Source of the DNA: Curtobacterium sp. 458
GTDB taxonomy: Bacteria > Actinomycetota > Actinomycetes > Actinomycetales > Microbacteriaceae
Length of the DNA: 64,000 nt
Reading direction: 5' to 3'
Assembly (NCBI RefSeq): GCF_030406605.1
Contig: NZ_CP129104.1
Coordinates: 818,072-882,071, forward strand
Shown in pieces: positions 1 through 64,000 of this stretch (the first letter of the stretch is position 1; every line of letters begins with the position of its first letter). The translations under genes were made by a program, and so were the position numbers. The notes beneath the pieces were generated by a model. That model was given only the letters and a program-made list of their open reading frames with translations. It was not told the DNA's origin and searched no databases.

Positions 1-55
1 CGGTTGCCCTAGGCTCCGATGACACATCTAGCTTCGGTCCTTGGGGGTCAAATCG

Positions 56-325
56 ATGCTTGGCCTCGCCTTCAGTCTTGTGACGCTCATGTTCAATCTG
101 CTCGTGCAACTGATGGTTCTGACGCTCCGGTTCGGGTTCTTGCTCGTGCGTCTCACCATCTGGGCCGTACCGGTATTCGCTCGGATCACAGTTCTTGCGA
201 TCCGCGTCGTGTGGGCCTTCTTGCCGGTTGCACTTGCGGCTGGCGCAGCTCTCTGCACGACCGTGGCCAGCGTTTCCGGTCTTATCTTTCGCCGACTGCG
301 GGATGGTCGACGAGACATCAGATAA
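56..325 (+). CDS. Small hydrophobic membrane protein
   Basis: An 89-aa product made almost entirely of hydrophobic residues (about residues 1-80, enough for two or three membrane spans) with a basic RRLRDGRRDIR tail. The ATG follows a GGGGG run at Shine-Dalgarno distance; a TTG 15 bases upstream is the alternative start. No family is recognised. It lies 49 bp before the AraC-type gene on the same strand and could share its transcript. Confidence is moderate because the hydrophobic pattern fits a real protein but there is no homology cue. Confidence 0.5.
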   Translation: MLGLAFSLVTLMFNLLVQLMVLTLRFGFLLVRLTIWAVPVFARITVLAIRVVWAFLPVALAAGAALCTTVASVSGLIFRRLRDGRRDIR

Positions 326-373
326 TCGTCTGCCGCGAGTAGAGACTTACGCACCTCTGCGAGACTCCGTCGT

Positions 374-814
374 ATGGATGTGTTGCAGCTCCTAGGTCTA
401 GATTTTCGCGCACTACGCGAAGAGGTTGATCGCGCACGGCGCTTCATGGACCGCTCGCGTCACCTTCCGATAGCGCTGAACGACGTCGCTGCCGCAGCCG
501 GGATTGGACCACGCCGCCTCCAGGAGATGTTTCGAGAAGACACCTCTGCGCCTCCCATGCACTTCCTGCGGCTCATCCGGCTCCTGCACGCACGGGAACG
601 CCTGCTTGACCCCGACGAGCAGAGGTCGATACGGGAAATTGCAATCGCTGAGCAGATCCCTCATGCGCCACGGTTCACCCAGCGCTACGCGGCGATGTTC
701 GGCGAGCTCCCTTCGGCTACCGCCGCTCGCGTTCGATTGCAGCGACCACCGATAACTTCAAAGCCCACCGACAGCTACTTTGACATCCAAACGATGGAAT
801 ACCGCCGGCGTTGA
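374..814 (+). CDS. AraC-type helix-turn-helix DNA-binding protein
   Basis: A 146-aa protein consisting essentially of an AraC/XylS C-terminal DNA-binding domain: first HTH around residues 28-55 (LNDVAAAAGIGPRRLQEMF), then a linker helix with RLLHARERLL, then the second HTH with HAPRFTQRYAAMFGELPS. The usual N-terminal ligand domain of AraC regulators is missing, so effector sensing is not obvious. It is clearly paralogous to the protein at 13412-13906 (shared GPRRLQE, RIRLLH, GELPSAT/GEAPSAT). Target genes are unknown. Confidence 0.8.
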   Translation: MDVLQLLGLDFRALREEVDRARRFMDRSRHLPIALNDVAAAAGIGPRRLQEMFREDTSAPPMHFLRLIRLLHARERLLDPDEQRSIREIAIAEQIPHAPRFTQRYAAMFGELPSATAARVRLQRPPITSKPTDSYFDIQTMEYRRR

Positions 815-912
815 GGGAAATCAAACATCTTGACAGTGATCGTCTGAGGCAGTGACGACGTGCTGATCGTTCCCGTCACCTGATCCAACCGCGTCGGTCG
901 ATAGGGGATGGG

Positions 913-1683
913 TCAGCGGACGCTTCGGGCCGCATTGGCTGACGGTGCCTGCTGCGTCTTGTTCGTCCAGACGACCCCGAAGGCGATGGCAACGATGAGG
1001 ACCGCGCTGCCGAGCCCAGTGCCGACGTCGAGGCCGCCTCGGCCGTTCGGGACAGCAACCCAGTCGGCGAAGGACGCGCCGACCGGACGGGTGAGGACGT
1101 ACGCCGTCCAGAACGCTGCCACCGGGCCGAGGACGCCGCCGAGCCGACCGAGGACGATGAGCGCCATCAGCCCGACGAAGACCAAGCCGCCACCGAGGTA
1201 GCCGAAGTGCAGGGTGCTGGCGGCGAGGTCGCCGGCGGCGGTCCCCATCGCGAACGTCGTGATGACGGCAGCCCAGTAGAACAGTTGCCGGCGGGTGCTG
1301 GTGATCGTGTGGACGTCGACGGTGCCCTCGACGCGGCGCCACAGGACGAACACGACGACTAGGGCAACCAGGAACACTGGCGTTGAGACCGCGTACGGGA
1401 CGCCGAGTGCGACGTGGGTGACGTCGGCGACCATGGTGCCGAACACACCCACCATCGACACCGCACCCCAGTACAGCCAGGGCCGGTACCGGTCCGCTCG
1501 GAGCTGCGCGGTGAGGACCACGGCGAAGAGCACCGCGGTCATCAGCACCGTCGGGACGGGGTCGAACCGGGTGACGAGGAAGTCGGAGAGCGATTCCCCC
1601 ATCGCGGTGGTGAGGACCTTGATCACCCAAAACGACGCGGTGGGCTCAGGCACCCGGCTCTGCGGGATTGTCGTGCTGCTCAC
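913..1683 (-). CDS. COG4705-type multi-pass membrane protein (copy A)
   Basis: A 256-aa integral membrane protein with about eight hydrophobic segments. It shows the family signature: SFWVIKVLTTAMGES near the N-terminus, FYWAAVITTFAMGTAAGD in the middle, and AYVLTRPVGASFADW near the end. The biochemical function of this family is not established. The GTG start at 1683 overlaps the stop of the upstream DedA gene by 4 bp (GTGA), so translation is probably coupled. It is homologous to the protein at 2457-3257. The three minus-strand genes and the divergent two-component system form one locus. Confidence 0.85.
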   Translation of the reverse strand: MSSTTIPQSRVPEPTASFWVIKVLTTAMGESLSDFLVTRFDPVPTVLMTAVLFAVVLTAQLRADRYRPWLYWGAVSMVGVFGTMVADVTHVALGVPYAVSTPVFLVALVVVFVLWRRVEGTVDVHTITSTRRQLFYWAAVITTFAMGTAAGDLAASTLHFGYLGGGLVFVGLMALIVLGRLGGVLGPVAAFWTAYVLTRPVGASFADWVAVPNGRGGLDVGTGLGSAVLIVAIAFGVVWTNKTQQAPSANAARSVR

Positions 1684-2384
1684 CGCTCGCCGGCTGTCTG
1701 GTCGCTGACTGCCCGATCGTGGGCCGTCTGCCGGGCAGGAGCCGCGGAAGCGTCCCGGCGTTTCCGGGCGACGTGGCGCTTTCGGAGGGCGCCGATGATG
1801 ATCGGGAGGATCGAGACGAGGACGATGACGATCATCAGCGCGTCGATGTTGTGCGCGACGAGCGGGATGCCGCCGAGGAGCACGCCGACTGCGGTCAGCC
1901 CACAGGCCCAGGCGATCGCGCCGATGAGGTTGAACAGCAGGAACCGGCGGTAGTGCATCTGAGCAGTCCCTGCCGCGAGGGGCACGTAGGTGCGGACGAT
2001 GGGGACGAACCGTCCGAGGACCAGGCTCAGGCCTCCCCACTTGGTGAAGAACGCTTCCGCTTCGTCGAGTCGGGCGGTCGTGAGGATGCGGGCGTCGTCC
2101 TTGAACAGGCGCCGACCGTAGCGTTTCCCGATCCAGTAGCCGACCTGGTCCCCCGCGATCGCGGCGACCGACGCGACGACCGCGACTTGCCACGGTGCGA
2201 CGCCGAGGGTGCTGCTGATGATCGCGGCGGTGACCAGGAGGGAATCGCCGGGCAGGAACGGGAACAGGACCCCGGACTCGATGAAGATCAGCAGCGCGAT
2301 CCCCGCGAGGACGTACGGGCCGAAGGCGTGCAGGACGGACGCTGCGTCGAACAGGCTCACGGCCAGTGGAACGGTGGAGAGCAC
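1680..2384 (-). CDS. DedA-family membrane protein
   Basis: A 234-aa DedA/SNARE-associated (VTT domain) membrane protein; the family contains lipid scramblases and carriers such as undecaprenyl-phosphate flippases. Visible family features are FPFLPGDSLLVTAA near residue 40, GDQVGYWIGKRYGRRLF, and the conserved GRFVPIVRTYVPLAAG segment with its essential-type Arg residues. The GTG start is chosen for a GAAAGG Shine-Dalgarno six bases upstream. Its 3' end overlaps the downstream COG4705-type gene by 4 bp. Confidence 0.9.
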   Translation of the reverse strand: MLSTVPLAVSLFDAASVLHAFGPYVLAGIALLIFIESGVLFPFLPGDSLLVTAAIISSTLGVAPWQVAVVASVAAIAGDQVGYWIGKRYGRRLFKDDARILTTARLDEAEAFFTKWGGLSLVLGRFVPIVRTYVPLAAGTAQMHYRRFLLFNLIGAIAWACGLTAVGVLLGGIPLVAHNIDALMIVIVLVSILPIIIGALRKRHVARKRRDASAAPARQTAHDRAVSDQTAGER

Positions 2385-2456
2385 GAGGTGCCTTTCACAA
2401 GTGAAACGGGCTGGCGCGGCCGCCGCCCATGTCGACGGCGGCACCAGTGGTCGGGG

Positions 2457-3257
2457 TCAGACGGTGAGACGGCTGCGCTGCGCGGGTTCGTCGCGGCGGA
2501 GACGGATCACGAGAACGCTGATGATCGCGGCGATGACGACGAAGAACACGATGCTCGTCGTGATCGTGCCGATGCCCAGGCCGCCGTCCTTCGTCGACGC
2601 GGACAGCAGGTCCCCGGTGGACGCACCGAGGGGACGGGTCAGGATGTACGCGATCCAGAAGCAGAGCACCGGTCCGCGGCGGCCGATGAACCAGACGGCA
2701 GCGGTCAGGGCGATGGCGCCGGCGAAAAGCAGCAGGGACGGGAAGTACCCCAGCCCGGTCTGCTCGGCGATGAGGTCACCGGCGGCGGTCCCGAGCGCGA
2801 AGGTGAACAGGATCGCCAGCCAGTAGAACGCCTCCCGACGGATGGTGTCGATGCTGTGGATCGAGAGGGTGCCCTCGACCCGGTACCAGACCGCGAACAC
2901 GGCCAGGAGAGCGACCCCGAAGACGGTAGTGCTGACCGCAAGGGGGACGCCAAGGCCGTCGGTGAGGTTGTCCGTGACGCAGGTGCCGACGATGCTGATC
3001 AGCACCACGGTGACCCAGTACAGCGGCGGTCGGTAGGCGCGGGACCGGAACTGCAGGACCAGGAACACGGCCAGCGCGACCGTCATGATCAGTGTCGTCA
3101 ACGGCAGTCCCAGTCCGACGGTGTCACTGAGGAGGTCAGCCGCGGTCTCCCCGACGGTGGTGGCGAGGACCTTGATGATCCAGAACGATGCGGTCGGGTC
3201 CGGCACCTTGTTCATACGGGTCCGGGCAAGCGGGGTCACTGCAGGCGAGTGGGACAT
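2457..3257 (-). CDS. COG4705-type multi-pass membrane protein (copy B)
   Basis: A 266-aa integral membrane protein, homologous to the product at 913-1683. Shared blocks are PTASFWIIKVLATTVGE, FYWLAILFTFALGTAAGD and AYILTRPLGAS. Start ATG at 3257 has a GAGGAG Shine-Dalgarno seven bases upstream. It is the first gene of the minus-strand unit facing the histidine kinase, so the intergenic region 3258-3523 should hold promoters for both directions. The function of the family is unknown; association with two-component regulators suggests an envelope or ion stress role (inference). Confidence 0.87.
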   Translation of the reverse strand: MSHSPAVTPLARTRMNKVPDPTASFWIIKVLATTVGETAADLLSDTVGLGLPLTTLIMTVALAVFLVLQFRSRAYRPPLYWVTVVLISIVGTCVTDNLTDGLGVPLAVSTTVFGVALLAVFAVWYRVEGTLSIHSIDTIRREAFYWLAILFTFALGTAAGDLIAEQTGLGYFPSLLLFAGAIALTAAVWFIGRRGPVLCFWIAYILTRPLGASTGDLLSASTKDGGLGIGTITTSIVFFVVIAAIISVLVIRLRRDEPAQRSRLTV

Positions 3258-3344
3258 CGTGTTCTCCTCGTCGGGACGAGCCGTGCCGCGTGGGCCGCGG
3301 GATCGGCGATGCTCCGACGCTAGGAACGGGTGCGCAAGACTTCA

Positions 3345-3383
3345 CCAAGAAACGGACCCGCGACCAGACTCCCGCTTTCTTGG
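3345..3383. promoter_or_regulatory. Inverted repeat in divergent promoter region (candidate operator)
   Basis: CCAAGAAA at 3345-3352 and its exact inverse TTTCTTGG at 3376-3383 sit in the 266-bp region between the membrane-protein operon and the histidine kinase. A further CTTGG follows. The position suits a binding site for the neighbouring OmpR-type regulator. The site is inferred from symmetry only. Confidence 0.35.
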
Positions 3384-3459
3384 CTGTTCCTTGGCCAGCG
3401 ATGGTCAGGCTCGACCAGCTGGTACTGCTCTGAGTGAGGCAGGATCGAGCCAACACGGT

Positions 3460-3503
3460 GACGCCGGAACGCTTCCCCCCCCCCCCCCTCGCGTTCCGGC
3501 GTC
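3460..3503 (+). repeat. 13-bp perfect hairpin with a C14 loop upstream of the kinase
   Basis: GACGCCGGAACGC at 3460-3472 and its exact reverse complement at 3491-3503 enclose an 18-nt loop that contains 14 consecutive C (3475-3488). The kinase Shine-Dalgarno (GGAAGGGG) starts 9 bases after the stem. A homopolymer of this length is prone to slippage, so the loop length may vary. It has no U-tract, so it is not a classical terminator. Confidence 0.75.
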
Positions 3504-3523
3504 GCTCGCTCGGAAGGGGTCAC

Positions 3524-4597
3524 ATGTCGGACGGATGGCGATCGGCGATTGCAGACACGCTGGCTCGATGGTCGTTCCGCTCAGCGTCGGAAACGGACCC
3601 GGACCGGCTGGCGTACCGCCGATCAGTGATCGGGATCGCACTCCGGGTCGCGGTCGTGTCGGCCGCGCTGGTGATCGCGATCATCATCCTCGTCGTGGCG
3701 TACGTGCTGTGGCAGCTGACACCGAACCAGCTCCACGAGCGTCCCGGTCCCACCGACATTCACATCTACCTCGACACCATCGACCTCAGCATCGCGGTCA
3801 TCGGCGTCGGCGGTCTCGCGATCATCCTCGCCGGGATCGCCGCCTGGATCATCGCCCGCCGAGCGGTCCGACCGATCGCGGAAGCCGCACGGATGCAACG
3901 CACCTTCGTCGCTGACGCCAGCCACGAACTCCGCACCCCGCTGACGGTGCTCAACGCTCGCGTCCAACGGCTGCAACGTATGACACCGGCCGACGACCGG
4001 CGACGCCCCGTCGTTGACGAGCTCCGCGGTGACGCGCAGATCCTGATCGACATCGTCAACGATCTCCTCGAAGCAGCCGCCGGCTCCTCCGACCCCGACG
4101 GGAGCGCCGACCTCCGGGCCGTGATGGTGTCGGTGGATCGCGACATGACCGTCCTCGCCGCGGACCGGGGCGTGACGCTCGTCGTCGAGCCGAACGACGC
4201 ACGCGTGCGGGTGTCCGAGACGCAGCTGCGCCGATGCCTCACCGCGCTGACCGACAACGCGATCGGCCACACCCCACCCGGCGGGCGGGTCCGGGTCACC
4301 GCGACGACCACCGGGAACCGTGTGACGATCCGAGTCGCAGATGACGGGCCCGGCGTGGTCGGCATCGAACCGGCTCGCGTGTTCGACCGCTTCGCCCACG
4401 GTACAGCCGCCGAAGCGGCAACGACCAGCACCCGCACCGGGTACGGCATCGGCCTGGCACTGGTCCGAGACATCGCCGTCCGAGCTGGCGGCGACGCAGT
4501 CGTCGAACGCACGGACAGCAGCGGAACGGTCTTCGCAATCCACCTCCGGACCGCACCGAACAACACATCGGAACACGACCCGAAGGACCGAGCATGA
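3524..4597 (+). CDS. Sensor histidine kinase
   Basis: A 357-aa membrane histidine kinase. A cytoplasmic N-terminus is followed by a membrane span (about residues 37-62), a short external loop of about 25 residues, a second span, then the HisKA box with H134 in SHELRTPL, and an HATPase domain with N-box DNAIGHTPPGG, G1 DDGPGV and a GYGIGLAL G2 motif. The short external loop suggests sensing within or close to the membrane. The ATG at 3524 is chosen for its GGAAGGGG Shine-Dalgarno; a longer frame upstream would read through the C14 hairpin. It overlaps the regulator gene by 4 bp. Confidence 0.92.
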   Translation: MSDGWRSAIADTLARWSFRSASETDPDRLAYRRSVIGIALRVAVVSAALVIAIIILVVAYVLWQLTPNQLHERPGPTDIHIYLDTIDLSIAVIGVGGLAIILAGIAAWIIARRAVRPIAEAARMQRTFVADASHELRTPLTVLNARVQRLQRMTPADDRRRPVVDELRGDAQILIDIVNDLLEAAAGSSDPDGSADLRAVMVSVDRDMTVLAADRGVTLVVEPNDARVRVSETQLRRCLTALTDNAIGHTPPGGRVRVTATTTGNRVTIRVADDGPGVVGIEPARVFDRFAHGTAAEAATTSTRTGYGIGLALVRDIAVRAGGDAVVERTDSSGTVFAIHLRTAPNNTSEHDPKDRA

Positions 4598-5253
4598 TGC
4601 CCCGACTCCTCCTCGTCGAGGACGACCCCCGGCTCGGCCCGCTCGTCGCCGACGAGCTCAGCGAGCAGTGGGCCGTGACGCTCTGCACGGACGGCGAGTC
4701 CGCGCTCGAGACAGCCGCCGCGGAGTACTTCGACGTGATGGTCATCGACCGTCGGCTCCCGGGTATCGACGGCACCGAAGTCGTTGCGGAACTACGGCAG
4801 CGACGCATCAGCACCCCCGCACTGATGCTCACCGCTCTCGGAGCGGTCCATGACCGTGTATTCGGGCTGGATGCCGGCGCGAACGACTACCTCGTCAAAC
4901 CGTTCGACTTCGACGAGCTCACCGCCAGGCTCCGTGCACTCACCCGCGACTACACCGGTGTCGGCAGCAGCATCGAGATCGGCGGGTGGGCGTTCTACCC
5001 GGCAGACAACAGCATCACCTCCCCATACACGGGACGAGTGATGCTGACCGAGAAGGAGACCGCCCTGCTCCGACTGCTGACCAGTGAGCCGACGCGGGCG
5101 TTCACCCGGCAACACCTGCTGTCCGCGGTGTTCGACAACGGTGAACAGCTCGGCACGGTAGACACCTACATCCATTACATCCGACGGAAAACCGACCGGG
5201 ATCTCATCAGCACCATCCGCGGGGTCGGGTACCGGCTCGGCACACCCGTCTGA
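4594..5253 (+). CDS. OmpR-family response regulator
   Basis: A 219-aa regulator. The receiver domain has acidic residues in VEDD, phosphoacceptor D52 in VIDRRLPG, and K102 in LVKPFD. A C-terminal winged-helix Trans_reg_C domain starts near residue 125 and contains EKETALLRLL and YIHYIRRK. The ATGA overlap with the kinase stop shows the pair is co-translated. It likely controls the divergent COG4705/DedA unit; no target is proven. Confidence 0.93.
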   Translation: MMPRLLLVEDDPRLGPLVADELSEQWAVTLCTDGESALETAAAEYFDVMVIDRRLPGIDGTEVVAELRQRRISTPALMLTALGAVHDRVFGLDAGANDYLVKPFDFDELTARLRALTRDYTGVGSSIEIGGWAFYPADNSITSPYTGRVMLTEKETALLRLLTSEPTRAFTRQHLLSAVFDNGEQLGTVDTYIHYIRRKTDRDLISTIRGVGYRLGTPV

Positions 5254-5288
5254 CCGCGCCGCTCAGGGCTGCGAAGCATGAAGTATTC

Positions 5289-5432
5289 CTAGTCGTCGAG
5301 GAGGCCTTCGTTCTCCGCTTCTGACGCCACCGCCAGCAGCGCAGCCCCGGCCGCTCCGATGACCACCAACAGCAGCACCACGGCCACCGCAACCACGATC
5401 AACACCACGGAAACCACCTCCACGCTCACCAT
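5289..5432 (-). CDS. Possible single-span small membrane protein (47 aa)
   Basis: A 47-codon frame with a long uninterrupted Val/Leu/Ile/Ala segment (about residues 4-36) followed by an acidic tail ending NEGLLDD. It is convergent with the response regulator. The ATG has no clear Shine-Dalgarno; an internal GTG preceded by GGAGG is an alternative start. Val/Leu-rich frames arise by chance at this GC content, so this is a tentative call. Confidence 0.4.
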   Translation of the reverse strand: MVSVEVVSVVLIVVAVAVVLLLVVIGAAGAALLAVASEAENEGLLDD

Positions 5433-5578
5433 CGCGGCAACACGCCAAGGAATCACCCAGTCGCCTCAGCGGGTCAACGCGACCGGACGCATCATGCGTC
5501 GTCGCAGCGTCCTGGCCGAGAGTGCTGGTAGCGCGAGCGCGCCTTTCGAGGCGTCTCAATGGCCGATGGACCGCCGGG

Positions 5579-6208
5579 TCAGTGGCGTTCGAGGACGAGG
5601 CGTGCGCCGAATCCGATGACGACGACGCCGGCGATGCGGTCGATGATCTTCAATGCGCGAGCGTTCGCGAGCCAACGACGCGCTGCCTGGGCTCCCCCGA
5701 TGATGCCGGCGAACCAGAGCAAACCGATCCCGTCGTGCACTCCCGCCAGGAGCAGTCCCATCCCGAGGTGCGAAGCGCCTTCCGGAATGAACTGCGGGAT
5801 CGTTGCGACGTAGAACGCGCCGATCTTGGGGTTGAGCAGGTTCGTCCACGCCCCAGTCAGGAAACTCCGCCAGAGCGGCATCGGGGTGGCCGCCTGGTCG
5901 AGGGCGACGGGCTCGTGGCGAAAGCTGCGGACGATGAGCATCACGCCGAGGTACGCCATGTACGCCGCGCCCACAATCGTCAGCGCCCGGTACGCCAGCT
6001 CGGACGCCGCCAGCAACGCCGCCGCTCCGACCGCAGCCGCGGCACCCCACGCGAGCGCACCGACGCTCACACCGAGGGCCGTGACCGCTGCATGGCGTCG
6101 GGACTGCGTCAGCGCTGACCGGAGCACCAACGTCGTGTCCAGGCCCGGGATCACGGTCAGGACCGCAGCGACAGCGGCAAATCCGAGGAGCGCAGAAGTG
6201 ATCGACAC
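5579..6208 (-). CDS. LysE/RhtB-family amino-acid exporter
   Basis: A 209-aa six-span transporter. It shows the N-terminal VIPGLDTTLVLRSAL block (family PGP/GxD region), the AYMAYLGVMLI segment, and the FLTGAWTNLLNPKIGAFY motif typical of LysE/RhtB exporters, which export amino acids or homoserine lactones. The GTG start at 6208 is favoured by a TATCGT hexamer ending six bases before it, the leaderless pattern seen across this window. Substrate cannot be told from sequence. Confidence 0.88.
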   Translation of the reverse strand: MSITSALLGFAAVAAVLTVIPGLDTTLVLRSALTQSRRHAAVTALGVSVGALAWGAAAAVGAAALLAASELAYRALTIVGAAYMAYLGVMLIVRSFRHEPVALDQAATPMPLWRSFLTGAWTNLLNPKIGAFYVATIPQFIPEGASHLGMGLLLAGVHDGIGLLWFAGIIGGAQAARRWLANARALKIIDRIAGVVVIGFGARLVLERH

Positions 6209-6300
6209 CTCACTACGATACGAGCAGAAGGGCGTCTCGATAGCCGCGAGGAAGCCGCCGACTGCACGAGCCGTCAGGCGTACCCGCGGACGGTTGACGC

Positions 6301-6414
6301 ATGACGCCCCGCGAACAGGCTGACGCTGCCGACGACGCACTCGACTGGTTGTGCGAGGGCTTCGACCTCCCGCCTAGTGACGCAGAAAACGCGAGCCAAA
6401 TGGGTGCCCGATAG
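6301..6414 (+). CDS. Short acidic ORF ending inside the palindromic repeat
   Basis: A 37-codon frame encoding an acidic peptide (contains DAADDALDWLCEGFD). Its TAG stop lies inside the perfect palindrome at 6408-6429, which also supplies the stop of the convergent gene at 6423-7082. It may be a genuine small protein or the remnant of a longer one. No family recognised. Confidence 0.3.
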   Translation: MTPREQADAADDALDWLCEGFDLPPSDAENASQMGAR

Positions 6415-6429
6415 CCGATCGGCTATCGG
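6408..6429. repeat. Palindromic junction repeat, copy 1 (perfect 22-bp palindrome)
   Basis: Centre CGATAGCCGATCGGCTATCG, extended by one C/G pair. Best-preserved copy of the family found at most gene junctions between 6.4 and 16.5 kb. It contains TAG on both strands, used as stop codons by the ORFs on either side. Confidence 0.9.
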
Positions 6430-7082
6430 ACAGTGTGAATGACTTCGAGGGCCATCGAGTGACCTGTCGCCCGATATCGCGCGAGCGCGACCGTCGCTTC
6501 CGTGATGTCGCCGAACACAGTGCGCCTGTGTCGCTGCACGTATTCGGCGGCCCGTGGTTCGGGAACTGCCTTCCGGTGGACGCTGATGGAGATGTGCGCT
6601 GTGTCTCGAACGAACGCCATCGGCGGCGCTACGCCGTCATGTAGGTCCGCCGCCGCCTGACGCATCTGTCGCCGGATCGGAAGCAGCGTCTCGTCGTCGA
6701 AGCCCTGAACGAACACGCCGGAAGGCGAGCCACCGAGCCCATTCAGCCGAACGTTGACCTCCAACAAATCGCGGGCACGCTCGACCGCCTCGACGTAGTG
6801 CTCAACTGTCGTCAGCGCGACATGGTCGCGGTACGGCTCCAGGCTCGTGACCGTCAGGTGCAGGTCGGCGCCGTCGTAGATGTGGTGCTCGCCGGCGTAG
6901 AGGCTTCCGAGTTCAGCGGCGGCCGCGCTCACCGCGTCGGCCACGTGCGCCGGGGGAAGCAAGACGAGGCTGAGACCCCAGCGTGCGTCGCCGTCGACAG
7001 GGGCGTGGTCCACGCAGAGGCTGCCGCTGTCGAATGACCCGTGCGCTTCCTTCAGCGAGTCGTACTTCACGCCAGTTGCCAT
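6423..7082 (-). CDS. 2H phosphoesterase / 2'-5' RNA ligase-like protein
   Basis: A 219-aa protein with the two H-x-T/S motifs of the 2H phosphoesterase superfamily: HLTVTS in the first half and HISISV in the second, about 100 residues apart. Such enzymes act on 2',5'- or cyclic phosphodiesters in RNA or nucleotides. The ATG at 7082 is preceded by TAGCGT ending six bases upstream (leaderless). The upstream gene overlaps its start by 16 bp. Its stop codon lies in repeat copy 1. Confidence 0.75.
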   Translation of the reverse strand: MATGVKYDSLKEAHGSFDSGSLCVDHAPVDGDARWGLSLVLLPPAHVADAVSAAAAELGSLYAGEHHIYDGADLHLTVTSLEPYRDHVALTTVEHYVEAVERARDLLEVNVRLNGLGGSPSGVFVQGFDDETLLPIRRQMRQAAADLHDGVAPPMAFVRDTAHISISVHRKAVPEPRAAEYVQRHRRTVFGDITEATVALARYRATGHSMALEVIHTVR

Positions 7083-7558
7083 CCCGTCACGCTATCTGCC
7101 CGCCACCTCGACGTGAGTCGCTCGAGGAAGTGCATCGGAGCCAACTGGGCGAGGTCGGCTTCCCTGTAGCGGCCGAGGTAGACGTCGACGAGTCGTACCG
7201 CTGTTCCGATCGTGGCTTGCACGTGCGCCCAGTCGGCGGCGAGCTCGGTCAGGACGGGCAGTCGGGCGAGGTCGAGCGATGCCGCCGGCGCGGTCGTGAC
7301 GGAGAGCGCCTCGAGCCGGTCTCCGAGGACAGCGATCGGGCTGAGGTCCGTGATCCACCGCGCGGTGATGTGTAAGCGCGTGATCGTCGAAGGGAGGTCC
7401 TCGATCAACCGCAAGGTCGGCTCCGAAAAGCCGTGCGCGTAGTTCAGCCACAGCGCGGTCGAGCCCCTGCGCCGCAGCGTCTCCGAATCTTCCGACGACC
7501 AGGGCCCGGTGACCGTGAAGACCGTGCCACCTGGCACCGACACTTCGCCGAGTGTCAC
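7067..7558 (-). CDS. Leucine-rich-repeat-like hypothetical protein
   Basis: A 163-aa product with spaced Leu-rich units (LRLIEDLPSTITRLHI, LSPIAVLGDRLEALSV, LDLARLPVLTELAA) resembling short leucine-rich repeats. The start is uncertain: GTG at 7558 fits the beginning of the protein-like composition, but the frame stays open to 7720 without a convincing start signal, so the gene may be truncated at its 5' end. It overlaps the start of the 2H phosphoesterase gene by 16 bp. Confidence 0.5.
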   Translation of the reverse strand: MTLGEVSVPGGTVFTVTGPWSSEDSETLRRRGSTALWLNYAHGFSEPTLRLIEDLPSTITRLHITARWITDLSPIAVLGDRLEALSVTTAPAASLDLARLPVLTELAADWAHVQATIGTAVRLVDVYLGRYREADLAQLAPMHFLERLTSRWRADSVTGWQLA

Positions 7559-7713
7559 GGGCGACCACGCTGGGGTGGGCCGACCGTGATGGGGAGGTGC
7601 ACGCGCGCAGTTAACCAGCGCTAGCGACCGGAGCGCAATCACCACCGAACGCGCTGGCGCCTGCGCTGAGGGACCTGCTACTGAGACGTGAGCCACGAGG
7701 AGTAGAGGGAAGC

Positions 7714-7824
7714 GTGTCAATTTCCGCTACCCAGATATGGGGTCCGCTGCCGCTCGTCGTCATCGGCACGGCAGTCCTGATCACCTTCGCGCTTGTCTTC
7801 CTCAACTCACGGCGTCGCAAGTAG
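7714..7824 (+). CDS. 36-aa single-span membrane protein
   Basis: Too short for usual gene callers. GTG start with a GAGGGAAG Shine-Dalgarno immediately upstream. The product has a polar N-terminus (VSISATQIWG), one clean membrane span of about 20 residues, and a basic NSRRRK tail, the usual signature of an N-out/C-in bitopic small protein. Function unknown. Confidence 0.6.
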   Translation: MSISATQIWGPLPLVVIGTAVLITFALVFLNSRRRK

Positions 7825-7854
7825 AAGCGGCGGGCGGCGTGTGTGGTCATTGCT

Positions 7855-7870
7855 GGTCGGCTAACGGGTG
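7855..7870 (+). repeat. Palindromic junction repeat, degenerate copy
   Basis: GGTCGGCTAACGGGTG matches the right half of the consensus (GATCGGCTATCGAGACC) at most positions. It lies between the 36-aa membrane protein and the DUF4265 gene. Confidence 0.5.
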
Positions 7871-8004
7871 TTGACCATCGCGTCCTCGGGGCGGCCGACG
7901 ATCGGACGCCCCAGTAGCTGATCCTTAACCGGGCTCGAGGTCGGGCAGTGTCGTCGATCGGAACCGAGTGCGTTCGAGTGCACGGCGAGGGATAGATTGC
8001 CGCC

Positions 8005-8526
8005 ATGAGCGAGTATCGGCAGCACCCCAGTCGGACGGCTGAATGGGCCGGATCTTCGCTCGCGCCGACGCAATCGGCGTCCGCCGCGGACACCGAAGTC
8101 TGGTTCGCGCTTCCCTCCGACTCCGGTGACGTGTTTTGGGAAGCGTTGAACGCAAAGACGATCGGGCCGGACCTGGTGCAGGTTCGTGCAGTACCCGCAT
8201 GGGTGTACGGCGTGAACTTCAACGACACAGTGGCCACCGTCAGATCCGCGGAAGGATCGATCGTGGCAACGAGCGTCAGCCAGCGCGGCAACCAGGTCAC
8301 CTTCCGACTCTGGCTCGGCGAAGATCCGGACCTCGCCGCGGCGTGGCTGTCGATCGCAGGACGCTACGCCCAGCGTGGGTGTCTCGTCGACGCGATCTCG
8401 GAGAACCTCATCGCCCTGTCCTGCCCCATCGAGAACGCGCCCCTGATCCGCGACCTGCTCATCCACGAGGAGCAGACGACAGCGCTGACGTGGGAAGACG
8501 GCACCCCTGCCAGCCCCGTCCACTAG
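8005..8526 (+). CDS. DUF4265-like protein
   Basis: A 173-aa protein. The opening block VWFALPSDSGDVFWEALNAK followed by VRAVPAWVYGVNFNDTV matches the style of DUF4265 proteins, whose function is not known. TAGATT ends six bases before the ATG (leaderless start). Its TAG stop is the first triplet of repeat copy 2, which also gives the stop of the convergent VOC gene. Confidence 0.7.
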   Translation: MSEYRQHPSRTAEWAGSSLAPTQSASAADTEVWFALPSDSGDVFWEALNAKTIGPDLVQVRAVPAWVYGVNFNDTVATVRSAEGSIVATSVSQRGNQVTFRLWLGEDPDLAAAWLSIAGRYAQRGCLVDAISENLIALSCPIENAPLIRDLLIHEEQTTALTWEDGTPASPVH

Positions 8527-8544
8527 CCGATCGGCTATCGGGAC
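8524..8544. repeat. Palindromic junction repeat, copy 2
   Basis: TAGCCGATCGGCTA (8524-8537) is a perfect 14-bp palindrome followed by TCGGGAC. The TAG at 8524-8526 stops the plus-strand gene and the TAG read from 8537-8535 on the other strand stops the VOC gene. Confidence 0.85.
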
Positions 8545-8972
8545 GGGGTGCGCGGAGTGACGAAGATGCAGAAGGGGTGGCCGGAAGGGTCAGCGAAGAC
8601 GATGAGGGGTTCGGCGGCGTCGGCGGACCGGTCCGTCAGGACTGCCGCTCCGAGGCGTAGGGCACGAGTCCGCTGCTGTTCGAGTGCTGCCGTCGAGTCG
8701 ACGGTCAGATCGAGGTGGAGCATCTGAGGGGGTGAGCCTGTCGGCCACTGTGGTCGTGGCAGGTCAGGAGCGAGTTGGAAGGCCAGGCGGCGAGTTCCGT
8801 CGTCGGCGGTCAGCACCAACCACTCGGGCTGCTCCGACTCGTCGGCGACGGGCGCGTCACCATCGCGGTACCGGAGTCCCAAGAGTGACCGGTAGAACTC
8901 GGCCAGCTCACGCGGTGCAGGGGTGTCGATGACGGTCTGCAGGAGGTGTGGGACCTCGTCGGAGGAGTGCAT
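8535..8972 (-). CDS. VOC (glyoxalase/bleomycin-resistance fold) family protein
   Basis: A 145-aa single-chain VOC protein with the pattern VIDTPAPRELAEFYRSLLGL at the start, MLHLDLTV in the middle and FADPSGHPFCIF at the end. VOC members are metal-dependent lyases, dioxygenases or drug-binding proteins; the substrate cannot be assigned. Start ATG (MHSSDE) is preferred over an ATG 27 bases upstream because family members begin close to the first strand. Its stop is inside repeat copy 2. Confidence 0.85.
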   Translation of the reverse strand: MHSSDEVPHLLQTVIDTPAPRELAEFYRSLLGLRYRDGDAPVADESEQPEWLVLTADDGTRRLAFQLAPDLPRPQWPTGSPPQMLHLDLTVDSTAALEQQRTRALRLGAAVLTDRSADAAEPLIVFADPSGHPFCIFVTPRTPSR

Positions 8973-8997
8973 GCCCCTGTCTACCGTCCGGACCGTC

Positions 8998-9015
8998 ATT
9001 GGCTATCGGACACCG
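8998..9015 (+). repeat. Palindromic junction repeat, half copy 3
   Basis: ATTGGCTATCGGACACCG retains the right half only. It lies between the divergent VOC gene and the membrane gene at 9039. Confidence 0.7.
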
Positions 9016-9038
9016 ACGGGTGTTCATAGGCTGCATCA

Positions 9039-9455
9039 GTGGGGGCTGGTGACGCGAGACGACAAGTGCGACGCTTCGCCCTCATCCCCGCACTGTGGAT
9101 GCTCGGTTTCAGCGTCGGCACGCTGACTCATCTGGCCGAACTGATCGCCGCGGGGGTGAACGTCTACGGCAGCGCACCCGAGCCGGTCCGATGGTTCTGG
9201 GTCTCGCTCACCGTCGTCGATCCTGTGATTGTCGTCCTGCTCCTGGCCAAGCTCCGAGCAGGTGTGCTCGTTGGAGTGGCCACGATGGTCGCGGACGTCA
9301 CGGTCAATTGGCTGGCGGCGTTCACACAGCCGGCCCTCGCAGGGCCCGGGCTTGTCACGCAGCCGGCGTTCCTGCTGTTCCTGCTGCTCACCGCCCGGCC
9401 GCTCTGGAACTCTGTTGGAGCTACGCGACCTCGCCGTCCCCGTCCCGATAGCTGA
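9039..9455 (+). CDS. Multi-pass membrane protein, unknown function
   Basis: A 138-aa protein with about four membrane spans (ALWMLGFSVGTLTHLAEL, WFWVSLTVVDPVIVVLLLAKL, VGVATMVADVTVNWLAAF, AFLLFLLLTA). The GTG start is supported by TAGGCT ending six bases upstream (leaderless). The TGA stop falls within repeat copy 4. No family recognised. Confidence 0.7.
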   Translation: MGAGDARRQVRRFALIPALWMLGFSVGTLTHLAELIAAGVNVYGSAPEPVRWFWVSLTVVDPVIVVLLLAKLRAGVLVGVATMVADVTVNWLAAFTQPALAGPGLVTQPAFLLFLLLTARPLWNSVGATRPRRPRPDS

Positions 9456-9470
9456 TCGGTCATCGAGAGG
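9445..9470 (+). repeat. Palindromic junction repeat, copy 4
   Basis: CCGATAGCTGATCGGTCATC followed by GAGAGG. Both arms are recognisable with a few changes from the consensus. It carries the stop codon of the upstream gene. Confidence 0.75.
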
Positions 9471-9507
9471 GCGACTGGACCGATGTGCGCGGCGTAACTT
9501 CACGGAC

Positions 9508-9714
9508 GTGACCACTCGACGCGTCCTACTTGCTGTGCTCGGCGCTGTACTGATCGTCGCCGGGTTCGTGCTGATGGCCACGTCAGACGGCAGGCTTGAC
9601 CGACTGGTGGCGGTCCTCGTCCTCTTCGGCGGAGCGGCTCTGGTTGTGTTCCCTACAGCGCGTCCGAGCCGCGAGGCGCTCGTGCGCTACTGGAGTCGGT
9701 ACGAGAAGAAGTAG
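9508..9714 (+). CDS. Two-span small membrane protein (68 aa)
   Basis: Two hydrophobic helices (about residues 5-24 and 33-48) with a basic C-terminal tail ending RYWSRYEKK. GTG start has TAACTT seven bases upstream, close to the leaderless pattern. It lies between repeat copies 4 and 5. Confidence 0.6.
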   Translation: MTTRRVLLAVLGAVLIVAGFVLMATSDGRLDRLVAVLVLFGGAALVVFPTARPSREALVRYWSRYEKK

Positions 9715-9720
9715 GCACGG

Positions 9721-9752
9721 GATCGGCTGGAAGACCATCGGCTAACGGACGC
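9721..9752 (+). repeat. Palindromic junction repeat, two tandem half copies
   Basis: GATCGGCTGGAAGACC (9721-9736) is followed directly by ATCGGCTAACGGACGC (9737-9752). The second supplies the TAG stop of the minus-strand gene beginning at 9742. Confidence 0.65.
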
Positions 9753-9981
9753 GTTGGTTCTGCTGCGCACGGCGCTCCCGTTCCTGCTGTCGAGCGACTC
9801 GCGGTCCCAGCGCGATCAGAATTGTTCCGGCAACAGCGGCGGCGACGGTCGCAGCAAGCAGTGGTGGCCAAGGCGTGAAGCCCGTGGTTGCTGCCAGGAC
9901 CGTCAGGACGATCAGTGCCGCGGTGAGCGGGCCGATGGTCCACGCCATCCAGAGCCGGTATCGACGCATCATTGCCCCCAT
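9742..9981 (-). CDS. Two-span small membrane protein (79 aa)
   Basis: Two membrane spans (LWMAWTIGPLTAALIVLTVLAAT and PPLLAATVAAAVAGTILIAL) and a strongly charged tail (RQQERERRAQQNQRVR). The exact start among three near ATG codons is uncertain. The stop codon lies in a junction repeat and another copy lies just upstream of its start. Confidence 0.6.
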   Translation of the reverse strand: MGAMMRRYRLWMAWTIGPLTAALIVLTVLAATTGFTPWPPLLAATVAAAVAGTILIALGPRVARQQERERRAQQNQRVR

Positions 9982-10002
9982 AGTGCTCTGGCTTCTCGGA
10001 GA

Positions 10003-10034
10003 ACGATCGGCTGTCGAGACCGTCGGCTAGTCCC
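10003..10034 (+). repeat. Palindromic junction repeat, copy 7 (two halves)
   Basis: ACGATCGGCTGTCGAGACC (10003-10021) followed by GTCGGCTAGTCCC. The second half contains, on the minus strand, the TAG ending the frameshifted gene at 10027. Confidence 0.7.
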
Positions 10035-10378
10035 GCAGGTAACCCGTGACCGGGTCCACCTCAAGGAGGAAGGCGCGGATCTGGGCGATGACGTCTTCGT
10101 CTGTAAGCCGCGCCGCTAGCACCGCCGAACGTTCCGCAACGCTGCCACCGCCTTGCCAGAGTCCCGCCGAACCCGTAGTTGCGGTTCGGTCCGGACAGCC
10201 ATGTCAGCTGGTACGACGGGCCAGCGATTTTCAGGCGGAAAGACTCCCCGTCCACGACGAGTTCCCGCTTTGTTTTCGAGTTGTCCCTGGTTATCAGGGG
10301 ATCCTTTCGCTCGGGCCTGAGGCTACGGCTTAGTGTCGTGGCGACGCGCGAGCTCGGCTTCCCCGCCCGGTCAACCAT
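10027..10378 (-). pseudogene. Frameshifted small protein gene
   Basis: The first part, read on the minus strand from an ATG at 10378, gives a plausible fold segment ending in YQLTWLSGPNRNYGFG. The reading frame then degenerates. In the neighbouring frame, from about 10160 to the TAG at 10027, the natural-looking end continues with RLTDEDVIAQIRAFLLEVD followed by PVTGYLRD. The two halves together look like one conserved actinobacterial hypothetical protein (SGPN..YGF ... IR.FL..DP.TGYL). A single-base indel in about 10105-10165 would restore it; it may be a real mutation or a sequencing error. Confidence 0.65.
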
Positions 10379-10395
10379 CGTCCGCCGAGACGTCT

Positions 10396-10520
10396 TCAGC
10401 GGTTCCTCCGGAGGAACAGGATGACCGCGGCGGCGGACACGACCGCGACGATCGGGATCCAAATCCAGACGGGGAAGGACCCTCCGCCCCCTGGGGCAGC
10501 GCGACTGAGAGAGGGAGCAT
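10396..10520 (-). pseudogene. Possible frameshifted single-span membrane peptide
   Basis: An ATG at 10520 has a perfect leaderless promoter (TAGCGT then six bases), giving MLPLSVALPQ. The membrane span (FPVWIWIPIVAVVSAAAVIL) and RRNR tail are in another frame ending at 10396. A one-base change near the CCCCC/GGGG runs at about 10487-10496 would join them. Together with the preceding entry this suggests local decay or homopolymer errors. Confidence 0.35.
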
Positions 10521-10722
10521 GGTCACACGCTAACCATGGCAAGCGTTCGGTGACCGATCCGTTGCGGGACGAGCCGACCACCCCCATCTCATGAGCCGGC
10601 GACTGCGGCGACGCGCCACCTCCTGGGCCGGCATGTACCGATCTGTCTGCCAGGATTGTGTTGGGGGCTCCGCTCGTCGCGCTTTCCATCGCAACGCACC
10701 ACGAGGTCGAGGAGACCGGACC

Positions 10723-11217
10723 ATGGCAATTCCGAAGCACATCATCGCAGTCGCCGCAGTCGCCGGTACCCTGCTCACCGCAGTTGCTGCTGCCCCCGCC
10801 AACGCTGCCACCGCACCAGCAACACGCGATATCGATGGAATCTCCGTATCCGACATTGCGGCGCTCTCCGACACAGCGACGAAGGACGACGTTCTCGAGT
10901 ACGTCGCCACCGACCCCACCACTACCACAACAGACTCCGCCACCGGCGAACTCGTTGCCGTCTCTCCGGTCAGCACGATCTCTACCCGCATCAGCGAACG
11001 CAACAACTGCCAGAGCGGCGACGCGTACTGGGCATCCGCGGGAACGCTCTACACGAACAACTGCTTCTGCGGGTCCGCTGGCACCTTCACCTTCCCCAGC
11101 AAGGGCACCAAGTCATGCACTTTCTATACGGGGAAGTACACCGCCCGTGATTCCTGGCTCAGCGGAGGAAATACCCTCTGGGGCCCGCGCCAGAACCCCG
11201 GCTCCACAACACCTTGA
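10723..11217 (+). CDS. Secreted cysteine-containing protein
   Basis: A 164-aa precursor with a classical signal peptide (basic IPKH start, hydrophobic core, cleavage near ANA-AT around residue 28). The mature part has a polar region, then a C-terminal domain with four Cys (NNCQSG, NNCFCGS, KSCTF) suited to two disulfides, and many Gly/Ser/Thr. GGAG Shine-Dalgarno lies eight bases before the ATG. No family recognised; a secreted peptide toxin or surface protein are possibilities only. Confidence 0.7.
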   Translation: MAIPKHIIAVAAVAGTLLTAVAAAPANAATAPATRDIDGISVSDIAALSDTATKDDVLEYVATDPTTTTTDSATGELVAVSPVSTISTRISERNNCQSGDAYWASAGTLYTNNCFCGSAGTFTFPSKGTKSCTFYTGKYTARDSWLSGGNTLWGPRQNPGSTTP

Positions 11218-11301
11218 CCGCCGTTGTTGACGTCAAGGGCGCACAGATCTTCTAAACCCGCGAAACTCGTGTCGCCACGCGACGCAACACATTCACGACA
11301 C

Positions 11302-11331
11302 AGGCCGGCACCCAAGGTAGGGAGCCGGCCT
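11302..11331. terminator. Hairpin between convergent genes
   Basis: AGGCCGGC (11302-11309) pairs with GCCGGCCT (11324-11331), loop 14 nt. It sits downstream of the secreted protein gene. No strong U-tract, so confidence is moderate. Confidence 0.5.
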
Positions 11332-11363
11332 CCGTCGTCCACGAGTCACCGCGGCACTGAGCT

Positions 11364-11380
11364 GTCTCGATAACCGATCG
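11364..11380 (-). repeat. Palindromic junction repeat, copy 8 (reverse orientation)
   Basis: GTCTCGATAACCGATCG is the reverse complement of CGATCGGTTATCGAGAC, the same variant as copy 9. The rest of 11218-11510 shows only the hairpin at 11302. Confidence 0.75.
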
Positions 11381-11510
11381 CACACCGATACCGGTCTAAC
11401 ACTCCCCACAAAGTAGGAACCCTGCCGCTGGGATCCCGTTCCGCATTCCAACGCGATCTCATGGCGCAGTGCCCTCGAATCGATCGATACGAGAACACTG
11501 CGGTGATCAG

Positions 11511-11942
11511 TCAGTCGCGCGTTCGGGTGCGCCTGTGCAGGATGGCTGTGGTCAGCATTGCCGCGCCCACGAGGGTCGGGTACCCGCTGGCGGCACCATA
11601 CGCGATCGCGTTCGCCGGGTTCGACCACGCACCGGGAGCAGAGGACCACGCGAGCTGATCAATGAACGCGAAGGCAACGAAAGCGAGCATCACGATGCCA
11701 GCGACAATCCCAACGATGCGCCACCGCCACCCTGTGACGACGGCGACAGCGATGACGATGGCGAGCAGCAACAGCATCAACGGGTTCACACCGGAACCAC
11801 CCGGGACCGGCGCCGATCCCACGACAGCCGTGACGTAAGACCCGATCATGCCGACCAGTACGCCAAGGATCGCCAATGCGACAGCCGCGGCCATTGGACG
11901 TCGATCGCTGTGCGACGCGGAGTGAGCTTCCGAAGCAGTCAT
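11511..11942 (-). CDS. Four-span membrane protein, possible partner of the secreted protein upstream
   Basis: A 143-aa protein with four hydrophobic helices and short loops; cytoplasmic basic ends (SDRRP, HRRTRTRD). Strong AAAGGAG Shine-Dalgarno before the ATG. It follows the secreted-protein gene at 11975-12652 by only 32 bp on the same strand, so the two are probably co-transcribed. A membrane immunity or export role for the secreted product is a reasonable but unproven idea. Confidence 0.7.
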   Translation of the reverse strand: MTASEAHSASHSDRRPMAAAVALAILGVLVGMIGSYVTAVVGSAPVPGGSGVNPLMLLLLAIVIAVAVVTGWRWRIVGIVAGIVMLAFVAFAFIDQLAWSSAPGAWSNPANAIAYGAASGYPTLVGAAMLTTAILHRRTRTRD

Positions 11943-11974
11943 GATCTCTCCTTTACTTCTTCGCCTCAGCGCGA

Positions 11975-12652
11975 CTAGATCGCGCAGGCCAGGTTCTTAT
12001 CAGGGGACAGCGACGTGGTCGACGAGCCGATCGCATTCTCCGAATGCCACTTCTGCGTCGAGGTGTTCTTGCACTTCGCATTCGTGGCCCAGTACGTCGT
12101 CTGGTTCGGAGCCGTGGTCTGCTCGTCACGGTCGCGGTAGTGCCACGAGGGCGGTGCGTACGACGACAACAGCCCGACAACCGTCACACTGCCGGAGCAA
12201 CCCGCGCTGCGACCGTAATCGTGGTACGACCAGGCGTAGCCGCTTTCCTTATAAGGAGTCTGGACCGTGTCCTTCACCGTGCAGCTCGCAGTAACCGCAC
12301 GCTGCACCACAACACCGTCTTTGTAGTTGACCTGCACGCTCTGCCCGGGCTCGAGCTTGCCAACGTCGGTCAGCGGCGTCATCGAATCGACAGTCACCGA
12401 TCGCACGGAGGCGTCGCTGCCCCTCGGCGTTACAAGCGTTGAATCCGGCTGACTCCGCAACGCCCGTACCGCTGCGCTATTCACCGGGACACCCTCAGAT
12501 GTCCGGTCGATGACTCGGTCCACCCCAGACGCCTCTGCCACGTCTGCGGACAGAGTCTGGGCACTTGCCGGGCCGGACGCAAACAGCGACATGCTCACCA
12601 CCCCCAACGCACCGATGGACCCCACCCACATCCTCGGCGTGCTCTTCCTCAC
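11975..12652 (-). CDS. Secreted protein with C-terminal Cys-rich domain
   Basis: A 225-aa precursor. The GTG start follows a GAGGGGGAA Shine-Dalgarno. Signal peptide around residues 1-31 (RKSTPRMW, hydrophobic core, ASA cleavage). The mature N-terminal part is acidic/Ser-rich. The C-terminal half has four Cys (ASCTVKD, SAGCSGS, NAKCKN, NLACAI) and many aromatic residues (YAWSYHDYG, SWHYRD). No known family. The downstream 143-aa membrane protein completes a secreted-plus-membrane pair. Confidence 0.7.
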   Translation of the reverse strand: MRKSTPRMWVGSIGALGVVSMSLFASGPASAQTLSADVAEASGVDRVIDRTSEGVPVNSAAVRALRSQPDSTLVTPRGSDASVRSVTVDSMTPLTDVGKLEPGQSVQVNYKDGVVVQRAVTASCTVKDTVQTPYKESGYAWSYHDYGRSAGCSGSVTVVGLLSSYAPPSWHYRDRDEQTTAPNQTTYWATNAKCKNTSTQKWHSENAIGSSTTSLSPDKNLACAI

Positions 12653-12950
12653 AAGTTCCCCCTCAATCGTCCTTGATTGCTTGCTGGCCCCCACACCGTA
12701 GACCGATCCGTCTGCAGATGACGATCTCGATCACATAACGGATGCGGAGAAGGAAACTTCACTTCGAACCGACCAGAACAAACTCACCACCGCCCACCCC
12801 CGACTCACCACCCAGCGGATGCGTCGCCGGCACCTGCTCCCTCCCGGCTCCGTCGCTCTCGGACGGAAGCATCACGCCCAACGACATGGGGCCGGCTCAA
12901 CGGCGTCACACCCATTCGGATACGCGGTTTAGACCCGTGACGGACCGTCC
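12653..12950. other. 298-bp intergenic region, no gene seen
   Basis: Holds the upstream region of the secreted protein gene (AT-richer, with GAAGGAAACTTCACTTCGAA around 12751-12770). An open frame at 12742-13008 has Pro/Arg-rich composition and no start signal and is not called. Confidence 0.5.
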
Positions 12951-12974
12951 GGTAGCCGATCGGTTATCGAGACC
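12951..12974 (+). repeat. Palindromic junction repeat, copy 9
   Basis: GGTAGCCGATCGGTTATCGA followed by GACC. It supplies the TAA stop (12966-12964) of the minus-strand tetR fragment. Confidence 0.85.
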
Positions 12975-13122
12975 TGTCGGACGAGTCGTGCGCGAGAAGG
13001 CGTCGTGAAGCATCTTCGATGAGCTCGTTCGCCGTCCTGGCTGAGATGCGGCGGCTCGCGGTGAACGTGGCGATGCCCTGCAGCAGAGAGGCGACGAGCG
13101 CTACTGACCCGCCACACAGTCC
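12964..13122 (-). pseudogene. TetR-family C-terminal fragment
   Basis: About 52 codons resembling the last two helices of a TetR regulator (SVALVASLLQGIATF, then TANELIEDASRRLLA). No start codon or DNA-binding domain precedes it and the upstream sequence is occupied by the opposite-strand gene at 13143, so this looks like a 5'-truncated remnant. It ends inside repeat copy 9. Confidence 0.5.
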
Positions 13123-13142
13123 GTGTGTGGTGGGTTGGAGCG

Positions 13143-13349
13143 ATGGATCAGCGATGCGGAGCAGTGTTCTGGGACCGATCGTGCTCGAAGCCTCGTGAGC
13201 ATGCCGGCCCTCACCGGCACGAGGGTGACGGATGCTTCACGCAGTGGGATGCTCCGCATGATGTGCCTGATGCGGAAGCCGCACTGTTCCTGGACGATCT
13301 GATGTCGTTCGTCGACACGGTCGGGCCACCTCGCACCCGGTCTGCCTGA
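13143..13349 (+). CDS. Small Cys/His-rich protein
   Basis: A 68-aa product whose N-terminal half spaces C, C, H, H, H and C (MDQRCGAVFWDRSC, then HAGPHRHEGDGC), a possible zinc site. The rest is acidic (DAEAALFLDDLMSF). A GGAG precedes the ATG at short spacing; a GTG 18 bases upstream is possible. Unknown function. Confidence 0.5.
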   Translation: MDQRCGAVFWDRSCSKPREHAGPHRHEGDGCFTQWDAPHDVPDAEAALFLDDLMSFVDTVGPPRTRSA

Positions 13350-13411
13350 TCGGCGTTGCCGAGGGCCTCGCGCATCGTGGCCTCCCGGTATCGGGGATGC
13401 GATGATGACGT

Positions 13412-13906
13412 GTGGCCCAGAGGCTGGTTGGGGGTGTGGTGAACGATTCGGTGGTGGCATCGCTCGGGTACGACCCGGTACGGATCACTCCTGTCGTGCA
13501 GCGTGCGCTGCAGTTTATGGATGAACGGCATGGCTGCGTTCTCGAGGTAGCGGATGTTGCCAATGCTGTCGGCATGGGTCCGCGTCGATTGCAGGAACTG
13601 TTCCAGATCGCGGTGGGTGAGTCGCCGATGAGCGTGCTTCGCCGTATCCGGCTCCTGCACACCCGTCGTCAGCTGTTGGATTCTGGTGAGGAGCGCACCG
13701 TCGGGCAGATTGCTCGGGCTGCGCAGCTGGTGCACCTCGGGAGGTTCTCTGGCCACTACGCTGCCGCGTTCGGAGAGGCCCCATCAGCCACGATCGCGCG
13801 CGTTCGCGGAACGGCACATCATCATGCCGGGGAGCGGTTCCCGCACCGATTCGACGTGCACCGCATGGAAGCGCACTGGCCCAGCCCACGGCCGCCAGCC
13901 GAGTAG
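13412..13906 (+). CDS. AraC-type helix-turn-helix DNA-binding protein
   Basis: A 164-aa paralogue of the product at 374-814: first HTH (LEVADVANAVGMGPRRLQELF), linker with RRIRLLHTRRQLL, second HTH (LGRFSGHYAAAFGEAPSATIARV). No N-terminal sensing domain. GTG at 13412 or a later GTG (about 13436, behind GGGGGTG) may start it. It stands between two tetR remnants. Confidence 0.78.
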   Translation: MAQRLVGGVVNDSVVASLGYDPVRITPVVQRALQFMDERHGCVLEVADVANAVGMGPRRLQELFQIAVGESPMSVLRRIRLLHTRRQLLDSGEERTVGQIARAAQLVHLGRFSGHYAAAFGEAPSATIARVRGTAHHHAGERFPHRFDVHRMEAHWPSPRPPAE

Positions 13907-14054
13907 TCGCCTTGAGGTGACTCCTCCGCCGCGGCCGTCAGGTTGTCACCGTCGTCTCGAACCACGGCACAAGCGCACGGTGGTGTGCCGAGACGAACTA
14001 AGCGGGCACCAACCGCGCGCTTGTTGCCGTAGCCGGGTGCTGCTGGCAGCGACC

Positions 14055-14507
14055 ATGGAGCGGTGGACGCTCACGATCTCCGGACCGTTGGCGCCCCTGA
14101 TCGGCGAGCAGGGCACCGTCGCGTTCCTGCGCGCGCTCCTCGCCGCGCATGCGGAGGAGTCGGCGCTGATGGAACTGTTGGCGTGGAGCCTGGCGTCCGC
14201 GGCGGACCCGACCGTGGACGGTGCTGACTACTACCGGTCCACGTACCGGCGGTTCCGGCAGGTGGTCCGGGACGGTCTCGCAGCGGACGTGCGGGAGGGC
14301 CGCGAGCCGGGGACGATGGACCCGCTCCGTCGTGCCGAGCAGCTCCTCGCCCTCTACGACGGGCTCCACCTGCAGGCGCTGCTGACGAGCGACACGGACC
14401 TGGTCGACTCCTTCGACCGGGCTGCGACGCGGATGAGTCGGGTTAGCCTGCAATCGGCTCGGTTTGAGCATGCTCCTGGGTCACGGTTCACCGTCCGTTC
14501 GCGGTGA
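14055..14507 (+). pseudogene. TetR-family regulator lacking its DNA-binding domain
   Basis: About 150 codons matching a TetR C-terminal ligand domain: PLAPLIGEQGTVAFLRALL, then LLAWSLASAADP, YYRSTYRRFRQVVRDGL, and LLALYDGLHLQALL. The N-terminal HTH (about 50 residues) is missing and none of the three frames upstream encodes it. Probably a 5'-deleted relic; expression from the ATG at 14055 is not excluded. Confidence 0.65.
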
Positions 14508-14514
14508 GGTCGCG

Positions 14515-14552
14515 GCGACGGTGCCAGGTCAGTGGGGCACTGGCACCGTCGC
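14515..14552 (+). terminator. 13-bp stem hairpin after the tetR relic
   Basis: GCGACGGTGCCAG (14515-14527) pairs exactly with CTGGCACCGTCGC (14540-14552), 12-nt loop. It directly precedes junction repeat copy 10. No U-run follows. Confidence 0.55.
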
Positions 14553-14554
14553 AG

Positions 14555-14571
14555 CGATCGGCTACAGGCAC
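14555..14571 (+). repeat. Palindromic junction repeat, half copy 10
   Basis: CGATCGGCTACAGGCAC keeps the right half of the consensus. Confidence 0.65.
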
Positions 14572-14640
14572 TACGGGCCCGCTGTCGGTGCCGAGCCGAG
14601 CGCCGGTGTTCAAGCGGAGTCGCCGATGACGTCTCAATTC

Positions 14641-14657
14641 CCGATCGGCTACCGGAC
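14641..14657 (+). repeat. Palindromic junction repeat, half copy 11
   Basis: CCGATCGGCTACCGGAC, ending 10 bp before the TAGACT hexamer of the next gene. Confidence 0.7.
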
Positions 14658-14679
14658 GGCGCGTACCTAGACTGCTTCG

Positions 14680-14928
14680 GTGAGTAGACAGACCCCGGGA
14701 CCACGTTTTTTCAGACGCCCGAAGTCCTTCGCCGGAGGGGAGGTCTGGATCGTTCAGCACGATGAGTCACCGGACAACACGGTTCTGGGTGTTTTCGCAA
14801 CGGACGCCGAGGCATACGCCTTCATGGACACGGTGAAGGACGACTACGAGAACGGTGTGATCTGCTCGAGCTTCCCCGTTCCGTACCGGTCCACCGATGG
14901 AGTTGTGCGCTACCAGACCGAGGACTGA
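14680..14928 (+). CDS. Hypothetical protein (82 aa)
   Basis: Soluble 82-aa product with basic N-terminus (RFFRRPKSF) and an acidic alpha/beta-like body (VWIVQHDE, VFATDAEAYAFMDTVKDDYENG). The GTG start is fixed by TAGACT ending six bases upstream. It is flanked on both sides by junction repeats (copies 11 and 12), like a single cassette. Unknown function. Confidence 0.7.
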   Translation: MSRQTPGPRFFRRPKSFAGGEVWIVQHDESPDNTVLGVFATDAEAYAFMDTVKDDYENGVICSSFPVPYRSTDGVVRYQTED

Positions 14929-14949
14929 CGTCCCGCCCCGTCCGTTGGT

Positions 14950-14968
14950 CGATCGGCTATTGAGACCC
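14950..14968 (+). repeat. Palindromic junction repeat, copy 12
   Basis: CGATCGGCTATTGAGACCC, close to the consensus right half. Lies between the 82-aa gene and the TIR gene. Confidence 0.75.
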
Positions 14969-15053
14969 CAGTTCCGAAGATTGGTCAGCGATGAGGCTTG
15001 AAGGCGGCAGGGTGCTGTGACGGTGGGACCCCTGCCTCGGCTACGGTCGCCAC

Positions 15054-15932
15054 GTGAAGGTTTTCATCAGCTGGTCAGGTCGAGCTGAACAGGCGGTCGC
15101 TGAGGCGCTTCGTGATGCACTCAAGACATTGTGCGTGGGTCAAGCCGAGGTGTTCGTGTCGAGTCAAGACATCGCGAAGGGTGAGCGTGGTGTCGGAGTG
15201 ATCGAGGCGCAGCTCGCCAGTACGGATTACGGGATCATCGTGCTGTCCGCAGCAAACCATGCGCGACCGTGGGTGAATTACGAGGGGGGAGCGCTGGCAA
15301 AGACTCTTGACAGCCCCGTATCGACGGTTCTCTTGGACATCAAGCCGAGTGACATCGACGGCCCGCTGGGTCCGTTCCAGGCGACGCGGTTCGAAGATCA
15401 GGGGGACATGAAAAGGCTTCTCTCTGAGGTGGCGGTTGCCGCCAGTCCAGAGATGCCACCCGGATCCATCGATGTGCTCTTTGAGTCCGTCTGGCCGGCG
15501 TTGTCTGCTTCGTGGAAGCCCGACGCCGCGGGTCGTCGAGAGCCGCTGCGCAGCAACCCCGACATGCTCGCCGAACTGATCGATCGAGTGCGGAACATCG
15601 AGTCCCAGCTGACGGCGGCGGACATGACATCCGTTGCACAGGCGGACGCGCTTCGCAGCAAGGCCATTCGTCGGCGCGCCCGGTCCGCCAGTTTGGGAGG
15701 TGTTGACCCGCATGATGCGCTCATGATGGATGACGTCATCGCGCAGGCTGCTGGTGGCCGTGTCCTGCTGCGCAGTGGCGGATCAGTCAACGGAGCTACT
15801 CGCATGCGTTTGGAGGCGACGGAGTGGGCTACTGATGCGGATCGCTTGGCTGCGGAGCAATCCCTGCGGGCGCTGATTCCCGGGGTGGCAATCGACTGGG
15901 TGATGAAGGATGGCGTGTCTCTCGCCCGGTAG
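15054..15932 (+). CDS. Standalone TIR-domain protein (candidate defence NADase)
   Basis: A 292-aa protein. Residues 1-110 form a TIR_2-type domain: opening KVFISWSG, FVSSQDIAKGE (BB-loop region), IIVLSAANH, and PWVNYEGGAL with E77 at the position of the catalytic Glu of NAD-cleaving TIR proteins. The C-terminal half (about 150-292) is not recognised and may sense or bind a ligand. TIR NADases act in phage-defence systems; here no partner gene is adjacent. GTG start supported by TACGGT ending six bases upstream. Confidence 0.8.
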   Translation: MKVFISWSGRAEQAVAEALRDALKTLCVGQAEVFVSSQDIAKGERGVGVIEAQLASTDYGIIVLSAANHARPWVNYEGGALAKTLDSPVSTVLLDIKPSDIDGPLGPFQATRFEDQGDMKRLLSEVAVAASPEMPPGSIDVLFESVWPALSASWKPDAAGRREPLRSNPDMLAELIDRVRNIESQLTAADMTSVAQADALRSKAIRRRARSASLGGVDPHDALMMDDVIAQAAGGRVLLRSGGSVNGATRMRLEATEWATDADRLAAEQSLRALIPGVAIDWVMKDGVSLAR

Positions 15933-16052
15933 CGAAAGCTGTTGAACGGCGCTGGAGCCCGAGGGCTGCTTGCGGGCGGCTTCGGCGTCTGCTGCATGAG
16001 GCCGACACGCAATAGGGCGGCCTCGACGATGCCTAGTAAGTCTTCACGGGGA

Positions 16053-16084
16053 ACGGCCCCGCACCGTGTTTGGTGCGGGGCCGT
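16053..16084. terminator. Strong bidirectional terminator hairpin
   Basis: ACGGCCCCGCACC (16053-16065) pairs perfectly with GGTGCGGGGCCGT (16072-16084), loop GTGTTT. It lies between the TIR gene and the convergent 36-aa gene, and can serve both. Confidence 0.8.
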
Positions 16085-16094
16085 CGTTTCCTGG

Positions 16095-16205
16095 TTACCC
16101 CTTGCGGGTCAGGTCGAGCAGGAACCTGGCGATCGTGACGGCGAGCGTCGCGATGCTGAGCCAGGGGATCTGTCGCCTGCGGCGGGGCTCGTTGTCGTCA
16201 GACAT
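16095..16205 (-). CDS. 36-aa single-span membrane peptide
   Basis: Below common gene-calling limits. ATG with a GGAG Shine-Dalgarno seven bases upstream. Product has a charged head (MSDDNEPRRRRQ), one hydrophobic helix (IPWLSIATLAVTIARFLL) and a short DLTRKG tail. It ends 10 bp before the terminator at 16053-16084, which supports it being a real transcription unit. Function unknown. Confidence 0.65.
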   Translation of the reverse strand: MSDDNEPRRRRQIPWLSIATLAVTIARFLLDLTRKG

Positions 16206-16239
16206 CGATCGTCTCCGTCGAGCGGAGCGTCCCACGCAC

Positions 16240-16259
16240 AATCGGCTGCTGAGACGACC
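16240..16259 (+). repeat. Palindromic junction repeat, half copy 13
   Basis: AATCGGCTGCTGAGACGACC, located between divergent small membrane genes, 20 bp before the start at 16280. Confidence 0.65.
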
Positions 16260-16279
16260 ACGAGCGGTAGGTTCGCCAC

Positions 16280-16483
16280 ATGGACGTGGTGAGCGCGAAA
16301 GTGCTGGGTTCGATCGCCCTCGTCTTTGGGATCGTCTTCGTCTCGACGTCGATCGTGCGTCTCACGCGTTCCGACGTCGACCTGCTGCTGGTGGTGCTCA
16401 ACACGGCGCTAGGAATCTTGTGGCTCGGCGCCGGGATCTGGATGTGGCGTTTCGGACTTCGCAAGTCGAAGGGCGACCGGTAG
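16280..16483 (+). CDS. Two-span small membrane protein (67 aa)
   Basis: Two membrane spans (VLGSIALVFGIVFVSTSIV and LLLVVLNTALGILWLGAGIW) and a basic tail (RFGLRKSKGDR). ATG with TAGGTT ending six bases upstream (leaderless). Its TAG stop is the first triplet of repeat copy 14. Confidence 0.7.
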   Translation: MDVVSAKVLGSIALVFGIVFVSTSIVRLTRSDVDLLLVVLNTALGILWLGAGIWMWRFGLRKSKGDR

Positions 16484-16502
16484 CGGATCAGTCAACGAGA
16501 CC
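16481..16502 (+). repeat. Palindromic junction repeat, degenerate copy 14
   Basis: TAGCGGATCAGTCAACGAGA followed by CC; divergent but aligned along its length with TAGCCGATCGGTTATCGAGACC. Last copy seen in the window. Confidence 0.55.
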
Positions 16503-16569
16503 TTCAGCGAGCCGCTGCCGGTCGTCTCTGCCTGCGTCGTCAGCATCCGCGGGGCGACCGTCCGCGAGA

Positions 16570-16719
16570 GCCGACGATCGAGGCATACTCGTGCGAGTAT
16601 TGAGTCATCCTTCACGCCCACGGAAAGGCGTGGGCGTTGCACTGCTCGCCGCACTCATCGAGTCGACCGAGGCCACCCCGTTGATCCTGTCCGGGGAACT
16701 CCTCGGGAACACCGCGTGA
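16570..16719 (+). pseudogene. GNAT acetyltransferase remnant
   Basis: About 49 codons containing the acetyl-CoA-binding style motif RKGVGVALLAALIESTE, which resembles the RGKGVG..LL..LI region of small GNAT resistance enzymes, followed by a degenerate SGELLGNTA. The N-terminal half and the C-terminal end are missing. Called a fragment. Confidence 0.4.
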
Positions 16720-16817
16720 CGCCGGTTTCGGTAGGGAATCAGCCGGCAAACGTTGACAGGCATCCGCCTCAACTACACGATGGTGCCCACCGACCCCGCG
16801 CCCGAACGGAGCCGACG

Positions 16818-17471
16818 ATGAGCCGACAGCGTCACCCGACTTCGTCACCCACCCCAGCACCTGCTTCCTCGCCTCCGCAGCGGCGGTGGCGCTGGAACCT
16901 GCTGTGGACTTGGACCACAGAACAGGGAGTTAAAGCAGCCCTCGTCGGCGGAGTTTTCCTGGTCATCGGGAGCCTGATTACGTCGCACTCAGAGCAGGAC
17001 TCGGCCCCGGCTTCGCCGATCACTGTAACCGCGCGGCCAGCCGCTGCGAAGCTAACGGTCGCCGACTCGTCGCGGAACGCCACAGTGTCGGAGGACGGGT
17101 TCGGGAACCACATCGTGCCGGTATCTGGATCGGTGTCCGGTCAACTCCGGGACGGGGAAGCGGTGTTCGTCGTGTGGCGAAACTTGAACGCTGCGACGGA
17201 CGGTCTCGACATCCATGAACGGCACGTGACGACGTCGCTGCCGTGCACGGTGAAGGGATCGACCTTCCGTTGCGACTCTCCCGTGCTCGGGGCAAGCAGA
17301 CCCCACTCGAGCACATCAGCGATCTGGGTGGGTGTTGCGTCCTCTAGCGCGACGAGGGCGCTCGCCTACGACTACTTCGCTCAGCAAAAGGTTGACGCGT
17401 CCGACGGCGGTCCACAGGCGGCGCCGGATGGGTTCCGAGTGGACGCGCAGTACCGAGTCAGCTGGCGGTAG
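16818..17471 (+). CDS. Membrane-anchored protein, unknown function
   Basis: A 217-aa protein with a Pro/Ser-rich cytoplasmic head, one membrane anchor (about residues 45-62, VKAALVGGVFLVIGSLI) and an exported domain rich in beta-type segments (VPVSGSVSGQLRDGEAVFVVWRN) with two Cys (LPCTVKG, FRCDS). ATG chosen for GGAG upstream. No family recognised. Confidence 0.65.
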   Translation: MSRQRHPTSSPTPAPASSPPQRRWRWNLLWTWTTEQGVKAALVGGVFLVIGSLITSHSEQDSAPASPITVTARPAAAKLTVADSSRNATVSEDGFGNHIVPVSGSVSGQLRDGEAVFVVWRNLNAATDGLDIHERHVTTSLPCTVKGSTFRCDSPVLGASRPHSSTSAIWVGVASSSATRALAYDYFAQQKVDASDGGPQAAPDGFRVDAQYRVSWR

Positions 17472-17619
17472 AGATTTCGTCCACGGGCGTCGCATCAACC
17501 TCGCCCTGCGCAATCGCACCGCGAGAGCATCGACAAGACCGCACCTCTCCCGCCCATCCAGTGCTCGTCCAGCGTCGTCAGCTCACGCTCGCAGGTGCTG
17601 CACCTTCTACGCTGTACGC

Positions 17620-17910
17620 ATGGCTCGTACTCCACGTTCGTTGCCGGTGGAGTTGACGCCGGCGCCGTGGCCGGACGCGCCGTCGGAGGATCCGTCTGCG
17701 GAAGTCGCTCGCCAGTTTGTGGTTCGTCTTCGGGAAGCGATGGGATCCCGGTCGTTGCGGTCCGTGGCTGAGCAGGTCGGCATTCACAACGTCACGTTGA
17801 TGAAGATCCTCCACGGCCGCGCTTGGCCCGACCTTGCAACGATCTCGCGGCTCGAGATCGGGTTGAACGCCGAGCTCTACTCGTCCCACGATGTTCGCGG
17901 CTCGCACTAG
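17620..17910 (+). CDS. XRE-type helix-turn-helix regulator
   Basis: A 96-aa protein with a single lambda-repressor-like HTH in residues 45-85 (RSLRSVAEQVGIHNVTLMKI, then WPDLATISRLEIGL). ATG preceded by TACGCT ending six bases upstream (leaderless). It could regulate the neighbouring recombinase-like genes; not shown. Confidence 0.8.
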   Translation: MARTPRSLPVELTPAPWPDAPSEDPSAEVARQFVVRLREAMGSRSLRSVAEQVGIHNVTLMKILHGRAWPDLATISRLEIGLNAELYSSHDVRGSH

Positions 17911-18313
17911 ACGTCATCCTTCGCCGGGGGAACAGATCGTCCGGTAACGACCATCTGGCGGAAGTAGCGCTCAAGTACGACGGCGCGGCCGTCGAAGCGA
18001 TGTGCGCGGTGCCGCGCGAGGGCACAGGAGCAGACGAGTGTGCTGCTCTCGCGTCGATGAGCAACGTCGCGAGTTCGACAAGCGCTGATTCGAGCGGGCC
18101 GTTGGTTTGCACGAGCCGCTCACCGTTGCTGAAGTCGGCGCTCGCTCCGACTTCCTGGTCGCCGCGGGTCAGGGCGACCCGCAGTTGCGTGCCGTGGTCG
18201 GCGACGTCGATTTGCACGCCCGCTGGGACGAGGAGACCCGTCACCCAGTCAAGGTCTACCGGCCCACCTCCCACATCCGTGACGCGAAACACGGCGGGGC
18301 CAAAACGATGCAT
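17792..18313 (-). CDS. Hypothetical protein, divergent from the first recombinase-like gene
   Basis: A 173-codon frame. The first 85 residues look like a folded protein (FRVTDVGGGPVDLDWVTGLL, ALTRGDQEVGASADFSN, LESALVELATLLIDAR). The remainder is Ser/Arg-rich and overlaps the opposite-strand XRE gene by 118 bp, so the true end is probably earlier and a frameshift is possible. No Shine-Dalgarno; unknown function. Confidence 0.4.
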   Translation of the reverse strand: MHRFGPAVFRVTDVGGGPVDLDWVTGLLVPAGVQIDVADHGTQLRVALTRGDQEVGASADFSNGERLVQTNGPLESALVELATLLIDARAAHSSAPVPSRGTAHIASTAAPSYLSATSARWSLPDDLFPRRRMTSSASREHRGTSRARRSTRSRAARSLQGRAKRGRGGSSST

Positions 18314-18341
18314 ACTGCTTATAGTAACCAGCGAGATGCAT
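18307..18341. promoter_or_regulatory. Divergent promoter region with repeated GATGCAT
   Basis: GATGCAT occurs at 18307-18313 and 18335-18341 around an AT-rich TATAGT, between the divergent starts at 18313 and 18404. It is a candidate operator, by position only. Confidence 0.3.
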
Positions 18342-18403
18342 GAACGCCAAGCTGAGGGGCACGCCGACACCTCAAACCCGCTGACCGGCGCAAGGGAGAC
18401 TCC

Positions 18404-19264
18404 GTGACATCGAACAGCAGTGGCGGCCGCCCGTACCGACCGCAGCTTCCCGCCAGGCAGTGGGAGGCAGTCGCGCCGTATGTCCACGATGTCGTCGCCC
18501 GCGCCGAACCACTCGTCATCTACTCCGCGAGGGAGCTCTACCCCGCCGTCACCCGTCTCGTTCTCTTCGCGAAGGACGAGTACGCGCCCCTCAAGGACGA
18601 TGCCGTCTTCAACCCGTACATGGTTGGCCGGTTCGTCGTCCATCACCTCGACGGGTACAGCCGTGCCAGCAGGAACACCATCAGAGCGCGCCTCCGACGC
18701 GTCTCCGAAGCGCTCCTCGGCGACGCAGCCGCGGGGACTTTCAAGAAGCTCGGGAAAGCTGATGCGGTCAGGCCGTACAGCCTCGCAGATCAAGCGTCCC
18801 TCGAAGGATGGTCTCGAGCACAGACCTCTGAAGAGCGACGCACGTCTGCCGCAGCGTTGCTCTCTCTCGGTTTCGGGTCCGGACTGACTGGCGCGGAAAT
18901 CATCCGGCAACGACTCGAAGATGTGCACGTTGACGGGGACCAGATGATGGTCGACGTGCACGGCCAGACTGCCCGCTCGGTCCCCGTCCTCTCGGATTGG
19001 TCCGCAGGTTTACACGCGCGCCGAGCGTTCATGCTCGGTTCCGGCTGGGCGTTCCGAACAGATCAGCGTGGGAGCAATGTCAACCTGATCACGGACTTCG
19101 TCTCCCGGACCGCGCCTCCGATGGAGATCCAGACCCGGCGTATGCGCGCGACGTGGCTGGTGTACCATCTCAACGCGCATACCTCGCTGAAGTATCTGCT
19201 CCGAGTCAGCGGCCTCACATCGGCAGAATCCCTCGACCGGGTGCTCCCCTACGCCGACGAGTAG
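18404..19264 (+). CDS. Tyrosine-recombinase-like protein 1 (lacks box-I arginine)
   Basis: A 286-aa protein. An N-terminal helical region (about 1-125) precedes a catalytic-like domain. Box I reads GFGSGLTGAEIIRQRLEDV, where the conserved Arg of integrases (GLR-E) is replaced. Box II keeps an Arg (R248 in RMRATW) and a Tyr lies 35 residues on (Y283 in VLPYAD), the canonical spacing; both box-II His positions are lost. GTG start with AAGGGAGA Shine-Dalgarno. It aligns along its length with the protein at 20064-21710. Likely a DNA-binding, perhaps non-catalytic, recombinase relative. Confidence 0.65.
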   Translation: MTSNSSGGRPYRPQLPARQWEAVAPYVHDVVARAEPLVIYSARELYPAVTRLVLFAKDEYAPLKDDAVFNPYMVGRFVVHHLDGYSRASRNTIRARLRRVSEALLGDAAAGTFKKLGKADAVRPYSLADQASLEGWSRAQTSEERRTSAAALLSLGFGSGLTGAEIIRQRLEDVHVDGDQMMVDVHGQTARSVPVLSDWSAGLHARRAFMLGSGWAFRTDQRGSNVNLITDFVSRTAPPMEIQTRRMRATWLVYHLNAHTSLKYLLRVSGLTSAESLDRVLPYADE

Positions 19265-19443
19265 CAACGAGTCCGACTGGGCATCAACGTCGCGGGATTC
19301 AGCACGCTACCGCCCCACTTCATCACAGTCAGGAACGCGAACTGCGTCAGCGGCAACACGGCTAGGAGGCCGAAGCCACAACCAACGAGCCAGCGCAGTT
19401 GCCGAAGTTCGCGTTCATCCCGAGGAGCCGGCCGCGTCGTCAT
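19249..19443 (-). CDS. Possible small membrane protein (64 aa)
   Basis: Charged N-terminus (RPAPRDERELRQLR) and one membrane span (LVGCGFGLLAVLPLTQFAFL). Its 3' end overlaps the end of the recombinase-like gene by 16 bp on the opposite strand. Weak Shine-Dalgarno. Tentative. Confidence 0.4.
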   Translation of the reverse strand: MTTRPAPRDERELRQLRWLVGCGFGLLAVLPLTQFAFLTVMKWGGSVLNPATLMPSRTRCYSSA

Positions 19444-19479
19444 GCCCGCCCGTATGCGGCGAAGCCGCCTCCGGCGCGG

Positions 19480-19731
19480 CTACTCACTCTCCTCCCTCGA
19501 CCCCCGATACGTGGGCCCGCGAAGGGCTGCGATCTCAGCAAGCACCGCGGCAAGATCCGCGGCGTCGTCGAGGTCGAACTGCACCTGACCGCCGATCGGC
19601 CCGTTGATCGTGACGACGCCGCGGTCAAAGACAAGGTCGAGGTCATCCATGATCGTTGCCCGGACTGTCCCGTCGCGGTGCGTGTACAGCCGGCTGGGCT
19701 GCTGCTCTTCAAACATCTTCTTCTCGTGCAT
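19480..19731 (-). CDS. Small hypothetical protein (83 aa)
   Basis: ATG with GGAAGGG Shine-Dalgarno eight bases upstream. Product is soluble and acidic with beta-like pattern (VRATIMDDLDLVFDRGVVTI, then FDLDDAADLAAVLAEIAAL), ending TYRGSREESE. No family recognised. It is divergent from the second recombinase-like gene. Confidence 0.6.
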   Translation of the reverse strand: MHEKKMFEEQQPSRLYTHRDGTVRATIMDDLDLVFDRGVVTINGPIGGQVQFDLDDAADLAAVLAEIAALRGPTYRGSREESE

Positions 19732-19908
19732 GACTGGTGCCCTTCCTGCCGCAGCCGAGCGCTGCCGCGGGATAGGTATGCGCGGATGAGCCACAAGATC
19801 GCCACGTGTCGGTGCCGCCGACGCACGCAACGACGTGTGTTTCATCGCATTGCGCTCCTCAGCGCCTCCTCCGCGTTGTGCCTTCAGCACTTCGAAAGGG
19901 CGATACCC

Positions 19909-20037
19909 GTGACAGCGACCCCGAGCGACACGCCCGAAAGCGGCATCCAAAAGCTGGGCACGCTACCTCATGAGATGCCCGCTGACCAGGGAAAAGTCCT
20001 CTTGAGCCGCAGCAGTGGGATCTCAGATCGCAGCTGA
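19909..20037 (+). CDS. Possible 42-aa ORF before the second recombinase-like gene
   Basis: GTG frame with AAAGGG upstream, reading VTATPSDTPESGIQKLGTL and ending ISDRS 26 bp before the next start. Short, no family; it may be an upstream coding leader. The rest of 19732-20063 shows nothing else. Confidence 0.3.
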   Translation: MTATPSDTPESGIQKLGTLPHEMPADQGKVLLSRSSGISDRS

Positions 20038-20063
20038 TCGGTCTGGCCGCGCATAGCCGAGGC

Positions 20064-21710
20064 GTGATGAATCCCAAGCCAACCCCTTCCGAAGCCGCCA
20101 TCGTCGTAGCACACTCTGATGATAACAATCAGCACAACTCGCTGCAGATTCGGGAGGCACTGTTGAAGTACCGACCCGTCAACGTCCTGCCCGCGGACTG
20201 GAACCGAGTGAAGGAGTTCTGCCGCCAAGCCGTTCTCACCTACGGACCCGCGAACGCGAAAGTCGCTGCGGAGATGCTCTCCACGGTCACCCTCTTCGTC
20301 CTCTGGGCAACCAATCAGGAGCACGCGCCGCTCAGCTACGGCGCCATTTTCCACCCCTCATTGATGGGCAGATACCTCCGCAGCCGCGTCAGCGACAAGA
20401 AGAGCGGCTCGTTCAAGACTCTCCGCTCCCGGCTCTTCCGAGTTGCCAGCGCCGTCACCAGCATCGAGCACCACAAGACAAAGCGGGACACCACCTTCGT
20501 GCCAGTGCACGAGTACACGGCTACCGAACTCGCGGAACTCGAAGGCTGGGCTGCGACCCAGAACACACCAGAACGGCGACGGTACGCGTACATCACGCTC
20601 GCACTCATGGGCGGCGCCGGCCTCGCCATGACCGAGGCACTCGGGGTGCGCGGCGCCGACATCCACCACAGCGCTGATGGGCACACCGTACGAGTAGTCG
20701 GCCGCCGTGCCCGAGTCATCCCGGTCCACGCCGACTGGGAGCGCTACCTCGACGAGCCCAGCACCCACTTCATCGACGGCGAACATGTCCTCTTCCCCGG
20801 GCAGACACCGCGAGGACGCGAAACGACGCTCCGAACGCTCTACCGCGGCCCACACCCGGCGCCGAACCCACAATGGCTCCGCGACACCTGGCTGCTCCAG
20901 CTCGTTCGCACGCTCCCGCTCAGCATCGTCATGCAAGCAGTCGGCACATCGGACGTCATCCGCTTCCGACGCTACTTCGACGCTGCCCACCTCAACTTCG
21001 ACCAGTGGCACGGGGCTGTCCGCAATCCCGCCGCATACAGACCAGTCGTGAACACCACCAGCGACGACATCATCGCGTCCGACGGACCCAGCTGGCGTGC
21101 CGTGCACGAGAGAGCTCGCGTCGAGGCTACATCGAGTGCCGTGAAGCCAAACCGCGCGCCCATGGGCTCCGCCGTGGATGACGCGGCCGAGTCGGACAGC
21201 ACGACTTACCCGCCTCGTCCGCAAGGTCGACGCCGCCCGCGTGACCCGGACCACGGCAAGTACGCGCGGCGACCCAGGAGAGTCGACACCCACGAACAGG
21301 CGCTCACGTCGGACAGCACCGCCGTCCCAGCCGGGACCCTTGCGGTTCCGTTCAGGCGTGGCGAGCAGCCATTGACAGCTGACAGCACTGCGATTCCCGT
21401 CGGCACCCCGGCGGCACCGTTCGAGCGTGCCGCTTCGACGGAACCGCCGGAAGGCCACGGAGGCCGGCCCGTACATAAGGCGGGGCGCGAGCCTCGGCGC
21501 ATCGAAGCTCTCGAAGGCGACTGGTCGCCCAAGCGCTCGCGAAAGACGTCTCGGTACGAGGCCCTGCCACCCGGAATCGCGCAGCGCCCGGCGCGGGCGG
21601 AGGAAGCCACCGCTGAGAGCACCTTCGACGCGAGTGACCTGATGTTCGCCGCCATCCGGGAAGGGCTCCTCGCAGAAGCGCGCCGGTCTGCGCGGGGCGG
21701 GAAGCGATGA
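20064..21710 (+). CDS. Tyrosine-recombinase-like protein 2 with repeat-rich tail
   Basis: A 548-aa protein. Residues 1-340 align with the product at 18404-19264 (APL..A.F.P..MGR, LEGW...Q...ERR, GL...E, DIH). Box I has A188 where integrases have Arg (GAGLAMTEAL). R273 (LRDTW) and Y304 (RRYFD) occupy box-II Arg and Tyr positions, while the His residues are replaced. Residues 365-548 are disordered, Arg/Pro/Ser-rich, with two imperfect copies of a unit starting LTSDSTAVPAGTLAVPF. The stop overlaps the transposase start (ATGA), so the two proteins are probably made in fixed ratio and act together. Confidence 0.65.
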   Translation: MMNPKPTPSEAAIVVAHSDDNNQHNSLQIREALLKYRPVNVLPADWNRVKEFCRQAVLTYGPANAKVAAEMLSTVTLFVLWATNQEHAPLSYGAIFHPSLMGRYLRSRVSDKKSGSFKTLRSRLFRVASAVTSIEHHKTKRDTTFVPVHEYTATELAELEGWAATQNTPERRRYAYITLALMGGAGLAMTEALGVRGADIHHSADGHTVRVVGRRARVIPVHADWERYLDEPSTHFIDGEHVLFPGQTPRGRETTLRTLYRGPHPAPNPQWLRDTWLLQLVRTLPLSIVMQAVGTSDVIRFRRYFDAAHLNFDQWHGAVRNPAAYRPVVNTTSDDIIASDGPSWRAVHERARVEATSSAVKPNRAPMGSAVDDAAESDSTTYPPRPQGRRRPRDPDHGKYARRPRRVDTHEQALTSDSTAVPAGTLAVPFRRGEQPLTADSTAIPVGTPAAPFERAASTEPPEGHGGRPVHKAGREPRRIEALEGDWSPKRSRKTSRYEALPPGIAQRPARAEEATAESTFDASDLMFAAIREGLLAEARRSARGGKR

Positions 21711-23653
21711 CCGGCTTGGCGAACACGTGGGACAACACTGTCGCCACGACGTTCGACGTGCTCCGCACAGTCGGAGAGGGCGGACTCACCGAGGCTGAGG
21801 TGAAGGCGGGTCCCGGCCCGATGACTCCCATCGACGGCGACCTGGCGCAGGCATGGCTCGACCGTGTCGTCCAGTCTCAGGTCCTGCCACCCCTCGGTGT
21901 GTGGCGGCGCCGGAACCGTGAACGCGCCGGGAAGCGAAACGGCGGCCCGGCACCAGCCATCAATGACGCGGTCATCCTCACCATCGCGCTCATCCTCGTC
22001 ATCGAGCACTCGTCGGTCCGCGTGCAGGACATGGCGCGGGCGCTGCAGCACCGGCTCACCCCTGAGGCCCGAGAGGTGCTCGGCATCGGCCACCTCTACG
22101 ACAACCCGTTCACCAACTGGTACTTCCTCGCCCACCGCGCCATCCACCGCGTCATCGCCACGTTCGACCCGTACATCACCAACGACGGCGCGGAACGGAA
22201 CCAGTGGAAGGCGATGACGTACGAGGACCGCATCGCGTGGGAAGCCGCCGTCGACCAGGAGTTCGTCGCGGAACTGAACGCCCGCGCCGAATGGTTCATG
22301 AACGCGCTCGTGGAGATGTCGCTCCAGCAGCAGGCTCGGAAGTATCGACGGCGGAAGACCGCGATGACCATCGACCAGAGCGGCGTGAAAGCCGGAGCGG
22401 TCATGGCCCGATGGAAGCGGGACCCGAAGACCGGCAAGGAGATTCCGCAGAAAAACGCTCTCGACCCGACGACCAACGAGCCGGAGGCCCGTCGCGTCCG
22501 GGCGATGGAGGCCGATTGGGTGACGAAGAAGAAGGGTGCGAAGAAGCGCAACGCCGACGAAGAGGAACGTATCTCCCGCTTCAAGTGGGAGCTGGGTTAC
22601 ATGGCGAACATCATCATCGACGTCCTCGAGGACCCCAACGCCGACAAGAAGCTCTACGCACCGCAACTCATCCGTGCCATCAGCCTCGGAACCCCGAACA
22701 AGCGCATCGGCGGTCACGCCATCTCGCTCCTCGACTCGCTGCAAGCACGCGGCTACGAACTGACACGGTTGAGCTTCGACCGCGGCTACTCGCAACTCAA
22801 AGACGAGTTCCACGAGCAGCTCGTCGCTCGTGGCATCCCTGTGGTGAAGGACTACGTCGACCGGCAGAAGGGCATCACCAACGGCGCCATCGGCAACTCC
22901 ATCATGGTTGAAGGCCGCTACTACTGCCCCTCGACACCACTAGACCTGCTCGAATCCACGAAGAACTGGGAGCAGGGCAAACTCACCAACGAGGAGTACT
23001 GGGCCAAGCGGAAGAAGCTCGAGAAGTACGAACTCATCCTGCACGAGCAGAAGCCCAATGGCACGCTCCGCCTCTCCTGCCCTGCATCGGGGCCGTCGCC
23101 GACAGCGTCGTGCCCGCTCCGCGAGCTGATGAAGGGTGCGGTGCCCGACGAGGAAGCGGACCGTGCTCGCATCCAGCCGTCGAACATCACTGACCGGCAG
23201 AAGGACTATAAGGTCTGCTGCCAGAAGTCGGTATCGGTGAAGCCGACGACGCATGTGCAGCAGCGGCAGAAGCTCCGCTACGGCAGCAAGGAATGGTTCG
23301 ACACGTACCGGGCCGACCGAAACAGCAGCGAGTCCTCCAACGACCTGCTGCAGAAGGACCACAATCTCGAGAACACGATGGCTCGGCCCATGCACGGCCT
23401 CGCCGCGCAGCAGTTCGCCCTCGCCCTCTTCGCCGTCGCATCGAACATGCGACGCATCATCCAGTACGAACACGACGTCTACGAACTGGAACGTCGAGCC
23501 GCAGCAGGCCGCGCACCGCAGCCGCGAAAGCAGCCCGGCGAGTACCTCGAGCGCGCCCGCGACCGCAACCGCGAGACCCGGTACATGCGGAACCCGCCAC
23601 CTCGGAAACTGGTGCCGTGGGAACCGTTAGAGCTACCACCCGTGCCCGCGTAG
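21707..23653 (+). CDS. Large DDE-transposase-like protein
   Basis: A 648-aa protein. The N-terminal region is helical; the catalytic region has D223 (MTIDQSG), D358 (SFDRGYSQ) and E542 (NSSESSNDLLQ), a spacing compatible with a DDE/RNase H fold carrying an insertion. The downstream GLAAQQFALALFAVASNMRR resembles the C-terminal helix of IS1182/IS5-like transposases. A Cys-containing segment (PASGPSPTASCPL, KVCCQK) lies between the second and third acidic residues. Translationally coupled to the recombinase-like gene upstream. No inverted repeats flanking it were seen. Confidence 0.7.
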   Translation: MTGLANTWDNTVATTFDVLRTVGEGGLTEAEVKAGPGPMTPIDGDLAQAWLDRVVQSQVLPPLGVWRRRNRERAGKRNGGPAPAINDAVILTIALILVIEHSSVRVQDMARALQHRLTPEAREVLGIGHLYDNPFTNWYFLAHRAIHRVIATFDPYITNDGAERNQWKAMTYEDRIAWEAAVDQEFVAELNARAEWFMNALVEMSLQQQARKYRRRKTAMTIDQSGVKAGAVMARWKRDPKTGKEIPQKNALDPTTNEPEARRVRAMEADWVTKKKGAKKRNADEEERISRFKWELGYMANIIIDVLEDPNADKKLYAPQLIRAISLGTPNKRIGGHAISLLDSLQARGYELTRLSFDRGYSQLKDEFHEQLVARGIPVVKDYVDRQKGITNGAIGNSIMVEGRYYCPSTPLDLLESTKNWEQGKLTNEEYWAKRKKLEKYELILHEQKPNGTLRLSCPASGPSPTASCPLRELMKGAVPDEEADRARIQPSNITDRQKDYKVCCQKSVSVKPTTHVQQRQKLRYGSKEWFDTYRADRNSSESSNDLLQKDHNLENTMARPMHGLAAQQFALALFAVASNMRRIIQYEHDVYELERRAAAGRAPQPRKQPGEYLERARDRNRETRYMRNPPPRKLVPWEPLELPPVPA

Positions 23654-23721
23654 CGGGCTGACCCGCACCGGCAACGCCGGCAGGACCAAACAACACACCC
23701 ACACACCCCGACGCTCCGTCA

Positions 23722-23772
23722 CGCCCGAAAACAGGGTGGAAGCAGCCGGGGTGCTTCGGCGCGCCCGAAAAC
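23722..23772 (+). repeat. Direct repeat CGCCCGAAAAC (two copies, 40-bp period)
   Basis: Copies at 23722-23732 and 23762-23772, between the transposase-like gene and the terminator. A GGAAGCA...TGCTTC hairpin lies between them. They may be protein-binding sites at the right end of the module. A related ACGCCCGAAA occurs at 19928-19937. Confidence 0.4.
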
Positions 23773-23859
23773 GAACTGGCGACAACGCACCGAGCGCACA
23801 AGCAGCCGCAGATCCGTCCGAGAGCGCCGAAACCGAGCCCCGATCAGCCCCCGAGAACC

Positions 23860-23893
23860 AGAAGAGCCCCCGGCCGAAGCCGGGGGCTCTTCT
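23860..23893. terminator. Strong bidirectional terminator
   Basis: AGAAGAGCCCCCGGC (23860-23874) pairs perfectly with GCCGGGGGCTCTTCT (23879-23893), loop CGAA. Serves the minus-strand tRNA-Ser and the plus-strand transposase-like gene. Confidence 0.85.
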
Positions 23894-23900
23894 GTTGGGT

Positions 23901-23933
23901 CAGACCTGCAAATGCTGGAGACCAGACCTGCAA
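23901..23933 (+). repeat. Direct repeat CAGACCTGCAA next to tRNA-Ser 3' end
   Basis: Two exact 11-bp copies at 23901-23911 and 23923-23933 (22-bp period), ending 9 bp before the CCA end of tRNA-Ser. Could be recombinase arm or core sites for the adjacent module, or the remains of an insertion junction. Confidence 0.45.
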
Positions 23934-23942
23934 TCAACCCCG

Positions 23943-24032
23943 TGGCGGTACCGGTGGGATTTGAACCCACGGTGGAGTTGCCCCCACACATGTTTTCGAG
24001 ACATGATCCTTCGGCCGCTCGGACACGGTACC
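23943..24032 (-). tRNA. tRNA-Ser (CGA)
   Basis: A 90-nt class II tRNA with encoded CCA. Acceptor GGTACCG pairs with CGGTACC; anticodon loop CTCGAAA gives CGA (reads UCG); a long variable arm (TGTGGGGGCAACTCCACC region) and T-loop GGTTCAAATCC are present. A TAAACT hexamer (24045-24040) lies seven bases upstream as the probable -10. Its 3' end faces the accessory region. Confidence 0.95.
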
Positions 24033-24176
24033 GGGAAAGAGTTTACACGATCCGGGAGGCCCGTCGCACCACCGGCAGGTCGGCCAGCCCTCCACAGGTG
24101 GCTGATCGGGTGCGCTCGTCCACCGTTCAGCCCTCGCACCGAGAACGGTCGAACGGCCCCGCGTACCGTCCACCGC

Positions 24177-25142
24177 ATGAAGTCACGCACCATCTTCGCC
24201 CTGCTCTCGTCGATCCTCGGCGGACTGACGGTCGTCGGTGCCGGGCTGTTCGGCGCCCGGGCCGGGATCCGCGGGCAACGGGCTGCCTCGCAGCGGGTGG
24301 TCGACATGCTCCCCGTGAACGCCCAGTGGTGGCGCGAGCACCTGCAGCACGACGGGCAGCTGACCTACCTCGCGATCGGCGACTCCGCGGCACAGGGGGT
24401 CGGAGCGACGGTCCCGAACCGCGGCTACGTCGGACTACTCGCACGGCGGATCCGGCACCGCTCGCGGATGACGGTCCGCGTGGTGAACCTCAGCGTGTCC
24501 GGGGCCACGACCTGGGCGGCGAAGCAGGACCAGCTGCCGAAGCTCCGCGGGTACACGCCCGACATCTGCACGGTGTCCATCGGGGCGAACGACATCGCCG
24601 ACTTCGACCCGGACAAGTTCGAGCGCAACATCCGGGCGATCTACGGCGCAGTACCGTCGCACGCGATCGTGGCCGAGCTGCCGTGCATGTTCGTACCGGA
24701 CCGGGAGCGCAAGGTCGCGGTTGCGAACGAGATCGTGCACCGCGTCGCCGACGAGCTGGGGCTGACGGTCGCTCCGCTGCACGTCATCACGAAGCGCGTC
24801 GGGCTCCGTCGGACGTTCTTCAACAGCTACGGCGACCTCTTCCACCCGAACGACCGCGGGTACGAGATCTGGGCGAGCGCGTTCGAGCCGGCGGTCGATG
24901 CCCGGGTCGACACGGTGGCGGCGATCCGGCAGTACCTGTCCGCTCGCGAGGCCGAGGAGCTGGGTTCGGGCGCGGGTGCGGTCGCGGCGGCGCGCGCGGA
25001 GCGGGACACCGACGACGCCGGTGCGCTCGACCATGCCGACCGCCCGGGTCGGGTCGACCGCCTGCGGCGTCGGATGACCGGATCGATCCCGCTGCCCGAG
25101 CACGCCGAGCGTCGCACGGGTGATGTCGGCGGCTCGGCCTAG
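24177..25142 (+). CDS. SGNH/GDSL-family hydrolase
   Basis: A 321-aa esterase-type protein with an N-terminal membrane anchor or signal (about residues 5-27). SGNH motifs: GDSAAQG with nucleophile S70, GANDI (Asn block III), and DLFHPND with D220 and H223. The C-terminal 60 residues are charged and probably disordered. Probably a cell-surface lipase or acyl hydrolase. TACCGT lies seven bases before the ATG. Confidence 0.9.
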   Translation: MKSRTIFALLSSILGGLTVVGAGLFGARAGIRGQRAASQRVVDMLPVNAQWWREHLQHDGQLTYLAIGDSAAQGVGATVPNRGYVGLLARRIRHRSRMTVRVVNLSVSGATTWAAKQDQLPKLRGYTPDICTVSIGANDIADFDPDKFERNIRAIYGAVPSHAIVAELPCMFVPDRERKVAVANEIVHRVADELGLTVAPLHVITKRVGLRRTFFNSYGDLFHPNDRGYEIWASAFEPAVDARVDTVAAIRQYLSAREAEELGSGAGAVAAARAERDTDDAGALDHADRPGRVDRLRRRMTGSIPLPEHAERRTGDVGGSA

Positions 25143-25152
25143 CCTGACCGTC

Positions 25153-26508
25153 ATGGCACGCCCGCAGTCCCTCTTCCGTTGCACCGAGTGCGGCTGGACC
25201 AGCATCAAGTGGGTCGGCCGGTGCGGCGAGTGCCAGTCGTGGGGCACGGTCGAGGACACATCGGCCGCGTCCGCCAGTTCCCGCGGCACCGCAGCGGTCG
25301 CCGTCGCCGGAGCCCGGATCGCCCGCCCGATCACCGAAGCCCGTGGCACGTCGGTGCAGCGTTGGCAGACCGGTATCGGTGAGTTCGACCGGGTACTCGG
25401 CGGCGGGGTCGTCCCCGGAGCCGCCGTCCTGCTGTCCGGCGAGCCTGGTGTCGGCAAGTCCACCCTGCTGCTCGAGGTCGCTTCGCGCGCGGCAGTGTCG
25501 GGCAAGCGCGTCCTCTACGTCAGTGCCGAAGAATCGGTCGACCAGGTCCGTCTCCGTGCTGAGCGCACCGGGGCGATGCACGACGACCTCTACCTCGCGA
25601 GCGAGGTCGACCTCGGCGTCATCCTCGGCCAGATCGACCAGGTGCAGCCGGACCTGCTCATCGCCGACTCCGTCCAGACGATCTCGTCGAGCACGATCGA
25701 CGGCATCGCGGGCGGGACCTCGCAGGTGCGCGAGGTCGCCTCCACGCTCATCCGGGTCGCGAAGGACCGCGCGCTCCCGGTCCTCATCGTCGGCCACGTC
25801 ACGAAGGACGGCACGATCGCCGGCCCGCGGTTGCTCGAGCACCTCGTGGACGTCGTCTGCCACTTCGAGGGCGACCGCCAGACCGCGCTCCGGTTCGTGC
25901 GCGCACTGAAGAACCGCTTCGGACCGACGGACGAGGTCGGCTGCTTCGACATGGGCGGCGACGGCATCCACGAGGTCCCCGACCCGAGCGGGCTCTTCAT
26001 GTCCCGCAACGGTGCGCCGGTCTCCGGCACGTGCGTGACCGTGGCGCTCGAGGGCCGTCGCGCGCTGCCGGTCGAGGTGCAGGCGCTCGTCGTCCCGAGT
26101 TCCGCACCGCAACCGCGCCGGGTGGTGAACGGTGTGGACGCCTCCCGCGTGGCGATGCTGCTCGCGGTGCTCGAACGGCGTGCAGGGTTGAAGCTGTCTG
26201 ACGCCGACGTCTACGTGTCCACCGTCGGCGGCATGAAGCTGACCGAGCCGGGTGCCGACCTGGCGATCGCACTGGCTCTCGCAAGTGCGGCGCGAGACCG
26301 CCCGTACCCACACACGTTGGCGGCGATCGGGGAGATCAGCCTCGCGGGCGAGATCCGCCCGGCGACCGGTGCCAAGCAGCGCGCGAGCGAGGCCTCGCGG
26401 CTCGGCTTCACGACGGTGCTCGGCTCGGGTGCGGAGCACCTGCGCGAAGCGTTGCGGGTGGCGTTCTCGATGACGAAGTCGGCGCGCGAACTCGACCGCG
26501 CGTTCTGA
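25153..26508 (+). CDS. radA: DNA repair protein RadA
   Basis: A 451-aa branch-migration ATPase involved in recombination. N-terminal C4 zinc finger (FRCTECGWTSIKWVGRCGEC), Walker A GEPGVGKST near residue 95, RadA-specific KNRFGPTDE motif, and a C-terminal Lon-like domain (GGMKLTEPGADLAIALALAS). The ATG at 25153 places the zinc finger at the usual position. TAGCCT precedes it by seven bases. It follows the SGNH gene by 10 bp. Confidence 0.96.
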   Translation: MARPQSLFRCTECGWTSIKWVGRCGECQSWGTVEDTSAASASSRGTAAVAVAGARIARPITEARGTSVQRWQTGIGEFDRVLGGGVVPGAAVLLSGEPGVGKSTLLLEVASRAAVSGKRVLYVSAEESVDQVRLRAERTGAMHDDLYLASEVDLGVILGQIDQVQPDLLIADSVQTISSSTIDGIAGGTSQVREVASTLIRVAKDRALPVLIVGHVTKDGTIAGPRLLEHLVDVVCHFEGDRQTALRFVRALKNRFGPTDEVGCFDMGGDGIHEVPDPSGLFMSRNGAPVSGTCVTVALEGRRALPVEVQALVVPSSAPQPRRVVNGVDASRVAMLLAVLERRAGLKLSDADVYVSTVGGMKLTEPGADLAIALALASAARDRPYPHTLAAIGEISLAGEIRPATGAKQRASEASRLGFTTVLGSGAEHLREALRVAFSMTKSARELDRAF

Positions 26509-26620
26509 CCGGCGACCGCTCATCGTGACCCGCCGCTGCCCGAAAGCGTGACGACCCAGAAGCGCGACCGCGGAGAAGCGACCGCCCCGGGAACGGGACC
26601 TCCGCGCCCGAGGCGAGCCG

Positions 26621-27004
26621 CTACGCGCGCAACGCGGCGAGCAGGTCCTCCGGGGTCGACTGCATCGTGTTCGGGCCGGCGATGTCGAAGAACACGCCCT
26701 CGAGCGAGTCGAGGTGCTCGGCGAGGAACTCCTCGAGCCGTGGCCCGTCGTAGACCATGACCTGCCGGATCTTCTCGTTGGGCACCATCGCGGTGTACGC
26801 GTCGGCGGACGAGAAGAGCAGCAGGATGCGCTTGTCCGAGCCCTCACGGCCGAAGACCCGCACCTGCATGTCCTTCTTGCCGGTGACGAGTCGGGGGACG
26901 ATCACGATGTCGTTCCGGAGCGCGAACGCCACCGCGGCGACGTCCTGCTTCGCGAGGGCCTCCTCGAGCTGCTCGCTCCGGAAGCGCTGTTCCTTGTCTG
27001 CCAT
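26621..27004 (-). CDS. SseB-domain-like protein
   Basis: A 127-aa soluble protein resembling SseB N-terminal domains: LEEALAKQDVAAVAFALRN, VIVPRLVTGKKDMQVRVF, LLFSSADAYTAMVP, then VFFDIAGPNTMQSTPEDLLA. Role unknown. Its ATG is close behind AGGGG. Convergent with radA. Confidence 0.7.
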   Translation of the reverse strand: MADKEQRFRSEQLEEALAKQDVAAVAFALRNDIVIVPRLVTGKKDMQVRVFGREGSDKRILLLFSSADAYTAMVPNEKIRQVMVYDGPRLEEFLAEHLDSLEGVFFDIAGPNTMQSTPEDLLAALRA

Positions 27005-27281
27005 CACCCCTAGTCCACCAGATTCATGAGTCCGATTGCGACCTCGGCTCTTCCGTTGTCGCCCGTTGCCTGTAAGTTGGTACCAACCGCTCCGGCGGGA
27101 GTCCATCGTTCTTCCGGTGCTCAGCGCACCTCGAGCGCCATCGGTCACTGACCTTCCCAGGTCGCCTGGCCCCGAACCCGTTCCGCCGGCCCATGCCCGC
27201 GGGGCGCATCGATCCGACGACGACCGTCGGCGGATCAGCGGCAGAAATTGTCGCCCCGCAAGAAAGTAAGGAAACGCCATC

Positions 27282-27488
27282 ATGGCAACTGGGACCGTCA
27301 AGTGGTTCAACAACGAAAAGGGCTTCGGCTTCATCGCGCCGGACGACGGCAGCGCTGACGTCTTCGCCCACTTCTCCGCGATCGCTGGCAACGGCTACAA
27401 GTCGCTCGAGGAGAACCAGAAGGTGGAGTTCGAGATCACCGAGGGCCGCAAGGGCCCGCAGGCCGAGAACATCTCGGTCATCGGCTGA
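27282..27488 (+). CDS. Cold-shock protein (CspA family)
   Basis: A 68-aa OB-fold RNA chaperone with RNP1 (KGFGFI) and RNP2 (DVFAHFS) motifs. AAGGAAACG Shine-Dalgarno. The 277-bp upstream region (27005-27281) holds no gene; it contains the palindrome GTTGGTACCAAC at 27076-27087 and may form a regulated 5' leader. A strong terminator follows. Confidence 0.96.
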
Positions 27489-27503
27489 TCACCGAAACAC
27501 CCT

Positions 27504-27539
27504 GAACGGGCCCGTCGTCTCCGGACGACGGGCCCGTTC
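27504..27539 (+). terminator. Terminator after the cold-shock gene
   Basis: A 16-bp perfect stem: GAACGGGCCCGTCGTC (27504-27519) with GACGACGGGCCCGTTC (27524-27539), loop TCCG, followed by TTC. Confidence 0.85.
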
Positions 27540-27600
27540 TTCATGGGCGATCCGCACCAGGACGAGCCCTCGGCTCACCGCGCTGCGGGACGGCCGAGCG

Positions 27601-28266
27601 TCACTGCAGGATGAACTGCACCGACTTCGCCGACTCGATGTTCCCCACCGCGACCGACAGGTGGTAGCTCGCTCCCCCTCCGGTGACCGACGGCCGCGAG
27701 GCATCGCACGTCGCCGCCGACGACCGCGTGCGGTCCCAGGCGATCGAGGGGGTGGTGAGCTTCTGCCCCGCCTTGATCGTGACGTCCTGATCCGTGCCGT
27801 TCGTCTGGCAGTCCTTCGACGACCAGTACTGCTCCTCACCGGAGCTGATGGTGAGCACCTGCTGCGCAGATCCGAGGTCCATGTGGCACGAGTTCGACCC
27901 GGTGTTCGTGATCGACATCGCGATCTTCGGGTCCTCGGTGGGACCGTAGGCGGTCTTGTCGACGACGGGCGTCAGCTCGATCTGGTCCTTCGTGCACGCG
28001 GCACCGTCGGCAGCGGCGGACGCGGAGGGCGACGGAGGCGGTGACGCCTTCGATGACGACGCCGCAGGTGCCGACGAGGACGACGACGAACCGGACGTCC
28101 CCGCGGACGCCGACGGCGCCGCCGCGGGAGTGGCACCGTTGCCCCGGCCGACGACGATCAGCACGACGACGATCACGACGACGAGGACCGCTCCGAGCGC
28201 GATGGCTCGACGGCGCCAGTACACGCTGGGACGCTCGGGTCCGACGGGGTGACGGAACGACGACAT
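27601..28266 (-). CDS. Membrane-anchored protein with Ser/Pro linker and exported domain
   Basis: A 221-aa protein: cytoplasmic head, one membrane span (about residues 20-40), Ser/Ala/Pro-rich linker, then an exported domain with Cys (AACTKD, NSCHMD, KDCQTN, ATCDAS) and a beta-sandwich-like pattern (IAMSITNTGSNSCHMDLG). It resembles DUF4232-like actinobacterial surface proteins. ATG with TACCCT ending six bases upstream. Confidence 0.75.
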   Translation of the reverse strand: MSSFRHPVGPERPSVYWRRRAIALGAVLVVVIVVVLIVVGRGNGATPAAAPSASAGTSGSSSSSSAPAASSSKASPPPSPSASAAADGAACTKDQIELTPVVDKTAYGPTEDPKIAMSITNTGSNSCHMDLGSAQQVLTISSGEEQYWSSKDCQTNGTDQDVTIKAGQKLTTPSIAWDRTRSSAATCDASRPSVTGGGASYHLSVAVGNIESAKSVQFILQ

Positions 28267-28317
28267 GCGCACAGGGTAGGGCGGGACCAGCGGCACGCCG
28301 GGATGCCGCGCGACGCG

Positions 28318-28860
28318 TCAGAGGATCTTCAGCATGCGGGTGTTGCCGAGCGTGTTCGGCTTCACCCGGGCGAGGTCGAGGAACTCGGCGACGCCCTCGT
28401 CCGAGGACCGCACGAGCTCGGCGTAGACGTCCGGGGACACCACGCTCTCGCCGATCTCGAGGTACCCGTGCTTGGCGAAGAAGTCGACCTCGAACGTCAG
28501 GCAGAAGATGCGGGCGATGCCGAGTTCGCGGGCGTCGTGCTCCAGTCCCTCGAGCATGCGGTGCCCGACGCGCTTGTGGATCCAGTCGGCGTCGAGGGCC
28601 AGGGTCCGCACCTCGGCGATGTCGTCCCAGAAGACGGCGAGGGCGCCGCAGCCGATCGGGACGCCGTCGGGCCCCTCGGCGATGCGGAACTGCTGGATCG
28701 AGCCGTAGAGGGCGACGTTCTCCTTGCCGAGCAGGATGCGGCGGTCGACGTACGGCGCGATGAGGCGCTGGATGTGCGGGACGTCGGAGGCGACGGCCGG
28801 TCGCACGAGGATCCCGTGCTCGTCGCGTTCGTGGAAGGCGTGCCGGCCGTGTTCGCTCAT
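28318..28860 (-). CDS. argA: Amino-acid N-acetyltransferase (N-acetylglutamate synthase type)
   Basis: A 180-aa GNAT protein matching the short actinobacterial N-acetylglutamate synthase, first step of arginine synthesis. Markers: VRPAVASDVPHIQRLIAPY, AVFWDDIAEVRTLALD, HKRVGHRMLEGLEHDA (acetyl-CoA loop), and FCLTFEVDFFAKHGY. Assignment rests on these motifs. TATCGT lies seven bases upstream of the ATG. Confidence 0.82.
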   Translation of the reverse strand: MSEHGRHAFHERDEHGILVRPAVASDVPHIQRLIAPYVDRRILLGKENVALYGSIQQFRIAEGPDGVPIGCGALAVFWDDIAEVRTLALDADWIHKRVGHRMLEGLEHDARELGIARIFCLTFEVDFFAKHGYLEIGESVVSPDVYAELVRSSDEGVAEFLDLARVKPNTLGNTRMLKIL

Positions 28861-28875
28861 CGACCTCACGATAGC

Positions 28876-28945
28876 GCGAGCGCCCGAGCGCGAGCGCCCG
28901 AGCGCCCGAACACAAGCGCCCGAACGCGAGCGCCCGAATGCGAGC
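28876..28945. repeat. Imperfect tandem repeat GAGCGCCCGA
   Basis: Five GCGCCCGA-type units with short spacers (variants GAGCGCCCGA, AAGCGCCCGA) in the space between the argA-like start and the SRPBCC gene. Confidence 0.7.
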
Positions 28946-29039
28946 GTGCGACCGGGGGACGCGGACCCCGGACGCGCACCCAGACCGCCACGCCTACCGT
29001 CGCACGGGCAATCGAGACCGAACACGACGAAGGAGCACC

Positions 29040-29492
29040 ATGCCCCAGATCATCGAGACCGTCGACGTGGACGTCCCCGTCCGCCAGGCCTACGACCAGT
29101 GGACCCGCTTCGAGGAGTTCCCGGAGTTCCTCGACGAGGTGAAGAAGATCGTCCAGGTCGACGACACCACCACCGACTGGACCGTGGAGGTCGCCGGTCA
29201 GGAGCGCGACTTCCGCGCCGTCATCACCGAGCAGCACCCGGACGAGCGCGTCGCGTGGACCGTCAAGGACGGCGACACCGACCACGCCGGCGCGGTGACG
29301 TTCCACAAGCTCTCCGACACGACGACCCGCGTCACGGCGCAGATCGACTGGCAGCCGTCGGGCCTCCTCGAGAAGCTCGGCTCGGCGGTCGGCGTCGGTG
29401 GCCACGCCGTGAAGAAGGACCTGCAGAACTTCAAGGAGCGCGTCGAGGCGGCTCCGACGGAGCCCGGCTGGCGCGGCGACGTCCCCGCCTGA
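29040..29492 (+). CDS. SRPBCC (polyketide cyclase/dehydrase fold) family protein
   Basis: A 150-aa START-like protein: opening IIETVDVDVPVRQAYDQWTR, core FPEFLDEVKKIVQVDD, and C-terminal helix HAVKKDLQNFKERVE. Such proteins bind hydrophobic ligands. GAAGGAG Shine-Dalgarno precedes the ATG. Confidence 0.88.
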   Translation: MPQIIETVDVDVPVRQAYDQWTRFEEFPEFLDEVKKIVQVDDTTTDWTVEVAGQERDFRAVITEQHPDERVAWTVKDGDTDHAGAVTFHKLSDTTTRVTAQIDWQPSGLLEKLGSAVGVGGHAVKKDLQNFKERVEAAPTEPGWRGDVPA

Positions 29493-29504
29493 GCCGGAAC
29501 GGGA

Positions 29505-29561
29505 CCAACGGGTCGCAACGCGACCAACGGGTCGCAACGCGGCCAACGGATCGCAAAGCGA
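29505..29561 (+). repeat. 19-bp tandem repeat, three copies
   Basis: CCAACGGGTCGCAACGCGA (29505), CCAACGGGTCGCAACGCGG (29524), CCAACGGATCGCAAAGCGA (29543). Non-coding, directly before the 42-bp palindrome. Confidence 0.9.
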
Positions 29562-29570
29562 CCACGATCC

Positions 29571-29612
29571 GGACGGGAGGCACGGTGCCAGCTGGCACCG
29601 TGCCTCCCGTCC
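29571..29612. repeat. 42-bp perfect palindrome, copy 1 of a dispersed family
   Basis: Left arm GGACGGGAGGCACGGTGCCA plus one G, followed by its exact complement. No loop at the centre (CAGCTG). Same sequence at 32854-32893. Probably forms a cruciform or a bidirectional terminator hairpin. Confidence 0.9.
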
Positions 29613-29717
29613 GTCGTGCGGTCACCTCGGCATCCCCCCACGAAATGCCGACCTGACAGGACCGGCCGGACGTGCCAGGGTAGAACGAACGGTCGATCCC
29701 TCGGACACCGTTTTACC

Positions 29718-30191
29718 ATGTCTGAGACAAGCGCGGGAAGGGGAGCCGTGATCGAGTACACGGACGACGACGCACACCGACGCGAGTTGTCGCGGAAGCT
29801 GCAGCTCCTGATGGACGTCGTCGAGGCGAACTCGGGGCAGCGTCCGTCCTACAAGGAGATCGCGGCGGAGATCGAGGCGCAGGGCGCGTCGATGAGCCGT
29901 CCGCGCTGGGGCTACATGCTCGGCGGGAACGGCCCGGCTGTCCGTGACCAGCGTCTGCTCGAGGCCCTCGCCGCGTTCTTCGGCGTCCCGGCGGCCTACC
30001 TCACCGACGCCGCGGGCAGCACCGACGTCCCGGCGCGGGTTCAGGCGCAGCTCGAACTCGTCCTGGAGCTCCGCAAGCGCGAGGTCCTCGCGTTCGCCAC
30101 TCGCCGGCTCGGGGAGTTCGCCTCGGCCGACGAGATCCGCGAGTTCACCGAACACCTGCGGGCGCTCGACGGTCCGGGGAGCACGTCGTGA
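29718..30191 (+). CDS. XRE-family regulator of the ImmA/IrrE operon
   Basis: A 157-aa protein with an HTH-like N-terminal domain (RKLQLLMDVVEANSGQRPSY, EIAAEIEAQGASMSRPRWGYML) typical of actinobacterial regulators paired with an ImmA/IrrE peptidase, and a C-terminal helical region. First of four genes that overlap by 4 bp each. Probable autoregulator of the operon, perhaps inactivated by the peptidase (by analogy with ImmR/ImmA and DdrO/IrrE). Confidence 0.8.
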   Translation: MSETSAGRGAVIEYTDDDAHRRELSRKLQLLMDVVEANSGQRPSYKEIAAEIEAQGASMSRPRWGYMLGGNGPAVRDQRLLEALAAFFGVPAAYLTDAAGSTDVPARVQAQLELVLELRKREVLAFATRRLGEFASADEIREFTEHLRALDGPGSTS

Positions 30192-30646
30192 GCACCGTCC
30201 GCGAGCGCGCTGCAGCCCTGCGGCGGCAGGCGGACGCCCGTCGGCGGGTGCAGCGGCTCGGGCTCCCCCGACGCCTGACCCTGGCGGAGCTCGTCGCACG
30301 GGCGGAGGCGACGCTCGGCAAGCCGATCGAGGTGCGCACGTCGGACCTCCCCGGCGACCTGTCCGCACGGCTCATCCAACGTCGCGACCGCGCGCTGCTG
30401 GAGACTCGCTCCGGCCTGTCCGAGCGGTCGCGTACGGCATCCGTGCTCCACGAGCTCGCGCACGTGTTCCTCGCCGACCACGGCTGCGACCACGAGGCGT
30501 ACACGGGGCTGCTCACCGGACGGACGGCGTTCACCCGGTCGCTCGACACCCCGCACGAGCAGACGGTGGAGCTCGTCGCCGACCAGCTGGCCCTCCACAT
30601 CGGTCTGCTCGACCCCGGCGAGCGCACGCCCGGGATCTTCCGGTGA
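30188..30646 (+). CDS. ImmA/IrrE-family zinc metallopeptidase
   Basis: A 152-aa protein with the zinc motif H88-ELA-H92 and a downstream candidate third ligand E128 (TVELVADQLA). The family cleaves partner XRE repressors to switch on genes. GTG start overlaps the XRE stop (GTGA). The substrate is presumably the XRE protein encoded immediately upstream. Confidence 0.85.
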   Translation: MSTVRERAAALRRQADARRRVQRLGLPRRLTLAELVARAEATLGKPIEVRTSDLPGDLSARLIQRRDRALLETRSGLSERSRTASVLHELAHVFLADHGCDHEAYTGLLTGRTAFTRSLDTPHEQTVELVADQLALHIGLLDPGERTPGIFR

Positions 30647-31584
30647 CCCTGCACGTCTGGGGGTCGTTGCCGGTCTGGGGCATCCTCGTGGTGCTCCTCG
30701 TGCGGCTGGGGCTCGTCCGCACCCAGTCCGCGAGCGTGACGTGGCTCACGGTGTGCTGCGCGTTCGTCGCGGTCGGCCTCTCGATCAACCAGCCCGACGT
30801 GCTCGGGGTGCTCGCGCGGGCCACCGGCGTGCCGAACGTCGCGGACGTCGTCGGGCGCTGCTTGATGGTCTGCGGGATGTTCGCGCTCGCGCAGTCGGTC
30901 GAGGCCGCTGCACGCACGGCCCGGCTGCTGCGACCGGGTCGGATCGTCGCGTGCGTCGCGGTGCTCGTCACCCTGGTGGTGCTGTTCTCGCTGATCGACG
31001 CCCCGCGCCCGACGGCGCAGTTCATGGTCGTGTACGGCGACCAGCTCCCGACCGCCCTCTACTCCGCGGTGGAGATGTCCTTCATCGCGATCGTCATCGC
31101 GCGGTCGGCCGTCGCCGTGCTCGGTGCGTTCCGGCGCGGCGAGCAGATGGGTCGGATGTACTGGCTCTTCGTCGTCGGGGCCGCGGCGATGGTGCTGCTC
31201 GCCGCGATCGCCGTCGCGATGGACGCCGCCCACGTGCTCGGTGCGTCCACGGTCGTCGGCGCGCTGTCGGTCGTCTACGCGCCGGTCTTCCTGACCTCGA
31301 TGGTCCTGCTGGCCCTCGGCGCTGCAGGCGGAGTGCTGCCCGACGCCGTCCGTGAGTTCCGCGAGTGGCGCGCTGCCCGCCGGCGGTTCCGCACGCTCGA
31401 ACCCGACCTGCACCGACTCGAGTCGGCGTCGGGGAACCGAGGGCTGTACTTCACCAACGTGTGGCAGCGTCGAGAGTGGCGGAGCCGTCTGCACCGCCTG
31501 GAGCTCGAGATCGAGGACCGCGCCCGCGAGGCCGGGCTCGCCGCGCCCTCCACCACCGAACCCGACCCGTCAGGAGCGAGATGA
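30643..31584 (+). CDS. DUF6545 / MAB_1171c-like multi-pass membrane protein
   Basis: A 313-aa protein with seven predicted membrane spans in residues 1-230 and a cytoplasmic C-terminal domain (FREWRAARRRFRTLEPDLHR, then QRREWRSRLHRLELEIEDRA). This architecture matches actinobacterial membrane proteins encoded next to XRE/ImmA pairs. Function unknown; possible signal receptor for the operon. Overlaps both neighbours by 4 bp. Confidence 0.75.
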   Translation: MTLHVWGSLPVWGILVVLLVRLGLVRTQSASVTWLTVCCAFVAVGLSINQPDVLGVLARATGVPNVADVVGRCLMVCGMFALAQSVEAAARTARLLRPGRIVACVAVLVTLVVLFSLIDAPRPTAQFMVVYGDQLPTALYSAVEMSFIAIVIARSAVAVLGAFRRGEQMGRMYWLFVVGAAAMVLLAAIAVAMDAAHVLGASTVVGALSVVYAPVFLTSMVLLALGAAGGVLPDAVREFREWRAARRRFRTLEPDLHRLESASGNRGLYFTNVWQRREWRSRLHRLELEIEDRAREAGLAAPSTTEPDPSGAR

Positions 31585-32612
31585 CCGCCACAGGACGCAC
31601 CACCGCGATCGGGACCGCGATCGGCGCCGCGGGGACGTTCGGCCTCGGCGCCCTGGTCGCCCGCCGGCTGCTCTTCCCCACGCCCTACACCGCGACCGCG
31701 ACGGTCCGGTCCTCGTCGTCGACGGAGGTCGAGTTCGCAGCGACCCGCGACACCCGGCTCCCCGGCACCTACCGGATCACCCGTGGCAGCACCTCGGTCC
31801 GTGTCGGCGCGGTCCTCGGCGAGAGCGACGGCGACGGCGACGGCGACACCGTGCGTCGGCAGCTCCTCGACGGCCCCGCACCCGAGGCCGGCGACTGGAC
31901 GTGGGACGCGCTCATGCACGACGTCGTCGCCGAGGTCCTCCCCGGCCCGGCCACCGGCCCCGACACCACCGTCTCGCGCACGCACGTCGTCCACGTGCAC
32001 GGCCAGTCGCTCGGCCCGCGGCAGGTCCTCCGCGGCATCCCGGTCTGGGACGCCCTCGAGGCATCGTCGGAGATCGTCGACACCACCGACCTGCCGCTCC
32101 GCTCCCTCGACCCAGGCGCTGCGGAACGCATCGTCGACCGGGTCCGTTCCGCCCGCGCCCGCGGCGCCGAGCGCGTCGTCCTGCAGGGTTGGTCGGCGGG
32201 TGCCCTGGCGTGCTCGATCGCCGCGTCACGCACACCCGTCGACGGTCTGGTCGGCATCGCGCCACTGCTCGACGTCCGGTCCGCCCTCCGCGGTGCCGTG
32301 AGCGCCGTCCGACTACCCCGGTTCGTCGGGAGCGTCGCCGCACGGATCGCGACGACACCGGTCCTCTCGCGGCTCGCGGGTGCTGCGGAACCGGTCCGGA
32401 CCGCGACCTGGCAGGCATCCGGCACGCGGACCCTCCTGCTGCGGTCCACGGCGGACCCGTTCGTGGCGGCGACCGACGTGTCCGCCGCCGTCCAGCGCGG
32501 CGCGACGGTGGTCAGCTTCGCGACGGCGCCGCACACGCTCGAGTGGAACGAGGACCCGGAGCGCTTCGACGACGCCGTCCGGACCTTCGCGACGACGCTG
32601 CGCGACGCCTGA
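31581..32612 (+). CDS. Alpha/beta-hydrolase fold protein
   Basis: A 343-aa protein with an N-terminal hydrophobic anchor, strand segment VVHVHGQSLGPRQVL, nucleophile elbow GWSAGA (S205), and a late APHTLEWNED segment carrying the likely catalytic His, with acid candidate in RSTADPF. Last gene of the XRE-ImmA-DUF6545 operon, coupled by ATGA. Substrate unknown; lipid or signal ester are possibilities. Confidence 0.8.
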   Translation: MTATGRTTAIGTAIGAAGTFGLGALVARRLLFPTPYTATATVRSSSSTEVEFAATRDTRLPGTYRITRGSTSVRVGAVLGESDGDGDGDTVRRQLLDGPAPEAGDWTWDALMHDVVAEVLPGPATGPDTTVSRTHVVHVHGQSLGPRQVLRGIPVWDALEASSEIVDTTDLPLRSLDPGAAERIVDRVRSARARGAERVVLQGWSAGALACSIAASRTPVDGLVGIAPLLDVRSALRGAVSAVRLPRFVGSVAARIATTPVLSRLAGAAEPVRTATWQASGTRTLLLRSTADPFVAATDVSAAVQRGATVVSFATAPHTLEWNEDPERFDDAVRTFATTLRDA

Positions 32613-32664
32613 CCGCTCCGGCACACAGCGCCACCCGGCACACAGCAACGGCCGGCACAGAGCA

Positions 32665-32694
32665 ACGGCCCCGGTCCGTGAGGACCGGGGCCGT
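32665..32694 (+). terminator. Operon terminator
   Basis: ACGGCCCCGGTCC (32665-32677) with GGACCGGGGCCGT (32682-32694), loop GTGA. Ends the four-gene operon. Two GGGGGGAAC motifs (about 32713 and 32751) follow, unexplained. Confidence 0.8.
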
Positions 32695-32853
32695 CGGCGA
32701 CTCGACACGTTGGGGGGAACAGTCGAGCCGCTCACATCCGAGGAGCTGGGGGGAACGCCTCGGGTGTGGAACCACCGTACCGCGACCGAGCAGTGGATGT
32801 GGTGTGCCATCCGCGCAACGTGACGGGATACGGACTGGTCACGACCCACGACG

Positions 32854-32893
32854 GACGGGAGGCACGGTGCCAGCTGGCACCGTGCCTCCCGTC
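32854..32893. repeat. 40-bp perfect palindrome, copy 2 of the family
   Basis: Arm GACGGGAGGCACGGTGCCAG and exact complement. Identical core to 29571-29612. Lies 16 bp beyond the clpC stop, so it probably terminates clpC. Confidence 0.9.
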
Positions 32894-32909
32894 AGAAGGT
32901 GGTCGCGTC

Positions 32910-35408
32910 CTAGGACTCGATCTCGCCAGCCGGCTCGGCAGCGCCGGTGAGGACCTCCTCGCGACCCGGCTGACGCCCGGTCTCGAACTGGAACGCACCG
33001 TCGTGGAAGTCGACCTTCACGTGGTCGCCGGCGTTCAGCTCACCCTGCAGGATGTGCTCGGACAGCTGGTCCTCGACCTCGTGCTGCATCGCGCGACGCA
33101 GGGGGCGAGCCCCGAGAGCCGGGTCGAACCCGACCTTGATGAGCTGCTCCTTGGCGGCGAGCGTGAGCTCCACCGTCATGTCGCGGTCGAGCAGGCGGTC
33201 CGCCAGACGCTTCACGAAGAGGTCCACGATCTGCAGCAGCTCGGACTGCGAGAGCTGCGGGAACACGATCGTGTCGTCGACGCGGTTGAGGAACTCCGGC
33301 TTGAAGTGCTTCTTGAGCTCCTCGTTCACCTTCGAGCGCATGCGGTCGTAGCCGACGCCCGAGTCGCCCTCGATCTGGAAGCCCACCGGACCACCAGCGA
33401 TGCCCTGCGAACCGAGGTTCGTGGTCATGATGATGACGGTGTTCTTGAAGTCGACGACCCGGCCCTGACCATCGGTCAGACGACCCTCTTCGAGGACCTG
33501 CAGCAACGAGTTGAAGATGTCCGGGTGGGCCTTCTCGATCTCGTCGAAGAGAACCACGGAGAACGGCTTGCGGCGGACCTTCTCGGTGAGCTGGCCGCCC
33601 TCCTCGAAGCCGACGAACCCGGGAGGGGCACCGAAGAGCCGCGAGACCGTGTGCTTCTCGCCGAACTCCGACATGTCGAGGGAGATCAGCGCGCCCTCGT
33701 CGTCGAAGAGGAACTCGGCGAGCGCCTTGGCGAGCTCGGTCTTCCCGACGCCCGTGGGGCCGGCGAAGATGAACGAGCCCGAGGGGCGGTTCGGGTCCTT
33801 CAGGCCAGCGCGGGTGCGGCGGATCGTCTTCGAGAGTGCCGAGATGGCCTCTTCCTGACCGATGACGCGCTCGTGCAGGGCCTTCTCCATGAAGACGAGG
33901 CGCGAGGTCTCCTCTTCCGTGAGCTTGAACACCGGGATGCCCGTGGCCTGCGCCAGGACCTCGGCGATGATGCCCTCGTCGACGGTGCCGGACGCGGCTA
34001 CGTCACCCGCACGCCACTGCTTCTCGAGGCGGAGACGCTCGCCGAGGAGCTTCTTCTCCTCGTCGCGGAGCGACGCGGCCTTCTCGAAGTCCTGTTCCTC
34101 GATCGCGGCTTCCTTCGACCCGCGGACCGTCGAGATCTTCTCGTCGAACTCGCGGAGCTCCGGCGGCGCCGACAGGATCGACAGGCGGAGGCGTGCGCCG
34201 GCCTCGTCGATCAGGTCGATGGCCTTGTCCGGCAGGAAGCGGTCCTGCACGTAGCGGTCCGCGAGGTTCGCCGCGGCGACGATCGCACCGTCGGTGATGG
34301 ACACCTTGTGGAACGCCTCGTACTTGTCGCGGAGGCCCTTGAGGATGTTGATCGCGTGCGGCAGCGACGGCTCGTTGACCTGCACCGGCTGGAAGCGGCG
34401 CTCGAGTGCGGCGTCCTTCTCGAAGTGCTTGCGGTACTCGTCGAGCGTGGTCGCACCGATGGTCTGCAGCTCACCGCGGGCGAGGAGCGGCTTGAGGATC
34501 GACGCGGCGTCGATCGCGCCCTCGGCAGCACCCGCACCGACGAGCGTGTGGATCTCGTCGATGAAGACGATGATGTCGCCGCGGGTGCGGATCTCCTTCG
34601 TGACCTTCTTGAGGCGCTCCTCGAAGTCACCGCGGTAGCGGGACCCGGCGATGAGCGACCCGAGGTCGAGCGAGTAGAGCTGCTTGTCCTTCAGCGTCTC
34701 CGGGACGTCGCCCTTGACGATCGCCTGGGCGAGGCCCTCGACGACCGCGGTCTTGCCGACGCCGGGCTCACCGATCAGGACGGGGTTGTTCTTGGAGCGA
34801 CGGGAGAGGATCTGCATGACCCGCTCCATCTCCTTCTCGCGCCCGATGACCGGGTCGAGCTTGGCGTCGCGGGCGGCCTGGGTGAGGTTCCGACCGAACT
34901 GGTCGAGGACCTGCGACCCCTGCTGCGCGTTCTGCTGGGTCTCGCCGCCGACGGCGACGGCTTCCTTGCCCTGGTAGCCGGACAGGAGCTGGATGACCTG
35001 CTGGCGGACGCGGTTGAGGTCCGCGCCGAGCTTGACGAGCACCTGGGCGGCGACGCCCTCGCCCTCGCGGATGAGGCCGAGGAGGATGTGCTCGGTGCCG
35101 ATGTAGTTGTGGCCGAGCTGCAGCGCCTCGCGCAGGGACAGCTCGAGCACCTTCTTGGCGCGCGGCGTGAACGGGATGTGCCCGGTCGGCTGCTGCTGCC
35201 CCTGCCCGATGATGTCCTGGACCTGCTCGCGGACGGCATCGAGCGAGATGCCGAGCGACTCCAGCGCCTTGGCGGCGACGCCCTCGCCCTCGTGGATGAG
35301 GCCGAGGAGGATGTGCTCGGTGCCGATGTAGTTGTGGTTGAGCATCTTCGCTTCTTCTTGAGCGAGGACGACAACACGACGGGCTCGGTCGGTGAATCTC
35401 TCGAACAT
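32910..35408 (-). CDS. clpC: ATP-dependent Clp protease ATPase subunit ClpC
   Basis: An 832-aa Hsp100 unfoldase that feeds ClpP. Two N-terminal Clp_N repeats ([19 protein letters not shown], then [19 protein letters not shown]), first AAA with GEPGVGKT, a UVR-like coiled middle region ([19 protein letters not shown]), second AAA with GPTGVGKT, and ClpB_D2 C-terminus. Length is normal for ClpC. GGGAGAG Shine-Dalgarno before ATG. GTTCGCCGTGGGCG at 35489-35502 upstream is a weak ClgR-type candidate. Confidence 0.97.
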
Positions 35409-35552
35409 GTGCTCTCCCTTGCCGGACCGGTACTGGCCCGGTGACGTACATCGAGACTAACCAGCCGACCCCGAGTGGTCTGCCCCTGTTCGCCGTGGGC
35501 GTGACCCCTGGTGCGCCTGGCGCACAGCGCGGTCGCCGCGCGACCACGGAGC

Positions 35553-35594
35553 GGACGGGAGGGACGGTGAGGGCCCGCCCCGCGCCTCCCGTCC
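35553..35594. repeat. Diverged copy 3 of the GGACGGGAGG palindrome
   Basis: Outer arms GGACGGGAGG and CCTCCCGTCC are intact; the centre has decayed. Between the divergent clpC and NAD kinase genes. Confidence 0.7.
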
Positions 35595-35655
35595 GGCGGT
35601 CCGTCACGACGCGACCCGGAGGGTGCTGTCCGGCGGGAGTCGGTACCATCCGGGC

Positions 35656-36588
35656 ATGGAGCAGCCCGTCGTCGGCCTCGTCGTCCACCCGACCAAGAAC
35701 GTGCAGGAGTCCGTCGAGACCCTGCGCCGCTGGAACGCCTCCGGCCGCGGCGAGCTCCTCGCCCGACGGGCGGACGCGCAGCGCCTCGGCGGCACGATCG
35801 ACGTCGTCGACGAGGACGAGTTCACCGACCGGGTCGACATGGTCGTGGCGCTCGGTGGCGACGGCACCATGCTCGGGGCGATGCGGCTCGTCGCCCGACG
35901 CCCGGTCCCCGTGCTCGGCGTCAACTACGGCAACGTGGGCTTCCTCGTCGAGATCGAGCCGCCGGAGCTCGAGGCGGCGCTCGAACGGCTCTCCGCCGGC
36001 GAGTACCAGCTCGAGCCGCACCACGCCCTCGAGGCGAAGCTGTCCTGGAGCGGTGCCCGCACGGAGTACCTCGCGTTCAACGACCTCACGGTGGTGCGAC
36101 GCCCCGGGGCCGGGCAGGTCTCGGCGGACCTCAGCGTGGGCGGCCTCGGCTACGGCTACTACCGGGCCGACGCCATCGTGGCCTCAACCCCGGCCGGGTC
36201 GACCGCCTACAACTACGCAGCGGGCGGCCCGGTGCTCTCCCCCGCGCTCTCGGGATCGGTCGTCACCCCGGTCGCCCCGATGGCCGGCATCGACCGCTCG
36301 GTGGTCCTGGCGGCGCGGGAGCGGTACCGACTCGACATCGCCGAGGGCACGCGGAGTGCGGCACTCGAGGTCGACGGTCTCGTCGTCGGCGAGGTCGCGA
36401 CGGGCGCCCAGATCGACATCCGCCTCCGGAAGGACGCGTCGAGCGTGGTCCGGCTCGACGCAGCACGGCACGGCCGCACCGGGCGGGTGAAGCTCAGCCT
36501 GCTCGACCTGCCGGTGCGTCCCGACCAGCTCATCGAACTCATCCCGCAGGACCTGCGCCAGCGGCTCTCGCACGACCTCGAGCAGTAG
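35656..36588 (+). CDS. nadK: NAD kinase
   Basis: A 310-aa NAD(+) kinase making NADP. GGDGTML motif near residue 73, NYGNVGFL, conserved NDLTVVR, and ASTPAGSTAYNYAAGGPVLS diacylglycerol-kinase-type block. ATG with TACCAT ending six bases upstream. The N-terminus (VVGLVVHPTKNVQESVETLR) is typical. A second nadK elsewhere is possible since this is not in the usual tlyA-recN context. Confidence 0.93.
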   Translation: MEQPVVGLVVHPTKNVQESVETLRRWNASGRGELLARRADAQRLGGTIDVVDEDEFTDRVDMVVALGGDGTMLGAMRLVARRPVPVLGVNYGNVGFLVEIEPPELEAALERLSAGEYQLEPHHALEAKLSWSGARTEYLAFNDLTVVRRPGAGQVSADLSVGGLGYGYYRADAIVASTPAGSTAYNYAAGGPVLSPALSGSVVTPVAPMAGIDRSVVLAARERYRLDIAEGTRSAALEVDGLVVGEVATGAQIDIRLRKDASSVVRLDAARHGRTGRVKLSLLDLPVRPDQLIELIPQDLRQRLSHDLEQ

Positions 36589-36653
36589 ACGCTGCGGGCG
36601 GGGCCGCTCGCAGCCGCCTCGGGCGGGGTCGTACCGGGCCCGGACGTGCGAGT

Positions 36654-36682
36654 GGCCCGCCCCGGAATCGCCGGGACGGGCC
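36654..36682. terminator. Hairpin between convergent nadK and sigma factor
   Basis: GGCCCGCCCCGG (36654-36665) and CCGGGACGGGCC (36671-36682) form a stem with one mismatch, loop AATCG. Confidence 0.65.
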
Positions 36683-36771
36683 TTCCCATCACCCCACCGG
36701 ACCGCCTTCCCACAGGTCGGTCCGGTTCCCCGAGCCGGAGCAGCTGCCCCGGCCGAAGTTCCTCGCTGACC

Positions 36772-37842
36772 TCAGTCGGTCAGGTACAGCTGCATGTCCT
36801 GCGAGACCGCCTTGGCGAACAGGCGCAGCTTGGCGCGCGACTCCACCCGGCTGACGGCCTGACGGGTCGTGTGCACGATCTTCGAGATCTCGTCGAGCGT
36901 CATCGGCTTGTCGTCGTCGAGGCCGTAGCGCATGCGGATCACGTTCGCCTCGTCGCTCGGCAGCTCGGCCACGATCGACCGGATGTCCCGGTGCAGCAGC
37001 GTGGTCTCGGTGAGCTCGTTGGGGCTCGCGGCGTCCTCGTCCTCGATGAAGTCACCGAGTTCGCTGTCGTCCGAGTCGCCGACGACGGTGTGGATCGACA
37101 CCGGCTCGTGCGAACGGCCCTTCAGGTCGAGGAGCTCCTCGACGCTCATGCTCAGCTCCGCCGCGACCTCGTCGGGCATCGGCGCACGGCCGAGGTCGAC
37201 GGTGAGGTCGCGCTCGGTGCGACTGATCTTGTTGATGAGCTCCACGGTGTGGACCGGGATGCGGATCGTGCGGGCCTTGTCGGCGAGACCGCGCGAGATG
37301 GCCTGGCGGATCCACCACGTGGCGTAGGTCGAGAACTTGTAGCCCTGGGTGAAGTCGAACTTCTCCACCGCGCGGACGAGGCCGAGGTTGCCCTCCTGGA
37401 TGACGTCCATGAAGGGCAGGCCGCGCTGCGAGTAGCGCTTGGCGATGCTCACGACGAGGCGCAGGTTCGACGTGATCATGCGCTCCTTGGCGCGCTCACC
37501 GTCGCGGACGAGCCAGCGCAGCTCGCGCTGGAGGTTCTTGTCGAGCCCGGACTCGGTGTGCAGCTTCTCCTCGGCGAACAGGCCGACCTCGATGCGCCGG
37601 GCGATCTGTGCCTCTTCCTCGGCGGTGAGGAGCGAGAGGCGGCCGATGTGGCGGAGGTAGTCGCCGACCTGATCGACGGAGGCGCCGCGGACGCCGGCGA
37701 GCTGCTCGTCGGCCTCGACCTCGGTGCCGAGGGTGGTCGACTCGACGGTCGCGTCCGCGGTCTTCGCGGCCGCGGCCTTCTTGGTCGTGCTGCGGCGGGT
37801 GGTGGTGCCGTTCGTGGTCGGTGCTGCCGTTGCGATCGTCAT
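36772..37842 (-). CDS. Primary-like (group 1/2) RNA polymerase sigma-70 factor
   Basis: A 356-aa sigma factor. Lys/Ala/Thr-rich N-terminus, region 1.2 (VGDYLRHIGRLSLLTAEEE), region 2 (NLRLVVSIAKRYSQRGLPF, YKFSTYATWWIRQAI), region 3 and region 4 (MTLDEISKIVHTTRQAVSRV). It lacks a long region 1.1, which suits SigB/HrdD-type paralogues of the principal factor. GGGAGAG Shine-Dalgarno before the ATG. Confidence 0.92.
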   Translation of the reverse strand: MTIATAAPTTNGTTTRRSTTKKAAAAKTADATVESTTLGTEVEADEQLAGVRGASVDQVGDYLRHIGRLSLLTAEEEAQIARRIEVGLFAEEKLHTESGLDKNLQRELRWLVRDGERAKERMITSNLRLVVSIAKRYSQRGLPFMDVIQEGNLGLVRAVEKFDFTQGYKFSTYATWWIRQAISRGLADKARTIRIPVHTVELINKISRTERDLTVDLGRAPMPDEVAAELSMSVEELLDLKGRSHEPVSIHTVVGDSDDSELGDFIEDEDAASPNELTETTLLHRDIRSIVAELPSDEANVIRMRYGLDDDKPMTLDEISKIVHTTRQAVSRVESRAKLRLFAKAVSQDMQLYLTD

Positions 37843-38187
37843 GTGACGCTCTCCCTGCGTTCGACGGTGATGGGCCTCAGGTGGGGGTGTTGATGAGTAA
37901 AGCGGTTGCGAGGTGTACCCCACAAATCGATGTGATCGATTCCCAGGCTTCTCCGTGCTTCAGCCTCCGAACCGTCCCCCACGGGGTACAGCGTGGGGCC
38001 AGTCTGGCCCCACTCCAGGCCCGAGAACAAGGGTGTGACGCGATGTTTCCGGCGTTGCAGTGGTGTTTCTTCCGCGTTTCCGAGGGTGTACCCCGGCTCA
38101 CCGCGCCGGGTGGACACAAGAAAGGGGTACGGCGGACCAGGTCGGTGTGATCTGGCCGTCGTACCCCGAATACCGAACGGGTGGGGG
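37843..38187. promoter_or_regulatory. 345-bp leader of the sigma factor gene with repeated GTACCCC
   Basis: No convincing gene. GTACCCC or its inverse GGGGTAC occurs five times (about 37914, 37983, 38093, 38126, 38161). A hairpin TGGGGCCA/TGGCCCCA lies at 37994-38012. GGGTAC resembles -10 elements of actinobacterial alternative sigma factors, so stress-type promoters are possible. Confidence 0.4.
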
Positions 38188-38319
38188 TCACCAGGAGGGT
38201 TCGAGCCACCCGTCACGGCGCTTCGAGACCTCGAGGTCGGCGTCGCGGTCGAACTCGTCGTACTCGCTCTCGATGTCGCCGACGAGGCTGCGACCGGCGG
38301 GGAACTGCTGCATGGGCAT
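38188..38319 (-). CDS. Small acidic hypothetical protein (43 aa)
   Basis: Starts MPMQQFPAGRSLVG, then a charged stretch (DIESEYDEFDRDADLEV), ending DGWLEPSW. Composition is protein-like. The frame is open further upstream, so the start is uncertain. Confidence 0.45.
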   Translation of the reverse strand: MPMQQFPAGRSLVGDIESEYDEFDRDADLEVSKRRDGWLEPSW

Positions 38320-38393
38320 GCCGACGATGCTCGCCCCACGGAGCGACCTGCTCGCGACGGGCCGGTGAACGGTGGGTGACGAAGCCCGGGCGG

Positions 38394-38519
38394 TCAGACG
38401 TCGACGTCGTCCTCGTCCCCGTCGACCCACTGCTCGTCCCGTGCGGGGTCGCCGAGCACCGGGTGGCCGAAGGCGTCCTCGGGGTCGAGGTCGGCGGGGT
38501 CCGGCGGGACGGTGGTCAT
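38394..38519 (-). CDS. Small acidic protein (41 aa)
   Basis: Reads MTTVPPDPADLDPEDAFGHP and ends EQWVDGDEDDVDV. Strongly acidic and in codon use like its neighbours. Short hypothetical; function unknown. Confidence 0.5.
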   Translation of the reverse strand: MTTVPPDPADLDPEDAFGHPVLGDPARDEQWVDGDEDDVDV

Positions 38520-38623
38520 GCCGCCAGTGCAGCGCCGCTGCGTGAACCGCCGGTGAACGCGATGAGTGTGCACACCGACCCGGACGGCGTCGCCGTCAGC
38601 GGCGCTGCCGACTCGGTGGGCGA

Positions 38624-38827
38624 CTACTCGGCGGACGCGGGCGACGGCGCGGGACGGCCGTGCTCCCGCTCGAAGCGGGCGCGCTCCTCGGCCTCGACCT
38701 TGGCGTAGGCGGCGCGCTCGGTGCGGTCCGCCCGCAGGATCGCGCGCATGACGAACCAGAAGATGAGGCCGACGATGACGGTCGGCGTCAGGGCGAAGAT
38801 GATCCCGGTCACGACTCCATGCGGCAC
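38624..38827 (-). CDS. Single-span membrane protein with charged tail (67 aa)
   Basis: Membrane span in residues 5-27 (VVTGIIFALTPTVIVGLIFW) then a basic/acidic helix (RADRTERAAYAKVEAEERARF). GTG start with TAGGAT ending six bases upstream. It follows lysS by 29 bp on the same strand but seems to have its own promoter. Confidence 0.75.
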   Translation of the reverse strand: MPHGVVTGIIFALTPTVIVGLIFWFVMRAILRADRTERAAYAKVEAEERARFEREHGRPAPSPASAE

Positions 38828-38856
38828 CGGGTCATCCTAACTCCCCCGACCGAAGG

Positions 38857-40365
38857 CTACTTGACCAGCGGGAAGAGGATCGTCTCGCGGATGCCGAGGC
38901 CGGTGATCGCCATGAGCAGCCGGTCGATGCCCATGCCCATGCCACCCGACGGCGGCATCGCGTGCTCGAGGGCCCGCAGGAACTCCTCGTCGACGCGCAT
39001 CGCCTCGGGGTCACCGCCGGCCGCGAGCTTCGCCTGTTCGACGAACCGCTCCCGCTGCACCACGGGGTCGACGAGCTCCGAGTACGCCGTCGCGAGCTCG
39101 AACCCGCGGACGTAGAGGTCCCACTTCTCGACGATGCCGGGACGCGTGCGGTGCTGTCGGGTGAGCGGCGAGGTGTCGACCGGGAAGTTCATCACGAACG
39201 TCGGGCGGTCGAGCGAGTCGATGACGAAGTGCTCCCAGAGCTCCTCGACGTACTTGCCGTGCGTGGCGTGTGCGACCTCGACGCCCTCGGCATCGGCGAG
39301 TGCCTGCAGCTCGGACAGCGGCGTCTCCGGGGTGATCGCGCGCCCGGCCGCTTCGGACAGCGAGCCGTACATGTCGATGCGCGGCCACTCGCCGCCGAGG
39401 TCGTACGTGGTGCCGTCGGCCCAGGTGACCTCGAGCGAGCCGCCGGTCACCGCACGGGCGGCGTTCTGCACGAGCTCCTGGGTGAGGTCGGCCATCTGCT
39501 CGTAGTCGCCGTACGCCTGGTAGGCCTCGAGCATCGCGAACTCGGGCGAGTGCGTCGAGTCGGCGCCCTCGTTGCGGAAGTTCCGGTTGACCTCGAACAC
39601 CCGGTCGATGCCGCCGACGACCGCACGCTTGAGGAAGAGCTCGGGCGCGATGCGGAGGAACAGCTCGGTGTCGAACGCGTTCGAGTGCGTGACGAACGGG
39701 CGAGCCGACGCCCCGCCGTGCTGGGTCTGCAGCATCGGGGTCTCGACCTCGAGGTACTCGTGCGACGCGAAGGTCTGCCGGAGCGAGGCCATCACGGCGG
39801 CACGGGCTCGGACGGTCTTCCGGGCGTCCTCGCGCACGATGAGGTCCAGGTACCGCTGGCGGACCCGGGTCTCCTCGTTGAGCTCGTTGTGGAGGTTCGG
39901 GAGCGGCAGGATGGCCTTCGCCGCGATCGCCCAGTCGTCGACCATGATCGACAGCTCGCCACGACGCGAGGAGATGACGCGGCCGTGCACGAAGACGTGG
40001 TCGCCGAGGTCGACGAACTCCTTCCAGCACGCGAGCGACTCCTCGCCCACCTCGGCGAGGGACACCATCGCCTGGATGCGGGAGCCGTCACCGGACTGCA
40101 GGGACGCGAAGCAGAGCTTGCCGGTGTTGCGCGAGAACACGATGCGCCCGGCGACGCCGACGACGTCCTGGGTCTCCTCGCCGGTCTCCAGCGTCGCGTA
40201 CTGCGCGCGGACCTCGGGGATCGTCGTCGTGATCGGGACTGCGGCCGGGTAGGCCTCGATCCCCGCGTCGAGGAGCTTCGACCGCTTGTCGAGCCGGACC
40301 TGTCGCTGCTCGCTGGTCTCCTCGGCGGACAGGTCGTCTGCTGCGGCGGCGGTTGCTTCGCTCAT
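38857..40365 (-). CDS. lysS: Lysyl-tRNA synthetase, class II
   Basis: A 502-aa enzyme charging tRNA-Lys. OB-fold anticodon domain ([20 protein letters not shown]), motif 1 (EVETPMLQ), motif 2 ([18 protein letters not shown]) and motif 3 ([11 protein letters not shown]). A 30-residue Ala/Glu/Asp-rich N-terminal extension precedes the OB fold. Normal length. Confidence 0.96.
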
Positions 40366-40457
40366 GAAGGGTGCGGCTCCGGTGGGGTCGTGGGGGATGC
40401 GGAAATGCTACCCGGCGCGGACGGCCGGCCGGGAACCGCGGACGTCAGGACCGACTG

Positions 40458-41150
40458 TCAGAGCCGCGCCTGGCCGTCGGCCGCGGCGAGCGCGTTGTCG
40501 ACCGCGCTGCGGACCAGGGCGCCGAGGACCCGGCCGGGGTGCTCGACCCCGATGCCGTCGAGGGTCCCGGCGGACTGCTCGACGATCGCGGTCGAGAAGC
40601 TCGCGGCTGCCCGGACGGCGTCGGCGTACGCGGGCCGGTCCTGCTCGGCGACGACGAACGGCTCCGCACCCATCTCGACCACGAGCGCCTGCGCGATCGG
40701 GAGCACGGGTGCCGGGGCGGTGACGGCGCAGTACGCGTCGCGGAGGCGGGTGAGGTCGACGCTCGTGCCGGTGAAGACCATCGCCGGGTGGATCGCGAGC
40801 GGGATCGCTCCTGCGGCGAGCGCCGGTCGGAGGACGTCGGTGCCGTGGTCGGGACTCGTGTGCACGACGAGCTGTCCTGGCTGCCAGATCCCGGCGTCCG
40901 CGAGGCCCTGGACGAGGGACCCGAGCTGGTCGTCCGGTACGGCGAGCAGCACGAGTTCGCTCCGCTCGACGAGGTCCGGCGTCGCGAGGACGGGCACCCC
41001 CGGGAGCATGGCCTCGGCGCGGTCCCGCCCGGCGTCGGACACCGCGGTCACGCCGACCACGGCGTGCTCCGCGTTCGCGAGCGCCGCTCCGAGGACCGGG
41101 CCGACCCGTCCCGCGCCGACGATGCCGACGCCGAGCCGTCCCGCCCTCAC
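40458..41150 (-). CDS. DUF2520 Rossmann-fold protein
   Basis: A 230-aa protein with an N-terminal NAD(P)-binding motif (VGIVGAGRVGPVLGAAL) and the DUF2520 C-terminal region (IHPAMVFTGTSVDL). Related to ketopantoate reductase/pyrroline-carboxylate reductase folds; catalytic role not assigned. GTG start overlaps the PH-domain gene stop by 4 bp. Confidence 0.85.
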   Translation of the reverse strand: MRAGRLGVGIVGAGRVGPVLGAALANAEHAVVGVTAVSDAGRDRAEAMLPGVPVLATPDLVERSELVLLAVPDDQLGSLVQGLADAGIWQPGQLVVHTSPDHGTDVLRPALAAGAIPLAIHPAMVFTGTSVDLTRLRDAYCAVTAPAPVLPIAQALVVEMGAEPFVVAEQDRPAYADAVRAAASFSTAIVEQSAGTLDGIGVEHPGRVLGALVRSAVDNALAAADGQARL

Positions 41151-42910
41151 CGCGCAGCTCCGGGGGTGGGGGTGCGGTCCCAGCCGGGAGGCCCGTCCTG
41201 CCCCCGCCAGGCGGGCTCGGGCGTCGACGTGGTCGGCGCGGCGCCGGGGGCGACCCCCTGCGCGTCGGGTCCGTCCGCGGCGGGCGCGAGCCGTGCCTCC
41301 CGTTCGCGCCACCGGTGGGAGGTGTCGACCGCGGCGGCCTCGACGGCACGGTGCGCGGTGTCCGACCACAGCCGCTGCGCGTCGTGCGCGTCGAGCGCAC
41401 CGAGGCGCGCGCTCACGGGGCCCTGCACGGTGTGCACGTGCACCGAGGCGAGCCGGAGGGCGCGTTCGAGCGGCCCCTGCTCGACCTTGACGCTCTGGAC
41501 GCGCGGCAGCGGCACGATGACGAGGGACCGCCACACGGCACCGAGGCGGAGCAGGACCGCGCCCTGCACGAACCGGTACCCGTTGCGGCGGAAGGACAGC
41601 GGGCGGAGCCACGCGCCGCGGCGGGGCGAGTGGACGAAGCCGCCGCGGTCGCCGGAGGTGGTGAGGCTGTCGTCGACGACGCTGACGGCCTCCGCCGACC
41701 CCTCGCGCAGTTCCTCCTGCGATGCCCGCGGGCCCGCGACGGCGGTGCCGACCAGGCCGGGGAGGATGATGTCGAGGACCTCGCGGACGTCCTCTGCGCG
41801 GCCGACGGGCAGCACGATTGAGGACGCCTGCTGGTTGGTGGACTGCCCGTTGCCGGCGTTCGTGGCGCGGTTGATGCGGATGTCCCACCAGCCGAACGGA
41901 CGCCAGAGCAGCGGCTGCGCAACGCTCACGGCGTGGATGCGCCCGGGAGGGAGGGTCTCGTTCGACGTCGAGACGAGGCCGAAGCCGATGCGGATGCCGT
42001 CACGCGTCTCGGCGATCGTGTACTGCAGCGACCGTGAGAACTTCCGCACGTAGTAGCCGCCGGCGCCGATCACGGCAGGGAAGAGTCCGAAGAGGATGCC
42101 GTACTCGCCGGTGACGGCGATGCTCACGACCATCGCCACGATCGCCGCGAGCAGGAACACGGTGGTCCCGGAGAGCAGCATCGACGCGATGAGCCGACCG
42201 GGGTGGACCTTGACGACCCGGGTGGCCTGCACCGCGGCGGGGTCGAGCTCGGGCGAGAAGACCTCGTCCAGCCGGTCCTGCAGCACGCCGGAGGACGGTC
42301 GCCCCGGAGCCTGCTGCTCGTCCTCCTTGGCGCCCGAGGCGAGCACGAGGATGCGGCGGCGGAGGTCCTCCGCGGGCTTCGACCCGAGGTAGGCGAGCTG
42401 CACGTTGGCGTCGTTGCCGGCCTGCGCGATCTCGAGCTTCGCGGTGCCGAAGAGCCGCGGGATGATCGGCCGCGAGATGTTGATGCCCTGGATGCGGTCG
42501 AGCCGGGCCTTCCGGTGGTTGCGGAAGAGCACGCCCGAGCGGACCTCGACGATCTCGCCCGTGACGCGGAACTCGTGCATCCGCCACGACAGGTAGAACA
42601 GCCCGATCAGCACCACCAGGAGCACCGCGATGCCGAGCAGCACCCAGCCCACGGCCCCGTGCTCGTACACGTAGCGGACCGGGTCGCCGTCGTCGGACGG
42701 TCCACCGCCGGGGATGAAGAACTCGACGAGCTGGTCGCGCAGGCTGTTGAGCACGTAGCCGAGCACGACGATGAGGAAGATGCCGCCGCGCAGCAGGGGC
42801 GTCAGCGGGTGCAGCCGGTGCCACTCCCCGTCGGTCAGCGGGGCCGCTGCTGCGGCGTTGCCGACCTGGCTCGGCGGGGTCGGCGGCGGAGGTCCGGGGC
42901 GGAAGGTCAC
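41147..42910 (-). CDS. Large bacterial PH-domain (YdbT-like) membrane protein
   Basis: A 587-aa protein: Pro-rich head, two membrane spans (FLIVVLGYVLNSL and WVLLGIAVLLVVLIGLF), bPH_2 domain with RVTGEIVEVRSGVLFRNHRK and ARLDRIQGINI, another pair of spans (residues about 235-285), two more PH-type repeats (YTIAETRDGIRIGFGLVS; RRNGYRFVQGAVLLR), and a disordered tail. Function unknown. Coupled to DUF2520 downstream. Confidence 0.85.
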   Translation of the reverse strand: MTFRPGPPPPTPPSQVGNAAAAAPLTDGEWHRLHPLTPLLRGGIFLIVVLGYVLNSLRDQLVEFFIPGGGPSDDGDPVRYVYEHGAVGWVLLGIAVLLVVLIGLFYLSWRMHEFRVTGEIVEVRSGVLFRNHRKARLDRIQGINISRPIIPRLFGTAKLEIAQAGNDANVQLAYLGSKPAEDLRRRILVLASGAKEDEQQAPGRPSSGVLQDRLDEVFSPELDPAAVQATRVVKVHPGRLIASMLLSGTTVFLLAAIVAMVVSIAVTGEYGILFGLFPAVIGAGGYYVRKFSRSLQYTIAETRDGIRIGFGLVSTSNETLPPGRIHAVSVAQPLLWRPFGWWDIRINRATNAGNGQSTNQQASSIVLPVGRAEDVREVLDIILPGLVGTAVAGPRASQEELREGSAEAVSVVDDSLTTSGDRGGFVHSPRRGAWLRPLSFRRNGYRFVQGAVLLRLGAVWRSLVIVPLPRVQSVKVEQGPLERALRLASVHVHTVQGPVSARLGALDAHDAQRLWSDTAHRAVEAAAVDTSHRWREREARLAPAADGPDAQGVAPGAAPTTSTPEPAWRGQDGPPGWDRTPTPGAAR

Positions 42911-42920
42911 GACGACCCCC

Positions 42921-43442
42921 TCAGAGTCCGGCGCGGCGGGACTCGGCGAGCTCCACCAGGCGGTCGCGGAGGTCGTCGGCGTCCGCCGCGGGGATCCCGG
43001 GGATCCGGACGTTCGTCGCGGCCGCAGCGGTGACGAACTTCAGCTCGCTCATGCCGAGCGCCCGGTCGAGCGGGCCACGCGCGACGTCGACGAGCTGCAT
43101 GCGGCCGTACGGCACGGCCGTGAAGCGCTGCCACATCAGACCGCGACGGAAGACGAGGTCGTCGTCCCGGAGCGCGTACCCGATCGAGCGGACCCGTCGC
43201 GGGGTGAGCACGGCCGTGACGAGCGCGACGATGCCGACGGCGATGCCGATCAGCGTCCACACGGTGCCGGCGGTCCGGTCGAACCCGCCGTTCACCACAC
43301 CGAGGAGCACGCACCCGGCGGTCACGATGACACCGATCGCGACGGAGGTCACCAGTTCCGTCCACACGAGCTTCGGCGACACCCGGGTCCAGGTGGTGCC
43401 GCTCAGGCCGAGGCCCGGCTCGTCGAGTCGTTCTCTCGGCAT
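42921..43442 (-). CDS. Small PH-domain membrane protein
   Basis: A 173-aa protein with two spans (VTSVAIGVIVTAGCVLLGV and IGIAVGIVALVTAVL) and one bPH_2 domain (YALRDDDLVFRRGLMWQRFT, VPYGRMQLVDVARGPLDRAL). Ends 10 bp before the large PH-domain gene, with which it forms the usual actinobacterial pair. Confidence 0.88.
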   Translation of the reverse strand: MPRERLDEPGLGLSGTTWTRVSPKLVWTELVTSVAIGVIVTAGCVLLGVVNGGFDRTAGTVWTLIGIAVGIVALVTAVLTPRRVRSIGYALRDDDLVFRRGLMWQRFTAVPYGRMQLVDVARGPLDRALGMSELKFVTAAAATNVRIPGIPAADADDLRDRLVELAESRRAGL

Positions 43443-43458
43443 CGCGGGCTCCGCTCCC

Positions 43459-43947
43459 TCAGTTGGTGGCCGCCGAGCCGCCGCGGTGGTCGTCCTGGTC
43501 GTCGTCGCCGGGCGGTGCGATGCACATCCGTTCGGCGACCAGGGCACACACCGTCAGGACGACGGCTCCGCCGAGCGCCACGGCGTTCGGCAGGGTCGAG
43601 CCTAGCGAAGGGGTGACGTTGCGGGTCAGGAGGTACAGCAACAGCCCGATGCCGAACCCGCCGAAGAGCGCGCCGCCGATGCTGGACGCCTTCGCGAGGA
43701 CCACGACCCGCGTCGCGTACAGCGGGTCGACCGGGCGCTGCCGGAGGACGCCCTCCTTGGCGTGACGTCGGACGGGGCGGGCCATCAGGACGACCGCGAC
43801 GCCGATGAACGCGAGGGTCAGGCCGAGCGGGACGGAGAGCAGGAGCGTCGGGGCGCCACGGGAGGCGAGGACGGCGTCGACGGCGAAGCCCGCGACGGCG
43901 GCGACGACCGCGACGCTGACGAGGACGGAGGCGCGGGTCGGTTTCAT
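43459..43947 (-). CDS. DUF3180 membrane protein
   Basis: A 162-aa, four-span protein (VLVSVAVVAAVAGFAVDAVL; LLSVPLGLTLAFIGVAVVLM; SSIGGALFGGFGIGLLLYLL; VALGGAVVLTVCALVAERM) matching DUF3180, regularly found after folK in actinobacteria. ATGA overlap with folK. Function unknown. Confidence 0.87.
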   Translation of the reverse strand: MKPTRASVLVSVAVVAAVAGFAVDAVLASRGAPTLLLSVPLGLTLAFIGVAVVLMARPVRRHAKEGVLRQRPVDPLYATRVVVLAKASSIGGALFGGFGIGLLLYLLTRNVTPSLGSTLPNAVALGGAVVLTVCALVAERMCIAPPGDDDQDDHRGGSAATN

Positions 43948-44540
43948 GCGTGCTCCCCCGGCCTGGAGGCGCGGGTCGGGTCGACCCCGCGGGTCGTGGT
44001 GGCCGGGCCGGTCGCGGCGCCCGGCGCGGTCGCGTCGTCGAACAGGCGTGGCTCGTCGACGCGCTCGGTGTCGTCGCCGATGGTGTCGAGCAGCTCGGCC
44101 ACCGACCCGGCGCCCGGCAGCACCGCCGCCGGGTCCGCGTCGACCCACGGCGCGAGCACGAACGCCCGCTCGGCCGCGCGCGGGTGCGGCACCGTGAGCG
44201 TGGCCGTGTCGATCACCAGGTCGTCGATCGCCACGACGTCGAGGTCGAGCGTGCGGTCGCCCCACCGGACCTCGCGCGTGCGGCCGTGCTCGTCCTCGAT
44301 GCCGTGCAGCGCGTCGAGGAGCGCCTGCGGCTCGAGGTCGGTGTCCACGACGACGACGGCGTTCCGGTAGCGCGGCTTCGTCTCGTCGCGACCGTCGAGC
44401 GTCACGGCCACGGACTCGACCTCACGGCTGGAAGCCACCGGGGTCACGCCGGGGAGCGCCGCGATGGCCGAGGCCGCGGCGCGCAGGGTGCTGCCCCGGT
44501 CACCGAGGTTGGCGCCGAGCGCGATGACCGCGCGGCTCAC
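43944..44540 (-). CDS. folK: 6-hydroxymethyl-7,8-dihydropterin pyrophosphokinase
   Basis: A 198-aa folate enzyme transferring pyrophosphate to hydroxymethyl-dihydropterin. Motifs ALGANLGDRGSTLR, RYRNAVVVVDTDLEPQALLD, and RWGDRTLDLDVVAIDD. About 35 extra C-terminal residues. GTG start overlaps folB stop (GTGA). Confidence 0.95.
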   Translation of the reverse strand: MSRAVIALGANLGDRGSTLRAAASAIAALPGVTPVASSREVESVAVTLDGRDETKPRYRNAVVVVDTDLEPQALLDALHGIEDEHGRTREVRWGDRTLDLDVVAIDDLVIDTATLTVPHPRAAERAFVLAPWVDADPAAVLPGAGSVAELLDTIGDDTERVDEPRLFDDATAPGAATGPATTTRGVDPTRASRPGEHA

Positions 44541-44944
44541 TCTTCTTCCTCGGCGCGGGCGTCGTCGCCCTCGGGCAGGGCGCCACCGCGGGCCCGCCGG
44601 ATCGTGATCGAGACGTCGGTGAACGGCACCGTGATGGGCGCCTGCGGCTTGTGGACCGTGACCTCGACCGCGAGCGCGGCCCGGTGGCTCAGGACGGCGG
44701 CGGCGATGCGCTCGGCGAGCGTCTCGATGAGGTCGACCGGACCGCCCTCGATCTCCGCGACGACCTGCTCGGCGACGACACCGTAGTGGACCGTGTCGGC
44801 GAGGTCGTCGGAGCCGGACGACACACGGGCGTCGACCTCGACCGCGACGTCGACGACGAAGTCCTGTCCGTCGGCCCGCTCGTGGTCGAAGACGCCGTGG
44901 TTCCCCCGGGCACGGACCCCGGTCAGTCGGATGGTGTCCCTCAC
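44537..44944 (-). CDS. folB: Dihydroneopterin aldolase
   Basis: A 135-aa enzyme: IRLTGVRARGNHGVFDHERA opening with the catalytic Glu region, DTVHYGVVAEQV, LIETLAERIAAAVL, and VTVHKPQAPI with the catalytic Lys. GTG start overlaps folP stop by 4 bp. Confidence 0.95.
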   Translation of the reverse strand: MRDTIRLTGVRARGNHGVFDHERADGQDFVVDVAVEVDARVSSGSDDLADTVHYGVVAEQVVAEIEGGPVDLIETLAERIAAAVLSHRAALAVEVTVHKPQAPITVPFTDVSITIRRARGGALPEGDDARAEEEE

Positions 44945-45936
44945 GATCGTGCTGCCCTCCAGGCGTCCCAGACGTCGAGTACCGCACGGGTCGGTGCGGG
45001 GTCGTGCACGCGCACCCCCCACGCGCCGCGTTCGGCGGCGAGCAGGCTGATGGCGGCGGTGGCGAGGTCGCGGTCCCTCGGCGGAGCGCCGGCAGCGCTG
45101 CCGACCCCGTCGAGGAACCGCTTGCGGGAGGCGGCGACGAGGACCGGCAGCCCGATCGAGGCGAAGCGTTCGTAGCCGGCCAGGATCTCCCAGTTCTGGA
45201 CACCCTGCTTGGCGAACCCGAGGCCCGGATCGATGACCACCTGCTCCTCGCGCACGCCGAGGATGATGAGCTCGGCGACGCGGTGCTCGACCTCGCGACG
45301 GACCTCCTCGACGGCGTGCGCGTACTCGGCGTTCCGGTACATCCGATCGCTGTGCCCACGCCAGTGCATCACGACGAAGCCGGCACCGGTGTCGCGGACC
45401 ACCCGGGCCATGTCGTCGTCGGCGAGCCCGCCGGACACGTCGTTCACGATCGCCGCGCCGGCCTCGACGGCGCGTTCGGCCGTCGACGCGTTCATCGTGT
45501 CCACGCTGACCGCGATGCCCTCGGCCACCAGCTCGCGGACGACCGGGACGACGCGGTCCTGCTCGACGTCGACCGGGACGCGCTCGGCGCCGGGCCGGGT
45601 GGACTCCCCACCGACGTCGACGAGGTCGGCCCCGGCTGCGACGAGGTCACGGGCGTGCTGCACGGCGTCGTCGTACGCCTGGTGCAGTCCGCCGTCGCTG
45701 AACGAGTCCGGCGTGACGTTGAGGATCCCCATGACGCGCGTGCGGTCCTCGGCGGGCTGCTCCGGCGCGCGGTCACGCCGACGGCCGGTCACGATCTCCG
45801 GCACCGGCGCGGGTGCACGGAGGTCGATCGCGACCGTCGGCGGCTCCGCCGCGGCGGCGCGCGCCTCGTGCTCTGCGGCGCGCGCACGGTCCGCCTCGGC
45901 GAGGCGACGCGAGCGTCTCGTCGGCAGGTCGGTCAT
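44941..45936 (-). CDS. folP: Dihydropteroate synthase
   Basis: A 331-aa enzyme, target of sulfonamides. MGILNVTPDSFSDGG near residue 69, DVGGESTRPGAE, SVDTMNA, NDVSGG, and DPGLGFAKQ, SRKRFLDG, RVHDPA. It carries a 65-residue basic/Ala-rich N-terminal extension with no evident domain. Located 6 bp after ftsH; folE, usually between them in actinobacteria, is missing. Confidence 0.96.
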   Translation of the reverse strand: MTDLPTRRSRRLAEADRARAAEHEARAAAAEPPTVAIDLRAPAPVPEIVTGRRRDRAPEQPAEDRTRVMGILNVTPDSFSDGGLHQAYDDAVQHARDLVAAGADLVDVGGESTRPGAERVPVDVEQDRVVPVVRELVAEGIAVSVDTMNASTAERAVEAGAAIVNDVSGGLADDDMARVVRDTGAGFVVMHWRGHSDRMYRNAEYAHAVEEVRREVEHRVAELIILGVREEQVVIDPGLGFAKQGVQNWEILAGYERFASIGLPVLVAASRKRFLDGVGSAAGAPPRDRDLATAAISLLAAERGAWGVRVHDPAPTRAVLDVWDAWRAARS

Positions 45937-45942
45937 ACCGGC

Positions 45943-47928
<1,986 letters not shown>

Positions 47929-48063
47929 GTGATCCGGGCAGGTCGCCCGACACCTTTCTCTGCCGAAGTTGCGTGCAGGTCAGCATACGGCCGCGATTCT
48001 GTGGCGAGAATGGGTGTCCTCTGCGGGCGAACTCCACGCCCCGCCCGGGTCAGTCGGACGCGC

Positions 48064-48615
48064 TCAGGAGTAGACGTGCGGCGCCAGGACGCCGATGCCG
48101 CGCAGGTTGCGGTAGCGCTCGTCGAAGTCGAGGCCGTACCCGACCACGAACGCGTCCGGGATCTCGAAGCCGGCGTACTTCACGTCGACCTCGACCTTGG
48201 CGGCCTCGGGCTTGCGGAGCAGCGCGACGATCTCGACGCTCGCGGCCCCACGGGACTCGAGGTTCTGCTTGAGCCAGGACAGCGTCAGGCCGGAGTCGAT
48301 GATGTCCTCGACGATGATGACGTCGCGGCCGTGCAGGTCGGTGTCGAGGTCCTTGAGGATCCGCACCACGCCGGACGACTTCGTGCCGGAGCCGTACGAC
48401 GACACCGCCATCCAGTCCATGCGTGCCTGCATCTTGAGGTGGCGGGAGAAGTCGGCCATCACCATGACGGCACCCTTCAGCACGCCGACGAGCAGGGGGT
48501 CCTTCCCCGCGTAGTCACGGTCGACCACCGCGGCGAGTTCGGCGAGCTTCTCGTCGATCTGCTCGGGGGTGAAGAGCACTTCGGACAGGTCTGCCTGGAC
48601 GTCGGAGAGTTCCAC
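48064..48615 (-). CDS. hpt: Hypoxanthine phosphoribosyltransferase
   Basis: A 183-aa purine salvage enzyme. PRPP loop VIIVEDIIDSGLTLSWL, upstream VGVLKGAVMVMADF, and C-terminal VVGYGLDFDERYRNL. GTG start with TACCCT ending six bases upstream (leaderless), 17 bp after tilS. Confidence 0.95.
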   Translation of the reverse strand: MELSDVQADLSEVLFTPEQIDEKLAELAAVVDRDYAGKDPLLVGVLKGAVMVMADFSRHLKMQARMDWMAVSSYGSGTKSSGVVRILKDLDTDLHGRDVIIVEDIIDSGLTLSWLKQNLESRGAASVEIVALLRKPEAAKVEVDVKYAGFEIPDAFVVGYGLDFDERYRNLRGIGVLAPHVYS

Positions 48616-48631
48616 CGGTCCAGGGTAACCG

Positions 48632-49654
48632 TCAGGACGAGGCGCTGAACGCCAGACGGTCGCCGTCCCGCGACGCCCGGACGCCCGGGAGGTCGATCGG
48701 GCCCTGTCCGTGCCAGTCGGTGACGAGTCGGCAGACCTCGAGCGTCTGCACCCGCGAGAGCGTCACACCGAACTCGCCCTCGACGGCGAGCCGCACGAGG
48801 CGCTGCCGCAGCGCGGGCGGGTTCGCGGCGAGCCCGCGCACCGACAGGGAGATCCCCGCCTCCGAGTGCTCCGCGAGGTCCTCCGCCATCTCCTCGGCGA
48901 AGTGGTCGAGCGCGGCGGAGTCCTCCCGCAGCTGGTCGGCGGTGCGGGCGAGTGCCTCCGGGACGCCGGCCCCGAGCTCGCGTTCGAGCGCCGGCATGAG
49001 CGCGTTCCGCACCCGGACGCGCCCGTACGCCGGGTCGTCGTTCTGCGGGTCGTCCCACGGCGCGAGCCCGGCGGCCACGCACGCGGCCCGCGTCGTGTGC
49101 CGGCGGACGCCGAGGAGTGGACGGCCGTAGGCCGGTCCCGACGTGCGGACGGCGAGCGGCGGCATGCCGGAGAGCGCGTCCGGTCCGCTCCCGCGGAGCA
49201 GACCGAGCAGCACGGTCTCGGCCTGGTCGTCGAGCGTGTGGCCGAACAGCACCAGTGGTGACCCGCGGTCGGCGGCGACCTCCGCGATCGAGGCGTGCCG
49301 TGCCTCCCGGGCGGCCCCTTCGGGCCCACCTGCGGAACCGACGGCCACCTGACGGACCGACACCGGGTCGAGACCCAGCTCCGCACCCTGCCTGGAGGCA
49401 CGGCTCGCCACGTCCGCGGAGCCCGCCTGGAGCGCGTGGTCGACGATGACCGCGCCGGCGCGGAGCGCCTGCCTCGGCGCCTCGAACGCGGTCGCGGCGG
49501 CGAGCGCGAGCGAGTCCGCTCCCCCGCTCAGCGCGACGAGGACGAGGTCGCCGTCCGCGACGATGCCCTCCGCGCGGGCCGTCTCGAGCAGGGTGCGCAC
49601 CGCACGCCGGGTCTCGGCGACGGCGGGGTCCAACCGGGGACGCGGAGTGTTCAC
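48632..49654 (-). CDS. tilS: tRNA(Ile)-lysidine synthetase
   Basis: A 340-aa PP-loop ATPase that modifies C34 of tRNA-Ile(CAU). PP-loop ALSGGADSLAL near residue 43, HTLDDQAETVLLGLLRGSG, and DDPQNDDPAYGRVRVRNALMP. C-terminal substrate domain of the short actinobacterial type. GTG start with TAACGT ending six bases upstream; divergent from ppa. Confidence 0.94.
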   Translation of the reverse strand: MNTPRPRLDPAVAETRRAVRTLLETARAEGIVADGDLVLVALSGGADSLALAAATAFEAPRQALRAGAVIVDHALQAGSADVASRASRQGAELGLDPVSVRQVAVGSAGGPEGAAREARHASIAEVAADRGSPLVLFGHTLDDQAETVLLGLLRGSGPDALSGMPPLAVRTSGPAYGRPLLGVRRHTTRAACVAAGLAPWDDPQNDDPAYGRVRVRNALMPALERELGAGVPEALARTADQLREDSAALDHFAEEMAEDLAEHSEAGISLSVRGLAANPPALRQRLVRLAVEGEFGVTLSRVQTLEVCRLVTDWHGQGPIDLPGVRASRDGDRLAFSASS

Positions 49655-49706
49655 CCGGTAACGTTAGCCGCGCTTTCCCCCCGCACATCAGACTCAGGAG
49701 CGCAAC

Positions 49707-50198
49707 ATGGCCGCGTACGACGTCGTCGTCGAGATCCCCAAGGGCAGCCGCAACAAGTACGAGGTCGACCACGAGACCGGTCGCGTGTACCTCGACCGCG
49801 TGCTGTTCACCTCGTTCGTGTACCCGACCGACTACGGGTTCTTCGAGAACACGCTCGCGGACGACGGCGACCCCGTCGACGCGCTCCTCCTGCTCGAGTA
49901 CCCGGTCTTCCCGGGCGTCGGGGTCAAGGTCCGCCCGGTCGGCGTCTTCAAGATGAGCGACGAGGCCGGCAACGACGCGAAGGTCCTCGTGGTCCCCGCG
50001 AAGGACCCGCGCTGGCAGCACATCCAGGACATCTCGGACGTCGACGAGCAGACGAAGGCCGAGATCGCGCACTTCTTCGAGCGCTACAAGGACCTCGAGC
50101 CGAACAAGTGGGTCAAGGCCGAGGGCTGGGGCGACGCCGCCGAGGCCGAGGCGATCGTGCAGGCCGGCCAGGAGGCCTACGTGCCCGCCGGTCACTGA
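49707..50198 (+). CDS. ppa: Inorganic pyrophosphatase
   Basis: A 163-aa family I pyrophosphatase. [28 protein letters not shown], and [11 protein letters not shown] (catalytic Asp triad), then [15 protein letters not shown] Shine-Dalgarno. Normal length. Confidence 0.97.
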
Positions 50199-50210
50199 CC
50201 GTCCTCCACA

Positions 50211-50249
50211 CGAAGGGCCCCGCACTCCTGGCGAGAGCGGGGCCCTTCG
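50211..50249. terminator. Bidirectional terminator between ppa and NlpC/P60 gene
   Basis: CGAAGGGCCCCGC (50211-50223) pairs with GCGGGGCCCTTCG (50237-50249), 13-nt loop. Confidence 0.85.
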
Positions 50250-50280
50250 TCCGTCCGTCTGTCGGTCTGTCTGTCCGTCT
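50249..50280 (+). repeat. Tetranucleotide GTCY repeat (8 units)
   Basis: GTCC GTCC GTCT GTCG GTCT GTCT GTCC GTCT, from the terminator to the stop codon of the NlpC/P60 gene (TAG read on the minus strand from 50281-50279). Confidence 0.85.
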
Positions 50281-51745
50281 AGAGCGAGCCGGTGGGGCGG
50301 GCGACGTACGGCAGGAGCTGGTTCGGGAGCCACACGGCGCGCTCGACCACGCCGACGCCGGGCTTGGCAGCCTCGATCATCTGGCCGTTGCCGGTGTAGA
50401 TCGAGTCGTGGTAACCCCCGCTGGCGGTTCCGTTGTTCGAGTAGAAGAGGATGTCGCCCGGCTGCCGCTGCGAGAGCGGGACGAGCCGACCGATCGACGC
50501 GAAGTAGTTGTACTGCCAGACGACGTTGTGGCCACCGGTCGCGACGCCCTGGGATCCGTACGCCCCCATCACGAGACCGGAGCAGTCCCAGGAGTTCGGG
50601 CCGGCGTCGCCCCAGCCGTACGGGTCGCCGAGCTGCGCGCGAGCGAACGCGATCGCGCCGGCTGCCTTCGAGGGGCTGCTGGGCGGCGGTGTCGGGGTCG
50701 GCTTCGCCGGGGTGGGCTTGCTCGGCTGCGGCTTGGACGGAGCGGGCTGCGCCGGACTCGGGTTGCTCGGGGCGGGGTTCGCCGGGGACGGGTTGCTCGG
50801 GGACGGGTTGGTCGAGGAGCCGCCGCCGCTGGGCTTCGTCGACGTGGAACCGCCGCCGGAGCCGGGGTTCGTCGTCGTCGAGCCGCCACCGGTGCCCGGG
50901 TTCGTCGGGGTCGATCCCCCGGTCGCCGGGCTCGTCGTCGATGCACCGGTGTCGCCCGCGGTCGGCCCTGCTTGCGCGGCGAGTTCGACCTCGGCCCGCT
51001 TCGCCTGCTGCGTGTTCCAGTAGGCGGTCTCCGTGGCGACGCTCGTGCCCTTGAGGTAGGCGAGCTGCTTCAGGACGACCTCCTGCTGGTCCTGCTCGCG
51101 CTGGAGGCGTCCCTGCGCGTCCGACGAAGCGTCCTTCGCCTCGGCGAGCGCGGACTTCGTCGCGTCGGTCGCCTGCGCGAGCGCCGTCGTCGCCTGCCGC
51201 TGCTGGGCGGCGAGGGAGTCGACGGTGTTCTGGTCGGCCTGCGCCCGCGCCAGCACGGTCGCCGAGCGCTCGGACAGGTGCGACATCGTGCCGACGCGGT
51301 AGAGCAGGTCCTTCGCGTCCCGCGTGTCGACGAGCATCGAGGTCGACAGGTCCCCGCCACCGGTCCGGGCGAGCTCGACGACGAGCCCGGCCACCTGCGC
51401 CGCCGAGTCACGGGCCGTGGCCTTCGCGCGCTTCGCCTGGTCGGCCAGGTCGTCGAGGTCCGACTGGGCCTCCTGCTGCTCCGACGCCGCGAGCGAGAAG
51501 GTCTGCGCAGCCTGCTGCTCGGCGATCGACGCACGGTCGGACTCGTCCTGCAGGTCCTCGAGGCGCGAGCCCAGCTCGTCGACGGTCTGCTGCGCCGCCG
51601 CCGCGTCGGACTTCGCAGCCCGCACGTCGTCCCAGCTCGGGGCCGACGGGGTCGCCTGCGCCGGGGCGGCGAGGGCGACCGACAGGCCGATGCCGAGGAC
51701 GGCGACGACCGCGGTGCAGGTCAGGGACCGGGCGGGCTGCTTCAT
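50279..51745 (-). CDS. Secreted NlpC/P60 peptidoglycan endopeptidase
   Basis: A 488-aa exported protein: signal peptide (residues 1-32, APAQA cleavage), coiled-coil (about 40-260), Thr/Gly/Ser then Pro/Ser/Asn/Ala-rich linker (about 265-370), and C-terminal NlpC/P60 domain with catalytic Cys in NSWDCSGLVMGAYG and His in GGYHDSIYTG. Cleaves stem peptides in the cell wall, RipA/DIP1281-like. AGGAGG lies 15 bases before the ATG, a little far. Follows the M23 gene by 34 bp with the same N-terminal architecture (PSWDDV motif). Confidence 0.92.
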   Translation of the reverse strand: MKQPARSLTCTAVVAVLGIGLSVALAAPAQATPSAPSWDDVRAAKSDAAAAQQTVDELGSRLEDLQDESDRASIAEQQAAQTFSLAASEQQEAQSDLDDLADQAKRAKATARDSAAQVAGLVVELARTGGGDLSTSMLVDTRDAKDLLYRVGTMSHLSERSATVLARAQADQNTVDSLAAQQRQATTALAQATDATKSALAEAKDASSDAQGRLQREQDQQEVVLKQLAYLKGTSVATETAYWNTQQAKRAEVELAAQAGPTAGDTGASTTSPATGGSTPTNPGTGGGSTTTNPGSGGGSTSTKPSGGGSSTNPSPSNPSPANPAPSNPSPAQPAPSKPQPSKPTPAKPTPTPPPSSPSKAAGAIAFARAQLGDPYGWGDAGPNSWDCSGLVMGAYGSQGVATGGHNVVWQYNYFASIGRLVPLSQRQPGDILFYSNNGTASGGYHDSIYTGNGQMIEAAKPGVGVVERAVWLPNQLLPYVARPTGSL

Positions 51746-51779
51746 GGGTCGGGTCAACGCCTCCTGGCGACGCTCGTGG

Positions 51780-53054
51780 TCATACCGAGATCCCCCGCGC
51801 TGCCATGAAGGGGACCGGGTCGGTGGCGGCACCGTTGACCCGGGTCTCGAAGTGGAGGTGGCACCCGGTCGACCAGCCGGTCGAGCCGATCTTCGCGATC
51901 TGCTGTCCGGCACTGACGTGCTGGCCGTAGGCGACCAGGATCCCGCCGTCGACGATGTGGCCGTACGCCGTGGAGATGCCGCCGCCGTTGTCCAGGACGA
52001 CCTCGTTGCCGTACCCGCCGCCGTTGCCCGCGAAGGTCACGGTGCCGTCGTGCGCGGCGTAGATCGGGGAGTAGCAGGCGGGCGCGAGGTCGACGCCGGC
52101 GTGGAGTGCCGTGGCGTGCGTGTACGGGTCGACGCGCATGCCGAACCCGCTGGTCTGGTAGCCGCCGGCGGGGCGGACCCAGCCGGACGAGTTCGGCGCC
52201 CCACCGCCCGAGCCGCCCTGGCTCGTCGCGGCCGCGCGGGCGGCGGCACGGGCGGCCGCGGCGGCGATGCGCGCCTGCCGCTTCTTCTCCTCCTCGACCC
52301 CCTTGCGGTACTTCGCCTCGACGCCGTGCTGCTTGGTGGTGAGGAGGGTGAGCTGCGCCTCCAGGCGGTCCTGGTTGTCGTTCTGCGCGTCGACGGCGGT
52401 CTGGGCGGCGTCCGCAGCGCCCTGTGCCTGCTGCATCTTCGCCTCGGCAGCGTCCGCGAGGGAGCCGAGGGCACGCTGCGCGACGTCCGCCTTGTCGGCG
52501 AGGCCCTGTGCCGTGCCGCGGTCCTGCGAGGCCTGCGCGTAGATGCCGTCCGCCTGCTCGCTGAGCTTCGACATCGCCCCGAGTTCGTAGAGCAGGTCGC
52601 CGGACTTGCCCGGGTGCGTCAGGAGGTCGGTCGAGACGTCGCTCGAGCTCGCACGGCCGAGCTGTGCCGCGAGCTGGCCGGCCTGGGCCTCCGACGCGGC
52701 GGCGGTCTTCTTCGCCTCGTCCGCCTGCCCCTGGAGCTTCTGCTGCTTGAGCGTCGCCTGGTCGTACTCCGTCTGCGCCGTCTGGTAGGCCGTGCCTGCT
52801 GCCTCCGCGGCCTTCTGCTTCGCGGCGGCCTCGTCCTTCAGGGTCTCGATCAACGACTTGATCTCGGAGACCTTGTCCTGCTGGGCCTGCGTGGAGGCCT
52901 TGGCCTTCTCCACGTCGTCCCAGCTCGGGTAGCTCGCGGCACTGGCCGGCCCGCTCGGCGTGAGCGCGGCGAGGGTCCCCGCGGTGAGCGCGACGGCGAC
53001 CGCTGCGGCGACGAGGCGGCTGCGGGAGCGGAGGGAGAACGGTGAGGTCGACAT
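51780..53054 (-). CDS. Secreted M23-family metallopeptidase
   Basis: A 424-aa exported protein: signal peptide (SASA-type cleavage near residue 40), long coiled-coil (about 45-285) starting PSWDDVEKAKAS, then an M23 LytM-like domain with the first zinc ligand in HAGVDLAP, the GYGNEVVLDNGGG segment, and HLHFETRVNG. Peptidoglycan hydrolase of the EnvC/NlpD type. Coiled-coil is homologous in layout to the downstream NlpC/P60 protein, so the pair is probably a duplicated backbone with exchanged catalytic domains. Confidence 0.92.
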   Translation of the reverse strand: MSTSPFSLRSRSRLVAAAVAVALTAGTLAALTPSGPASAASYPSWDDVEKAKASTQAQQDKVSEIKSLIETLKDEAAAKQKAAEAAGTAYQTAQTEYDQATLKQQKLQGQADEAKKTAAASEAQAGQLAAQLGRASSSDVSTDLLTHPGKSGDLLYELGAMSKLSEQADGIYAQASQDRGTAQGLADKADVAQRALGSLADAAEAKMQQAQGAADAAQTAVDAQNDNQDRLEAQLTLLTTKQHGVEAKYRKGVEEEKKRQARIAAAAARAAARAAATSQGGSGGGAPNSSGWVRPAGGYQTSGFGMRVDPYTHATALHAGVDLAPACYSPIYAAHDGTVTFAGNGGGYGNEVVLDNGGGISTAYGHIVDGGILVAYGQHVSAGQQIAKIGSTGWSTGCHLHFETRVNGAATDPVPFMAARGISV

Positions 53055-53067
53055 GTGTCTCGATTTC

Positions 53068-53123
53068 GTAACAGCGCGGCAAGGCTCACGCACGTAACAC
53101 TGTTAACAGACGCAACAGTAACA
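53068..53123. promoter_or_regulatory. GTAACA repeat cluster upstream of cell-wall hydrolases (MtrA-like boxes)
   Basis: GTAACA at 53068, GTAACAC at 53094, GTTAACA at 53102, GCAACA at 53112 and GTAACA at 53118. Direct GTAAC-type repeats are the known style of MtrA sites in actinobacteria, and peptidoglycan hydrolases are classical MtrA targets. The remainder of 53055-53356 shows only the tRNA promoter. Confidence 0.5.
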
Positions 53124-53297
53124 ACAGGTGTCGCAGCCGGTCACCCCTCGTGCGAGGGGCAGCACGGTGCGACGACGATGCTCGCACGCGGGCACCGACG
53201 GCACGGATCGGAGCCTGGTGCTCCACGGTGAGTGAATGCCCGCGGACCGGTCGGGCCCACGCGACACGCCGGGGATGCCACGCCGAGGCCGCTCGAT

Positions 53298-53326
53298 TTG
53301 TGAAACGCGGGGGGCATCCGTATGCT
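53298..53326 (+). promoter_or_regulatory. Promoter of the tRNA-Glu-Asp-Phe cluster
   Basis: TTGTGA (-35, 53298-53303), 17-bp spacer, TATGCT (-10, 53321-53326), 30 bp before tRNA-Glu. Closest match to a vegetative sigma consensus in the window. Confidence 0.6.
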
Positions 53327-53356
53327 TGTCCATCGGTAGCGCACTGCACCGCTTGC

Positions 53357-53429
53357 GGCCCTATCGTTTAGTGGCCTAGGACACCGCCCTTTCACGGCGG
53401 CAGCACGGGTTCGAATCCCGTTGGGGTCA
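53357..53429 (+). tRNA. tRNA-Glu (UUC)
   Basis: 73 nt without encoded CCA. Acceptor GGCCCTA with TGGGGTC, anticodon stem CCGCC/GGCGG around loop CTTTCAC (anticodon TTC), T-arm CGGGTTCGAATCCCG. Confidence 0.95.
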
Positions 53430-53503
53430 CTCTTCGTGAGTGAGCAGGCAGGCAGAGCAACACCGAGCAAGACAGCAGTTCAAGCAAGACAGTAATTCAA
53501 CAT

Positions 53504-53580
53504 GGCCCTGTAGCGCAGTTGGTTAGCGTGCCGCCCTGTCACGGCGGAGGTCGCGGGTTCAAGTCCCGTCAGGGTCGCCA
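53504..53580 (+). tRNA. tRNA-Asp (GUC)
   Basis: 77 nt including CCA. Acceptor GGCCCTG with CAGGGTC, anticodon loop CTGTCAC (GTC), T-arm CGGGTTCAAGTCCCG. Confidence 0.95.
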
Positions 53581-53581
53581 C

Positions 53582-53654
53582 GGCTGGATAGCTCAGTTGG
53601 TAGAGCGTTCGACTGAAAATCGAAAGGTCCACGGATCGATGCCGTGTCCAGCCA
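53582..53654 (+). tRNA. tRNA-Phe (GAA)
   Basis: 73 nt, starting 2 bp after tRNA-Asp. Acceptor GGCTGGA with TCCAGCC, anticodon loop CTGAAAA (GAA), no encoded CCA. Confidence 0.95.
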
Positions 53655-53659
53655 CGGTG

Positions 53660-53689
53660 AAAGGCCCCCTACTCCGGTAGGGGGCCTTT
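53660..53689 (+). terminator. Terminator of the tRNA cluster
   Basis: AAAGGCCCCCTAC (53660-53672) with GTAGGGGGCCTTT (53677-53689), loop TCCG, followed by T. Classical intrinsic terminator. Confidence 0.9.
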
Positions 53690-53731
53690 TCGCGTTCCGT
53701 GGTGTCCCGCAGTGGTTGCGCGGGGCTTCCG

Positions 53732-54742
53732 CTACGCCTCGCGGGTCTTCGGGCTGCTGTCGTTCGTCTTCGCCGGGTCCCGCTCGACCACACCGCCGAG
53801 GGCGTCGTCGATCCGTGACATCAGCTCCGCGGGGATCGTGACCCCGGCAGCGCCGGCGTTGTCGTGCACCTGCTCCGGCCGCGACGCCCCGATGATCGCC
53901 GACGCCACGTTCTCGTTCTGCAGCACCCACGCGACCGCGAGCTGGGCCATCGACAGGTCCAGTTCGTCGGCGATCGGCTTGAGCTCCTGCACGGCCGTGA
54001 GCACCTCGTCGTTCATGAAGCGCTGGATCATCTTCGCGCCGCCCTTGTCGTCGGTCGCGCGCGAGCCCTCCGGCAGCGGCTGACCCGGCTGGTACTTCCC
54101 GGTCAGGACGCCCTGGGCGATCGGCGACCAGACGATCTGCGAGATGCCCAGTTCCTTCGACGTCGGCACGACCTCGCCTTCGATGACCCGCCAGAGCGCG
54201 GAGTACTGCGGCTGGTTCGAGATGAGCTGCACGCCGAGGTCGTCGGCGAGCTCGTGCCCGGCCCGGAGCTGCTCGGCCGTCCACTCGCTCACGCCGATGT
54301 ACAGCGCCTTGCCCTGACGCACGACGTCCGCGAAGGCGAGCATGGTCTCCTCGAGCGGGGTCTCGTGGTCGAACCGGTGCGCCTGGTAGAGGTCGACGTA
54401 GTCCGTCTGCAGGCGCTCGAGCGACCCGTCGATCGACTCGAGGATGTGCTTCCGGCTCAGACCGGTGTCGTTGTGACCCTTCGGTCCGGTGGGTCCGAAC
54501 ACCTTCGTGGCGATCTCGAGCGACTGCCGCCGCTCCCCCTTGAGCGCTTCGCCGAGGACGGTCTCGGCGCCGGTGTTCGCGTAGACGTCGGCGGTGTCGA
54601 ACGTCGAGATGCCGACGTCGAGCGCTGCCCGGACGCAGGCGATGGCCGCGTCGTTCTCGACCTGGGAGGCGTGGGTCAGCCAGTTGCCGTAGGTGATCTC
54701 GGAGACCTTGAGGCCCGAGTTGCCGAGGTAGCGGTACTCCAT
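53732..54742 (-). CDS. Aldo/keto reductase (Kv-beta-like subfamily)
   Basis: A 336-aa NADPH-dependent oxidoreductase: YRYLGNSGLKVSEITYGNWL, FDTADVYANTGAE with catalytic Tyr and Asp, ATKVFG with Lys, LYQAHRFD with His, and IIGASRPEQV cofactor binding. GGAG Shine-Dalgarno. Substrate unknown. Confidence 0.92.
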   Translation of the reverse strand: MEYRYLGNSGLKVSEITYGNWLTHASQVENDAAIACVRAALDVGISTFDTADVYANTGAETVLGEALKGERRQSLEIATKVFGPTGPKGHNDTGLSRKHILESIDGSLERLQTDYVDLYQAHRFDHETPLEETMLAFADVVRQGKALYIGVSEWTAEQLRAGHELADDLGVQLISNQPQYSALWRVIEGEVVPTSKELGISQIVWSPIAQGVLTGKYQPGQPLPEGSRATDDKGGAKMIQRFMNDEVLTAVQELKPIADELDLSMAQLAVAWVLQNENVASAIIGASRPEQVHDNAGAAGVTIPAELMSRIDDALGGVVERDPAKTNDSSPKTREA

Positions 54743-55050
54743 GTGCGTGTCACTCCTGTCGTGGACCGCATCGGTGCGGTCCGAACCGTGACGGTAGTCC
54801 GCCAGCCCCGCACGGCGACCAGCAACTGTAGGGTGATGTATCAGCGTGACGCGCCGGGGCAAGACGAAACCCCGGCGATGTGGCCGGGGCCAGTGATCGT
54901 TCCGGGGTCTTCGGGCTCATCATGGCAGCCACCGCAGTGACGGGACAAGTCCGACCGCAAGTGCGGTCCTCGCCACCCGACCCAGCCCCTGAGGTGCAGG
55001 ATCGCAGGGGTGCGGCGCAACGCGGTGCCGCGGGGAGCGAGGGAGCATCC

Positions 55051-56043
55051 ATGACCGGAGCGAGTGTCCTGTTCATCGGCGGGAGCGGCGTGATCAGCGC
55101 CGCGTGCGTCCGCGAAGCCGTCGAGCAGGGGTTCGACGTGACGGTGCTCAACCGGGGGACCACCGGGGGCAGGCCGATCCCAGAGGGTGTGACGCGCCTC
55201 CAGGCCGACGTCTCGGACCGCGCCGCCCTGGCGGAAGCGCTGGGCGACCGTCGGTGGGACGTCGTCATCAACTGGATCGCGTTCACCCCCGACCAGGTGC
55301 AGGCCGACGTGGAGACCTTCGCCGGGAGGACGCGGCAGTACGTGTTCATCAGCTCGGCGTCGGCGTACCAGACCCCGGCGACCCACCTGCCGATCACGGA
55401 GTCGACGCCGTTGAAGAACCCCTACTGGCAGTACTCGCGCGACAAGATCGCGTGCGAGGAACTGCTCGTGCAGGCGTACCGCGAGCAGGACTTCCCGGTC
55501 ACGATCATCCGGCCGTCGCACACGTACGACGAGACGAAGCTCCCGCTGACCGGCGGCTGGACCGCGGTCGCCCGCATGCGCGCGGGCAAGCCCATCATCA
55601 TCACGGGTGATGGCTCGTCGCTCTGGACGCTGACGAACAGCCGGGACTTCGCGGTCGGCTTCACGGGGCTGCTCGACAACGCCTCGGCGATCGGCGAGGC
55701 CTTCACGATCACGAGCGACGAGGCGCCGACCTGGAACCAGATCGCGCAGGAGATCGCTGCGGCGGCGGGCGTCGACGACCTGCGGATCCTGCACGTGCCC
55801 GCGGACGCGATCAACGCGGTGGACCCGGAGTGGGGTGCGGCGCTGCTCGGCGACAAGGCGAACAGCTCGGTGTTCGACAACAGCAAGGTGCGCTCGCTCG
55901 TGCCGTGGTACCGGCCGCGGATCCCCTACCGTCAGGGCGTGCGCGAGGTGATCGCCTGGTACGAGGCGCACCCGGAGGAGCAGGTCGTCGACGAACGGCT
56001 CGACGGGCTGATGGACGAGCTCGCGGAGCGCTGGGCGGTCTGA
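55051..56043 (+). CDS. NAD-dependent epimerase/dehydratase family protein
   Basis: A 330-aa extended-SDR protein. N-terminal VLFIGGSGVISAACV replaces the usual GxxGxxG with GGSGVIS; ISSASAYQTP and Y-x3-K in YSRDKIACEELL; C-terminal NAD-binding epimerase features. Similar to reductases annotated near isoprenoid or sugar metabolism, but substrate not assigned. GGGAGCA Shine-Dalgarno. Confidence 0.85.
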   Translation: MTGASVLFIGGSGVISAACVREAVEQGFDVTVLNRGTTGGRPIPEGVTRLQADVSDRAALAEALGDRRWDVVINWIAFTPDQVQADVETFAGRTRQYVFISSASAYQTPATHLPITESTPLKNPYWQYSRDKIACEELLVQAYREQDFPVTIIRPSHTYDETKLPLTGGWTAVARMRAGKPIIITGDGSSLWTLTNSRDFAVGFTGLLDNASAIGEAFTITSDEAPTWNQIAQEIAAAAGVDDLRILHVPADAINAVDPEWGAALLGDKANSSVFDNSKVRSLVPWYRPRIPYRQGVREVIAWYEAHPEEQVVDERLDGLMDELAERWAV

Positions 56044-56074
56044 CGCGGGCGCGGTCGCGGTCGCGTCCGATGAA

Positions 56075-56129
56075 CCACGAAAGCGACATCGAACCGGGCC
56101 GCGGACCTGGTTCGATGTCGCTTTCGTGG
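56075..56129. terminator. 21-bp perfect inverted repeat between convergent genes
   Basis: Arm CCACGAAAGCGACATCGAAC plus C (56075-56095) and its exact complement (56109-56129), 13-nt loop. Unusually long and less GC-rich than its surroundings. Probable bidirectional terminator. Confidence 0.75.
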
Positions 56130-56187
56130 TGCGACTCGCGGGGCGCGCGCACCCACCGGCCGGGAGGCACGGCGCGCGCCCGCCCCG

Positions 56188-57411
56188 TCAGCTGCGGGCG
56201 CGCAGGACCTCGCCGAGCACGTCGATGGCGTGGCGCACCTCGTCGTCGGTGACGACGAGCGGCGGCGCGAAGCGGATCGTCGAGCCGTGGGTGTCCTTCA
56301 CGAGGACGCCGCGGTCGGCCATGTCGTGCGCGATCTCCTTGCCGGTCCCGAGCGCCGGGTCGATGTCGATCCCGGCCCAGAGCCCGGCCACGCGGTGCGT
56401 CACGACGCCCTGGCCGACGAGGTCCTCGAGCAGCCCGCGGAGCAGCGGCTCGCCGTCGAGGGCCCGCTGCTGGAACGTGCCCTCGCCGAGCATGACCACG
56501 ACCTCGGAGCCGACGGCGGCCGCGAGCGGGTTCCCGCCGAACGTCGAGCCGTGCTCGCCCGGGCGCAGGACGCCCAGGACGTCGCGGCGACCGACCACGG
56601 CGGACACCGGGACGATCCCGCCGCCGAGCGCCTTGCCGAGCGTGATGAGGTCCGGCGTGACGCCGACGCGCTGCACCGCGAGGGTGTGCCCGGTGCGGCC
56701 GAGGCCGGACTGGATCTCGTCGGCGACGAGCAGGGCGCCGAACTCGTCGCAGACCTCGCGGACGGCGGGGAGGTACGACGCCGGCGGTATGACCACGCCG
56801 CCCTCGCCCTGGATCGGCTCGAGCAGCACGGCGACGACGGTCTCGTCCATCGCTGCTCGCAACGCCGCGGCATCGCCGTACGGCACCGTGCGGAACCCGG
56901 GCGTGAACGGCCCGAAGTCGTCACGGGCCGACGGGTCGTCCGAGAAGGAGACGATCGTGGTCGTGCGGCCGTGGAAGTTCCCGGACGCGACGATGATCGT
57001 GGCACGGTCGGCCGGGACGCCCTTCACGCGGTAGCCCCAGGCGCGGGAGACCTTGATCGCGGACTCGACGGCCTCGGCTCCGGTGTTCATCGGGAGCACC
57101 ATGTCGGTGCCCGTCAGGTCGGCGAGGGCCGCGGCGAACGGCCCGAGGCGGTCGTTCACGAACGCGCGGCTCGTCAGCGTGACCCGGTCGAGCTGGGCCC
57201 GGGCGGCGTCGAGGAGGCGGGCGTTGCCGTGGCCGAAGTTCACCGCGGAGTACGCGGCGAGCCCGTCGAGGTAGCGCTTCCCGTCGACGTCCGTAACCCA
57301 CGCCCCGTCACCCGACGCGATGACGACGGGCAGCGGGCTGTAGTTGTGGGCGAGGGAGCGGTCCTCGACGGCGAGCGCAGCAGCGGTGGCGGTGCCGGTC
57401 GCGGTGCTCAT
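56188..57411 (-). CDS. rocD: Ornithine aminotransferase
   Basis: A 407-aa class III PLP aminotransferase converting ornithine to glutamate semialdehyde. NTGAEAVESAIKVSRAWGY, EPIQGEGGVVIPP, DEIQSGLGRTG, and the PLP Lys in LITLGKALGGG. Its ATG overlaps the stop of the upstream ddaH-like gene (TGATG), so the pair is co-translated. Confidence 0.93.
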   Translation of the reverse strand: MSTATGTATAAALAVEDRSLAHNYSPLPVVIASGDGAWVTDVDGKRYLDGLAAYSAVNFGHGNARLLDAARAQLDRVTLTSRAFVNDRLGPFAAALADLTGTDMVLPMNTGAEAVESAIKVSRAWGYRVKGVPADRATIIVASGNFHGRTTTIVSFSDDPSARDDFGPFTPGFRTVPYGDAAALRAAMDETVVAVLLEPIQGEGGVVIPPASYLPAVREVCDEFGALLVADEIQSGLGRTGHTLAVQRVGVTPDLITLGKALGGGIVPVSAVVGRRDVLGVLRPGEHGSTFGGNPLAAAVGSEVVVMLGEGTFQQRALDGEPLLRGLLEDLVGQGVVTHRVAGLWAGIDIDPALGTGKEIAHDMADRGVLVKDTHGSTIRFAPPLVVTDDEVRHAIDVLGEVLRARS

Positions 57412-58301
57412 CAGGACCGCGCGACCGAGTTGCCGGTGCCGACCGGGTGCAGGTCGAGCGTGCAGCACTTCACACCGCCGCCGCCGAGCAGCAGCTCGGA
57501 CAGGTCGACGCCGATCGGGTTGTAGCCCTTCTCCCGCAGCTGCTCCGCGAACGTCGTGGCGCGCGACGCGATCACGACGTTGTACCCGTCGGAGTACGAG
57601 TTCAGCCCGAGGATCGCGGCGTCCTCCTCGGTCGCGATGATCGCGTCCGGGAAGCGCTCGCGCAGGATCGCGAGCGAGGCGTCGTCGAAGGCGCTCTCGA
57701 GGTAGGCGATGTTCGAGGTGCCGTCGGCCGCGGGTTCCGGGTCGAGCACCGCGATGGCCGTGTCGAGGTGGTAGAAGTTCGGGTTGATCAGCTTGAGCGT
57801 GACGACCTCGCGGCCGTAGATCGTCGCGAGCTCCTCGTGCGAGGTGCTGTCGGAGCGGAACCCGGTCCCGGCGAAGATGGTGTCCCCGATGAGCAGGAAG
57901 TCGCCCTCACCCTCGTTCGTCTCCTCGGGCTCGGCCACGGTCAGGCCCGCGCTGCGGAACCAGTCCATGTACGCGGGGCCCTCGGGCTGGCGCTCGGGGT
58001 ACTGGAACTTCGCGCCGTACGCGACGCCGTCGAGCACGAACCCGCCGTTGGCCGCGTAGACCATGTCCGGCAGGCCCTCGATCGGCTCGATGTACGAGAT
58101 GTCGAAGCCGAGCTGCTCGTAGACGTCGACGAGCGACTGCCACTGCTCGACGGCCTTCGACGTGTCGGTCGGCTCCTCGGGGTGCATCCACGGGTTGATC
58201 CGGTAGCTGACCGTGTAGTGGGTCGGCTTGCACATGAGGATCGTGCGCTTGGTGGCGACACGGGCCGGAGCGGCGAGGGATTCGGGAGCGGTGTTCGACA
58301 T
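57411..58301 (-). CDS. Dimethylarginine dimethylaminohydrolase / arginine-deiminase-fold enzyme
   Basis: A 296-aa amidinotransferase-fold enzyme. MCKPTHYTVSYRINPWM (substrate-loop), NGGFVLDG, FYHLDTAIAVLD with catalytic His/Asp, and the C-terminal GGGGVKCCTLDL with nucleophile probably C280. It would release ornithine or citrulline from (methyl)arginine, feeding rocD. AGGAGG Shine-Dalgarno before ATG. Confidence 0.88.
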   Translation of the reverse strand: MSNTAPESLAAPARVATKRTILMCKPTHYTVSYRINPWMHPEEPTDTSKAVEQWQSLVDVYEQLGFDISYIEPIEGLPDMVYAANGGFVLDGVAYGAKFQYPERQPEGPAYMDWFRSAGLTVAEPEETNEGEGDFLLIGDTIFAGTGFRSDSTSHEELATIYGREVVTLKLINPNFYHLDTAIAVLDPEPAADGTSNIAYLESAFDDASLAILRERFPDAIIATEEDAAILGLNSYSDGYNVVIASRATTFAEQLREKGYNPIGVDLSELLLGGGGVKCCTLDLHPVGTGNSVARS

Positions 58302-58422
58302 CAGTCCTCCTGGGGGACCGGGGCCCGAGCCTGCCAGGAACCACCACTGGACGAGTTGCAGAGCTCCGGCGAGATGCAGGCTCACTCGCCGTAGCGGACC
58401 AGGTCGACGCCGGTCCCGAGTC

Positions 58423-58546
58423 TTGCACACACCGTCCAGCGGGTGCAGTCCCCCACACTGCGGGGCAGTGGCACCCGTTCGGGTGACGCACGTTTCCTGC
58501 GCGGGACCCACCTGGCGTGCAAGAAGTCCGCGTAGCATTGGTGCAA
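58423..58546. promoter_or_regulatory. TTGCAC/GTGCAA repeats between ddaH-like and lrp genes
   Basis: TTGCAC at 58423-58428 and GTGCAA at 58517-58522 and 58541-58546, with flanks TCTTGCAC and GTGCAAGA. The symmetry and position fit Lrp/AsnC binding in the divergent promoter; the last copy overlaps the regulator start, suggesting autoregulation. Confidence 0.45.
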
Positions 58547-58983
58547 TGGATTCGCTCGACCACCGCATCCTGGATCAACTCCGGGAGAACGCCCGCGCCG
58601 GCTACGGCGACATCGGGTCGGTGGTCGGACTCTCGGCCTCCGCGGTGAAGCGTCGCGTCGACCGACTCGTCGCCGACGGTGTCATCCAGGGCTTCACGAT
58701 CAAGGTCGACCCCGCCGTCGAGGACCGCGGCACCGAGGCCTGGGTCGAGCTCTACTGCCGCGGCACCGTCTCGCCCGACGAACTGCGGTCGCTGCTCGAC
58801 AGCGTCCCCGAGGTCATCGACGCCGGCACCGTCACGGGCAGCGCCGACGCCGTCGTGCACATGCGCTCGCGTGACCTGCCCGCCCTCGAGGAGGCGCTCG
58901 ACAAGGTGCGGCTCGCACCGCAGGTCGACCACACCCGGAGCGCCATCGTGCTGTCCAAGCTGGTCACCCGCGAATCCGCCTGA
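58546..58983 (+). CDS. Lrp/AsnC-family regulator
   Basis: A 145-aa regulator: HTH in residues 4-50 (LDHRILDQLRENARAGYGDI, VGLSASAVKRRVDRL) and an RAM/AsnC ligand domain. Divergent from the arginine/ornithine catabolic pair, its probable target. TAGCAT lies seven bases before the ATG. Confidence 0.92.
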   Translation: MDSLDHRILDQLRENARAGYGDIGSVVGLSASAVKRRVDRLVADGVIQGFTIKVDPAVEDRGTEAWVELYCRGTVSPDELRSLLDSVPEVIDAGTVTGSADAVVHMRSRDLPALEEALDKVRLAPQVDHTRSAIVLSKLVTRESA

Positions 58984-59017
58984 CGACGGGGCGCCTCCGG
59001 CGCGTAGGTTCGCCCCT

Positions 59018-59401
59018 GTGGGACGGAAGACGACAGCCGGGAGGCGCGGCGTGCCTCCCGGACGGTCCGTGACGGCCCGTCGGATGGTCACCGCCGCGAC
59101 CGCCGCGTACGTGGCCAACTGCCTCTGGGGCACGGCCGTGGCCCTGCGCCTCATCCGGACGAGGAAGCTCCGGGTCGTGCACCACGGACTGTTCGTCGTC
59201 ACCGCGACCCTGACCGGAGCGGCCGCGACGACACCCGTCTGGACCCGCGACCGCAGCGCACTGTTCCTGCTCCCCGCGCTCGTCCCGCTCGCCGTCGCTC
59301 CACGCACGAACCCCCGCGCCGGAGCACACTGGAGAGTCGCGGTCGCCGCCGCACCGTCCTACCTGGGGGCGATGCTCGCGCGCCGACGACCAGAGAGGTA
59401 G
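59018..59401 (+). CDS. Small membrane protein (127 aa)
   Basis: Three to four hydrophobic helices ([65 protein letters not shown]). GTG start with TAGGTT seven bases upstream; a later ATG (MVTAATAAY) is possible. The first codons contain a GGGAGGC...GCCTCCC inverted repeat (59037-59060) resembling the dispersed palindrome arms. Confidence 0.65.
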
Positions 59402-59403
59402 CA

Positions 59404-60225
59404 GTGGAGCTCTTCGAAGCCATCCGACGCCGACGCACGACCAACGGGGCGTTCCTGCCCGACCCCGTGTCCGAGGAGCACCAGCGGCTGCTGATGGAGC
59501 TCGCGGGGCGGGCGCCGTCGCAGCTGAACAGCCAACCGTGGCGGTTCGTGCTCGTCGAGGAGCGGGCGACGATCGAACGGGTTGCGCAGATCAGCGGGTC
59601 GTCGATGACGCGGACGATGGCCGAGGGCACGTTCTTCGAGCGGTACAAGCCCTACTTCCGGTTCTCGCAGGCCGAGATGGACGAGCGGCGCGACGGGATG
59701 CTGTTCGACAAGCTCCCCGGGCCGCTCAAGCCGTTCACGAAGCAGGTGTTCACGAAGCGCGGGCAGCTGCTCATGAACACCCTCCGCGTGCCGCAGACCC
59801 TCGGCGAGGAGAACCGGAAGCTCGTGGCCGGGTCGCCGCTGCTGCTCGGCGTGATGCTCGACCGGCACGAGTACCGGAAGGAGGAGCTGTCCGGCTTCTA
59901 CTCGGTGTTCAGCATGGGCGCGGCGATGGAGAACATCTGGCTCGCCACCACCGAGCTCGGCCTCGGCATCCAGTTCGTGTCCTTCCCGATGGAGACACCG
60001 GGAGCGTGGGAGGAGATCGAGGGGCTGCTGCGGGTCCCCCCGTCCCTGGAGCTCATGGCCGTGTACCGGATCGGGTACCTGCCACCCGAGCGTCGACGTC
60101 CGGCGATCGACTGGACGTCGAGCGAACGGAAGCGGCCGTCGCAGTACGTCTTCCGGGGCACGTGCGACACCCCGCAGCAGGGGTGGGACGACGCCGCGCC
60201 CGCGGGCGGAGCGGACACCCGGTGA
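59404..60225 (+). CDS. Nitroreductase family protein
   Basis: A 273-aa FMN-dependent reductase: [31 protein letters not shown] (FMN binding), and [19 protein letters not shown]. Begins 3 bp after the previous gene and overlaps the DUF2071 gene by 4 bp. Confidence 0.9.
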
Positions 60226-60959
60226 CGGCGATCTCGGCGGTGGCCCCGCGGCTGCCGGGTCGCCCGTGGATCCAACAGGACTGGCTCGACGTCGTCTTCG
60301 TGCACTGGCGGGTGGACATCTCGGCCGTCGCCCAGCACCTCCCGGCCGGGGTCCGGCCCGACACGCTCGGTGCGGACGGTGTCGACGACGGCACGACCAC
60401 GTGGGTGGGCCTCATCGCGTTCCAGTTCACCGACACCGCGTTCCCGCCCGTCCGGGTCGGTCGCGTCGGGGACTTCGTCGAGGTGAACGTCCGCGTCTAC
60501 ACGGTCGACGACCAGGGCCGGCACGGCGTCGTGTTCCTCTCGCTCGACGCCGGGAAGCTCCTGCCGACCCTCGGTGCCCGGGCCGCGACGGCGCTGCCGT
60601 ACTGGTGGGCGCACGCCGAGTTCCGCCGACCGGAGCCGGACCGGGCCGCGTACGCGATGCGCCGGCACGGCACGCACACGAGGTCGGTGGTGGACGTGCG
60701 GATCGGCTCGCGGATCGAGGAGCCGACAGCGCTCGAGACCTTCCTCACCGCACGCTGGGGCATGCACGTGCACCGGGCAGGCCGGACGCGCTTCTGGCCG
60801 AACGAGCACGAGACGTGGCCGCTGCACCGGGCGTCGGTCGTGCACCTGCGGGACGACCTCGTCGCGGCGGCCGGGCTGCCGTTCGCGTTGACGGAGCTCG
60901 AGCCGGACTCGGTGCTCTACGCGCCGGGGGTCACGACGCGGTTCGGTCTGGGGCGCTGA
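60222..60959 (+). CDS. DUF2071 (YqjF-like) protein
   Basis: A 245-aa protein with [55 protein letters not shown] and [14 protein letters not shown], the DUF2071/acetoacetate decarboxylase-like fold. GTG start coupled to the nitroreductase stop. Confidence 0.85.
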
Positions 60960-61581
60960 GGGGGCGGTCCGGAGGCGTGCGCTCGGCGACGGCGAACTGC
61001 ACGACCGCCATCACGAGGGCGAGCGCTGCGAGGATCGCACCGGGACCGATCCACACCGCGGAGAGACGCTCCGGCAAGCCATGGACAGTGAGTCCGGCGA
61101 CGGACAGGACCGCGCACGAAACAGCGATGAAGACCGATGCCCCGGCCACGAGCAACCGGTCGATCCGGGGCACCGAGCGTGCGAAGCGGAACATCGTCGG
61201 GACCCAGCCGACGGCGCCGAAGAGCCAGCCGAACGGGAGGCCGATCACCAACGTCCCGATCGCGACGATCGAGGCCGTGGTCACGCCGACGGCCACCCGG
61301 ACGACGTGCAGCCGCCACGAAGCCCGGAGGTTCTGGCCGTGGTACGCCGTCCGTCCGGCCACGGCCAGGGCGACCGCACCGGCTGCGACGACGACGGCAC
61401 ACGTCACGCACACGACCGCGCCGAGCACCTCGCCGAACCGCGTCCCGAGCAGCGCGATGAGAACGGCGAGCGCCACTAGGCAGACCGGGAGCGTCCAGAC
61501 CTCGTGGATCCGCGTCGGGGTGTTCAGCACCCAGCCGGGCGGCGGCGCCTCCTCGACGGTGTCCTCTGCTCGGGTGTCCAC
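60931..61581 (-). CDS. Six-span membrane protein, unknown function
   Basis: A 216-aa protein with a polar N-terminus (VDTRAEDTVEEAPPPG) then about six membrane helices. GTG start chosen; convergent overlap of 29 bp with DUF2071. No family recognised. Confidence 0.65.
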   Translation of the reverse strand: MDTRAEDTVEEAPPPGWVLNTPTRIHEVWTLPVCLVALAVLIALLGTRFGEVLGAVVCVTCAVVVAAGAVALAVAGRTAYHGQNLRASWRLHVVRVAVGVTTASIVAIGTLVIGLPFGWLFGAVGWVPTMFRFARSVPRIDRLLVAGASVFIAVSCAVLSVAGLTVHGLPERLSAVWIGPGAILAALALVMAVVQFAVAERTPPDRPLSAPDRTAS

Positions 61582-61675
61582 CGGCCCATCATCCTCGTGG
61601 CCGTCCTCCCGCGCGCGGCACCGGGGGACACCGCGGCTGGGCGGGGAGCGGCACCACCCTCGGTAGAACGGATCC

Positions 61676-62671
61676 ATGACACGTGTGGCTGTGGTGACCG
61701 GTGGTTCGGCGGGACTCGGACGGGCGACGGTGCGCGAGCTCGCCGCCCGGGGCTGGGACGTCGCGGTCCTCGCCCGCGGCAAGGACGGTGTCGACGCTGC
61801 GGTCGCCGAGGTCGAGGCGGCAGGGCGCCGCGGGCTGGCGGTGCTCGTGGACGTCTCCGAGCGCGAGGCCGTCGAGGCCGCGGCCGACCGGGTCGAAGCC
61901 GAGCTCGGGCCGATCGACCTCTGGGTGAACGACGTGATGGTCGGCGTCTTCGGACGGTTCCTCGACACCGACCCCGACGACTTCGAACGGGCGCTCCACG
62001 TCACCTACCTGGGCTGCGTGAACGGCACCCGGGCGGCACTGTCCCGCATGGTCCCCCGCGATCGGGGCCAGGTGATCCAGGTCGGTTCGGCACTGGGCTT
62101 CCGCGGGATCCCCCTGCAGGCCGCGTACTGCGGCGCCAAGCACGCGATCGTCGGGTTCACCGAGTCGGTCGTGTCCGAGCTCGAGGAGCAGGGCAGCAAG
62201 GTCGCGATCTCCCGGGTCGACATGCCGGCACTCAACACGATCCAGTTCCAGTGGGTGAAGTCGAAGCTGCCGCACCAGGCGCAGCCCGTCGCGCCGATCT
62301 ACCAGCCCGAGGTGGGCGCACGGGCGATCGCCACGACGGCCGAACGGCCCCGACGCCGCACGTGGGTGGGCGAGTCGACCGTCTACACGATCCTCGGCAA
62401 CCGCATCAGCGGACGGTTCGCCGACTGGTACGCCGCGAAGACCCTGGTGTCCGGGCAGCAGGCACCGCAGAAGGACGGCGCCGCACTCGGTGTCAACCTC
62501 TACGACCCGATCCCCGGTGACCACGGAGCACACGGCGTGTTCGACGACTCGGCGCACGCCTGGTCGCCGCAGACGTGGTGGGTCGAGCACCGCCGGCTCG
62601 GCAACGGCATCCTCGGCGCCGCGCTCGGTGCCGTCGGGGTCATCGCGCTCGCGGCGGGGCGTCGGAAGTGA
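61676..62671 (+). CDS. Short-chain dehydrogenase/reductase with C-terminal extension
   Basis: A 331-aa SDR: TGGSAGLGRATV cofactor motif, NDVMVG (in place of NNAG), catalytic Ser in QVGSALGF, and YCGAKHA (Y-x3-K). An additional 80-residue C-terminal part ends in a membrane span (LGAALGAVGVIALAAG). ATG with TAGAAC ending six bases upstream. Confidence 0.9.
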   Translation: MTRVAVVTGGSAGLGRATVRELAARGWDVAVLARGKDGVDAAVAEVEAAGRRGLAVLVDVSEREAVEAAADRVEAELGPIDLWVNDVMVGVFGRFLDTDPDDFERALHVTYLGCVNGTRAALSRMVPRDRGQVIQVGSALGFRGIPLQAAYCGAKHAIVGFTESVVSELEEQGSKVAISRVDMPALNTIQFQWVKSKLPHQAQPVAPIYQPEVGARAIATTAERPRRRTWVGESTVYTILGNRISGRFADWYAAKTLVSGQQAPQKDGAALGVNLYDPIPGDHGAHGVFDDSAHAWSPQTWWVEHRRLGNGILGAALGAVGVIALAAGRRK

Positions 62672-62991
62672 GGACGGTCGAGGTCCTCCGGCTCGCGGTC
62701 GCCGGTGGCCACGCGGTCCGGCTCGTCGGCCGGCGCGGGACACCGGTGCTCGACGCGGTGCTCGCGGTGCGGCAGACGGCGCAGGCGGTGCTCGTGTCGC
62801 GGTCCGGTTCCCGGGACGCCCACACCGCGAGCGCCGTCGTGGACGTGCTGCACGGCGCGTCGATGGTCCCGGTCGCGCTGCTCGGTGGTCGTCTGCGCGG
62901 GATCGCGGCCGTGCAGGTGCTCCTCGCGGCGGTCCTCACGGTCGCGGAGGTCGCCGCCGTCGGACACGGGCACGGTCGGCGCCACCGCTGA
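62668..62991 (+). CDS. Hypothetical membrane-associated protein (107 aa)
   Basis: GTG start coupled to the SDR stop (GTGA). Ala/Val-rich product with a C-terminal hydrophobic stretch (GIAAVQVLLAAVLTVAEVAAV) and His/Arg tail. Likely functions with the SDR. Unknown family. Confidence 0.65.
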   Translation: MRTVEVLRLAVAGGHAVRLVGRRGTPVLDAVLAVRQTAQAVLVSRSGSRDAHTASAVVDVLHGASMVPVALLGGRLRGIAAVQVLLAAVLTVAEVAAVGHGHGRRHR

Positions 62992-63024
62992 CGGTCTGTC
63001 GGCGGTGGTCGGTACCGTCCCGCC

Positions 63025-63561
63025 ATGAGCACGATCTACTCCGTCGCGTCGTCCCTCGACGGCTTCGTCGCCGCCCCCGGGGACGACCTCGACTGGCTCC
63101 TCCGGTTCGGGTTCGAGCCGTTCCAGGAGCACCACGACCGGTTCTTCGCCGACGTCGGCGTGCTCGTCATGGGAGCGACGACGTACGAGTGGCTCCTGGA
63201 GCACGACGACACGTGGGCGTACCCGGACCGCCCGACCTGGGTGTTCACGAGTCGCGAGCTCGCCGTCCCGTCCGGCGCGGACGTCCGGTTCGTCTCCGGT
63301 GACGTCACGGGGCACCAGGACGCGATCGTCGCGGCCGCCGCCGGTCGCGACGTCTGGGTGGTTGGCGGCGGGCTGCTCGCCGCCCAGTACCAGGAGGCCG
63401 GCCTCCTCGACGAACTACGCGTGACCGTCATGCCCGTCGCGCTCGGCGCGGGCACGCCGCTCCTGCCGGTCGCGGCCCCGACGTCCGTCTTCGACCTGGT
63501 CGGCACGACGACGTTCGAGGGCGGTGCGGTCGAACTGCACCACCGTCGCGGACGCGACTGA
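63025..63561 (+). CDS. RibD C-terminal/dihydrofolate-reductase-like protein
   Basis: A 178-aa reductase: YSVASSLDGFVAAPGDDLDW, VLVMGATTYEWLL, WVFTSRELAVP, and DVWVVGGGLLAAQYQEAGLLDEL. Family members bind NADPH; specific substrate unknown. ATG with TACCGT ending six bases upstream. Confidence 0.92.
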   Translation: MSTIYSVASSLDGFVAAPGDDLDWLLRFGFEPFQEHHDRFFADVGVLVMGATTYEWLLEHDDTWAYPDRPTWVFTSRELAVPSGADVRFVSGDVTGHQDAIVAAAAGRDVWVVGGGLLAAQYQEAGLLDELRVTVMPVALGAGTPLLPVAAPTSVFDLVGTTTFEGGAVELHHRRGRD

Positions 63562-63625
63562 CGGGAGGCACGGGTCGCGTGACGCGCGCACGGCCCGCGG
63601 GCAGGGCCCCGGGACAGGTCGTCGG

Positions 63626-63782
63626 TCACGCGACGTGCGCGCGGAACGTGCGCCGGGCCTCCAGTCGGAGGGGTCGCGTCACGCGACGTGCGCACGGAAC
63701 GTGCGCAGGGCCTTCCGGCGGAGGGTCGCGTCACGCGACGTGCGCACGGAACGTGCGCAGGGCCTCCAGGCGGTCCGCGTCG
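63626..63782. repeat. 52-53 bp tandem repeat (three units) of a gene 3' end
   Basis: Units begin at 63626, 63679 and 63731 with TCACGCGACGTGCGC. The third is the genuine 3' end of the minus-strand gene at 63731; the first two repeat its last codons and stop downstream of it. Confidence 0.9.
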
Positions 63783-64000
63783 AGACCCGACCGTTCGACG
63801 AAGCGGTCGACGTCGAACCCGTCGACCGCAGCGCGGAACGCGCCCGCGACGGTCGTGCCGTGCTCCGCGCAGAGCGCCTCGATCTTCCCCTCCGGGAGCG
63901 GCACGCCGATCGACTCGTACAAGGCGGGAGCGGTCTCGACGGTCACGAGGAAGTCGTCGACGACGGCGGAAGGCTGGACGCCCGCGATCGTGAGGAGCGC
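63731..64000 (-). CDS. Hypothetical protein, 5' end beyond the window
   Basis: The last 89 codons of a minus-strand gene cut by the right edge. The visible part reads through helices (VVDDFLVTVETAPALYESIG, EGKIEALCAEHG, AVDGFDVDRFVERSGLDADR) and ends LRTFRAHVA. No family recognised. Its final codons are repeated twice more downstream. Confidence 0.6.
   Translation of the reverse strand, partial: ALLTIAGVQPSAVVDDFLVTVETAPALYESIGVPLPEGKIEALCAEHGTTVAGAFRAAVDGFDVDRFVERSGLDADRLEALRTFRAHVA

Follow-up and report, generated by a model that had tools for sequence, protein, structure and literature searches.

Few DDE transposons are site-specific, and those of the best-known large group, Tn7 and its CRISPR-associated kin, depend on an AAA+ protein plus a target-selector hub. 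The nearest precedent for the locus described here is TnsF of the Tn7-like element Tn6022, though the Curtobacterium family is not Tn7-like. According to Faure et al. (2023; PMC10293859), TnsF carries an inactivated tyrosine-recombinase domain, serves as the target selector of this DDE transposon, and is required for its insertion into comM in E. coli. In the same study, TnsF has zinc fingers at its N terminus, core-binding domains in tandem and only part of a catalytic domain, and TnsA, TnsB, TnsC and TniQ are among the proteins of the element. Compared with TnsF as described there, the two proteins that we call Rec1 and Rec2 also bring an inactivated tyrosine-recombinase domain into a DDE transposon, but the zinc-finger, tandem core-binding and partial catalytic layout is not found in Rec1, whose model (286 aa) aligns along XerA over residues 22-283. 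In addition, the transposase here is Tn5-like and the targets are tRNA genes.

Several other systems share single features with this locus. Tn554-type and RIT elements carry several tyrosine-recombinase-fold proteins side by side, as the Curtobacterium transposon does, but their recombinases are active, do the chemistry themselves and have no DDE partner, unlike the Rec and DDE module. Tyrosine-integrase genomic islands insert at the 3' end of a tRNA gene, keep their module beside it and hold large variable cargo, all of which is common to the transposon here. In contrast to such islands, our transposon has terminal inverted repeats and degenerate recombinase domains, and its left junction holds only CGTGGC, with four tRNA bases inside a 6-bp target duplication and no 28-bp repeat. 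The phage proteins SroF, YopR and MrpR, which we take to be regulators, have an integrase fold like the Recs, and some of their PDB titles name a repressor or regulator; we know of no linkage of these proteins to a transposase.

The window, meaning the whole stretch of DNA that was analysed, covers 64,000 nucleotides of the Curtobacterium sp. 458 chromosome. The genes for Rec1, Rec2 and the DDE protein are the right-end module of a transposon positioned exactly at the 3' end of tRNA-Ser(CGA), and we consider it probable that this is a tRNA-homing DDE transposon in which the DDE protein does the chemistry and the dead Recs aim it at the tRNA 3' end. The features of the right end are as follows.

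1..23940, no strand: portion of the transposon within the window, from the left terminal inverted repeat and target duplication, the empty-site join and GC content
18404..19264, plus strand: Rec1, catalytically degenerate tyrosine-recombinase-fold protein, 286 aa; proposed target selector
20064..21710, plus strand: Rec2, degenerate tyrosine-recombinase-fold protein, 548 aa, with a long C-terminal extension, assigned by homology to Rec1; proposed target selector
21707..23653, plus strand: DDE transposase, 648 aa; proposed catalytic subunit
23859..23894, plus strand: terminator-like hairpin, downstream of the DDE gene and ahead of the right end (-36.2 kcal/mol; shuffle z-score -7.0)
23901..23911, plus strand: inner copy of the tandem right-end repeat CAGACCTGCAA
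23923..23933, plus strand: outer copy of the same repeat CAGACCTGCAA, 22 bp from the inner copy
23919..23940, minus strand: right terminal inverted repeat, minus-strand reading GGGTTGATTGCAGGTCTGGTCT, 15/22 identical to the left end
23941..23946, no strand: right copy of the 6-bp target duplication CGTGGC, its final four bases being the tRNA 3' end
23943..24032, minus strand: target gene tRNA-Ser (CGA), intact (ARAGORN)

The complete transposon is 48,437 bp long (G000:C1:793575-842011, or -24496..23940 in window coordinates with position 0 counted). Its left terminal inverted repeat, GGGTCATTTGCAGGTCTC, is located 24.5 kb left of the window with a copy of CGTGGC immediately before it; the two terminal repeats are imperfect. 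The GC content is 65.3%, compared with 72.8% in the left flank. When the flanks were joined, an uninterrupted site was recovered, among the loci compared, for two of six elements: our own, which matched G014 at 87% over 359 bp spanning the junction, and that of G001, which matched G009 at 91.7% over 192 bp; no matching site was found among these loci for G045_C and G016_D. Of the 34 Curtobacterium islands examined, seven have delimited ends with a target duplication at a tRNA 3' end (tRNA-Ser, -Pro or -Leu), as do 2 of 31 tRNA-flanked loci outside the genus (L157 and L191, with neither end score reached by any of 300 decoys). Terminal inverted repeats and a short target duplication of 5-6 bp, a feature of DDE transposons, are present in these delimited elements. 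The calls vary in strength, as decoys equalled or exceeded the score in 5/1000 draws for our own element and likewise for G001, in 1/1000 for G006_C, in 10/1000 for G009_C and, with a 6-bp duplication forced, in 202/1000 for G016_D; in G046_A the left end is shifted out of register by 3 bp. The search gave no left end for 27 of the 34 Curtobacterium islands, among them all eight tRNA-Gln islands, the tRNA-Lys elements and most tRNA-Ser elements; many of the 27 were covered for 15-19 kb only. To the left of G059 and G006, the flanking DNA looks like the right end of other members of the family, which is what stacking would produce. By eye, two repeats of lineage-specific sequence stand near the right end across lineages, and a comparable GC hairpin precedes the right end in many of them. 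A first-pass annotation of this DNA had suggested a mobile unit and a look for variable insertion sites, and both points are borne out by the ends, target duplications and empty sites, and by a module that is not fixed at one site. The tRNA target, the element ends and the 48 kb length go beyond that annotation.

The same annotation had described paired degenerate recombinases next to a DDE protein, and their existence was confirmed, with Rec2 homologous to Rec1 (hhalign E 5.6e-32). Structure prediction agreed with the integrase and RNase H folds that it had called from motifs, pairing Rec1 with XerA and the DDE protein with Tn5, the latter in a model of middling confidence. The Recs retain the XerA/Cre fold of the tyrosine-recombinase superfamily and lack the full residue set of active members (box-I Arg, box-II His, box-III His/Trp and the Tyr nucleophile). 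Of the two residues annotated as lost, the box-I Arg is retained in 12/63 Recs and the box-II His in 0/62; the box-III His is found in 0/61, and a conserved Tyr nucleophile is absent across the Recs compared, a Tyr anywhere 27-41 residues after the box-II Arg occurring in 28/62. The box-II Arg (62/62) and the hairpin Arg (63/63) are retained. No PF00589 recombinase was detected in our element, and the three matches in its genome all lie elsewhere. These residues bear on a reading in which the Recs are active, if atypical, tyrosine recombinases and insert the island at a tRNA attachment site, with the DDE gene as an accessory. An integrase gene beside a tRNA is the classical island layout, and 28-bp tRNA 3'-end repeats do occur in some tRNA-Ser islands of the genus (e.g. 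G042), but the nucleophile is not conserved, the other catalytic residues are lost as above, the DDE residues are invariant, and the delimited elements bear terminal inverted repeats and a 5-6-bp duplication with no 28-bp tRNA repeat. We rejected active tyrosine integration on the missing catalytic residues, the short duplication and the inverted repeats; it is largely refuted by the element ends and we regard it as very improbable. The 28-bp tRNA-Ser fragments of G028, G059 and G042 were also rejected, on junction reading, as attachment sites of this transposon. In G028 and G059 the fragments sit to the right of an old DDE right end, and the G042 fragment belongs to an island that has no DDE match; both placements would be expected if classical integrations had later used this tRNA. 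In our element, a single tRNA 3'-end copy was found in the 43-kb stretch searched, which stops short of the left end.

The DDE protein is IS4/Tn5-like, with a DDE triad on a predicted RNase H fold. The triad that the first-pass annotation had named (D223, D358 and E542) proved invariant among the homologues compared. The best fold match of the model (pLDDT 67.8) is Tn5 by a second-look aligner, and Foldseek alone gave no significant match (best E 0.04). Compared with Tn5/IS4-superfamily transposases, the modelled protein has a long N-terminal helical region (residues 29-206) and neither a Pfam family above cut-off nor a Pfam DDE match, and the elements differ in their tRNA targeting, linked Rec genes and lengths of up to 48 kb. 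The relative P0020 gave the sole DDE_Tnp_1 / DDE_Tnp_1_6 matches, to PF13751 at E 0.0021 (18.8 bits, cut-off 25.1) and PF01609 at E 0.084. Pfam rve had no match up to E 1 in the window protein or in the relatives P0020 and P0022, and neither rve nor TniQ was found in 38 proteins of our element scanned. TnsC (AAA+) and TniQ/TnsD were found neither among 35 non-module ORFs of our element scanned by Pfam, which are part of all its ORFs, nor among the four cargo ORFs of the 7.4-kb L191 element. Membership of the Tn7-like group was rejected on these absences and on the Tn5 fold match. In the tRNA-Gln modules L065-L069, Rec1 and Rec2 have no Tyr at all in the region of the missing nucleophile, yet G018 and G032 (L067 and L066), which are two species, have in common 49,834 bp with the module at 99.74% identity, next to a right flank of 83-90% identity; no matching inverted repeat was seen at the left break of this block. 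With the DDE triad invariant, and with Tyr-less Recs in a 49.8-kb block that two species share at 99.7% identity, the chemistry is most likely the task of the DDE protein, and we infer that it performs this by itself.

DDE homologues occur in 33/66 Curtobacterium, 38/199 Microbacteriaceae and 16/394 class-level genomes searched (own genome included), and a scan of genome contigs gave eight loci, from Curtobacterium, Frondihabitans and a Microbacteriaceae. Using the window DDE protein in tblastn, we found partial matches in six Streptomyces plasmids, one of them with a two-gene module annotated as hypothetical proteins, and nothing in phage records; the key genes of related elements, which occur across the actinobacteria, are filed as proteins of unknown function. 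Among the 60 loci in which the DDE frame is complete, Rec genes are present in 59, and the ATGA overlap that the annotation had pointed out recurs as an in-frame ATGA, GTGA or TTGA start overlapped by the Rec stop in 46/59. It could be argued that decaying integrases lie by chance next to an unrelated insertion sequence in a tRNA hotspot, and tRNA-Ser(CGA) is such a hotspot with stacked remnants. Against this, the gene set turns up again in separate genera and families, next to 13 types of tRNA, and when the window is compared with G001, each of the three genes shows an excess of third-codon-position differences. We rejected a chance neighbourhood on the 59/60 linkage and regard it as highly improbable. 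The suggestion that altered recombinases are partners of the DDE enzyme is supported by folds, linkage and mobility, with the joint function itself still a proposal.

The DDE end faces the 3' end of a tRNA gene within 900 bp in 60 of the 76 loci compared, with 13 tRNA types represented. No tRNA faces it in the other 16, among them the outgroup loci L070, L072 and L073, in which Recs are present and an adjacent tRNA is absent. Within Curtobacterium alone the module sits at five different tRNA genes. The tRNA type tracks the DDE tree, along which its label changes 20 times; shuffles averaged 40.9 changes, and 0/200 were as low. We propose that the IS4/Tn5-like protein would bind the terminal repeats and carry out cutting and strand transfer, giving the 5-6-bp duplication, while Rec1 and Rec2, as tyrosine-recombinase descendants without catalytic residues, would act as sequence-specific DNA-binding subunits that recognise the tRNA gene and put the transposase at its exact 3' end. 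The tRNA would thereby be left undamaged, and an element carrying tens of kb of cargo would gain a safe, universal landing site. We infer that selecting the tRNA is most likely the role of the dead Recs and not of the DDE protein alone. A less likely but credible assignment has the Recs work as end binders, as architectural parts of the transpososome or as regulators, and leaves recognition of the tRNA end to the N-terminal helical domain of the DDE protein. Possible binding of the Recs to the transposon ends, and not to the target, was counted against our main reading; on the other side, the one-Rec modules L188, L191 and L198 still bear two right-end repeats, so that repeat number does not track Rec number.

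The cargo of our transposon includes phage-defence genes (Kiwa and TIR) and an array of palindromes.

6401..16505, no strand: 12-copy array of a 28-29-bp imperfect palindrome, consensus CGTCCGGTAGCCGATCGGCTATCGAGACG, between cargo genes (PWM match starts 6401, 7904, 8513, 9438, 9989, 10360, 10540, 11360, 12942, 14627, 14935, 16470)
15054..15932, plus strand: cargo gene for a TIR-domain protein (PADLOC TIR-TM)

The palindromes were considered as a target of Rec1 and Rec2, and the idea was dropped as they are present in genomes without a DDE match. They are also missing from three elements whose ends are delimited or nearly so (G001, G059 and G046); for both reasons they are treated as cargo and, as far as can be told, lie outside the transposition module.

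In conclusion, the ends, target duplication, empty site, tRNA target, gene linkage, invariant DDE residues and degenerate Rec residues, all read from sequence, point to a tRNA-homing transposon family, of which our search of open-licence papers found no description. We lean towards a further proposal, namely an undescribed transposon class of Actinomycetes in which a Tn5-like DDE protein would be steered directly by one to three dead tyrosine recombinases, without an AAA+ regulator or TniQ hub, and in which a change of Rec would retarget the element between tRNA genes, as a natural modular system for site-specific insertion. If Rec swaps do retarget insertion, the module could be a compact tool for DNA insertion at actinomycete tRNA genes. 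If our reading is true, it would represent a second, independent route to site-specific transposition, from a domesticated integrase straight to a Tn5-like transposase, across Actinomycetes and at tRNA genes, and the recruitment of dead recombinases as an aiming device would have arisen more than once. The family could also explain tRNA islands without a working integrase, and with Kiwa and TIR genes as cargo, such elements would bear on the spread of defence genes.

Marks of DDE transposition are borne by the element that reaches into the window, a 48,437-bp transposon (window -24496..23940) at the 3' end of tRNA-Ser(CGA) in which no Phage_integrase gene was detected. Its module encodes two tyrosine-recombinase-fold proteins, Rec1 (286 aa) and Rec2 (548 aa), and a 648-aa DDE transposase, which is the sole module protein with a conserved active site. 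When 34 islands were searched for a target duplication together with an inverted repeat, full elements were delimited in seven; outside Curtobacterium, elements with a 5-bp duplication were obtained at two of 31 loci flanked by a tRNA gene.

Delimited elements: genome or locus, length, duplication, decoys scoring at least as high
Own element, 48,437 bp, CGTGGC, 5/1000
G001, 27,402 bp, TGTGGC, 5/1000
G059, 34,919 bp, TGTGGC, 0/1000
G045, 32,619 bp, TTCGGT at tRNA-Pro, 0/1000
G006, 15,863 bp, TTCGGT at tRNA-Pro, 1/1000
G009, 9,837 bp, TTCGGT at tRNA-Pro, 10/1000
G016, 26,847 bp, CTGGT at tRNA-Leu, 202/1000 (forced to 6 bp though 5 fits)
L157 (other taxon), 9,040 bp, 5 bp, 0/300
L191 (other taxon), 7,396 bp, 5 bp, 0/300

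The decisive junction was that of G059, in which an old right end precedes TGTGGC, with a copy of the right end in inverted orientation behind it; the left end in G046 is 3 bp out of register. By eye, many lineages share one plan at the right end: two 11-12-bp repeats in tandem stand after a GC hairpin and before a terminal CC or CCC, and 2-4 bases then lead to the tRNA. At tRNA-Ser, the duplication consists of two bases outside the tRNA and its last four bases, so the tRNA remains whole.

For six elements, the flanks were joined minus one duplication copy and compared with possible empty sites. The joined flanks of our element matched the uninterrupted tRNA-Ser region of G014 (87% identity over 359 bp, spanning the junction), and those of G001 matched G009 (91.7% over 192 bp) as well as G042, G064 and G017 (79-80% over 294-369 bp). 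These sequence matches support the element as delimited. The left flanks of the G059 and G006 elements resemble the right end of another family element, consistent with stacking; the joined flanks of G045 and G016 had no match among the loci examined. In G059 (contig C2; L044/L099/L100), insertions are stacked at one tRNA-Ser, with two older right ends behind the newest element, one of them preceding a 28-bp tRNA fragment. An older right end also seems to lie immediately left of the L191 element. Separately, a 7.6-kb tRNA-Ser island in L103 (G042:C1:185000-199000) has on either side a 28-bp repeat that matches the 3' end of the tRNA, a layout of the classical integrase type at the same tRNA as our element.

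A tRNA gene faced the DDE end within 900 bp at 60 of 76 DDE loci (51 of them at 99-299 bp), many of which are closely related and so do not represent 76 independent events. Thirteen tRNA types were found there: Ser(CGA), Ser(GCT), Leu(CAG), Leu(GAG), Pro(GGG), Pro(CGG), Gln, Lys, Met, Ala(CGC), Ala(TGC), Arg and Gly. The 16 exceptions comprise an over-long DDE frame running beyond its tRNA-Gln (L040), a more distant tRNA-Ser (L048), a tRNA-Ser at the opposite side (L051-L053), DDE genes at contig ends (L047, L194), loci with no tRNA facing the DDE end (L057, L154, L155, L168), remnants (L076, L077) and an outgroup with Recs and no adjoining tRNA (L070/L072/L073). L070 and L072 have in common a 5,552-bp block (92% identity, flanks without similarity) with the gene order Rec-DDE-Rec and no tRNA adjoining; they form an outgroup of the family, possibly with another target. 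On the DDE tree (61 rows, 14 labels, eight unlabelled rows pooled as one label), tRNA type changed 20 times against a shuffled mean of 40.9, and none of 200 shuffles was as low; counting just the 53 rows with a label, of which six had been labelled by hand, there were 14 changes. From this strong clustering, DDE lineages tend to retain one tRNA, with several switches.

Including our own genome in each count, DDE matches occurred in 33/66 Curtobacterium genomes with the window protein as query and, with a tRNA-Pro-type DDE protein, in 38/199 Microbacteriaceae genomes (26/85 genera) and 16/394 genomes sampled from the class (12/138 genera). Our genome carries a second, divergent Rec-Rec-DDE module at tRNA-Gln(TTG):
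G000:C1:347,210-351,754 (L040 6842-12328), second module
Besides the window, 75 regions round a subset of these matches were fetched. Sixty loci had a DDE frame that reached 550 aa or more with a profile score above 350; at least two Recs were present in 40, one in 19 and none in one. The Rec stop overlapped the in-frame predicted DDE start as ATGA at 35/59 loci and as GTGA or TTGA at 11 more. In Streptomyces plasmids (n=6), the nearest relative matches 35-42% of the query, and in the one plasmid looked at, the module consists of two genes that overlap at their junction and are each annotated as hypothetical.

In alignments of 63 Curtobacterium Recs (three short fragments excluded), the hairpin Arg (63/63), box-II Arg (62/62 with a letter at the position) and box-III Gly (63/63) were conserved; the box-I Arg was present in only 12/63, and the box-II His (0/62) and box-III His (0/61) in none. 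A Tyr occurred anywhere 27-41 residues past the box-II Arg in 28/62, at scattered positions. A second set of 47 rows (45 Recs of other genera or families and the two window Recs) gave 10 with the box-I Arg, 45 with the box-II Arg and none with either His. The catalytic degeneration is thus a family-wide trait, beyond the window pair. In the tRNA-Gln modules (L065-L069), neither Rec1 nor Rec2 shows a Tyr in the region where the nucleophile is missing, and such a Tyr-less module lies in a 49,834-bp block common to G018 and G032 at 99.74% identity, next to a right flank of 83-90% identity; the two genomes are counted as two species because the database samples one genome per species. Given this near-identical block, movement seems not to rely on the recombinase tyrosine, unless another enzyme mobilised it.

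The cargo of our element includes a TIR-TM-type protein, a DUF4365 protein with a PADLOC Aga_REase-type match, a two-component system, a LysE-type exporter, an MFS protein, a sodium/proton exchanger and a defence pair:
Window -13652..-11899 (L096 5420-7173), Kiwa-like pair KwaA and KwaB
In another actinomycete family, the 7.4-kb L191 element carries a CHAT-domain protein gene (L191 5279-6412). Between cargo genes at window 6401-16505 lies, in both orientations, a family of imperfect palindromes, CGTCCGGTAGCCGATCGGCTATCGAGACG, with two ~11-bp arms flanking CGATCG in a dif-like layout. With up to three mismatches it occurs in 44/66 Curtobacterium genomes (reversed control, 0), and when seven fully or almost fully delimited elements were examined along with their flanks, 35 sites were inside (in 4/7 elements) and one outside. 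Copies border a 4.1-kb segment that L068 has and L066 lacks, which suggests that palindrome-bounded segments are cassettes.

A Tn5-like transposase is not expected to have a strict target, so another factor must aim it. The dead Recs are natural candidates, because tyrosine integrases classically recognise tRNA 3' halves, and because Recs are present at 59/60 loci and frequently overlap the DDE gene. We infer that they would bind the tRNA gene and pass it to the transposase. Alternatively, the Recs may bind the element's own end at its tandem repeats; however, two right-end repeats also occur in one-Rec modules, which slightly weakens this reading. A comparison of the window with G001 shows faster divergence in the Recs than in the DDE protein, with differences at codon positions 1, 2 and 3 of 50, 40 and 136 for Rec1 (275 codons), 150, 149 and 243 for Rec2 (542 codons) and 31, 18 and 179 for DDE (648 codons).

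The proposed aiming by dead Recs has a precedent in TnsF, whose inactivated tyrosine-recombinase domain directs Tn6022 to comM (Faure et al. 2023, PMC10293859), although Rec1 shares neither the length nor the layout of TnsF. The architecture also differs from that of Tn7: Pfam gave no rve hit for the DDE protein, and neither TniQ nor TnsC turned up in the 35 further ORFs of our element that were scanned. Our literature search found no description of such a family. Given TnsF, target selection by a dead recombinase is already known in principle; the Rec/DDE family itself appears to be a so far undescribed group of transposons.
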